Notes under the pieces: model-generated
Database searches by the model: none
What the model was told of the DNA's origin: nothing
Seen by the model: only the letters and a program-made list of their open reading frames with translations
Shown here: positions 1 through 35,104 of the stretch, piece by piece
Numbering within the stretch: position 1 is the first letter of the stretch
Layout of the letters: each line of letters starts with the position of its first letter
Made by a program: the position numbers and the translations under genes
Assembly: GCA_002791575.1 (NCBI GenBank)
Contig: PFXI01000040.1
Location: forward strand, 1-35,104
Length of the DNA stretch: 35,104 nucleotides
Source: Zetaproteobacteria bacterium CG_4_9_14_3_um_filter_54_145
GTDB lineage: Bacteria; Pseudomonadota; Zetaproteobacteria; Mariprofundales; Mariprofundaceae
Direction: 5' to 3'

Positions 1-208
1 AAACAGAGCCGAAATAACGGCGATTGCATAAGACTAAACCATTTTGTGAACAATATTAATCGGTCGCCTGAAAGGTTTATGAATTATTCAGGCTAGAGAC
101 AGGTAGCGGGCTTTTCACCGGCGCGTGCATAGCAGCGTCATCGTTTTGAAATATTAAGAATACAGTGCACTTGAGATTGGGTGCCAGTGAATAACTTTGA
201 GGGATATT
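1..208. other. Upstream region of yqhA-like gene
   Basis: No gene is supported here. The segment is AT-rich and ends in a GAGGGA ribosome binding site at 199-204, about five bases before the ATG at 209. It probably holds the promoter of the downstream membrane protein gene, but no convincing -35/-10 pair could be assigned. Confidence 0.4.
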
Positions 209-844
209 ATGAGTGTATTGAGTAGTAAGTCACTTTTTGGCCGGATTTTCGAGAATGCTTTATGGAAGACCCGGTGGGCGGTTTTGCTGGCGGTAGCATG
301 CAGTATTTTAACCGCCATGGTTATGTTTTATATCGCTGCAGTCGATACCTTTTATGCCATTAATATGCTGGGGGATTATTACCAGTTGGATAGTATTGCC
401 GCCCGAGGCGTGATGCGTGCAGAAGCGGTTAGTATGGTGGTCAAGGTGATTGATATCTTCCTGCTGGCGATTGTGCTGATGATTTTCGGGCTTGGTATCT
501 ATGAGCTCTATATCAGCAAAATCGATCATGCATACGAGGATCATGACACATCGGCTGAGCATATGCTTTCCGTGGATAGTCTGGATGATCTGAAATCACG
601 TTTGGGCAAGGTCATTATGATGGTGCTGGTGGTGAAGTTTTTCGAGATGGCGATCGGCATGGAGGTTGATGGTATCAAGGACCTGCTAACCTTCTCCGGT
701 GGTATTCTGCTGATCGGCGGCACCCTCTATATGACCGAGTCGCTTTCACGCAAGAAGGGCGAGTGGAAAACCCGCGCTTCTGATCGCAATGGCTCGGCTG
801 CAGATCGCAAGGGCGGGCCAGAAGACCGGAAAGCCGAGGCCTAG
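209..844 (+). CDS. YqhA/UPF0114 family inner membrane protein
   Basis: A 211-residue integral membrane protein of the YqhA (UPF0114) type. The family is widespread in Gram-negatives and has no firmly established function. Hydrophobic segments lie near residues 20-45, 70-95, 135-150 and 160-180, separated by a charged loop rich in Asp, Glu and Ser. The C-terminal tail is strongly charged, with repeated Asp-Arg-Lys/Gly runs, and looks cytoplasmic and disordered. ATG 209 is preferred over the in-frame TTG at 197 because GAGGGA sits just before it. It stands alone and converges on mrp. Family assignment is from overall resemblance; no catalytic residues are visible. Confidence 0.7.
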   Translation: MSVLSSKSLFGRIFENALWKTRWAVLLAVACSILTAMVMFYIAAVDTFYAINMLGDYYQLDSIAARGVMRAEAVSMVVKVIDIFLLAIVLMIFGLGIYELYISKIDHAYEDHDTSAEHMLSVDSLDDLKSRLGKVIMMVLVVKFFEMAIGMEVDGIKDLLTFSGGILLIGGTLYMTESLSRKKGEWKTRASDRNGSAADRKGGPEDRKAEA

Positions 845-850
845 GTCGGT

Positions 851-871
851 CGGGGGCGGATCAAGCCCCCG
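851..871. terminator. Hairpin between convergent genes
   Basis: A perfect 7-bp stem (CGGGGGC / GCCCCCG) with a 7-base loop lies between the convergent yqhA-like gene and mrp. It is followed by only three Ts on the + strand, so as an intrinsic terminator it is weak. Confidence 0.4.
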
Positions 872-921
872 CCTTTCGGCCCCTCTTCCGTAGGCCTGTT
901 CGGGGCAGCCAGCGGCCGGCG

Positions 922-1998
922 TTAACCCTGCATGATGATGGGAATATCGATTTTGCGGCTGTTCAGGACGCTGATTTTGCGTGCAACCTGACCGGCAAGT
1001 AGCCGATAGGCTGCAGCCTGTTCAGAGTCGGGCAGGGCGGCGGTGACCGGGGTCCCCTTGTCAGAGAGTTCGCGGATAGGCATGGATAGCGGGATATGGG
1101 CCAATACAACGGTGTTGAATTCCTGACTGAGCCGGTCGGCACCACCTTCGGCAAAAATCGGGCTGGATTCGCCGCAGTGCGGGCAGATAAACTGGCTCAT
1201 GTTTTCAACAATGCCGAGCGTGGGTATGTTTACCTGACGGAACATCTCGATGCCCTTGCGACAATCGAGCAGCGCAATATCCTGCGGCGTAGTCACCATC
1301 ACGGTGCCTGTTACAGGTACCTTCTGACTCAGTGTCAGCTGGGCATCACCCGTGCCCGGAGGCATGTCGACAAACAGATAATCCAGCTCGCCCCATGCGA
1401 CATCGCCCAGCAGTTGCCCCAGTGCGCTGGCTACCATCGGTCCGCGCCAGATCATGGCCTTGTTCTCTTCCACCAGATAACCGATCGACATGGTTTTGAC
1501 GCCGTAGTTTTCCAGCGGGAATATAGTCTTGCCATCGGTGCTGACTTCCGGCCGGAAGCCGCTTAAACCCATCATGCGCGGAATCGATGGCCCGTAGATG
1601 TCGGCATCCAGCAGGCCGACGCGAGCGCCACTCTGCGCCATCGCTACAGCCAGATTGACAGCGGTGGTGGATTTTCCGACGCCACCCTTGCCGGAGGCTA
1701 CGGCGATAATATTGGCAATGCCGGGAATAGCCTGCTTGTCGCTGATGCCGCCTCTGACTCTGGATGTCATGTTGATATTGGCGCGCTCAATGCCCGGCAG
1801 GGCAAGCACAGCCTGCTCGGCCTGGTTCCGGAACTCTTCCTTCACCGGGCAGGCTGGTGTGGTCAGCTCAATAGTAAAAAAGGCTTGTTGATCTTCGATA
1901 CGGATATCTTTAACAAAGCCGAGAGTGACGATGTCCTTGCCGAAATCCGGGTCGATGATGCGCGAAAGCGCCTTGAGTATTTCTGTTTCACTAGCCAT
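922..1998 (-). CDS. mrp: Mrp/ApbC family iron-sulfur cluster carrier ATPase
   Basis: A P-loop ATPase of the Mrp/NBP35/ApbC family, which binds and transfers [4Fe-4S] clusters to apoproteins in the cytosol. The 358-residue protein has an N-terminal DUF59/MIP18-like domain (about 1-80, with a conserved Cys at 50). It then has the deviant Walker A GKGGVGKS at 103-110, the following DADIYGPS motif, and a late CPHC pair expected to hold the bridging cluster. The ORF extends to 2010, but the ATG at 1998 has GGAGG five bases upstream and is chosen. It follows the glycosylase-like gene on the same strand after about 80 bases. Its clients could include the Fe-S enzymes of the sulfur block next door (sulfite reductase, APS reductase), but that link is inference. 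Confidence 0.95.
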   Translation of the reverse strand: MASETEILKALSRIIDPDFGKDIVTLGFVKDIRIEDQQAFFTIELTTPACPVKEEFRNQAEQAVLALPGIERANINMTSRVRGGISDKQAIPGIANIIAVASGKGGVGKSTTAVNLAVAMAQSGARVGLLDADIYGPSIPRMMGLSGFRPEVSTDGKTIFPLENYGVKTMSIGYLVEENKAMIWRGPMVASALGQLLGDVAWGELDYLFVDMPPGTGDAQLTLSQKVPVTGTVMVTTPQDIALLDCRKGIEMFRQVNIPTLGIVENMSQFICPHCGESSPIFAEGGADRLSQEFNTVVLAHIPLSMPIRELSDKGTPVTAALPDSEQAAAYRLLAGQVARKISVLNSRKIDIPIIMQG

Positions 1999-2076
1999 GT
2001 CAGCCTCCATGATCTGACCGCATCGTCATAAGCCCGAGCAAAACTGTCAAGTATAGTCGTGTGCGTTTGACGCCGC

Positions 2077-2769
2077 TTAGGGGCTATCCAGCCAAATCCC
2101 CAGCTCGGAGAGAGCAGTGCTTTCCAGCAGGTAACGCTTCTGTTGCACGGCGGCCTGCTGGCAGATGAGCTCGAGCAGCGCATGTTCCTGTTCAGGCATG
2201 CGTTCTGCTGCATCTGAAACATAACCCCACATATGGTTCAGCGCGTTGCGCAAGCGGCCGGCATGGGGTGGCAGCCGCATGCTTTGCACCATCAGGTCGG
2301 CCAGTCCGTCTGTATCATCCCGGTATTTGCCGTGTGCTACTTCAGGGCCGATACGTGTGTACAGGTAGGGATCATGAGCCATGACGGAATACTTGTGCTG
2401 GGCCCACAACTGTTCGCTATTACGTGGCAGAGGAATGCGTGCTGAATTTTCACCGGCCTGTTTGCCTGCCAGCAGCTGAAATTGCTCGCCGGGGGTGTTA
2501 ATAAATACCTCCGGCCAGACGGTGGTGCTGTTGGCGGCCTCATGCAGCGGGGAGTGATGGTTGTATCCACGCAAACTCATCTCACAAACCAGCAGTTGGT
2601 GGCGCATGCAGAGAGCCGGCAGGTGTCCCACCCAGCGCAATGTCTCCGGATGACGGGAGTATCCTTTTTTGTTCTGGCTGATGATGTTGAACAGGCCGTG
2701 CAGCTCCCTGTGCTCGCCGAGCAGTCGCTTCCGATCCAGATAGCCCGGGTGGATATCCCAGATGCGCAT
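2077..2769 (-). CDS. Pyrimidine dimer DNA glycosylase-like protein (endonuclease V family)
   Basis: A 230-residue protein whose first 80 residues resemble the T4 DenV/pyrimidine dimer DNA glycosylase family: MRIWDIHP at the N-terminus, a Leu-rich helix with a GEHRELHGLF stretch, then KGYSRHPETLRW. These enzymes excise UV-induced pyrimidine dimers and nick the abasic site. The remaining 150 residues are not in the 138-residue phage enzyme and match nothing I recognise. It lies upstream of mrp on the same strand. The ATG start overlaps the stop of a weak upstream ORF (ATGA), which I do not accept as a gene. Family call is by pattern only. Confidence 0.6.
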   Translation of the reverse strand: MRIWDIHPGYLDRKRLLGEHRELHGLFNIISQNKKGYSRHPETLRWVGHLPALCMRHQLLVCEMSLRGYNHHSPLHEAANSTTVWPEVFINTPGEQFQLLAGKQAGENSARIPLPRNSEQLWAQHKYSVMAHDPYLYTRIGPEVAHGKYRDDTDGLADLMVQSMRLPPHAGRLRNALNHMWGYVSDAAERMPEQEHALLELICQQAAVQQKRYLLESTALSELGIWLDSP

Positions 2770-2934
2770 CAGTGTATGCCTCCTGTTGGTTTGTGCCGGG
2801 CAGTATAGCAGGTGACATAAGAGACTAGCGGCTTACGGCCGATGGGGAAATAGAAAATGGGCGGTTGTGCATTGCTGGCAAAGGCAGTGAACTCGTCTAC
2901 CGTGTAAGGGATAATAGGCACAATGATAGGGGGC

Positions 2935-2962
2935 TTGCGTTTTGAAAAAAGCTCGCGATAAT
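2935..2962 (+). promoter_or_regulatory. Candidate sigma-70 promoter for the sulfur block
   Basis: TTGCGT (2935-2940) and GATAAT (2957-2962) are spaced by 16 bases and lie about 20 bases before the first base of the riboswitch P1 stem. Placement and spacing are right for a promoter transcribing the riboswitch leader; the boxes are near, not perfect, matches. Confidence 0.55.
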
Positions 2963-2980
2963 TCGGCGTCAAATATTAAT

Positions 2981-3119
2981 CCGGCTTTTATCAAGAGCGG
3001 TGGAGGGTGCAGGCCCTTTGATACCGCGGCAACCGGCCAGTGACTGTGAGCAGTCCTCTGGAGTATGGTGCCAATGCCTGCCCGAGAGGTTTTAACCTTG
3101 AGGGAGCGATAAATGCGGG
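2981..3119 (+). promoter_or_regulatory. SAM-I (S-box) riboswitch aptamer
   Basis: The strand carries the S-box signature in order: ATCAAGAGCGGTGGAGGG, GGCCC, TTGATACCGCGGCAACC, a P3 hairpin with complementary GACTG/CAGTC, GGTGCCAATGCC, a P4 hairpin (CCCGAGAGGT to ACCTTGAGGG), then the P1 3' strand. P1 pairs 2981-2992 with 3108-3119 (10 of 12 positions). S-box RNAs bind S-adenosylmethionine and usually shut off methionine or cysteine biosynthesis genes. Here the aptamer precedes a terminator and a threonine-synthase-like gene. Bases 3100-3117 can instead pair with 3142-3150 plus 3158-3162. That alternative consumes both the P1 3' strand and the 5' arm of the terminator, a plausible antiterminator. 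Confidence 0.92.
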
Positions 3120-3155
3120 TTGTTCGTTTCATGTGCATACGCGCATTATCTGACC

Positions 3156-3186
3156 AGCCTTCGCGTTTCTCGCGGAGGCTTTTTTT
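3156..3186 (+). terminator. Riboswitch-controlled intrinsic terminator
   Basis: AGCCTTCGCG (3156-3165) pairs along its whole length with CGCGGAGGCT (3171-3180, one G-U pair) around a five-base loop and runs into seven Ts. It sits 37 bases after the aptamer and 34 before the start codon, so it is the expression platform: SAM binding should stabilise P1, free the 5' arm and terminate transcription. Confidence 0.92.
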
Positions 3187-3219
3187 ATTTCCTGCAGAGC
3201 CGATTTGGAGATGATATAT

Positions 3220-4458
3220 ATGAACATTGTTCGCGCCTTGAAATGCCGTGAGTGTGGCCAGGAATATGAAATTCAGCCTACCCATGTCTGTGAGTTCTGT
3301 TTCGGTCCGCTGGAGGTCGTCTATGACTATGAAAAGCTGCAGGGTTACTTTACCCGAGAATTGATCGAGTCACGGCCGCAGACCATGTGGCGTTATAAAG
3401 AGTTGCTGCCGATTAATGGTGAGCCGACAGTCGGTGTGCAGAACGGATTTACACCGCTGGTGCGTGCAAGGCGGCTGGAAAAAGTACTCGGCGTTAAAGA
3501 GCTCTATATCAAGAACGATTCAGTTTGCTATCCGACTCTCTCCTTCAAGGATCGTGTGGTGTCGGTTGCCCTCTCCAAGGCTGTGGAGTTCGGCTTTACC
3601 ACTGTGGCCTGTGCCTCCACCGGCAATCTGGCCGGCTCAGTGGCCGCGAATGCGGCGGCGGCAGGACTTGAGTCCTATGTGTTTATCCCGCATGACCTGG
3701 AGCAGGGTAAAGTATTAGGCGCCGGTATTTTCGGCACCAAAATTATTGGTATTACCGGCGAATACGATGATGTGAACCGACTCTGTTCGGAAGTCGCCGG
3801 CAAATACGGCTGGGCATTTGTCAATGTGAATGTGCGCCCATTCTATGCCGAAGGTTCCAAGTCGCTGGGCTACGAAGTGATGGAGCAGCTGGGTTGGAAG
3901 GCACCGAAACATGTGGTTGTGCCGATGGCATCCGGTTCACTGTGCACCAAGGTGGCCAAATCCATCAAGGAGTTCATCCAGCTGGGGCTGGTTGAAGATA
4001 ACGGTACGGCCATTTATGGCGCACAGGCGACCGGTTGCTCACCTATTTCGAAGTCGGTGAAAGAGGGGACGGACCTGATTCATCCGGTGCGTGCCAAGAC
4101 CATTGCCAAGTCGCTGGCGATCGGCAATCCGGCCGATGGTTACTATGCCAACCGGATTATTCGTGAAACAGGTGGCTGGGCAGAAGATATTTCCGATGAA
4201 GAGGTTGTGGCGGCAATGAAGCTGCTGGCTGAGACCGAAGGTATCTTTGCCGAAACGGCCGGCGGTGTTACGCTGGGCTGTGCACAGAAGATGATCGAAT
4301 CAGGCAAGCTGCCACGCGATGAGTCCATTGTGCTGTGTATTACTGGTAACGGTTTAAAGACACAGGAAGCGGTGGTGGATGCCATTACAAAGCCGCGTAT
4401 TATTGGTGCCAGCCTGAAAGAATTTGATGTGTTGGCTGAGGCTGATGGTGTGAAGTAA
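3220..4458 (+). CDS. Threonine-synthase-like PLP enzyme under SAM riboswitch control
   Basis: A 412-residue fold-type II PLP enzyme of the threonine synthase (ThrC) family. Visible features are an N-terminal zinc-ribbon-like set of cysteines (C9, C12, C24, C27), the PLP lysine K110 in PTLSFKDR, the phosphate-contacting ASTGNLAGS loop, and a Gly-rich SGSLCTK segment. Genuine ThrC turns O-phosphohomoserine into threonine. The usual PTGSFKDRG is altered to PTLSFKDRV, and the gene sits behind a SAM riboswitch and before a sulfur carrier, NIL protein, CysK and E1. This suggests a paralogue that uses a related phospho-amino acid with a sulfur donor, for example making homocysteine. Cysteate synthase is a known ThrC paralogue, so the substrate is open. 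ATG 3220 is chosen over TTG 3205 because GGAG (3207-3210) lies nine bases before it. Confidence 0.85.
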   Translation: MNIVRALKCRECGQEYEIQPTHVCEFCFGPLEVVYDYEKLQGYFTRELIESRPQTMWRYKELLPINGEPTVGVQNGFTPLVRARRLEKVLGVKELYIKNDSVCYPTLSFKDRVVSVALSKAVEFGFTTVACASTGNLAGSVAANAAAAGLESYVFIPHDLEQGKVLGAGIFGTKIIGITGEYDDVNRLCSEVAGKYGWAFVNVNVRPFYAEGSKSLGYEVMEQLGWKAPKHVVVPMASGSLCTKVAKSIKEFIQLGLVEDNGTAIYGAQATGCSPISKSVKEGTDLIHPVRAKTIAKSLAIGNPADGYYANRIIRETGGWAEDISDEEVVAAMKLLAETEGIFAETAGGVTLGCAQKMIESGKLPRDESIVLCITGNGLKTQEAVVDAITKPRIIGASLKEFDVLAEADGVK

Positions 4459-4511
4459 CAGGCGGCTACTCGCCGCTTATGATGATGAAATACAAATAAC
4501 AGGAGTGACAA

Positions 4512-4790
4512 ATGAGTATATCCGTTCGTATCCCTACCCCGTTGCGCAAGCTGACCGGTGGTGCTGATGAGGTTGTTGTTGAGGCGGCCACTGTCGGTGA
4601 AATGATTGAAGCTATTGAATCTGCACACCCGGGCCTGAAAGAGCGCCTGTGTGACGATGCCGGCGAAATCCGCCGTTTCGTCAACGTCTATGTTAACGAT
4701 GAAGATGTCCGTTTTCTGGATGGTCGCGCGACAGTACTGAAAGACGGTGATGAAGTATCCATCGTGCCGGCTATTGCCGGTGGCCGATAA
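4512..4790 (+). CDS. MoaD/ThiS/CysO-type sulfur carrier protein, C-terminus GGR
   Basis: A 92-residue ubiquitin-like sulfur carrier. It has the beta-grasp pattern of MoaD/CysO: start SVRIPTPLRKLTGG, then a central helix with EAIESAHPGLKERL, then NVYVNDEDVRFLDG, then the tail DGDEVSIVPAIAGG. Such proteins are adenylated at a C-terminal Gly-Gly by an E1 and converted to a thiocarboxylate that donates sulfur; CysO serves cysteine synthesis in Mycobacterium and HcyS serves homocysteine in Wolinella. Here one Arg follows the Gly-Gly, so the active terminus would have to be exposed by trimming. AGGAG lies nine bases upstream of the ATG. It lies between the PLP enzymes and upstream of an E1, which points to amino acid synthesis rather than molybdopterin or thiamine. 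Confidence 0.88.
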   Translation: MSISVRIPTPLRKLTGGADEVVVEAATVGEMIEAIESAHPGLKERLCDDAGEIRRFVNVYVNDEDVRFLDGRATVLKDGDEVSIVPAIAGGR

Positions 4791-4834
4791 GTTTTATTGT
4801 CCATCAGGGCATTGATGCAATCCGGGAGCTGAAT

Positions 4835-5074
4835 ATGAGACTAAGAGTTTATCTGACATTTAATTCGGACACAGTGTGCGAGCCTATTATCTGGAAGCTG
4901 GCCAAAGAATTCGATGTGATGACCAATATCCGCACCGCAGAGGTCAAAGAGAGTACCGGCCTGGTCGGGCTCGAGCTCGAAGGCAAAACAGATGTCGTTG
5001 ATGCAGCGGTGAAATGGCTGGTTGCACAGGGTGTTCATGTCGAGCCCATCGAGCAAAATGTTATCGAAGGCTAG
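4835..5074 (+). CDS. NIL domain protein
   Basis: A 79-residue stand-alone NIL domain, recognised by the pattern of a first beta strand (RVYLTF), PIIWKLAKEFDVMTNIRTAEV, GLVGLELEGK and a final DAAVKWLVAQGVHVEPI. NIL domains otherwise occur at the C-terminus of the methionine importer ATPase MetN, where they bind methionine. They also occur in a ferredoxin-like protein needed for homocysteine formation from aspartate semialdehyde in methanogens. A free NIL protein next to a sulfur carrier and a SAM riboswitch fits a role in homocysteine or methionine synthesis, either sensing methionine or acting as a sulfur-transfer partner. No cysteines are present apart from one near the N-terminus (VCEPI). 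Confidence 0.85.
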   Translation: MRLRVYLTFNSDTVCEPIIWKLAKEFDVMTNIRTAEVKESTGLVGLELEGKTDVVDAAVKWLVAQGVHVEPIEQNVIEG

Positions 5075-5094
5075 CAAGAGATAGTTAAAGGCCT

Positions 5095-5117
5095 TTACCA
5101 CAGAGAAAAGACAATGC
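5095..5117 (+). repeat. Half copy of a CCACAGAG dispersed repeat
   Basis: TTACCACAGAGAAAAGAC resembles the left arm of the palindrome at 6194-6260 but lacks a convincing right arm. The surrounding gap (5075-5254) otherwise shows only the CysK ribosome binding site AAAGGAG. Confidence 0.5.
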
Positions 5118-5254
5118 ATATCTATGTGTGGAATCAGTGGTTGATAGATTGTGATGCGAAGATGAGATAGAAGGGTATGCAGCGGGAGTGCAAGTGTGAC
5201 GCAGAAGCGGGCTTCCTCTCTGTTCTTCGAAAGTGATTGTGAAAGGAGATAGTG

Positions 5255-6187
5255 ATGGCGATATATAACAATGTAGCGGAAACTGTCGGCAATACTCCGC
5301 TGATCCGGCTCAATAGAATTGGCGCGGATCTTGGCGTCGAACTGGTTGCCAAATGCGAGTTTTATAACCCGTTGAATTCGGTTAAGGATCGTATCGGCAA
5401 GGCAATGATTGAAGCCGCCGAAGCAGATGGCAGCCTGAAAGAGGGCGGCGTGATTGTCGAACCTACTTCCGGCAATACCGGTATTGCGCTGGCTTTCGTG
5501 GCTCGCGCCAAGGGCTATCGCTGTATACTGACCATGCCTGAATCGATGAGCATGGAGCGTCGCAAGCTGTTGAAGCTACTGGGCGCGGAGCTTGTGCTTA
5601 CACCTGCCGAGAAGGGCATGAAAGGCGCAATTGCCAGAGCGACTGAGATTGTCTCCGAAATTGACGGGGCATTTATGCCGCAGCAGTTTGAAAATCCGGC
5701 CAATCCGGCCATTCATCGTCAAACCACGGCTGAAGAGATCTGGTCCGATACCGATGGGCAGGTGGATGCTCTGGTTGCCGGTGTCGGTACAGGCGGCACT
5801 ATCAGCGGTACAGCTGAAGTACTCAAGCAGCGCAACCCTGATTTCAAGGCATTTGCCGTTGAGCCGTCCGATTCGCCGGTGATTTCCGGTGGTAATCCGG
5901 GGCCACATAAAATTCAGGGTATCGGGGCTGGTTTTATCCCGAAAAACCTGAATGTCGACATCCTTGATGGTGTGATACAGGTCAGCAATGACGAGGCTCT
6001 GACGATGGCGCGTCGCCTGTCGGATGAAGAGGGGATCCCCGGCGGCATCTCCTCCGGTGCCGCGGTTGCTGCAGCACTGAAGGTGGCAGCACGGGATGAT
6101 ATGAAGGGTAAGCGTATCGTTATCATTCTGCCTTCGATGGCCGAGCGCTATATGTCCACTGACCTGTTCAAGGGCATTGAAGTCTAG
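5255..6187 (+). CDS. cysK: Cysteine synthase A (O-acetylserine sulfhydrylase)
   Basis: A 310-residue PLP enzyme that makes cysteine from O-acetylserine and sulfide. Features seen: [12 protein letters not shown] near the start, the Schiff-base lysine K44 in [18 protein letters not shown] (substrate loop), [33 protein letters not shown] (phosphate cradle), [14 protein letters not shown] and ISSGAAVAA. The whole length aligns in my reading with E. coli CysK rather than CysM. The ATG at 5255 follows AAAGGAG; an in-frame GTG one codon earlier is less likely. It sits inside the sulfur block, between the NIL protein and the E1, and would use sulfide from the downstream reductase or sulfur from the carrier protein. 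Confidence 0.95.
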
Positions 6188-6193
6188 GAATAT

Positions 6194-6260
6194 TTAACCA
6201 CAGAGAGCACAGAGAAAATAGACACTGCTTTGATCTGTTCTCTGTCTCCTCTGTGGTGAA
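6194..6260. repeat. CCACAGAG-type imperfect palindrome between cysK and the E1 gene
   Basis: The left arm (6194-6216, starting TTAACCACAGAGAG) and right arm (6238-6260, ending CCTCTGTGGTGAA) are complementary at 19 of 23 positions around a 21-base centre. The motif recurs before cysN (13875-13950) and as a half copy at 5095. It looks like a small dispersed intergenic palindrome placed close to start codons. Confidence 0.75.
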
Positions 6261-6275
6261 CCATGAGGTTATACA

Positions 6276-7097
6276 ATGATTGATTTTACAGAAGAACAGA
6301 TCGAGCGCTATTCGCGCCATATTATTCTGCCGGAAGTGGGTGCCGAAGGGCAGTCGAAGCTGCTTGAATCCAAGGTATTCATGATCGGTGCCGGTGGACT
6401 GGGCTCGCCCGTGGCCTATTACCTTGCGGCAGCCGGTGTAGGCACGATCGGCATTGCCGATGCTGATGTGGTGGATTCATCCAACCTGCAACGCCAGATT
6501 ATTCATAATCAGGATCGTATCGGCATGCCCAAGGTGGAGAGTGCGCGTGAAACCATGCAGGCACTGAACCCCGATGTGAAGGTCAACACCTACAACTACT
6601 TTATCACCGCAGAGAATGTGCGTGAAATCATCCGGGACTATGATCTGATCATTGATGGTTGCGATAATTTCCCGACCCGTTTCCTGGTCAATGATGCCTG
6701 TTATCTGGAGAAAAAGCCGCTGATTTCCGGTGCCATGTTCCGCTTTGAAGGGCAGGTGGCGACATTCAAGCCGCATCAGCAGAAGGGCGCGCCATGCTAC
6801 CGTTGCCTCTACCCTGAGCCGCCACCGGCAGGGCTCGTCCCGTCCTGCTCCGAGGCTGGTATCCTCGGTGCACTGGCCGGAGCTGTGGGCACTATTCAGG
6901 CGGTTGAGGCGGTGAAAGAGCTGCTCGGTATCGGCGATTCACTGGCCGGTAAGCTGATGGTTTTTGACGCGCTGCGTATGGAGTGGAAGAAGCTGAAGTT
7001 GCACAAGGATCCTGCCTGCCCGCTGTGCGGCGAGAACCCGACGATTACGGATCTGGTCACTTATGAGCAGGCGTGCGAGCTGAAGTTCGGCGAATAA
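6276..7097 (+). CDS. MoeB/ThiF-type E1 sulfur-carrier adenylyltransferase
   Basis: A 273-residue E1-like enzyme that activates the C-terminal glycine of a sulfur carrier by adenylation. Seen: the N-terminal FTEEQIERYSRHIILPEVG signature of MoeB, the nucleotide loop GAGGLG at 38-43, the DSSNLQRQI loop, IDGCDNFPTRFLVND, zinc cysteines C174/C177 and C248/C251, and the conserved Cys C191 in PSCSEAGILG. No C-terminal rhodanese domain is present, unlike MoeZ, so another protein must supply the sulfur; the TusA domain of the next gene is an obvious candidate. GAGG lies nine bases before the ATG. By neighbourhood its substrate is the carrier at 4512-4790; service to MoaD or ThiS elsewhere is also possible. 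Confidence 0.92.
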   Translation: MIDFTEEQIERYSRHIILPEVGAEGQSKLLESKVFMIGAGGLGSPVAYYLAAAGVGTIGIADADVVDSSNLQRQIIHNQDRIGMPKVESARETMQALNPDVKVNTYNYFITAENVREIIRDYDLIIDGCDNFPTRFLVNDACYLEKKPLISGAMFRFEGQVATFKPHQQKGAPCYRCLYPEPPPAGLVPSCSEAGILGALAGAVGTIQAVEAVKELLGIGDSLAGKLMVFDALRMEWKKLKLHKDPACPLCGENPTITDLVTYEQACELKFGE

Positions 7098-7124
7098 CAA
7101 TTAACTGCTGATGGTGCGAAGCGG

Positions 7125-7150
7125 GCGAAGTAGGTATGGACTTACTTCGC
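7125..7150 (+). other. Perfect hairpin in the leader of the sulfite reductase gene
   Basis: GCGAAGTA (7125-7132) and TACTTCGC (7143-7150) form an 8-bp stem around a 10-base loop. The ATG at 7136 lies in the loop, which argues against it as the start and favours ATG 7187. No T tract follows. Confidence 0.5.
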
Positions 7151-7186
7151 ACGTTCGTGCTCGCGGTAGTGAGTATGGGGTTAACC

Positions 7187-9529
7187 ATGAGTGAATTTGA
7201 TTTTGCGCATACATCCGATGTGGATGAGTTTGATGCCGGCTACAAGGCGTTCAAGGCAGGCACGATGTCTGAAGAGCGTTTCACACCGTTCCGTTTGCAG
7301 ATGGGTGTGTACGGTCAGCGTCAGGAAGGTGTACAGATGGTGCGCGTCAAGTTGCCGGGCGGCAACCTGACTCCGGATCAGCTGGATGTGATCGGTGATT
7401 GTGTGGGCGATTATGCCGGACGTTTGCCAACCGATGGTACCTTGAGCGTGGCACCCGAGAAGTTTGCTCATGTCACGACCCGTCAGGATATTCAGGCCAA
7501 TTTTGTGTCGCTGGATGATGTGCCGGCATTTCTGCGCAGACTGGATGCGGCAGGTTTGACGACGCGGGAAGCCTGTGGTAATACCGTACGTAATGTATCC
7601 ACCTGTTTTCTGGCCGGCTCCTGTCCGGCCGAGCATGCGGATGTGTCGGTGCACGCGCGCCGTTTTGCCGAGTATTTCCTGCGCCATCCGCTGGCCCAGC
7701 AGTTCCCGCGTAAATTCAAGGTCAACTTCTCCGGTTGTGCCACCGACTGCGGTCTTGGCGGCATGCATGATATCGGTTTCATCGCCACCGAGTTGAATGG
7801 TGTGAAAGGTTTCAAGGTATGGGCTGCCGGTGGTTTGTCCTCCCAGCCGATGAGTGCCCTGTTGCTGGAAGCGTTTATTGAAGAGTCACAGATTCTGCTG
7901 GTCGGTGAGGCGCTGATGCGCATGCACTTCAAGTTCTCCGATCGCAAACGGCGCGCCCGTGCACGTCTGAAGTATGTGGCGCAGAAGCTTGGCGCAGAAG
8001 GTTTTGTTGAAGAGTACCGCAGGCAGCGTGCCGTGATTGAAAGTACCCATGCCGCAGATGCAGCTTACCCTGAAGCAAACTGGCGTACGCCGACGGCGGC
8101 CATGTCTCATGCCGATTCCGGCGTGGTGGATCAGCATAATGGTAAGAAAGCGATCCTGCTGAACCTGTTCCGTGGTGATCTGACGCCGGCGCAGTGCCAT
8201 GCCGTAGCTGATGCTGCGCGTGCGGCCGGTACGGATGGCCTGCGTGTGACTACCGAGCAGGGTGTGGTGATTGTCGATGTGGATGCAGCAAATGTGGCTG
8301 CGGCATTGAAGGTGCTCAATGATGCCGGGCTGTTTTCTGAATATGCACGTGGCATTGCCGATGTCGTGGCATGTCCCGGTACCGAAACCTGCAGGCTGGG
8401 TATCACCTCCAGCCGCGGTCTGGCTGAAGCGTTGCAGCCGCTGATGGTCGACCTGAAAAAGGATGCGACGCTGGCCGGTATTACGGTCAAGGCCTCCGGC
8501 TGCCAGCACTCCTGTGGTCGTCACCATATTGCCGATCTGGGTTTCCACGGTATGGCCAAAAAGGTCGCCGGTCAGGCTGTGCCTCACTACCAGCTGCATG
8601 TGGGCGGCTCCGGCGTGGGCGGCTCCCCGCTGGCTTTTGCCTGTGACCCGGTACCGGCAAAATATGCGCCGCAAGCAGGTATTGCTGTGCTGAATGCCTA
8701 CAAGGACGGGCGTGGTAGTGATGAATCCGTGCATGATTGGGCATCGCGTATCGGTAAAGAGGGCATTTCGGCTATTCTGGCGCCATTTGCTGCCGATGCA
8801 GGTGAAGTGGAAGGTCTGATTTACGACTGGAGCGAAAACGAAGCCTTCAATACCAAGGGCAACAAGAAGGGTGAATGTGCCGGTGCCGTACTGTCGATGT
8901 CGGATGCATTGATCTCCGAAGCGGAATATGAGCTGTTGCTGGCGCGTGCGCATGCAGATGCGATGTTCTGGGCGGAAGCTGCTACGGCATTGCGTCGTTC
9001 GGCTATCTCCACCGCGCGGGCATTCCTCGTGGCTTATGGTGAAGCGCCGGAAGATGATAGTCTGGTGTTCGGTCTGCTGGTGGGTAATGCGATCAAGGAT
9101 GCCAAGGTCATGGCCGGTTTTAACGCCGTGCAGTCGGCACTGATGAATATCGATCTGGGTAATCCCGGGCCGGGTGTTACCAGCCTGAAGCGCGTTCAGC
9201 GTGACTGGCTGGCATTGGCTCAGGTCCGTTTCGCAGCCGTACCCGCAGCTGTTGAAGTGAAAGCTGAAGAGAGAGTTGAGAAGCCTGCTTCAGCAGAGAT
9301 GACGCTGCTGGATCTCTCCGGCGTGGCTTGCCCGATGAACTTTGTCAAAACCAAGATCAAGCTTGCGATGATGCCTGTTGGCTCACAACTTGCTGTGATT
9401 CTTGATGATGGCGCGCCTATTAAAAATGTGCCGCTTTCGCTTGAAGAGCAGGGGCAGAAGATAGTGGCCAAAGAGCAACTGTCTGCCACCCAGTGGCGCA
9501 TTGTCGTCGAGAAATCTTCACAGATCTGA
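7187..9529 (+). CDS. Siroheme sulfite reductase with C-terminal TusA domain
   Basis: A 780-residue fusion. The front 550 residues are a duplicated nitrite/sulfite reductase. The second half carries the canonical siroheme-[4Fe-4S] cysteines C396-X5-C402-X36-C439-X3-C443 (in CPGTETC and GCQHSCGRH). The first half also has a full set, C140-X5-C146-X37-C184-X3-C188. A helical segment follows (about 575-690). From about 700 there is a TusA-like domain with LSGVACPMNF, active Cys C715, which normally carries a persulfide. The enzyme should reduce sulfite to sulfide in the cytosol; assimilatory context (cysDNH) favours sulfite over nitrite. ATG 7187 is preferred to 7136, since the earlier start lies inside a hairpin loop and the family start MSEFDF fits. 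The stop overlaps the next start (TGATG). Confidence 0.9.
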   Translation: MSEFDFAHTSDVDEFDAGYKAFKAGTMSEERFTPFRLQMGVYGQRQEGVQMVRVKLPGGNLTPDQLDVIGDCVGDYAGRLPTDGTLSVAPEKFAHVTTRQDIQANFVSLDDVPAFLRRLDAAGLTTREACGNTVRNVSTCFLAGSCPAEHADVSVHARRFAEYFLRHPLAQQFPRKFKVNFSGCATDCGLGGMHDIGFIATELNGVKGFKVWAAGGLSSQPMSALLLEAFIEESQILLVGEALMRMHFKFSDRKRRARARLKYVAQKLGAEGFVEEYRRQRAVIESTHAADAAYPEANWRTPTAAMSHADSGVVDQHNGKKAILLNLFRGDLTPAQCHAVADAARAAGTDGLRVTTEQGVVIVDVDAANVAAALKVLNDAGLFSEYARGIADVVACPGTETCRLGITSSRGLAEALQPLMVDLKKDATLAGITVKASGCQHSCGRHHIADLGFHGMAKKVAGQAVPHYQLHVGGSGVGGSPLAFACDPVPAKYAPQAGIAVLNAYKDGRGSDESVHDWASRIGKEGISAILAPFAADAGEVEGLIYDWSENEAFNTKGNKKGECAGAVLSMSDALISEAEYELLLARAHADAMFWAEAATALRRSAISTARAFLVAYGEAPEDDSLVFGLLVGNAIKDAKVMAGFNAVQSALMNIDLGNPGPGVTSLKRVQRDWLALAQVRFAAVPAAVEVKAEERVEKPASAEMTLLDLSGVACPMNFVKTKIKLAMMPVGSQLAVILDDGAPIKNVPLSLEEQGQKIVAKEQLSATQWRIVVEKSSQI

Positions 9530-12174
9530 TGCGTTCAACAGATCTTCACCCCTTTGCCAACCCCGGACGAACCAAGCTATCGCTGGTCAGCCGGGGCCTG
9601 GCACTGCCGGAAGGTCTGCCGGCGTCATCACGCTGGATTGCGCAGGCGAATGCGACGGAATCGGTTGTCGATATCCGCCTGTCATCGGGTCATCTCTGCA
9701 CGGTACCTGTGGGGCAGCCATATACAGAACGCAGTACCTATAAACTGCTTTCGGATGATGAAGGATTTTACCTCGACTGTGCCGGCGAATGCGAGCGGGT
9801 GGAGCTGGTAGAGACGCCCGCTTTTTACCGTAAGAAAACCAGAAGTGGCGCACGCATGGGTAATATCTCATCGCTGCATGACCGGCTGTTGATGCTCTAT
9901 CCGACCATGGGCTGTGGCTTTTTTGCCATACAGGGGGCGGCTTGCCAGTACTGCCAGTATGATTCCATGCTCAATGAAGATGAACCGCCGATGCGCGATC
10001 CGCTGGAGCTGGTCGAGGTCGTGCGTGCAGCACTGGCTGAACGCGAAATCGATACGGTCTATCTCTATAACGGTTTTTCACCGGCGCCGGATGTGGGGCT
10101 CTCCCGCCTGTTGCCGGTGATTGCCCTGCTGCGCAGGCATCTGCCTCATCAGCAGATTGCGCTGGAAACCGTTGCCCCGCAAGAGCTCAAGGTCATTGAT
10201 GAACTCTACGATGCAGGCCTGGATATTTTTGTCTGCAATCTGGAAGTTGCTGATGCAACACGTTTTGCCGAGATCTGCCCGGGCAAGGCAAATCATGGTG
10301 GACAGTCCCGGATCTGGGAAGCGCTGCGTTATGCGCGCTCGGTGTTCCGTCCGGGCACGGTGGTGAGCCACCTGATTGTCGGGCTGGAGCCTTTACAATC
10401 AACGATCGCCGGCATGAAAGATCTGGTTCATAGTGGCGTGGTGCCGCTGCTGATCCCCTTTCGCCCGCTGCCCGCTACGCCGTTAAAGGATCAGCCGCTG
10501 CCCAGTCTGGACGATGTTGAACAGGCATTGCTCAGTCAGTCGGAGCTGGTTATCTCCTCTGCGCTGCCGACACACCGGCTGCGTGATATGGGACGAGTGC
10601 TTACACCGATGGAGAGCCGGGTACTTGATGGTATCGCGCCGTCACTGCAGCAGCGCTTTGTTGTTTCGTCCGTCGGTCGCAAGCTGGAGGGCTGGTTTGA
10701 CAGTTTGCGCCGCCATGTTTTACTCAGTGACAAGCAACAGGGGCATGTTGCGCCTGCGCAGCCGGCGGCAAGACATTCGGCATCTTCGCTATTGATGCGT
10801 CAGAGTATTCCGTTTGTGTTGATGGCGCTGATCGCTGCTATCACTTATGCCCTGCTTCAGCTGCCGGCACCTGCCGGTCTTTCCGGGCCCGGCTGGCACG
10901 CGTTGCTCGTCTTCGGGGTCTGCCTTGTGCTATGGGTGAGTCAATTGCTGCCGCTGTCAGTGACCTCCCTGCTGGGTATGGCGCTACTACCCATCGTCGG
11001 GGCAATGTCTTCGGCCGATGTCTATGCCCTGTTCGGCAACACGGCCGTATTCTTTATTCTCGGTGCCTTTATTCTGGCGTCAGGCATTATGAAGTCCGGC
11101 CTTTCCGAGCATCTGGCACTGGCGGTGTTTAAGCGTTTTAATGCAAGCTCGCGTACGCTGCTCCTGAGTATGCTGCTGCTGCCTGCGCTGATGGCCTGCT
11201 TTATGCCCGAGCATGCGGTGGCTGCTGTTTTACTGCCCATTGTCTGGAGTATTGTGCACGGGCTGGGACTGAAGCCGGGCAATCGCTATGCCGCCGCCAT
11301 TTTTCTTGCCATGGCCTGGGGGGCGGTGATTGGCGGTGTCATGACCCTGCTTGGTGGTGCTCGCGGACCGCTGGCGATGGCGATCGTCGGGGAGATGACC
11401 GGTAAAGGGTTCTCTTTTGTCGACTGGACACTGGCAGCAGCGCCCATGGTGATCGGTGTATTGCTGGTTGCAGCCCTCATACTGCTGAAGCTGGTGCCGC
11501 ATGACGGCATCGATATGCAGGGTGCCAGAAAACGCATTGAGCAGCGGCAACTGGAACTCGGCCATATGGATGTGCGCGGCAAGGCCATGGCGCTGCTGAT
11601 GCTGGTGACGATGATGGCCTGGATATTCCTCGGCGACAGCATCGGGCTTGCCACGATCGCACTGGTTGCTGTTGTGGCGATGTTCGCCTTACGGATTGTC
11701 GGCTGGAAAGAGATTCAATCGCATATCGACTGGGGTGTGGTGCTGATGTACGGCGGCGCTATCGCCATTGCCACGTCGCTGCAAAAGACAGGCGCAGCAG
11801 AGTGGGTTGCCACATCATTCTGGCCGGCCGGGGTGACAGGTATTGCCATCCTGATATTGATTGCGCTGTTCACGATGTTGCTGACCGAGGGTATCAGCAA
11901 CTCGGCAGCCGTGGCCATTATGCTGCCGATTGCGATTCCAATGGCTGCACTCTCCGGTATTGATCCGATTACCACGGCTCTCGCTGTCGGTATTGTCTCC
12001 GGCTTTGCCTTTATGTTGCCGATGGGGACCCCGCCAAATGCCATGGTTTATGGTACCGGATATGTACGCTTGGGTGATATGATGCGTTTTGGTGGCATAT
12101 TGTTGCTCTCCGCACTGCTACTGTTTGCCCTTACTGTTACTTTCTGGTGGCCGCTCTGGGGTTTTGCGGCATGA
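9529..12174 (+). CDS. Radical SAM domain fused to DASS/SLC13 sodium-anion symporter
   Basis: An 881-residue two-part protein. Residues 1-120 are unassigned. Residues 120-370 look like a radical SAM domain: cysteines C129-X9-C139-X2-C142 in GCGFFAIQG and ACQYCQYD, followed by TVYLYNGFSP, ALETVAPQELKVIDELYDAG, a Cys/Asn segment and HLIVGLEPLQSTIAGMKDL, a TIM-barrel-like order. The CX9CX2C spacing differs from the usual CX3CX2C and recalls the Elp3 group. From about residue 424 to the end is a polytopic transporter of the DASS family, with the paired motifs SNSAAVAIMLPIAIP and PMGTPPNAMVYGTGY. The transporter half could import sulfate or another sulfur oxyanion for the pathway; the reaction of the radical SAM half is unknown. 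Its ATG overlaps the sulfite reductase stop and its stop overlaps the cysH start. Confidence 0.85.
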   Translation: MRSTDLHPFANPGRTKLSLVSRGLALPEGLPASSRWIAQANATESVVDIRLSSGHLCTVPVGQPYTERSTYKLLSDDEGFYLDCAGECERVELVETPAFYRKKTRSGARMGNISSLHDRLLMLYPTMGCGFFAIQGAACQYCQYDSMLNEDEPPMRDPLELVEVVRAALAEREIDTVYLYNGFSPAPDVGLSRLLPVIALLRRHLPHQQIALETVAPQELKVIDELYDAGLDIFVCNLEVADATRFAEICPGKANHGGQSRIWEALRYARSVFRPGTVVSHLIVGLEPLQSTIAGMKDLVHSGVVPLLIPFRPLPATPLKDQPLPSLDDVEQALLSQSELVISSALPTHRLRDMGRVLTPMESRVLDGIAPSLQQRFVVSSVGRKLEGWFDSLRRHVLLSDKQQGHVAPAQPAARHSASSLLMRQSIPFVLMALIAAITYALLQLPAPAGLSGPGWHALLVFGVCLVLWVSQLLPLSVTSLLGMALLPIVGAMSSADVYALFGNTAVFFILGAFILASGIMKSGLSEHLALAVFKRFNASSRTLLLSMLLLPALMACFMPEHAVAAVLLPIVWSIVHGLGLKPGNRYAAAIFLAMAWGAVIGGVMTLLGGARGPLAMAIVGEMTGKGFSFVDWTLAAAPMVIGVLLVAALILLKLVPHDGIDMQGARKRIEQRQLELGHMDVRGKAMALLMLVTMMAWIFLGDSIGLATIALVAVVAMFALRIVGWKEIQSHIDWGVVLMYGGAIAIATSLQKTGAAEWVATSFWPAGVTGIAILILIALFTMLLTEGISNSAAVAIMLPIAIPMAALSGIDPITTALAVGIVSGFAFMLPMGTPPNAMVYGTGYVRLGDMMRFGGILLLSALLLFALTVTFWWPLWGFAA

Positions 12175-12894
12175 CGATGGCAGATGAAGTGATGCATCAG
12201 AAGATCGATGCAAGCCTGCTGTTATTACGAGAGGCAGTAGCCCGCTACGGGGAGGGGATTGTCTACCCCACCAGCCTGGGCTCACAGGCTATTGTGCTGA
12301 TTGATCTGATCTGTCGCCATATTCCCACTCTTCGCATTGTGACCCTGGATACAGGGCGTTTACCTCAGCAGACCTATGATTTGATGGATAGGCTGCGTGA
12401 GCATGAATGTACTCTTCCCCGACGCAGGTGAGGCGGGGAAGATGGTAGGTGAGCATGGCGTAAACCTGTTTTATCACTCTGTAGCCAAGCGAAAATTATG
12501 TTGCGCTGTACGCAAGGTGAACCCTTTGCAGCAGGAGCTGGCAGGCATGCAGGCATGGATTACCGGCCGCAGGCGGGATCAGGAAAGCCGGTCACAGATC
12601 AGTCTGGTAGAGGATGATCCGGTGTACGGATTGAAAAAGTATAACCCGATGCTGGACTGGACGGAAACAGATGTCTGGACCTATATCAGGGAGCATGACC
12701 TGCCGTATAACGACCTGCATGACAGCCATTATGTCTCCATAGGCTGCGCTTGCTGTACGCGTGCAATTAGTACGGGGGAAGATCCCCGTTCAGGCCGCTG
12801 GTGGTGGGAAAATAAAGATACGCTGGCAGAATGCGGCCTGCATGTGAGTAGTCTGGCCCGACCGGGTGAGGGTGAATCCGGTGAAGGGATTTAA
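12171..12894 (+). pseudogene. cysH: Frameshifted APS reductase (adenylylsulfate reductase)
   Basis: Two overlapping frames together spell one CysH of about 240 residues. The first (12171-12431) covers the N-terminal part with VYPTSLGSQAIVLIDL (PP-loop region) and TLDTGRLPQQTYDLMDRLREH, then leaves the family pattern and stops at 12429. The second (GTG 12397 or ATG 12403 to 12894) resumes with MNVLFPDAGEAGKMVGEHGVN. It continues with KLCCAVRKVNPL, GRRRDQ and GCACCTRAI. The CC plus CxxC set marks a [4Fe-4S] APS reductase, matching the absence of cysC nearby. The shift lies at about 12400-12405, where the downstream frame is +1 relative to upstream and a few residues usual in the family appear lost. 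It may be a real mutation, a base-calling error or two separately translated halves. Its start overlaps the upstream stop (ATGA). Confidence 0.85.
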
Positions 12895-12956
12895 CATTGA
12901 ATAGTGCAGGCGATCCATGTCAGTGTGGAGCCTGTAAACAGGAAATGGTGGAAATG

Positions 12957-13865
12957 ATGTCAGAACACAAGTTAACACAATTAAAAGCTCTGGAAGCCGA
13001 GTCCATTCACATTATCCGTGAGGTGGTGGCGGAGTTCCGCAATCCGGTGATGCTCTATTCGGTGGGTAAGGATTCGAGTGTACTGCTGCATCTGGCCCGC
13101 AAGGCATTTCATCCGGCGCCGATTCCGTTTTCTCTGCTACATGTCGATACCGGCTTCAAGTTCAAGGAGATGTACGAATTCCGCGATGCTTTCTGCAAGG
13201 AGATCGGCGCAAATCTGATCGTGCGTAAAAATGAGGATGCTATTGCCAAGGGCATGAATCCGAAAGATTTTGGCGTGGCACGCTGCTGCGGCGCGCTGAA
13301 AACGCAGGGTCTGCTTGATGCACTGGAAGAGGGCGAATATGACGCGGCCTTTGGCGGCGCACGTCGTGATGAGGAGCGATCCCGCGCCAAGGAGCGCGTG
13401 TTTTCCATGCGTGACGAGTTTGGCCAGTGGGATCCGAAGAGCCAGCGTCCCGAGTTGTGGAGCATCTACAACGGACGTATCCACGATGGTGAGTCGGTAC
13501 GTGTGTTTCCTATTTCGAACTGGACTGAGATGGATATCTGGCTCTATATCCGCGAAGAGAAGATCCCGATTGTACCACTCTATTTTGCCAGGGAACGGCT
13601 GATGGTTGAACGCAAACATCTGCTTATTCCATACTATGAAGAGATGAAGGATCAGTTGCTGGAGGGTGAAGAGCCAAAAATGGTGATGAGCCGTTTCCGT
13701 ACGCTGGGCTGTAGCCCCTGTACCGGTGCGATCCGTTCGGATGCCGTCAATATGGATGAAATTGTTATTGAAGCAGCAGCATCGCGCCGCTCGGAGCGCG
13801 AGACACGCATCATTGATCACGGCTCCAATTCGATGGAAGACAAGAAAAAAGAAGGCTATTTCTAG
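12957..13865 (+). CDS. cysD: Sulfate adenylyltransferase subunit 2
   Basis: A 302-residue ATP sulfurylase small subunit, which with CysN forms adenosine phosphosulfate from ATP and sulfate. Seen: the standard start [19 protein letters not shown], the PP-loop YSVGKDSSV at 34-42, [47 protein letters not shown] and the conserved end [11 protein letters not shown]. The frame is open back to a TTG at 12897, which would add 20 residues with CQCGAC; ATG 12957, after GGTGGAAATG, matches family length and is preferred. It follows cysH by about 60 bases. Confidence 0.96.
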
Positions 13866-13874
13866 GATTATTTT

Positions 13875-13950
13875 TTACCAGAGATGACCCGCAGGAACAG
13901 AGAAAACCAGAATAAGGGTTCCTCTGCGTCCTCTGCGTCCTCTGCGGTGA
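13875..13950. repeat. CCACAGAG-type palindrome and 9-bp tandem repeat upstream of cysN
   Basis: A degenerate left arm (from TTACCAGAGATG to CAGAGAAAACC) faces a right arm at 13917-13950. Within the right arm CCTCTGCGT occurs twice in tandem and a third time as CCTCTGCGG (13921-13947). It is the same type of element as at 6194-6260, here less symmetrical, and it fills most of the cysD-cysN gap. Confidence 0.7.
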
Positions 13951-13966
13951 GTATTGGGGTTTTATT

Positions 13967-15247
13967 ATGACTGAAGTAAATTTTAAACTGGTTGAAGAAG
14001 TCGAACTGCTGCGTCTGGTGACGGTGGGCAGTGTCGATGATGGTAAATCAACATTGATTGGTCGCCTGCTGGTCGATACCAAGGGTGCGTTCGAAGATCA
14101 GCTGCTGGCAGTGCGCAAGCTCAAGGGCAAAGAGAGCATTGCATCCGCAGCCGATATCGATCTGGCCATGCTGACTGACGGCCTGTCGGCTGAGCGTGAG
14201 CAGGGGATCACCATCGATGTGGCTTACCGTTATTTTGCCACGCCGAAACGCAAGTTTATTATGGCCGATTGTCCGGGCCATGAGCAGTACACCCGTAATA
14301 TGGTGACCGGTGCTTCTACTGCCAGTGCTGCCATCATCCTGATTGATGCACGTAGCGGCGTGATGCCGCAGACCAAGCGTCACACGCATATTATCGGCCT
14401 GCTGGGCATCCCGCATCTGATAGTGGCGGTGAACAAGATGGATCTGGTCGGCTTTGATCAGGCTGTGTTCGAGAAGATTCGTGCAGAGATGAATGAATAC
14501 TGCGCCAAACAGGGCGTGAAGGATCTGATCTGCATTCCGATATCGGCGCTTGATGGCGACATGGTCGCCGTGCGCGGTGATAATCTGGGCTGGTACGAAG
14601 GCAAGGCACTGCTGGAAACGCTGGAGTCGCTGCCTGCGCTGGGTGATATCGATCGCCTGCCCTTCCGCTTGCCTGTGCAGCTGGTGAACCGGCCGCAGAC
14701 GGCGGCATTACCGGATTACCGTGGCTTTATGGGCACGATCGCTTCCGGTACCATCAGGGTTGGTGATGAAATCATCGCGGTGCCCAGTGGTAACACCTCG
14801 ACGGTCAAAGAGATTGTCACCTTTGATGGCAATCTGCAGGAGGCCTTTGCACCGCAGAGTATCACGCTGACACTGAATGATAATATTGATATTTCGCGTG
14901 GTGATATGATTACCCGTGTCGGTGAAAAAACCGGTGATTCCAAAGATCTGACAGCCAATGTCTGCTGGATCGGTGATGAGCCTTTGAGTGCGCGCAAGAA
15001 GTATATCATCAAGCACACGACCAATTCGGTAAAAGCCATGGTGGCGAGTGTCGATTTCAAGACCGATATCCATACGCTTGATCATCTGGATGCGGATGAG
15101 CTGGCGATGAATGAAATCGGTCGCATCACCTTTAAACTGCAGCAACCGCTGCATTATGACAGCTATACGGATAACCGGGCGACCGGCAGCTTTATCCTGA
15201 TTGATACCTTTACCAACAACACTGTTGGTGCCGGTATGATTGCCTGA
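13967..15247 (+). CDS. cysN: Sulfate adenylyltransferase subunit 1 (GTPase)
   Basis: A 426-residue GTPase subunit of ATP sulfurylase that couples GTP hydrolysis to APS formation. G1 is GSVDDGKS at 21-28, then the switch segment DGLSAEREQGITIDVAYRYF, G3 DCPGHEQYT, G4 NKMDLVGF and the G5-like ISALDGD, followed by EF-Tu-like beta barrels. It is shorter than the 475-residue E. coli CysN and has no fused CysC kinase, which fits an APS (not PAPS) route with the [4Fe-4S] CysH upstream. Its leader ends GAGTATTGGGGTTTT before ATG, similar to the sequence before the sulfite reductase start. It is the last gene of the block. Confidence 0.95.
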   Translation: MTEVNFKLVEEVELLRLVTVGSVDDGKSTLIGRLLVDTKGAFEDQLLAVRKLKGKESIASAADIDLAMLTDGLSAEREQGITIDVAYRYFATPKRKFIMADCPGHEQYTRNMVTGASTASAAIILIDARSGVMPQTKRHTHIIGLLGIPHLIVAVNKMDLVGFDQAVFEKIRAEMNEYCAKQGVKDLICIPISALDGDMVAVRGDNLGWYEGKALLETLESLPALGDIDRLPFRLPVQLVNRPQTAALPDYRGFMGTIASGTIRVGDEIIAVPSGNTSTVKEIVTFDGNLQEAFAPQSITLTLNDNIDISRGDMITRVGEKTGDSKDLTANVCWIGDEPLSARKKYIIKHTTNSVKAMVASVDFKTDIHTLDHLDADELAMNEIGRITFKLQQPLHYDSYTDNRATGSFILIDTFTNNTVGAGMIA

Positions 15248-15250
15248 ATG

Positions 15251-15278
15251 AACGGGGCTGCTTCCATGCAGCCCCGTT
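15251..15278 (+). terminator. Hairpin after cysN
   Basis: A perfect 11-bp stem (AACGGGGCTGC / GCAGCCCCGTT) with a six-base loop begins three bases after the cysN stop. It lacks a T tract, so it may end or protect the sulfur block transcript rather than act as a classical intrinsic terminator. Confidence 0.6.
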
Positions 15279-15437
15279 GACAGGCCATCCTTGTGTGTGT
15301 GATCTGATCCCTTTTTTACAGTAATAATCCATAGTAGTGCAGATGTGATCTGCCGCCATTTTTATGCTAACGCCCTGCGCTTTTGTGTGGTTGGTGGCCT
15401 TTCAGCATGTATTCTCCGTAGTTTTAAAAATTAATTC

Positions 15438-15467
15438 TTGACACTCCCCTTAACATGTATTTATGGT
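15438..15467 (+). promoter_or_regulatory. Candidate sigma-70 promoter of the nitrite reductase unit
   Basis: A perfect -35 TTGACA (15438-15443) is followed after 18 bases by TATGGT (15462-15467, 4 of 6). The weak -10 would suit a regulated promoter. Confidence 0.5.
15452..15462 (+). promoter_or_regulatory. NsrR-like half site within the promoter
   Basis: AACATGTATTT fits the 11-base NsrR half-site pattern (AAnATGnATTT) known from enterobacteria and lies in the spacer of the promoter above. NsrR is a nitric oxide-sensing repressor that controls nirK in several bacteria. Only one half site is seen. Confidence 0.35.
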
Positions 15468-15506
15468 CCGCCTTTATAGAAGGTGTATCAACAATGAATG
15501 TTAAGG

Positions 15507-15558
15507 AGGAAAATGATGACTAAAATCGACCAATCGCTGCCTGATCAATCATTTTCCT
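15507..15558 (+). promoter_or_regulatory. Start-sequestering RNA hairpin in the nitrite reductase leader
   Basis: Bases 15507-15517 (AGGAAAATGAT) are perfectly complementary to 15548-15558 (ATCATTTTCCT) around a 30-base loop. The 5' arm covers the last part of the ribosome binding site and the start codon of the leader ORF, so folding would block its translation and that of any coupled gene. It resembles a thermosensor or another translational switch. Confidence 0.55.
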
Positions 15559-15569
15559 GCGTAAGCTGA
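15513..15569 (+). CDS. 18-residue leader peptide
   Basis: An ORF MMTKIDQSLPDQSFSCVS preceded by a strong AAGGAGG (15503-15509). Its stop (TGA 15567-15569) is two bases before the ATG of the next gene, which has no ribosome binding site of its own, so translation of the two is probably coupled. The single Cys and lack of repeated codons do not point to a classical amino acid attenuator. It may be a real small protein or only a regulatory uORF tied to the hairpin at 15507-15558. Confidence 0.55.
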   Translation: MMTKIDQSLPDQSFSCVS

Positions 15570-15571
15570 TC

Positions 15572-16024
15572 ATGCATCTGAGCAAGAGATATCGGCGCAG
15601 GCTTGCAATGCTGATGAGTCTGGGTTTTCTACTGCAGGTGTTTGCCATCAGCCCCTGCCAGATGGGGGTTGCTGAGGCGACTGTCTTCTCTGATCATCTA
15701 ATGCAGCATGGCAAACAGACGGAGCGAGGGTGCCTGCAAAACGGGGGTATGAATCAATCCCTGATGGATGACGCGCCTATGCCCGGTCATAGTCATGGCA
15801 CGACGCCATGTGTTCATTGCAGTCAACCGGACGAGCTTGTCTCATCTGCACAGCTATCGAACGTAGCGACCCCTGTCCTATCTTTGTCATCGTGCGGGTA
15901 TATGCCCGGTGTGATGCACATAGGGTCAGATCGTATAATCACATTCACAGCCTACGCGCCATCGCTGGAACCACCCGGCAACGTGCCGTTGATTTACAGA
16001 ACGACTCTGCGCCTGCGTATCTGA
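15572..16024 (+). CDS. Secreted or membrane-anchored His/Met/Cys-rich small protein
   Basis: A 150-residue protein with an arginine/lysine-rich start and a hydrophobic segment (about 12-27) typical of a signal peptide or anchor. It then has a stretch rich in possible copper ligands: MNQSLMDDAPMPGHSHG followed by CVHC near residues 80-84. The layout resembles the DUF2946/CopL group of small periplasmic metal-binding proteins linked to copper resistance, but the match is loose. It is the first full gene ahead of two cytochromes and copper NirK, so a role in copper handling for NirK is a reasonable inference. It lacks its own ribosome binding site and seems coupled to the leader ORF. Confidence 0.6.
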   Translation: MHLSKRYRRRLAMLMSLGFLLQVFAISPCQMGVAEATVFSDHLMQHGKQTERGCLQNGGMNQSLMDDAPMPGHSHGTTPCVHCSQPDELVSSAQLSNVATPVLSLSSCGYMPGVMHIGSDRIITFTAYAPSLEPPGNVPLIYRTTLRLRI

Positions 16025-16121
16025 CAGTTTCCTGCCAGCACGTTCTGTTGCTGAGCACTTGATCACTCAGTAAGCCCCGGCCCCTGATAAACCCCATCAC
16101 CGTTATGAACTGGAGTCACCC

Positions 16122-16826
16122 ATGAAAAGATTACTTATGCCTGCATTTCTATGCTCGCTCGCTGCAATAATGACACCTTCGATTGCATCAGCCGATGCGG
16201 ATGGCTCTGCTATTTTGCAGCAGCAGTGTGTCTCCTGCCATAGCATCACAGGGCCAGCAGCACCCACTCTTACTGCGTTATGGCAGAAAAAGGGGCCGGA
16301 CCTGTTTTATGCAGGCAATAAATATCGAAGTGACTGGCTCGAGACGTGGCTGCAAAAGCCGAAACGCATTCGCCCGGCAGGTATGTTCTATATGGATCAT
16401 ATCAAGCCGGGAGAAAAACGGGATATGGTTGATGAAAGCACACTCAAGGAACATGTAAAGCTCACTGCAGCTGATGCAAAGGCTGTCGTTTTAGCGCTTT
16501 CCGCGATGAAAACCAACAGTGCATTGATCAAGGCAGAAAAACACGATGCCTCCATAGCGCCCGGTCCGCTGGGTGAAATGATGTTCGATAAAATCTACGG
16601 CTGCATGGCTTGTCACCAGATTGAACCGGGCTACGGCGGGGTAACGGGACCCGAGATGTATACGGCAGGCAAACGTCTGACGCCTGAGTTCATGCTCAGT
16701 TATATCCGTAGCCCGCAGGCATGGGATCCGAAAATATGGATGCCGAACAAACATGTGCCGGATGCAAATATGCAAAAACTGGTCAATTACACGATTCATT
16801 TGTCAAAGGAGAACTTCGATGAGTAA
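16122..16826 (+). CDS. Periplasmic di-heme cytochrome c
   Basis: A 234-residue secreted protein with a signal peptide (about 1-23, ending IASA) and two class I-like heme sites, CVSCH at 36-40 and CMACH at 161-165. The two halves look like a duplication: each heme site is followed by a Gly-Pro segment and an RSDWLETWL/FMLSYIRSP helix and then a distal Met (GMFYM, WMPN). Such di-heme proteins pass electrons between the quinol oxidising chain and periplasmic reductases. GGAG sits eight bases before ATG. The stop overlaps the next cytochrome start by eight bases and NirK follows, so it is a likely electron donor in nitrite reduction. Confidence 0.9.
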   Translation: MKRLLMPAFLCSLAAIMTPSIASADADGSAILQQQCVSCHSITGPAAPTLTALWQKKGPDLFYAGNKYRSDWLETWLQKPKRIRPAGMFYMDHIKPGEKRDMVDESTLKEHVKLTAADAKAVVLALSAMKTNSALIKAEKHDASIAPGPLGEMMFDKIYGCMACHQIEPGYGGVTGPEMYTAGKRLTPEFMLSYIRSPQAWDPKIWMPNKHVPDANMQKLVNYTIHLSKENFDE

Positions 16827-17172
16827 AACAACGCTGATGATTGTGTGTTCGTTGTTTCTGTTGCCTGTGACATCCATGGCTGAGTCTGCAGCAGATAATT
16901 ACAGGACATATTGTATGCAGTGCCATGGCATGCAAGGCAATGGCATGGGGGCAAACATACAGGATATGTCCGTGCAGCCGCGTGACCATACCGATGCCAA
17001 GTCGATGGGGGCCCGTACCGATGCCGAACTGTTCAAGGTGATCAAAGAGGGGGGGCTTGCCATTAATAAGTCTGCCTTGATGCCCCCATGGGATAGCACC
17101 TTCACCGATAATGAGATCAATGATCTCGTTAAATACCTGCGCACGATGTGTAAATGCAAACAGCCAGGTTAA
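16819..17172 (+). CDS. Small periplasmic cytochrome c
   Basis: A 117-residue class I mono-heme cytochrome c with a signal peptide (about 1-21) and the heme site CMQCH at 32-36. It has the sixth ligand candidate Met in the SALMPPWDSTF loop and a final helix EINDLVKYLRTM, all typical. It ends with an unusual CKCKQPG tail carrying two extra cysteines. The ATG at 16819 follows AAAGGAG (16805-16811); the frame is open further upstream but that would lose the signal peptide. It probably hands electrons to NirK. Confidence 0.92.
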   Translation: MSKTTLMIVCSLFLLPVTSMAESAADNYRTYCMQCHGMQGNGMGANIQDMSVQPRDHTDAKSMGARTDAELFKVIKEGGLAINKSALMPPWDSTFTDNEINDLVKYLRTMCKCKQPG

Positions 17173-17200
17173 CGATGCTCCGAGATAAAAAGGAGCATCG
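17173..17200 (+). other. Intercistronic hairpin before nirK
   Basis: CGATGCTCC (17173-17181) and GGAGCATCG (17192-17200) form a perfect 9-bp stem with a 10-base loop right after the cytochrome stop. Only As follow, so it is not a terminator; it may stabilise or process the nirK message. The remaining gap to nirK holds the GGAGGAG ribosome binding site. Confidence 0.55.
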
Positions 17201-17295
17201 GAAAAAGCTGCACAGGAGTGCAGTCAGACGAATGTTGTGAAACATATATTCGTATTGCCCATGGACGGGCCTTTAAAAAAATGGAGGAGAAAACT

Positions 17296-18249
17296 ATGAA
17301 GTTATTAAAAACAGGTGTGCTTTCATTCGCAGCCGTAGCCATGATTGCAGGTGCAGCTATTCCTGCAGCAGTGGCCAAAACTGTCAAAGTCACGATGACA
17401 GCCATGGAAACCGAAGTGGTGATCAACAACAGTGGTGATAAGTATCCGGCATGGACCTTTGATGGTGCCATTCCGGGTAAAGTCGTGCGTGTCACTGAAG
17501 GGGATACAGTCGATTTCACACTAATTAATCCGAAGACAAACAAGAACTCTCATTCGATGGATTTTCACGCAGCTGAAGTACATGTGCTGGAAGAGTTTGC
17601 TCCGGTCAAACCCGGTAGCAGTAAACATTTTACATTCGAGGCCAAGCGGGCAGGTATTTACATGTACCACTGCGGTGCCAGCGCCATGGTTGAGCACATT
17701 GCTCGTGGTATGTACGGTGTGATTCTTGTTGATCCGAAGAAATACACCAAAGTGTTTCCTAAACCTGATCGTGAATATGTTTTGATTCAGTCTCAGCTCT
17801 TTCCTGCCGGCAGTACCGTGGCCGAACTGCTGGAAAACAAAGGCTGGACCAATGCGCTGATAAACGGCAAACCATTCAACTACGATCCGGTCCATGATCC
17901 AAAAGCTTCCGGCACGATGTTGCAATCCAAGCCCGGTGAGCGCGTTCGCATCTATTACGTGAATGCCAACATCAATATGCCGATTGCAGCACATCCGATT
18001 GCCGGTATCTGGGACCGCGTTTATCCAAATGGCAGTCCGAAGAATGTACTGTATGATATGCAGACATATGGCCTGCCTGTCGCATCAGCTTCAGCCATGG
18101 ATATCGTCTCTCCGGTTGGCAAAACAACAGCTAATGCGATTGTTGATCATACCATGAGCGCAGCGCTGCGTGGCGCTATCACGGTTCTGATTAACAGTCC
18201 GGATGCACCGGACACGGCGGGTAAAGGCGACAATATCCTGCCGCGCTAA
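17296..18249 (+). CDS. nirK: Copper-containing nitrite reductase (NO-forming)
   Basis: A 317-residue two-cupredoxin protein with a signal peptide (cleavage about AVA-K at 27/28). All copper ligands of NirK can be placed. Type 1 copper: H86, C126, H134 and M139. Type 2 copper: H91, H125 and H285. The catalytic residues D89 and H233 match Asp98 and His255 of the classic enzymes, and I235 sits at the substrate-pocket Ile. Spacing agrees to within one residue. It reduces nitrite to nitric oxide in the periplasm. The HCGASAMVEH form of the type 1 loop differs from the common HCAPPGMVPWH and recalls the variant class seen in nitrifiers and iron oxidisers. ATG 17296 follows GGAGGAG. It is the last gene before a strong terminator. 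Confidence 0.92.
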   Translation: MKLLKTGVLSFAAVAMIAGAAIPAAVAKTVKVTMTAMETEVVINNSGDKYPAWTFDGAIPGKVVRVTEGDTVDFTLINPKTNKNSHSMDFHAAEVHVLEEFAPVKPGSSKHFTFEAKRAGIYMYHCGASAMVEHIARGMYGVILVDPKKYTKVFPKPDREYVLIQSQLFPAGSTVAELLENKGWTNALINGKPFNYDPVHDPKASGTMLQSKPGERVRIYYVNANINMPIAAHPIAGIWDRVYPNGSPKNVLYDMQTYGLPVASASAMDIVSPVGKTTANAIVDHTMSAALRGAITVLINSPDAPDTAGKGDNILPR

Positions 18250-18270
18250 TAAATCGTTTCATATCAGAGT

Positions 18271-18300
18271 AAAAGGAGGGGCACTGCCCCTCCTTTTTTT
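18271..18300. terminator. Strong bidirectional terminator after nirK
   Basis: AAAAGGAGGGGC and GCCCCTCCTTTT form a 12-bp stem with a three-base loop, followed by further Ts on the + strand; on the opposite strand the stem also ends in TTTTA. It separates the nirK unit from the convergent block that ends at 18401. Confidence 0.92.
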
Positions 18301-18400
18301 GTGCGCCCGATGATTCAGAGGATGGCTTAAAGATTGATGTAGTCAGAGCGTGAGTCAGACCTGAATGATTCGTGTTATCTGTTTGTGTCAATCGTCCGCA

Positions 18401-19525
18401 CTATGGGGTATTGCAACAGTGCGGCATGCTGCGTTTGAGACGGGCAACGACATGTTGCTGATGCGAGGGGCTGAAGTCGCGCAGTCCCCGGAACAGCTCG
18501 GAGAAGATGACCTTGCCAGAGAAGAGTAGTGGCACCGCAGCGATCAAGCCGGTAAAACCGAAGTAATATCCGCCCAGAGATACGCTGAGCATGACGGTTA
18601 CCGGATGCAGGTTGGCGGATTTAGCAATCACACGGGGCAAAATATAGGCGGTATCGACGATCTGGGCGGCGAAGACAACGGCCAGGGCCAGAATCATCGA
18701 GGTCAGATCCGGGTCATCCGAGAGCAGTACAACCAGCAGAGGCGGTATTTTCGCCAGCGCAATGCCGAATATCGGAATCAGGTTGAGCAGGCCGGTCAGT
18801 ATGCCGAGTAGCGGGGCGAAATCGATGCCGGCAAGCCAGAAGCCGGTTGTGCAGATCAGTGTGACGTTAACCATCTGGATGGTGATGCCCCTGAGATAGC
18901 GGTGAAGCTGTGAGGCGGCGGCATTGTAGATCATCCAGCCCAGTTCGAAATAACGGTTGGGTAGCAGTTGCATAGCCTGATTGCGTAGTGAACGGAAGTC
19001 GCGTAGCAGGAAAAAAGTGATCAGTGGTACCAGAAATAATGAAAAAGCGACGTCATCAAAGTAGGATGAAACGGTTGATTGCATACCATCCAGTGTGGTG
19101 CTGACACTGCCTACCAGTTGCTGTGTCATCTCTACGGGATTAAAGCTGATATCCAGGTAGTGGCTGGTAAGGCCATTGATCTGTTGCAACAGATGGGTCA
19201 ATCGGGAATCAATGCTACCGGTACGTGTAGATAGCTGATCCAGCTGGGCGGCAATCAGCGGGTAGAGCAGAGCACCGGTCAGCAGTACAACAATGACAAT
19301 GACCGTCATCACCATCATCACGGATTGAGTCGGGGATACGCCCCTTCGTATCAGATAGCCGGTTGTAGGGAACATCGCGGCATAGAGCAGTGTGGCAACC
19401 ATCAGTGTAAACAGCAGCGGGTAAAATACCGTGGCGGTTAACATGAGTGCAGCGACAGCGGTGAAGAATATAACAGATGCCTGCAATAGCGGGTGGTTGG
19501 TCAGGCGGGAGCTCGGCTCACTCAC
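18401..19525 (-). CDS. AI-2E family (PerM/YdiK type) membrane transporter
   Basis: A 374-residue polytopic membrane protein of the AI-2E/UPF0118 family. Hydrophobic pairs lie at about 15-55 and 65-92, a soluble loop with helices at 95-155, then five more membrane segments, with the family-like GLLNLIPIFG and VDTAYILPRVIAKSANLHPVTVMLSVSLGGYYFG stretches. Members have been tied to autoinducer-2 export, Na+/H+ exchange or permease roles, so the substrate cannot be named. The GTG start overlaps the stop of the upstream cNMP-binding protein (GTGA), so the two are translationally coupled. Confidence 0.88.
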   Translation of the reverse strand: MSEPSSRLTNHPLLQASVIFFTAVAALMLTATVFYPLLFTLMVATLLYAAMFPTTGYLIRRGVSPTQSVMMVMTVIVIVVLLTGALLYPLIAAQLDQLSTRTGSIDSRLTHLLQQINGLTSHYLDISFNPVEMTQQLVGSVSTTLDGMQSTVSSYFDDVAFSLFLVPLITFFLLRDFRSLRNQAMQLLPNRYFELGWMIYNAAASQLHRYLRGITIQMVNVTLICTTGFWLAGIDFAPLLGILTGLLNLIPIFGIALAKIPPLLVVLLSDDPDLTSMILALAVVFAAQIVDTAYILPRVIAKSANLHPVTVMLSVSLGGYYFGFTGLIAAVPLLFSGKVIFSELFRGLRDFSPSHQQHVVARLKRSMPHCCNTP

Positions 19526-20040
19526 AGAACATCGCCGGCGGCTTCCATCATTTCCAGGTTTCTCTCCATCAGGCGCTCAGCAAGCATGGTGGAGAGATTG
19601 ATCAGAAAGCGGGATGCCTCCCTTGGCCTGCGCTCGATCCACTCATCGAGATCTGAGCGCAGGAAGAAGACCAGTCGACAATCCTCTGCGGCAATGGCCT
19701 GTGCCGTGCGTGGCAGTGCGGTGGCCAGTGCCACTTCACCGAAAATGTCTCCCTGATGCAGGCGGGTCAGCTCTACCGTATCGGCCATGATCAGTACCTC
19801 GCCGGAGAGGATAAGCATGGCACTGGCGCCGGCATGGGCCATTTCGAAAATCACCTCATCGCGCTGATAATCCCGCGGATGCATATGAGAAACAATATGC
19901 TGGATTGAGCGCTCTGCAATGCCCTCAAACAGACAGTGCTCCAGACAGAGACGGGTAGCCTCTTCAACCCATTCAGGTCTCTTTCTGAAGGGGCGACTCC
20001 AGATGCGGTTCAGCCGGGTATCATCGATATCGTTATGCAT
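19522..20040 (-). CDS. Cyclic nucleotide-binding domain protein
   Basis: A 172-residue protein consisting of one cNMP-binding (CRP-type) beta-roll: YQRDEVIFEMAHAGASAMLILSGEVLI, then HQGDIFGEVAL and LPRTAQAIAAEDCRLVFFLRSDLDEWI. It ends in a helical tail and has no DNA-binding helix-turn-helix. The phosphate-binding cassette (GEVALATALPRTAQA) has the conserved Glu and Arg, so cyclic nucleotide binding is possible. Because its stop overlaps the transporter start it may be a regulatory partner of that transporter, which is inference. It follows cysM closely on the same strand. Confidence 0.85.
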   Translation of the reverse strand: MHNDIDDTRLNRIWSRPFRKRPEWVEEATRLCLEHCLFEGIAERSIQHIVSHMHPRDYQRDEVIFEMAHAGASAMLILSGEVLIMADTVELTRLHQGDIFGEVALATALPRTAQAIAAEDCRLVFFLRSDLDEWIERRPREASRFLINLSTMLAERLMERNLEMMEAAGDVL

Positions 20041-20045
20041 GGTGC

Positions 20046-20987
20046 TTAAATGCCTTCACCAAAGCTGACCCGGTCACTGCCGGCAAAGACCGGGGTGCTG
20101 AGGTATTTCTCACCGCCATCAGGGAAGATAATGATAATTTCACCGGGCTGACCGGCTGCGGCCAGACGCTCGCCTACAATCAGAGCTGCGGCCAGTGCAC
20201 AGCCGCATGACAGACCGGAGAGTATACCCTCTTCCAGCGCCAGCCGCTGGGTGAGGTCGTATGCGGCATCGGTACTGATGCCGAGCAGTTCATCATAAAC
20301 GGAGGGGTCATAAATGCCCGGCACAATGCCGGAATCGATATGCTTGAGCCCTTCAATGCCGTGGAATGGGGAATCGGGCTCGGCAGCGATGATCTGTACC
20401 GCCGGATTCATGCGTTTGAGATAGCGGCCTGTGCCAACCAGTGTGCCGGAGGTGCCGAGGGAGGCTATAAAATGGGTCAGCTTTCCGCCAGTGTCGCGCC
20501 AGATCTCGGGCCCGGTTGACTCCTCATGTGCACGCGGATTGGATGGATTGTTGTACTGATCCGGTTTGAAATAACGCTCGGGACAATCATCATACAGGCG
20601 TCGAGCCTCGACAATCGCGCCGTCAGAACCCTCCAGCGGGTCGGAAAAAATAAGATCGGCACCGAAAGCACGGCAGATACGCTTGCGTTCATCCGAGACG
20701 TTGCCCGGCATCACCAGTCGAACCCGAAACCCCATGGCGGCACCAATCATCGCCAGAGCAATACCGGTATTGCCGGAAGTGGAATCGAGAATAACTTTGT
20801 CTTTGTTGAGCAACCCTTTGGCAATGCCTTCCCTGATCATCCACATGGCCGGTCGATCTTTCACCGAGCCGCCGGGATTGAAACGCTCCAGTTTGGCCAG
20901 GATACGGATGTTATCGGGCAGATGGCTGGTGATATGTTGAATCTGCACCAGTGGTGTATTGCCAATTAAATCGAGAATCGCGGTCAC
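20046..20987 (-). CDS. cysM: Cysteine synthase B (CysM-type)
   Basis: A 313-residue PLP enzyme of the cysteine synthase family with K43 in [37 protein letters not shown] and a conserved DGGEKYLST near the end. It is closer to CysM than to the CysK at 5255. The segment from THFIASLGTSGTLVGTG to GLKHIDSGIVPGIYDP follows the mycobacterial CysM pattern, an enzyme that uses O-phosphoserine and a thiocarboxylated carrier (CysO). Classical CysM uses O-acetylserine with sulfide or thiosulfate, and I cannot decide between them. A GTG start with AAAGGTGATG ahead of it fits the family N-terminus. It lies between gluQ and the cNMP-binding gene. Confidence 0.9.
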   Translation of the reverse strand: MTAILDLIGNTPLVQIQHITSHLPDNIRILAKLERFNPGGSVKDRPAMWMIREGIAKGLLNKDKVILDSTSGNTGIALAMIGAAMGFRVRLVMPGNVSDERKRICRAFGADLIFSDPLEGSDGAIVEARRLYDDCPERYFKPDQYNNPSNPRAHEESTGPEIWRDTGGKLTHFIASLGTSGTLVGTGRYLKRMNPAVQIIAAEPDSPFHGIEGLKHIDSGIVPGIYDPSVYDELLGISTDAAYDLTQRLALEEGILSGLSCGCALAAALIVGERLAAAGQPGEIIIIFPDGGEKYLSTPVFAGSDRVSFGEGI

Positions 20988-21005
20988 TTCATCACCTTTG
21001 GATAT

Positions 21006-21908
21006 TCATTTTTCGCCTAGGCTGGCCAGTATAGCCGCTTGATCACTATCTATAAATGGCCAGACATGTTGGCACTCATGCAGGAGGTAGTGGCGCAATC
21101 GCTCAGGGTTTACACCTGTTTCGCGCAGGTTGCGCAGTGTGCTGGAGCCGATTCGTTTGGCAAGCCTTTCTCCGGTCGGTGTTTTCAGCAGCGGATGGTG
21201 GAGGTAAGCCGGTTCAGGCAAGCCTAATAGTGTTTGTAGCAGCCTGTGGATGCCGGTACTGCTTTGCAGATCTTCACCGCGAATGACATGCGTGACCCCC
21301 TGTGCCGCATCATCGACGACTACGGCCAGGTGGTAGCTGTATGCAATGTCCTTGCGTCCGATAATTACATCATGGGTAAGGCCCGCAGGGTGTAGCAGGC
21401 CATTGATGTCGTGCCAGCCGGGAGCTATGCCGATCCGGGCAACGGCCTTGCCGACATCCAGTCGCCAGGCAAAGGGCTCGCGGCCCATTCTCTTCTCCTG
21501 TTCAGCGAGAGCGATCTGCCGGCAGGTGCCTGGATAGTATGATGCTGCATCCTCGCTGTGCGGGGCTAGCCCGATGCTGTCCAGTTCCGCCCGGATGGCT
21601 TTGCGGGTGCAGAAGCAGGGGTATATGAACCCTGTCTCTCTTAGCATCTCGATAGCCTGTTGATATGCCTGTGTGTGCTCACTTTGTTTACGTACAGGCT
21701 CTTCCCATTTCAGACCTAGCCAGTGCAGGTCTTCGAGTATGGCATCGGCGAAATGGGGCAGACAACGGGTATGGTCGATATCTTCAATGCGCAGCAGTAG
21801 CCGGGCATGGTGCTCGCTGGCCCAGTGAGCGCAATAGAGCGCGGCAAATGCATTGCCAGCATGCAGCAGTCCGGTCGGACTGGGAGCGAAGCGCGTAATC
21901 GGGTGCAT
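21006..21908 (-). CDS. gluQ: Glutamyl-Q tRNA(Asp) synthetase
   Basis: A 300-residue truncated glutamyl-tRNA synthetase homologue that attaches glutamate to the queuosine base of tRNA(Asp). Seen: RFAPSPTGLLHAGN with the HIGH-like HAGN at 16-19, RIEDIDHTRC, the zinc site PCFC plus Tyr and the Cys of YPGTC, HDVIIGRKDIAYSYHLAVVVDD, THVIRGEDLQSST and a KMSKS-like RLAKRIGSS. It lacks the anticodon-binding domain, and its length is normal for GluQ. It lies between the antiporter gene and cysM on the same strand. Confidence 0.94.
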   Translation of the reverse strand: MHPITRFAPSPTGLLHAGNAFAALYCAHWASEHHARLLLRIEDIDHTRCLPHFADAILEDLHWLGLKWEEPVRKQSEHTQAYQQAIEMLRETGFIYPCFCTRKAIRAELDSIGLAPHSEDAASYYPGTCRQIALAEQEKRMGREPFAWRLDVGKAVARIGIAPGWHDINGLLHPAGLTHDVIIGRKDIAYSYHLAVVVDDAAQGVTHVIRGEDLQSSTGIHRLLQTLLGLPEPAYLHHPLLKTPTGERLAKRIGSSTLRNLRETGVNPERLRHYLLHECQHVWPFIDSDQAAILASLGEK

Positions 21909-21920
21909 GGCGGGGCTGAG

Positions 21921-23813
21921 TCAGGCGGTCCGCTGGGGGTTGACTACTGCAGGCAGAACCAGTGGTTGCCCCTCCTGAATGCGTTCGGGTCGCATCAGCA
22001 TTTTTATTTCATCATCGGCGGCAAAGATAAGTTCGTCATGTGGAATCAGCGTGTGCCCGTTGCGGATCACGGCGATCGGTTGTACGCCATGCTGGATACG
22101 GGCATCGGCCATCCTGCTGCCCACCAGCGGTGATTCCGCTTCAATAACGCGCGATTCATAGGTCAGGCGTTTGCGGTAGGCCTGATCGTTCCAGTAGGTG
22201 AAGTTATAAGGCTTGGCGAATAGTCGCTTGGTCTGTAACTGATGAATCATGCTCGCATGTTTCTGTTCATCATCTTCCTGCAAGGCAATATATATCTCCG
22301 GAATATGGAATTGTTCATGTGCCAGGCGGGCGATCAGCAGGTTATGGTCGGATGAGCCGGTCATGATGATCGCACTGCCGATCTCCTCGGCATGGACAAT
22401 CTCCCAGTACAACGGATCCAGCGCATTGCCGCAAACGGCATGGTAACCCGAGCGTTTCATTGTGCTGATGACTTCGCTGTTCAGATCGAGAAAACGCACT
22501 TCCCTATCTTCACTCAGAGACCTGCCAACTTCGGCACCCACCTGTCCGCCACCGATGACCAGCACCGAACGATCATTGCCGCCCTCGATGCGGAGCCATG
22601 TTTTTAACGGGCTGGCAAGCAGGCTGTAGACCAGTATCGATACGATAATAATGATATAGACCATTGCCAGCAGCATATCACTCTGGGGGTGGCCGTTTTC
22701 CTGCAGGATCAACACAAACAGTGAGGTAATGGCGGCTGCTACGACACCGCGTGGGGCCATGCCGGCAAGATAGGCCCCTTCATTCAGAGTCAGGCGGCTG
22801 CCCAGAGTGGAGAGCAGGATGATCAGCGGTCGTACAAGCAGGGCCAGGATGGTGAATACCGCCAGTCCGGGCCACAGGTATACCTGCATCACCGTGAGGT
22901 TAATTTGAGAGGCAAGCAGCACAAAGAGTACCGAAATCAGCAGCATGGAGAGGCTGCCCTTGAAGTGTTTCAGACGCTGGATGTCCGGCACATCCATACG
23001 CTGGATCGTGGCGCCCATCATCAGCATGGTCAGCAGGCCGGCCTGTGAGCTGATGGTGTCGGCCAGGATGAACATGCCCCAGGCGCAGGTCAGGGTCAGT
23101 ATGGTTCTGACTTCGAAATCCCTGACCCAGGAACTGGTCAGCCCCCAGGCCAGCAGGCGACCGCCGGCAAGCCCCAGAGTGATGCCGATAGCAACCTTGT
23201 AAAACAGGGCCTCGGCGATATCCATACCGGAGAGATTCAGGGTCAGTGCTACCTGTAGAAATACGATAGCCAGAATAGCGCCGATGACATCGATCAACAT
23301 GGCTTCGGCAGTCAGCACATGCGAGATATTGCGACCCAGTCGCATCTGGCGAACGATGGGCATGATTACTGTGGGGCCGCCGACAGCAACCAGTGCGCCG
23401 AACAACAGTGTCAGTGACCAGTCCATGCCGACAATCAGATTGGCGGCAGCTCCGCCAATCAGGATGGTCAACAGCGGGCCCAGTATCACAATCCGTCCGA
23501 CCACCCAGCCATTTTCGCGCAGCGCCTTCAGATTCAGGTTGAGCCCGCCTTCAAACAGAATAATGGCCAACCCCAGTTCGATCAGCGTATGCATGGCGGG
23601 TTCTATGGTTTCTATGCGCAGAATATGCAGGCCGAAGGGGCCGAGCGCCATGCCGGCCAGCAGCCACAACAGGATGGGCGGAAAGCGGAATCGGCCTGCC
23701 ACAATCTGGGCCACGGTCGCAATGACGACGGCAATGACGAAGGTATTGGTTGGTGTGTCTGTAAACATTGCGGTCAGCATGCCGCCAGCCCCGCGTTGCG
23801 GCAAGCGCGACAT
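21921..23813 (-). CDS. Monovalent cation:proton antiporter with TrkA domains
   Basis: A protein of up to 630 residues with about 12 membrane segments in the first 400. These include FEGGLNLNLKALREN, GPTVIMPIVRQM and LAGMAPRGVVAAAI, marks of the CPA1/NhaP-like exchangers. A cytosolic TrkA-N (RCK) domain at about 410-525 has a nucleotide loop GGGQVGAEVG, and a TrkA-C domain follows at about 545-615. It should exchange Na+ or K+ for protons under nucleotide control. The start is uncertain: ATG 23813 gives the full frame, while ATGs at 23780 or 23768 give a cleaner family N-terminus (MFTDTPTNTF). It lies between the TPR gene and gluQ. Confidence 0.88.
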   Translation of the reverse strand: MSRLPQRGAGGMLTAMFTDTPTNTFVIAVVIATVAQIVAGRFRFPPILLWLLAGMALGPFGLHILRIETIEPAMHTLIELGLAIILFEGGLNLNLKALRENGWVVGRIVILGPLLTILIGGAAANLIVGMDWSLTLLFGALVAVGGPTVIMPIVRQMRLGRNISHVLTAEAMLIDVIGAILAIVFLQVALTLNLSGMDIAEALFYKVAIGITLGLAGGRLLAWGLTSSWVRDFEVRTILTLTCAWGMFILADTISSQAGLLTMLMMGATIQRMDVPDIQRLKHFKGSLSMLLISVLFVLLASQINLTVMQVYLWPGLAVFTILALLVRPLIILLSTLGSRLTLNEGAYLAGMAPRGVVAAAITSLFVLILQENGHPQSDMLLAMVYIIIIVSILVYSLLASPLKTWLRIEGGNDRSVLVIGGGQVGAEVGRSLSEDREVRFLDLNSEVISTMKRSGYHAVCGNALDPLYWEIVHAEEIGSAIIMTGSSDHNLLIARLAHEQFHIPEIYIALQEDDEQKHASMIHQLQTKRLFAKPYNFTYWNDQAYRKRLTYESRVIEAESPLVGSRMADARIQHGVQPIAVIRNGHTLIPHDELIFAADDEIKMLMRPERIQEGQPLVLPAVVNPQRTA

Positions 23814-23837
23814 GGATGGCGCCGCGCCAGACTATGA

Positions 23838-24638
23838 CTAATGGGGGCCGGACTCAGGCGGGTAGTGTTTTTTCCAGACATCAAGTGCCTGCTGCATGCG
23901 CGTGGCCCGCTGATGCTCGCCAAGTCGTTCCAGTAGGTGGATCAGCTGCTGGCGCGTGGTTATATCCGGCTTGATGGCGAGGGCCGATTGATAAGCTTTC
24001 AATGCCTGCTGGTGCAGATCCGCCGCCAGCAGGATATCGCCCGATTTCCGCCAGCACGGGGCGCAATCAGGCAGTAGCTGCATGGCTCTGTTGGCTTCCT
24101 TGAGTCCCTTGTCGGCAAGCTTGTGGCGCGACTGGAATGCGGCCAGACGCAGGTGGGCAAAACCGTTTAATGGATCTGTGGTGACCGCCTTGCGATAGTG
24201 CTGACGTGCATCACCAGTACGCCCTTCGCCTTCGGCCATGGCGGCGAGTAAATACCATGGTGCGGCCTCAGATCGGAGCTGTTTGGTACTCTTTTGTAAC
24301 CACTGCCTAGCCTGATCGGTGTAACCCTGCTTTTGCAACAGGGCTACCAGATTGATGACGCTGGGCAGGTGCCAGGCGATTGCCAGATTGGCCCGGTAGA
24401 GTTCGGCTGCCTCCTGTTGTTTGTCGATCTGCTGCAACAACACGGCCAGGTTATAGCGCGCCTCGACATGTTCCGGGTGCATGCGCAGCTCAGCTGCGAG
24501 TGCCCTGCGGGCTTCGGGGATGTGACCTGCCTCGATCAGCCGGTCGGCAGCCTCAAACGGCGTTTCAGCCAGCGCCGGTGAGGCGATGATGATGCTGAGA
24601 GTCAGCAACAGTGCTGTTGCAGAGGGCATGCCACGCAT
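23838..24638 (-). CDS. Secreted TPR-repeat protein
   Basis: A 266-residue protein with a signal peptide (about 1-24, ending ALA) followed by five or six tetratricopeptide repeats, seen as recurring A-x-Y/W-x-L-x-x-x-x and A-x-x-x-Y-x-x-A-L patterns (for example ARYNLAVLLQQ, ALKAYQSALAI). TPR arrays bind other proteins; no catalytic motif is visible. It begins directly after mlaD (two-base gap) and takes the place where mlaC and mlaB usually lie, so it may be the periplasmic partner of this lipid transporter. That role is inference from position. Confidence 0.8.
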   Translation of the reverse strand: MRGMPSATALLLTLSIIIASPALAETPFEAADRLIEAGHIPEARRALAAELRMHPEHVEARYNLAVLLQQIDKQQEAAELYRANLAIAWHLPSVINLVALLQKQGYTDQARQWLQKSTKQLRSEAAPWYLLAAMAEGEGRTGDARQHYRKAVTTDPLNGFAHLRLAAFQSRHKLADKGLKEANRAMQLLPDCAPCWRKSGDILLAADLHQQALKAYQSALAIKPDITTRQQLIHLLERLGEHQRATRMQQALDVWKKHYPPESGPH

Positions 24639-24639
24639 C

Positions 24640-25548
24640 TTATTTACCGGCGGGCTCCAGCCCCATGCTGCCGGTGGTCATCAGCATCTCCTCCATAAGC
24701 CTCTGTTTGCTGCGTCTGTCCGGCTTCACCTCCGGCTTCTCTTTCATAAGCTTCCACGGGTTACGGCGGATGTCATCGGAGAATGCAGCGAAGTTTTCTG
24801 ATGCGATGCGCAGCTCAAACAGTGTTCTGTAGAGGTTTTCACGGTTATCCAGCAGCGACGCATTCAGGTTCTTCGATGTCTGTTTTCCCTCTTCGAAAAA
24901 TTCGCGACCGGCACGGCTGGCCTGAGGCAGGTCCTTTTCCAGCTTCTGCATGATGCGTTGCAATGAAGCGGTGGTCTCCCGAACCTGTTCGCGATTTTCC
25001 CGGACCATCAGCGTCAGCTCCTGTGCGGCATTGTTGATGTTGCTGATCAGCTCATGGAAGGATTCGCGCCCCTTGCTGCTTTTGCTGCCCGACAGCGACT
25101 GGGTCAGTTTCCTGACATCATCGGTGATGCCGGATGCCTTGGCGATAAAGGTGTTGATGTCGCCGGCAGGGTCGGAGGGGATAATTGCACCCTCGGGTAG
25201 CCGTGAGGTGTCTCCGGGTTTAGCCGTCAGAGCGAGGTTCTTTTCGCCCACCAGGCCGCGGCCGATGATGGTGGCGCGGGTGGAGGCGGGCAGCTCGACA
25301 CCCGGATTCAGCGCGATGCGTACCAGCGCACGGTTGTCCTTGAGCAGGATCTCATGCACGACACCAATTTTTACACCGGCCATGCGTACGGGGGATTGTA
25401 CATCCAGCCCCAGCAGGTCATCGAATTCGGCTTCCACGATATGATTCTGCGTGTTGGGCCAGGCGATATCACCGATTTTGCCGGTCGCAAAGGCGAGCAG
25501 GATCAGGGCGAGCAGCACAAATGCTCCGAGGCGGGCATGCGGATTCAT
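24640..25548 (-). CDS. MlaD/MCE-domain lipid transport protein
   Basis: A 302-residue membrane-anchored MCE protein. It has one N-terminal membrane helix (about 8-24) and an MCE domain (about 38-115) with DLLGLDVQSPVRMAGVKIGVV and ATIIGRGLVGEKNLAL. A long, charged, probably helical tail with several coiled-coil-like segments follows (about 135-270). MCE proteins form hexameric periplasmic rings that bind phospholipid and work with MlaE (permease) and MlaF (ATPase). It is longer than E. coli MlaD (183 residues) because of the tail, like the Tol/LetB-type family members. Its start overlaps the mlaF stop by four bases. Confidence 0.9.
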   Translation of the reverse strand: MNPHARLGAFVLLALILLAFATGKIGDIAWPNTQNHIVEAEFDDLLGLDVQSPVRMAGVKIGVVHEILLKDNRALVRIALNPGVELPASTRATIIGRGLVGEKNLALTAKPGDTSRLPEGAIIPSDPAGDINTFIAKASGITDDVRKLTQSLSGSKSSKGRESFHELISNINNAAQELTLMVRENREQVRETTASLQRIMQKLEKDLPQASRAGREFFEEGKQTSKNLNASLLDNRENLYRTLFELRIASENFAAFSDDIRRNPWKLMKEKPEVKPDRRSKQRLMEEMLMTTGSMGLEPAGK

Positions 25549-26348
25549 CGTTGGATAGCCTCCTCTATCTTCTGACCCCAGTGGCTGCGGTTGATCGGCC
25601 CCTGTGCGCGTCCCTCTACAAACTGGCGCAACATCGGATCCTGATCAGAGTCTAGCTCGCTGGACGGGATTTGCCTATGAATGCGCCCGTGGCAGAGCAG
25701 GGCGATACGATCACTGATCATGGCAGCACTCTTCAGGTCATGGGTGATGCTGAGCATTGTGGTGCCGGAGTCCTTGTGCAGCCGGACGATCAGGTGGTTG
25801 ATAACATCCGACATAATCGGATCAAGCCCGGTGGTCGGCTCATCAAAAAATACAATATCGGGTTTGTGGCAGATGGTACGGGCAAGGCCTACGCGTTTGG
25901 CCATGCCACCGGAAAGCTCGGCCGGCATCAGATCGCTGATGTCATGCAGGCCGACCCACTCGAGTACCTCAATAGCCCGTTCCCGAGCCTCCTTTTTGCC
26001 GATATTCTGACGGAGTAGAGCGAATGAAACATTTTCCCAGACACTCAGTGAGTCGAAGAGGGCCGCGCCCTGAAAAAGCATGCCGATGCGTTGCATGCGC
26101 AGCAGCAGCTCCTGCTCCTTGAGCAGCAGCCAGTTTTCTCCGTCGATCAGGATCTCTCCGCTATCGGGCTTGATCAGGCCGAGGATGCATTTGATCAGCA
26201 CGCTCTTGCCGGAGCCGGACATGCCGATAATGGTGGTGGATTGTCCGGGCATGATGTCCAGATCGACATCTTCCAGCACCGTGTTGTTATTAAAGCGTTT
26301 GCACAGGCCGCGGATCTGGATGCGGGGGAGTATGGCCTCGCTACTCAT
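25545..26348 (-). CDS. Mla-type ABC transporter ATP-binding protein
   Basis: A 267-residue ATPase with all ABC motifs: Walker A GMSGSGKS at 42-49, a Q-loop, the signature LSGGMAKR, Walker B DIVFFDEPTTGLDP and the switch His in SITHDL. In family terms it is MlaF, which energises phospholipid transport between inner and outer membrane. The frame extends to 26399, but ATG 26348 overlaps the mlaE stop (ATGA) and matches the family start, so it is preferred. The C-terminal tail overlaps the mlaD start. Confidence 0.93.
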   Translation of the reverse strand: MSSEAILPRIQIRGLCKRFNNNTVLEDVDLDIMPGQSTTIIGMSGSGKSVLIKCILGLIKPDSGEILIDGENWLLLKEQELLLRMQRIGMLFQGAALFDSLSVWENVSFALLRQNIGKKEARERAIEVLEWVGLHDISDLMPAELSGGMAKRVGLARTICHKPDIVFFDEPTTGLDPIMSDVINHLIVRLHKDSGTTMLSITHDLKSAAMISDRIALLCHGRIHRQIPSSELDSDQDPMLRQFVEGRAQGPINRSHWGQKIEEAIQR

Positions 26349-27118
26349 GCGAACATCCATGCGGTAAGGAAGTAGTCGGAGATCAGGATGCTCATGCATG
26401 ATATCACCACCGCACGCGTGGTGGCAGTACCTACACCTGCAGCGCCCCCTTTGCAGTTAAATCCTTCGGTGCAGCCGATGATGCCGATCAGTATGCCGAA
26501 GAAACCTGCCTTGACCAGGCCGGTGTAGAAGTCGGAGAGCTCCATGTATTGGGTGGTATTCTCAATGTAAACGGACGGATTCTGGTCGAGCAGGTAGATG
26601 CTGATGGCGTAGCCGCCATAAATGCCAATGAAATCTGCAATCACGACCAGCAGCGGCATCATCAGTGTGACGGCAATCAGCCGGGGCATGATCAGATAGC
26701 GAACCGGGTCGGTGGAGAGAGTCCACAGTGCATCGATCTGCTCGGTTACGCGCATGGTGCCGAGTTCCGCGGCAAACGCTGCGCCGACGCGGCCAGCAAC
26801 CATCAGGCCGACCAGAACAGGGCCCAGTTCGCGCACCAGTGACATCGAAACCACCAGTCCGGTCAGGCTTTCGGCGGCAAAACGGTGAAATACGATATAG
26901 GATTGCAGTGCCAGTACCATGCCTGTGAACAGGGCGGTCAGCATGACCACCGGCAGTGATTGTACGCCGACCTCTTCTGCCTGTTGCAGAAGCATACGCA
27001 GATACCATGGCTTGGAGCTCATGCGCCTGACTGTGCCGGTAAATGTGGCCGCGTAGAGCCCCAGATGAATACAGAGGGCCTCTGTCAGCTTACCGGTTGC
27101 AGTCAGCAGCTTGATCAC
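26345..27118 (-). CDS. Mla-type ABC transporter permease
   Basis: A 257-residue MlaE/YrbE-type permease. Seen: an N-terminal amphipathic helix, QSLPVVMLTALFTGMVLALQ, the conserved SLVRELGPVLVGLMVAGRVGAAFAAELGTMRVTEQIDAL block, PRLIAVTLMMPLLVV, and the end KGGAAGVGTATTRAVV. It forms the inner-membrane core of the lipid transporter with the MlaF and MlaD gene products encoded immediately downstream. The GTG start overlaps the alr stop (GTGA), which suggests coupled translation from alr through mlaD. Confidence 0.93.
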   Translation of the reverse strand: MIKLLTATGKLTEALCIHLGLYAATFTGTVRRMSSKPWYLRMLLQQAEEVGVQSLPVVMLTALFTGMVLALQSYIVFHRFAAESLTGLVVSMSLVRELGPVLVGLMVAGRVGAAFAAELGTMRVTEQIDALWTLSTDPVRYLIMPRLIAVTLMMPLLVVIADFIGIYGGYAISIYLLDQNPSVYIENTTQYMELSDFYTGLVKAGFFGILIGIIGCTEGFNCKGGAAGVGTATTRAVVISCMSILISDYFLTAWMFA

Positions 27119-28191
27119 ACAGACACTCTTCGAACCCGCTCACCGACGCCGGTGAACAGCGCGTAACTGATTGTGTCGATACGCGTCGCCACATCATTGG
27201 CTGTTAGCTCTATTCCCCAGAATTCCACACTGTCTCCGCATCCGAAATCCGTGTCTGTTATATCGAACAGAGTATAGTCCATGCAGACGCGTCCGGTAAT
27301 GGGCAATAATGTGCCGTGACAGATGCCATGCCCGCAACCGGACAGGCTGCGCGGAATACCGTCGGCATAACCGGCGCTGACGATGGCAATGCGCATGGCT
27401 TTGCTGGCGGTGAATGTGGCAGCGTAGGAGACGGTTTCTCCTGCTTTGATATGGCGAACCTGCATGATGGTGGCAGTCATGGTCATGACCGGCTTGAGTC
27501 CCAGCGGTTGATCAGGAACGGGCTCTGCACCATACAGGGCGATGCCGGGACGCACGACATCCAGACACTGATCCGGCAAGGCGATTATGCCGGCACTGTT
27601 GAGCAGGGAGCGCGGTAGCTGAGCATCCGCGTGCTCGCAGAGGCGGGTGAATGATTCGGCCTGTTGCCTGTTCATGGGATGGTCCGGTATGTCCGCACAA
27701 GCCAGATGCGACATGATACCCCGAATCTGTATGCCAGCCCGGCAGCACTGATCAATCAGCGTTCGCGGGCTTTCCGCACCCAAACGACTCATGCCGGTAT
27801 CCACCTTGATCCATACCCGGCCACTGAACCCGGCTTCCTGCAGCAGTGTGGCCTGCAGCGCATCGCTGATGGCCGGCGTAAGCTTCCCTGCCCTCGCAAG
27901 GGCGGCATCTGCCGTATCGAAGATGCCGGATAAGAGCACGATTTCCGCTGTAGTTGTTTGATCTGCCTCTGCCAGTATGTTGCGCAGTTTCATGCCTTCA
28001 GTTGCATCGGTGACAGCAAATTGACGACAACCTTCAGCAAACAGCACCGGGGCGACGATCGCCAGTCCATGGCCATAGGCATTGGCCTTGACCACGGCCA
28101 TGATGTCGGCAACAGCTGCAGTCTGTTGCAGTAGCCGGTAATTATGACGCAGGTGTTCCAAGTTAATGTATGCAATAGCGGGTCGTGACAT
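27115..28191 (-). CDS. alr: Alanine racemase
   Basis: A 358-residue fold-type III PLP enzyme that makes D-alanine for peptidoglycan. The PLP lysine is K35 in VVKANAYGHG. The catalytic Tyr lies in VSYAATF; the order WIKVDTGMSRLG, LLNSAGI, RPGIALYG, AIVSAGYADGIPRSLS and GRVCMDYTLFD is that of Alr. It is the first gene of the - strand block that continues into mla genes. Its ribosome binding site is poor and no promoter was clear in the divergent gap upstream. Confidence 0.95.
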   Translation of the reverse strand: MSRPAIAYINLEHLRHNYRLLQQTAAVADIMAVVKANAYGHGLAIVAPVLFAEGCRQFAVTDATEGMKLRNILAEADQTTTAEIVLLSGIFDTADAALARAGKLTPAISDALQATLLQEAGFSGRVWIKVDTGMSRLGAESPRTLIDQCCRAGIQIRGIMSHLACADIPDHPMNRQQAESFTRLCEHADAQLPRSLLNSAGIIALPDQCLDVVRPGIALYGAEPVPDQPLGLKPVMTMTATIMQVRHIKAGETVSYAATFTASKAMRIAIVSAGYADGIPRSLSGCGHGICHGTLLPITGRVCMDYTLFDITDTDFGCGDSVEFWGIELTANDVATRIDTISYALFTGVGERVRRVSV

Positions 28192-28455
28192 AGGCTGAAT
28201 AGTGGCTGATTAAGCAGTGCGGTCAAAGGACTATTTTAATCGGGTTGGCAGTACAATGCAGGGGTGTCAGGTGATTGGATGTGCGGGTAAATCGGCTGGG
28301 GGAAGCTTTCAATGCTTTTCCATCGGAGGAATCAAGGTAGACTTGCCGTTGTAAGTGTCGCTATTCGCTGTCTGGCAGCGATGCTGGCGTGGTGATTGAT
28401 TGTTACTGTTGAGGCGGTAAAGGCAGAAAGGTTGAGTACACAGAGGGAGCTACCA
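28192..28455. other. Divergent region between alr and the CDP-sugar cluster
   Basis: About 260 bases without a supported gene. It should carry the promoters for alr (-) and rfbF (+). No strong -35/-10 pair was found. The right end holds GAGGGAG (28443-28449), the ribosome binding site of rfbF. Confidence 0.45.
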
Positions 28456-29223
28456 TTGAAAGCAGTTATTCTTGCCGGCGGGCTTGGCACTAGAATCTCC
28501 GAAGAGACGCACCTCAGGCCCAAACCGATGATCGAGATCGGAGGCAAGCCGGTTCTCTGGCATATCATGAAGACCTATAGCGCTCATGGTATCCATGATT
28601 TTATTATCTGTTGCGGATATAAAGGTTATATGATCAAGGAGTATTTTGCTAACTACTATCTGCATACTTCAGATGTAACATTTGATATGGCCAACAACTC
28701 AATGGAAGTGATTCAGAATACAGCCGAGCCGTGGAAGGTGACGCTAGTGGATACTGGTGAAAATTCGATGACCGGCGGGCGTTTGAAGCGGGTGGCCGAA
28801 TATCTGGGAGATGAGGACTTTTGTTTCACCTATGGCGATGGTGTTTCCAATGTGAATGTGTCCGAGCTAATTCGCTTTCATAAAGAGCAGGGGTGTTTGG
28901 CTACTGTCACCGCAGTGCAACCACCTGGCCGCTTTGGTTCCCTTGATTTTCAGGATAAAAAGATAGTCGATTTTGAGGAGAAGCCGCACGGCGATGGTGG
29001 CTGGATCAATGGCGGTTATTTCGTACTATCACCCAAGGTGATTGAGCGGATCGAAGGGGATGCAACCTCATGGGAGTTGGCTCCCTTGAAGAGCTTGGCA
29101 GCCGAAGGTGAGCTGGCAGCATTCAAACACGATGGTTTTTGGCAACCGATGGATACCCTACGCGACAAAACACACCTTGAGGCGTTATGGGATGCTGGTG
29201 AAGCACCCTGGAAGGTTTGGTAG
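28456..29223 (+). CDS. rfbF: Glucose-1-phosphate cytidylyltransferase
   Basis: A 255-residue nucleotidyltransferase that makes CDP-glucose, the first step of CDP-linked deoxysugars. Seen: [24 protein letters not shown] (nucleotide-binding signature at 2-25), [26 protein letters not shown] (metal-binding Asp), [11 protein letters not shown] and [11 protein letters not shown]. These match RfbF/DdhA closely. TTG 28456 is taken as start since it follows GAGGGAG by six bases and gives the family N-terminus; the frame is open to 28396. It overlaps rfbG by one base. Confidence 0.93.
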
Positions 29224-30290
29224 TGACACCCATCTTCTGGAAAGGGAAGCGTGTATTTGTAACCGGCCACACAGGCTTCAAGGGTAGCTGGCTCTGCATG
29301 TGGCTAGGGTCACTGGGGGCAGAGGTCACCGGCTATGCATTGGCTCCTGTTACCTCTCCGAGCTTGTTTGATGCAGCGAATATCGGCAACGGGATGGCGT
29401 CTGTAATCGGGGATGTTCGTGACAGGGATAGCTTGGCCCATGCTATGCAGCAAGCGCGTCCTGAGGTAGTGATCCATATGGCGGCGCAGGCTCTGGTGCG
29501 CTACTCCTATCACCACCCGGTTGAAACCTATGAAGTCAATGTGATGGGTACTGTTAACCTGCTGGAAGCAGTTCGCGGCTGTGATTCAGTGAAGAGTGTA
29601 TTGGTGATCACCAGCGACAAGTGTTATGAAAATAGGGAGCGGGAATCAGGTTACCGGGAAGATGAAGCCATGGGGGGCTTTGACCCCTACTCGAACAGCA
29701 AGGGGTGTGCCGAGCTGGTTGTGTCTGCTTACAGGCAGAGTTTTTTTGATGAAGGTAACAAAGTGGGTCTGGCAACTGCCCGGGCAGGAAATGTGATCGG
29801 GGGCGGAGACTGGTCAGCTGACAGGTTGTTTCCCGATATGGTACGTGCCTTTACTGCAGGTGAGAGTGTCGTGATACGTAACCCCGGTTCAGTTCGCCCC
29901 TGGCAGCATGTGTTTGAGGCGCTGCATGGTTATCTGTTGCTGCTGGAGCAGATGGCTGTTCAGCCTTCTGCCTTGTCGCAGCCTTGGAATTTCGGCCCGG
30001 CCGATGTCGATGCGCGTGATGTGGCCTGGATCGTCGGGCAGTTTGTGCATACGTGGGGCAATGCCGAGTGGCGGGTTGAACCGGATGCGGCCAATTTGCA
30101 CGAAGCTCACCTGCTCAGGCTTGATTGCAGCAAGGCAAGGCGTGAGCTGAACTGGGAGCCGATACTGGAGTTGGAGCAGGCGATAGCGTGGATAGCAGAC
30201 TGGTATCGAAGTTTTTATGAAGGTTGTGATATGCGTGCGCTCTCTCTGGAGCAGTTGAGCGAATTTCAGAGTCGGGCTGGCCAACGGTGA
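29223..30290 (+). CDS. rfbG: CDP-glucose 4,6-dehydratase
   Basis: A 355-residue short-chain dehydrogenase/reductase that turns CDP-glucose into CDP-4-keto-6-deoxyglucose. Seen: the NAD loop TGHTGFKGSW (14-23), HMAAQALVRYSY, VITSDKCYEN, the catalytic Y156-x3-K160 in PYSNSKG, ARAGNVIGGGDWSADRL and PWQHVFEALHGYL. Matches RfbG/DdhB. A GTG at 29223 with GGAAGG seven bases before it is chosen, so the gene begins at the last base of the rfbF stop codon. Confidence 0.94.
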   Translation: MTPIFWKGKRVFVTGHTGFKGSWLCMWLGSLGAEVTGYALAPVTSPSLFDAANIGNGMASVIGDVRDRDSLAHAMQQARPEVVIHMAAQALVRYSYHHPVETYEVNVMGTVNLLEAVRGCDSVKSVLVITSDKCYENRERESGYREDEAMGGFDPYSNSKGCAELVVSAYRQSFFDEGNKVGLATARAGNVIGGGDWSADRLFPDMVRAFTAGESVVIRNPGSVRPWQHVFEALHGYLLLLEQMAVQPSALSQPWNFGPADVDARDVAWIVGQFVHTWGNAEWRVEPDAANLHEAHLLRLDCSKARRELNWEPILELEQAIAWIADWYRSFYEGCDMRALSLEQLSEFQSRAGQR

Positions 30291-30341
30291 CTGATACTTT
30301 CAAGATTTCACCGTTCCTTTTGATACTGTGAATTATTGCAT

Positions 30342-30893
30342 ATGAATCTGCTCCCTACAAAAATAGCTGGCGTGATGGTGGCTGAAACGACCAGGGTTGC
30401 AGATCACCGTGGAGCATTCGCACGTTTCTTCTGTGAAGATGAGTTAGCGCCTGTACTGGGTAATCGGCATATTGTGCAGGTCAACCATTCGCGGACGAGC
30501 CAGCCGGGTGCTGTACGCGGCATGCACTTTCAGCATGCTCCGCATGCAGAAACGAAGATGGTGCGCTGCATCAAGGGGCGGGTTTGGGATGTAGCGGTAG
30601 ACCTGCGCCGGAACTCACCAACATTTCTGCAATGGCATGCGGTTGAGCTGTCGGCAGAAAATGACCTGATGATGGTCATTCCCGAAGGTTGCGCGCACGG
30701 TTTCCAGGTGCTGGAGGCGGAGAGTGAGCTGCTCTATCTGCATACGGCCTGTTATACACCGACATGCGAAGGTGGCGTGTGCTATGATGACCCGCTGATT
30801 GATATTCACTGGCCGCTAGCGGTTACAGATATCTCTGATCGGGATCAATTACATCCGTTGCTGGATGAGCATTATTCTGGAGTTAAACTATGA
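30342..30893 (+). CDS. RfbC-like sugar 3,5-epimerase
   Basis: A 183-residue cupin of the dTDP-4-dehydrorhamnose 3,5-epimerase family. Seen: DHRGAFARFF, VNHSRTSQPGAVRGMHFQ with the catalytic His H62, VRCIKGRVWDVAVDLRRNSPTF (catalytic Asp region), PEGCAHGFQVLE and YLHTACYTP. By neighbourhood the substrate is probably CDP-4-keto-6-deoxyglucose rather than the dTDP sugar. The sequence lacks a clear ribosome binding site before ATG 30342. Its stop overlaps the next start (ATGA). Confidence 0.88.
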   Translation: MNLLPTKIAGVMVAETTRVADHRGAFARFFCEDELAPVLGNRHIVQVNHSRTSQPGAVRGMHFQHAPHAETKMVRCIKGRVWDVAVDLRRNSPTFLQWHAVELSAENDLMMVIPEGCAHGFQVLEAESELLYLHTACYTPTCEGGVCYDDPLIDIHWPLAVTDISDRDQLHPLLDEHYSGVKL

Positions 30894-32113
30894 ACTGCCG
30901 TCATTGTGGCAAAGCATTGCAGCATCAGTTTCTGGATCTGGGTTTCGCGCCGCCATCCAACGCCTATCTAAATCCGGCGGATCTGCATGCACCGGAGCTC
31001 TACTTTCCGCTGAAGCTGCATGTCTGTGATGACTGCTGGCTGGTGCAGACCGAGGATTATGCGCGTTCGGATGAGCTGTTCACCGAAGACTATGCCTATT
31101 TCTCATCTACCTCTTCCGGTTGGATGCGCCATGCCAGGGAATATTGCGGCATGATCAGCGATCGTCTGCACCTGAATGAAGAGAGCTTTGTGATCGAAGT
31201 AGCATCCAATGATGGTTATCTCCTGCGCAACTTTGTTGCGGCGGGTGTTCCCTGTCTGGGGGTTGAACCGACTGACAGCACTGCCGATGCGGCAGAGCAG
31301 CTGAATATTCCTGTAATTAGGAAGTTTTTTGGCCAGTCTTTGGCTGAGCAACTCGTCGCAGAGAATAAGCAGGCCGATCTGATTCTGGGCAATAATGTTT
31401 ACGCCCATGTCCCTGATATCAATGATTTCACCATGGGGCTAAAAACTGCGTTGAAGCCGGGCGGTACAATCACACTGGAGTTTCCACACCTGCTCAATCT
31501 GATTCAACTTAACCAGTTTGATACGGTCTACCACGAACATTACTCCTATCTGTCGCTGTATAGCGTACAGCGCATTTTTGAGCGTGCAGGCTTGGTCATT
31601 TACGATGTGGAACAATTGCCAACCCACGGAGGCAGTTTGCGGATTTACGGTTGCCATGCGGATGCCGGTCTGGAGATCTGTCCGGCTGTGGAGGCAGTGC
31701 TGGCAGCGGAGCTGGCGGCAGGCATGCGTGAGCTGGATGTCTATCTGGCTTTTCAGCCCAAGGCGGATCGTGTGAAAAACGATTTGCTGCAGTTTCTGAT
31801 TGAGCAGAAACTGCAGGGGAAAACAGTCGCGGCTTATGGCGCTGCGGCCAAGGGTAATACATTGCTAAATTATGCCGGTGTGAGGCCGGATCTGTTGTCG
31901 TTTGTCTGTGATGCCGCTGCCGCCAAGCAGGGCAAGTATATGCCAGGCAGTCATATTCCTATTCTGGCGCCCGAAGCTATGGCTCGCTACAAACCGGATT
32001 TTGTTGTCATTCTTCCGTGGAACATCAGTGAAGAGGTCATGCGCAGCAACGTATTTGTACGTGAATGGGGCGGACAGTTTGTGACCGCTGTGCCTGAGCT
32101 GAAGATCCAGTGA
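30890..32113 (+). CDS. NDP-sugar C-methyltransferase (TylC3/NovU-like)
   Basis: A 407-residue three-part methyltransferase. It has an N-terminal zinc module (C3, C6, C46, C49), a class I SAM-binding domain (VIEVASNDGYLL near 102-113, then NNVYAHVPD), the YHEHYSYLS segment typical of sugar C-3 methyltransferases, and a C-terminal Rossmann-like module (AYGAAAKGNTLLNY). The order and motifs match TylC3, NovU and TcaB9, which put a methyl group on the C-3 (or C-5) of 4-keto-6-deoxysugars. In this cluster it would convert the RfbG or epimerase product to a branched sugar. Coupled to the epimerase gene. Confidence 0.88.
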   Translation: MNCRHCGKALQHQFLDLGFAPPSNAYLNPADLHAPELYFPLKLHVCDDCWLVQTEDYARSDELFTEDYAYFSSTSSGWMRHAREYCGMISDRLHLNEESFVIEVASNDGYLLRNFVAAGVPCLGVEPTDSTADAAEQLNIPVIRKFFGQSLAEQLVAENKQADLILGNNVYAHVPDINDFTMGLKTALKPGGTITLEFPHLLNLIQLNQFDTVYHEHYSYLSLYSVQRIFERAGLVIYDVEQLPTHGGSLRIYGCHADAGLEICPAVEAVLAAELAAGMRELDVYLAFQPKADRVKNDLLQFLIEQKLQGKTVAAYGAAAKGNTLLNYAGVRPDLLSFVCDAAAAKQGKYMPGSHIPILAPEAMARYKPDFVVILPWNISEEVMRSNVFVREWGGQFVTAVPELKIQ

Positions 32114-32167
32114 TATTGCCGATTGAATATGGCTCTTTGATTTGCCCTGTCGTCGGGGCTTGATGCG

Positions 32168-33091
32168 ATGAAGCGCGTTATTGTCACCGGGGCGAGCGGA
32201 TTTATCGGTCGTTATACCTTGCAGATGCTGGTTCAGGCCGGTTTTGAAGTGCATGCAGTCAGTCGAGATCCTGATCCCAAGTTATGCGAGGGTGTGCTCT
32301 GGCATCATCTGGATATCATGGATGATCGCAGTGCTGGAGCACTTTGTTCCAGCATAGAGGCCACCCACCTAATGCATCTGGCGTGGTATACCGAGCATGG
32401 CAAGTTCTGGCATGCTGGCGAGAATCTGGATTGGGTGGCTTGCAGTCTGCGTTTGCTCAAACAGTTCGTGCAATATGGTGGTCAGCGTGTAGTGATGGCG
32501 GGTAGCTGTGCGGAGTATGACTGGAGCAGGGTGGATTGCTGTTCTGAAGATCAGACACCTTGCAATCCGGCGACGCTGTACGGTGTAAGCAAACATGCGC
32601 TGCATCAGGTTGCAGCAGCCTATTGTCGCAATCATCAGGTGGAGCTTGCCTGGGGGCGTGTATTCTTTCTCTATGGGCCGGGGGAGACGGGGAGCCGCTT
32701 TGTACCGGCTGTGGTCAACGGGCTCCTGCGACAGGAGTCAGTACCGTGCTCCAGTGGTGTGCAGGTCCGTGATTTTATGCATGTCGCAGATGTGGCATCT
32801 GCATTTGTTGCCCTGCTTGTGAGTGAGGCGAGCGGCGCTATCAATATTGCTTCCGGAGACTCTCATACGCTGAGGGGAATTGGAGAAGAGGCTATGCGCC
32901 AAATCAAGGGAGAAGGAGCGGTGGTGTTTGGTGCTTTGCCGGATCGTCAGGGGGATCCCGCCATGTTGACTGCAGATGTTACCCGCTTGCGCGATGGGGT
33001 AGGTTGGTCTCCTGCATACTCACTGGAGCAAGGGCTGGCCGAAACGATCGCATGGTGGAAGCAGAACAGGGAGGAGAATGATGCCAGATAA
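32168..33091 (+). CDS. NAD(P)-dependent sugar epimerase/reductase
   Basis: A 307-residue extended SDR protein. Seen: the cofactor loop VTGASGFIG (6-14), LMHLAWYTEH, VMAGSCAEYDW, the catalytic Y138-x3-K142 in LYGVSKHAL, VFFLYGPGE and VRDFMHVADVASAF. Within the cluster it most likely reduces the 4-keto group after C-methylation, finishing the branched deoxysugar; epimerase action cannot be excluded. Its end overlaps the next gene by 11 bases. Confidence 0.86.
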   Translation: MKRVIVTGASGFIGRYTLQMLVQAGFEVHAVSRDPDPKLCEGVLWHHLDIMDDRSAGALCSSIEATHLMHLAWYTEHGKFWHAGENLDWVACSLRLLKQFVQYGGQRVVMAGSCAEYDWSRVDCCSEDQTPCNPATLYGVSKHALHQVAAAYCRNHQVELAWGRVFFLYGPGETGSRFVPAVVNGLLRQESVPCSSGVQVRDFMHVADVASAFVALLVSEASGAINIASGDSHTLRGIGEEAMRQIKGEGAVVFGALPDRQGDPAMLTADVTRLRDGVGWSPAYSLEQGLAETIAWWKQNREENDAR

Positions 33092-34232
33092 AAGCTGCCC
33101 ACTGTGTGCCTCACGCAGGTTGTCGCAGTTTCTGCACAGGTCCAATGTACCCGTGCACCAGAACCTGTTGATGCAGACTCGCGAACAGGCCATGGATATT
33201 GTGCGCGGTGACCTTGCTATGACAGTCTGTATTGATTGCGGTTTTGTGTTTAATGCTGCATTTGACCCTGCGAAGCTTAATTATGGTGAGAGCTATGATA
33301 ATAATCAGGGCTGCTCCTCCAGTTTTCAACAGCATCTGGATGATCTGGTTGGGTTGCTGATCGATAGCAAAGGCGTCCGTAACAAGCAGGTTGTTGAGGT
33401 CGGTTGTGGCCAAGGGCAGTTCTTGCAGCGTCTTGTGCGGGAGGGTGGAAACAGCGGCGTTGGTTTTGATCCGAGTTATTCGGGGCCAGAGGAATTACTG
33501 GACGGGCGCATGCGCTTTGAGTCTCGATATTATGATGAGAGTTGTACGGCTGTGCCTGCTGATGTGGTGATATGCAGGCATGTAATTGAGCATGTCCCTG
33601 ATCCGGTTGCCCTGCTCAGATCGGTGCGTGCCGCTATAGGTGAGCGCAGCAGTGCCAAGGTCTATTTTGAAACACCTTGCGTGGAGTGGATTTTGAGCAA
33701 TGGTGTAGTATGGGATTTCTTTTATGAGCACTGCTCGCTGTTTACTGCAGAGTCGCTTACAACCGCATTCGAGATGGCCGGTTTCCGTGTGGATGAGGTG
33801 AGACATATTTTTGGCGGGCAGTACCTGTGGCTGGAGGCAAGTCCGGTTGTGTCAACAGTTACGCTGGATGGGGAGAGGATATCTGATCTGGCTGCCTTAT
33901 TTTCCCGTGAGGAGAAGCAGCTATACCGTGACTGGCAGAGCAGAATTGCAGGCTATGCCCGAACGGGACGAGTGGCCTTGTGGGGCGCTGGCGCAAAAGG
34001 TGCTACATTTGCCAATCTTATTGATCCGGGGCGTGAACTTATTGACTGTCTGGTTGACCTGAATCCCAATAAACAGGGGAAGTATGTGGCTGGGAGTGGT
34101 CATGCTATAGTGGATCCGCAGCAGCTTGGGGAGCGGGGCGTGACGGATGTGGTGCTGATGAATCCGAACTACCGGGATGAGAATATGATGATATTAAAAC
34201 AGGCTGGAATTAGCCTGAATATGATAGAGTAG
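33081..34232 (+). CDS. Second multidomain SAM-dependent methyltransferase
   Basis: A 383-residue protein with the same plan as the C-methyltransferase at 30890 but well diverged. It has an N-terminal CPLC (C6, C9) and later CIDC zinc module, a SAM domain with VVEVGCGQGQFL and RHVIEHVPDP, YEHCSLFTAESL in the place of the sugar-methyltransferase His motif, and a C-terminal LWGAGAKGATFANL module. It may act on the same or another sugar of the polysaccharide. The ATG at 33081 has GGGAGGAG five bases before it and is preferred over 33078. Confidence 0.82.
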   Translation: MPDKSCPLCASRRLSQFLHRSNVPVHQNLLMQTREQAMDIVRGDLAMTVCIDCGFVFNAAFDPAKLNYGESYDNNQGCSSSFQQHLDDLVGLLIDSKGVRNKQVVEVGCGQGQFLQRLVREGGNSGVGFDPSYSGPEELLDGRMRFESRYYDESCTAVPADVVICRHVIEHVPDPVALLRSVRAAIGERSSAKVYFETPCVEWILSNGVVWDFFYEHCSLFTAESLTTAFEMAGFRVDEVRHIFGGQYLWLEASPVVSTVTLDGERISDLAALFSREEKQLYRDWQSRIAGYARTGRVALWGAGAKGATFANLIDPGRELIDCLVDLNPNKQGKYVAGSGHAIVDPQQLGERGVTDVVLMNPNYRDENMMILKQAGISLNMIE

Positions 34233-34238
34233 GGTGCT

Positions 34239-35003
34239 ATGAAACTAATCATTGATACAGACAACAAGACACTGACCCGGGAGGAAAACGGTGAGTCCGT
34301 TGAGCTACCGTTGTACAGCAAGGATGCTTTTGAGGAGATCAGTCGCCAGTGGGTGCGTGTAGGCTGGAACGAGAAATACCAGTACAGCTTTAGCTGGATG
34401 GGTCGTCCTATTATCCAGTTGCCTGAAGATATGATTCGCACTCAGGAAGTAATATGGAACGTTAAGCCGGATGTGATTATCGAAACCGGTATCGCGCATG
34501 GCGGCTCCCTTATTTATAATGCCAGTCTGTGCAAGGCGATGGGCAAGGGACGCGTGATTGGTATTGATATTGAGATTCGCCCGCATAATCGCGCCGCCGT
34601 TGAGGCGCATCCAATGGCTGAGTTGATTACCATGATCGAAGGCAGTTCAACAGCTCCGGAAATTGTTGCTCAGGTGAAGGGTCTGGTTAAGCCGGGTGAA
34701 ACCGTTCTCATTATTCTGGATTCCTGCCACACCAAGCAGCATGTGGCAGATGAGCTCGAAGCATACCATGGTCTGGTGACTCCGGGCTCCTATATCGTGG
34801 CTACCGATGGTATTATGTATGATTTGGCCGATGTGCCGCGTGGTGAGGGTGACTGGGGCTGGAACCACCCTACAGATGCAGCTAAGGAATTTGCAGCGGC
34901 TCACCCTGATTTTGTAGTTGAACAGCCGGTCTGGCCGTTCAATGAAAGCGGTTTGACTGAAAATATCACCCACTGGCCGGGAGCCTGGTTGCGCAAACTG
35001 TGA
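34239..35003 (+). CDS. CmcI-like hydroxylase/O-methyltransferase family protein
   Basis: A 254-residue protein of the cephalosporin hydroxylase (CmcI)/rhamnosyl O-methyltransferase family. Seen: WNVKPDVIIETGIAHGGSLIY (SAM-binding motif), RVIGIDIEIRPHNR, IEGSSTAPEIVAQV, ILDSCHTKQHVADEL (metal-binding Asp/His region) and FNESGLTENITHWPGAWLRK. Family members in surface polysaccharide clusters methylate sugar hydroxyls, so it may decorate the sugar built here. It starts six bases after the preceding stop. Confidence 0.85.
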   Translation: MKLIIDTDNKTLTREENGESVELPLYSKDAFEEISRQWVRVGWNEKYQYSFSWMGRPIIQLPEDMIRTQEVIWNVKPDVIIETGIAHGGSLIYNASLCKAMGKGRVIGIDIEIRPHNRAAVEAHPMAELITMIEGSSTAPEIVAQVKGLVKPGETVLIILDSCHTKQHVADELEAYHGLVTPGSYIVATDGIMYDLADVPRGEGDWGWNHPTDAAKEFAAAHPDFVVEQPVWPFNESGLTENITHWPGAWLRKL

Positions 35004-35082
35004 TTTATTCAAACGTTTATAACCATTATGATGCTAATAGTGCTGTTCAGTAGCGGCTATGTGAAAAAGGCAGGTATTCCAA

Positions 35083-35104
35083 ATGAATTTACGTGCAGAT
35101 ATTA
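35083..35104 (+). CDS. Start of a further gene, cut by the window edge
   Basis: An ATG at 35083 opens a frame reading MNLRADI to the window end, with a weak AGG upstream. The preceding 80 bases are without features. In rfbF-rfbG clusters the 3-dehydrase rfbH often follows and has a Leu-Arg start, but seven residues do not allow identification. Confidence 0.3.

Follow-up and report, generated by a model that had tools for sequence, protein, structure and literature searches.

Proteins of the DASS (SLC13) family differ in how they couple anion transport. VcINDY has two SNT motifs, which contact the substrate and contribute to the Na1 and Na2 sites; in the exchanger LaINDY the Na1 site is filled by an arginine that a glutamate holds (PMC7553777). 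Bacterial DASS proteins that carry sulfate are known; PerO and the DASS sulfate permeases of sulfate reducers, which we liken to the present protein by description only, belong to the same superfamily and have the same proposed cargo, and the accessible part of the source reports no radical SAM domain on any of them (PMC5840216). On the enzyme side, the nearest described relatives are the radical SAM proteins of the MSMEG_0568/Nit1C type (TIGR04043, within NF045502), and the predicted barrel is shared with BioB, LipA, HydE and PylB. To our knowledge, the fusion of a radical SAM enzyme with a secondary transporter has not been described before, and a search of the open-licence literature found no published example of such a fusion.

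Here, we describe a radical SAM–DASS fusion from Zetaproteobacteria bacterium CG_4_9_14_3_um_filter_54_145, encoded in a stretch of 35 104 nucleotides (contig PFXI01000040.1; referred to below as the window). The fusion is conserved across the class Zetaproteobacteria, marine iron oxidisers, and lies within an operon of sulfur assimilation.

The fusion gene and its distribution

Positions 9529–12174 of the plus strand form a single open frame of 881 codons. An in-frame GTG is present upstream at 9493, yet the N-termini of homologues align to the ATG at 9529. This ATG shares bases with the stop codon of the sulfite reductase gene (TGATG) and the fusion stop shares bases with the ATG of cysH (ATGA), confirming the overlapping-codon coupling given in the preliminary description. 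The encoded protein consists of a radical SAM domain with an N-terminal β-domain (about residues 1–396; 9529–10716), a variable linker delineated by pLDDT and dN/dS (residues 397–420; 10717–10788) and a DASS-family anion permease domain (residues 421–881 plus the stop; 10789–12174), all on the plus strand. The linker coincides with the least confident stretch of the fusion model (pLDDT below 50 at residues 397–425) and has a dN/dS of 0.27 between the window and Mariprofundus ferrooxydans PV-1. Its length stays near 20 residues across the fused relatives. In the same comparison the ratios are 0.053 for the radical SAM part and 0.078 for the permease, values indicative of strong purifying selection on both halves. 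The fusion model has a pTM of 0.56, with low confidence in the placement of one domain relative to the other. Seven lysines or arginines fall within residues 380–424. Since the N-terminus of VcINDY is cytoplasmic, the radical SAM domain of the fusion would likewise be placed in the cytoplasm.

The best match outside the window's own genome is that of M. ferrooxydans PV-1, with 92% identity over the whole length, and the host itself is placed in Mariprofundus. A scan reaching close relatives only, with one genome per species, found 25 loci, all in Zetaproteobacteria, and the fusion recurs in most relatives at 54–92% identity. Among 398 sampled genomes of the phylum, the radical SAM gene is present in 73 of the 78 that are zetaproteobacterial, the five genomes without it being 57–88% complete; outside the zetaproteobacterial order, the best radical SAM match in this sample scored 65.6 bits. 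Both parts occur together at 57 loci, of which 49 are fused and seven are split; in the remaining one (L117) the frame is kept but interrupted by one internal stop. The split loci consist of two adjacent genes, mutually out of frame; that natural splits keep the two parts as neighbours argues that they belong together. On the tree the split state needs two changes, with one possible, and the split versions group in one or two neighbouring lineages, which speaks against a stop lost in this strain; the root of this tree is unsure and its sole outgroup (G041) has a very long branch, making gain and loss of the fusion indistinguishable. At one locus (L104, 3969–5343, genome G161) the permease half is interrupted, falling into two frames, and the enzyme half is open.

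The occurrence of split versions might be taken to mean that a lost stop codon or a misassembly joined two genes in this strain. However, the PV-1 protein and dozens of independent assemblies carry the same fusion, with the linker held at some 20 residues, which rules out such an artefact, as well as a chance joining, for practical purposes and leaves it a negligible probability. The fusion is a stable natural state, widespread in the class, and the preliminary description of one continuous frame joining the two parts is borne out by the open frame, by Pfam matches to both halves (PF04055 and PF00939; see below) and by its recurrence in relatives.

The radical SAM domain

PF04055 matches residues 138–286 (E = 6.5e-8; 33.4 bits against a cut-off of 29.5), and the domain also scores above the cut-off of NF045502, an NCBIfam model for variant radical SAM proteins (173.7 against 125 bits), but below that of TIGR04043, the MSMEG_0568 family (97.7 against 303.7 bits). 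The cysteines of the CX9CX2C motif noticed earlier, C129, C139 and C142, are shared without exception by 28 fused homologues; further invariant residues of this part are C236, C250, E213, T214, N237, E239, R312 and R356. An AlphaFold model of the enzyme domain built from 25 zetaproteobacterial sequences has a mean pLDDT of 85, and its best matches in the PDB are HydE, lipoyl synthase (LipA), biotin synthase (BioB), PylB and ThiH (E down to 2e-9, TM-scores to the targets of about 0.5–0.6). The N-terminal part is thus predicted to fold as a radical SAM barrel of the BioB/HydE/LipA type, in agreement with the barrel order first read from the sequence. All of the structure models were computed without cofactors. 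The location of the invariant residues E213, T214, C236, R312 and R356 at the C-terminal ends of the barrel strands suggests a defined active site. FVCNLE, HLIVGLE and PGTPL in the fusion resemble what we take to be the BioB segments YNHNLD, GGIVGLGE and KGTPL, and presumably include the counterparts of the BioB-type SAM-binding motifs. The domain is predicted from these features to be catalytically active in a [4Fe-4S]- and SAM-dependent manner.

The cysteines of the second ([2Fe-2S]) cluster of BioB and of the N-terminal cluster (CX4CX5C) of LipA, at the positions that we assume for these auxiliary ligands, find no counterpart in the alignments, making sulfur insertion by a BioB or LipA mechanism unlikely. 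The window's own genome also encodes BioB, LipA, HemN, HemW, MiaB, NifB, RlmN and others, so that the enzyme does not replace any of those named; a stand-in for BioB or LipA, in particular, is ruled out. No SPASM/twitch part and no RiPP-recognition or leader-binding part was found in the radical SAM domain. Given this lack of a peptide-handling domain and a fold group that acts mostly on small molecules, the substrate is probably a small molecule.

The MSMEG_0568 proteins share with the fusion the CX9CX2C motif, the N-terminal β-domain, the GTPL and (I/L)xGL(E/D) motifs and about 27% identity. Nine relatives from outside the class were compared and eight of them display the MSMEG_0568 features, including the CX9CX2C spacing of the window protein; the exception (L180) is of another kind. 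One of the nine, from Aquabacterium, is annotated as MSMEG_0568 and lies inside a nitrilase cluster, the usual context of that family, whereas the fusion sits in a cysteine operon. The MSMEG_0568 proteins also possess a C-terminal GC(G/A)(K/R)CGACS cluster that is missing from the window protein, which has the invariant C236 and C250 instead. The absence of this cluster leads us to treat the radical SAM part, as judged from its sequence, as a subfamily separate from the MSMEG_0568 proteins.

The permease domain

The C-terminal half was described earlier as a complete DASS transporter, and the profile matches agree: PF00939 covers residues 433–876 (E = 5.4e-66) and TIGR00785, the DASS family model, is matched over its full length (positions 1–444 of 444) with 280.4 bits against a cut-off of 198.6. 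Foldseek matches of the permease domain include human NaCT and NaS1 and bacterial VcINDY, with TM-scores to target of up to 0.88. VcINDY, NaS1 and LaINDY share with it the fold of the whole domain and the second-repeat SN and TPPN motifs (here S790–N791 and residues 834–837), but have SNT and TPPN in the first repeat, where the fusion has PEH (560–562) and GGAR (609–612), and they lack its large N-terminal enzyme domain. The earlier statement that both the SN and the TPPN motifs are conserved hence holds for the second repeat and fails for the first. PEH and GGAR are invariant throughout the zetaproteobacterial set; in the second repeat SN is retained and the other motif is mostly TPPN or TPAN. 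DASS-C sodium symporters are recognized by SNT in both repeats, and in the window protein and all aligned zetaproteobacterial sequences PEH occupies the first of these positions. With the first-repeat motifs replaced, sodium coupling appears doubtful, and of the designation 'DASS sodium–anion symporter' the family assignment stands and the sodium symport is open to question. R612 or H562 may take the place of a sodium ion.

The same substitution defines a DASS subclade with (P/G)EH(A/T)VA and GGAR instead of the first-repeat SNT and TPPN. The E-H and A-R pattern is common to five non-zetaproteobacterial DASS proteins (L064, L146, L147, L148 and L162), and the classical DASS proteins compared keep SNT and (T/S)PPN. 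A universal stress protein gene directly adjoins three non-zetaproteobacterial genes of this EH/AR type (L069, L169 and L170), one of which is also near a SulP gene, and the subclade seems to favour cytoplasmic nucleotide-binding partners. From the operon context we would guess that the cargo of the fusion permease is sulfate. A role as the only sulfate importer is not supported, as SulP homologues, which may carry sulfate, are present in nearly all of the relatives.

The sulfur operon

The gene order in the window is thrC, a ThiS/SAMP1-type carrier, a NIL protein, cysK, moeB, sulfite reductase–TusA, the fusion, a broken cysH, cysD and cysN. On the plus strand these comprise a ThiS/MoaD/SAMP1-type sulfur carrier ending in GGR (4512–4790; PF02597, with NF041918 for SAMP1 above cut-off), a NIL-domain protein (4835–5074; PF09383), cysteine synthase CysK (5252–6187; TIGR01139 above cut-off), a MoeB/ThiF/HesA adenylyltransferase of the kind that activates a sulfur carrier (6276–7097; PF00899, PRK05690 above cut-off), an assimilatory-type sulfite/nitrite reductase fused to a TusA domain (7136–9529; PF01077, PF03460 and PF01206), cysH for PAPS/APS reductase (12171–12894), and the small and large subunits of sulfate adenylyltransferase, CysD (12897–13865; TIGR02039 above cut-off) and CysN (13967–15247; TIGR02034 above cut-off). 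The reductase is NirA/CobG-like, with TusA at its C-terminus, and a similar C-terminal stretch is seen in G041. By analogy with the CysO or HcyS systems, the carrier, NIL protein and CysK (4512–6187), together with MoeB, suggest protein-thiocarboxylate-dependent synthesis of cysteine (or methionine). Elsewhere in the window are an iron–sulfur carrier of the ApbC/Mrp type, a P-loop NTPase, near the start of the contig (922–2010, minus strand) and a deoxysugar cluster (28396–35003) with a nucleotidyltransferase, epimerases, a dTDP-sugar isomerase, C-methyltransferases and a rhamnosyl O-methyltransferase-like gene.

Compared with its counterpart in M. ferrooxydans PV-1, the cysH gene of the operon has lost 14 bases and is thereby disrupted, and several relatives have no cysH at this position. 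An intact copy exists elsewhere in the same genome (G000:C22:16366-17001), and most relatives also have one elsewhere, ruling out the fusion as a substitute for the missing reductase. Sulfite reductase–TusA is the immediate upstream neighbour of the enzyme/permease pair in 49 of the 51 testable loci, the immediate downstream neighbour is cysH or cysD in 48 of 53, and a ThiS-type carrier lies about 5 kb upstream in many relatives. At three loci (L061, L063 and L071) the downstream cysH/cysD is gone and the sulfite reductase link is kept. G041, from the nearest class outside Zetaproteobacteria and the one genome that a search of that class yielded, has cysK, moeB, cysH, sulfite reductase–TusA, ATP sulfurylase and an EH/AR DASS gene but no radical SAM gene; the permease, then, probably joined the operon before, or independently of, the enzyme.

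Proposed function and alternatives

We tentatively favour, at somewhat less than even probability, a membrane-tethered radical SAM enzyme that works on a small sulfur compound as it enters the cell, a role already entertained in the preliminary description. The fusion is a natural two-domain protein, co-translated with sulfite reductase–TusA inside a sulfur-carrier cysteine operon. Its enzyme part would lie on the cytoplasmic face, and a flexible linker would connect it with the N-terminus of the DASS-type permease. The permease would import a sulfur oxyanion, sulfate and/or an organosulfur dianion, and the radical SAM domain would reductively cleave SAM to give a 5′-deoxyadenosyl radical that attacks a small sulfur compound on entry. 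That the substrate is the imported compound itself is a guess; were it an organosulfonate, the reaction would yield sulfite, which the reductase encoded next to the fusion could use. In this most specific form, which we consider unlikely, the radical SAM domain would receive an organosulfur dianion from the permease attached to it and break the C–S bond, and the sulfite would pass to the co-translated reductase; if true, a transporter would chemically transform its own cargo by radical chemistry. The persistence of the sulfite reductase link at the three loci devoid of downstream cysH/cysD favours an enzyme at the point of entry. Against it, the route from sulfate import through CysDN, CysH and sulfite reductase to CysK is complete without a radical SAM step, and G041, whose operon is of the same type and includes an EH/AR DASS and ATP sulfurylase, has no such enzyme. 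Zetaproteobacteria, moreover, live as microaerophiles, and oxygen interferes with radical SAM chemistry.

The main rival, rather less probable in our estimate, is a sensor role: from the cytoplasm, the radical SAM domain would gate the permease, binding SAM and/or reading iron–sulfur redox state and so providing feedback on uptake. SAM is the final product of the assimilation of sulfur, a cytoplasmic domain on a transporter generally has a regulatory role, and NIL, STAS, CBS and RCK domains regulate other transporters; a NIL-domain protein is encoded in this very operon, and the nucleotide-binding universal stress proteins beside the EH/AR permeases offer a precedent. Yet invariance extends to the cluster cysteines and all of the active-site rim, beyond the needs of a SAM-binding sensor, and the domain is a free protein in seven loci. 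Those same split genes would suit an enzyme that works on a small molecule or a sulfur carrier of the cysteine pathway, such as the ThiS-type carrier or the TusA branch, next to a plain sulfate importer to which it is linked merely by a tether or by co-expression. The carrier, MoeB, CysK and TusA-fused reductase of the operon are in keeping with this, as is a sulfite reductase that adjoins the pair even where cysHDN has moved away, but the enzyme lacks an auxiliary cluster like that of BioB or LipA with which to insert sulfur, and the fusion is retained in most lineages, suggesting that the tether matters; we hold this possibility, too, to be on the doubtful side. Of the functional ideas put forward at the outset, modification of the transporter ranks last; chemical modification of the permease, or of another operon protein, by the radical SAM domain is improbable overall. 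Direct fusion provides the proximity, and LipA, of the same fold group, acts on a protein-bound substrate; the domain nevertheless belongs to the mostly small-molecule BioB/HydE class, is devoid of the SPASM/twitch or leader-binding parts, and has an EH/AR permease counterpart in G041 that occurs without it.

Because of the fusion, an uncharacterised subfamily of radical SAM proteins can be linked to sulfur assimilation throughout a class of marine iron-oxidising bacteria, and its function thereby becomes testable. The DASS subclade to which its permease belongs, with invariant Glu-His and Arg in place of the first-repeat sodium and substrate motifs, represents a natural test of cation coupling in SLC13-type carriers.
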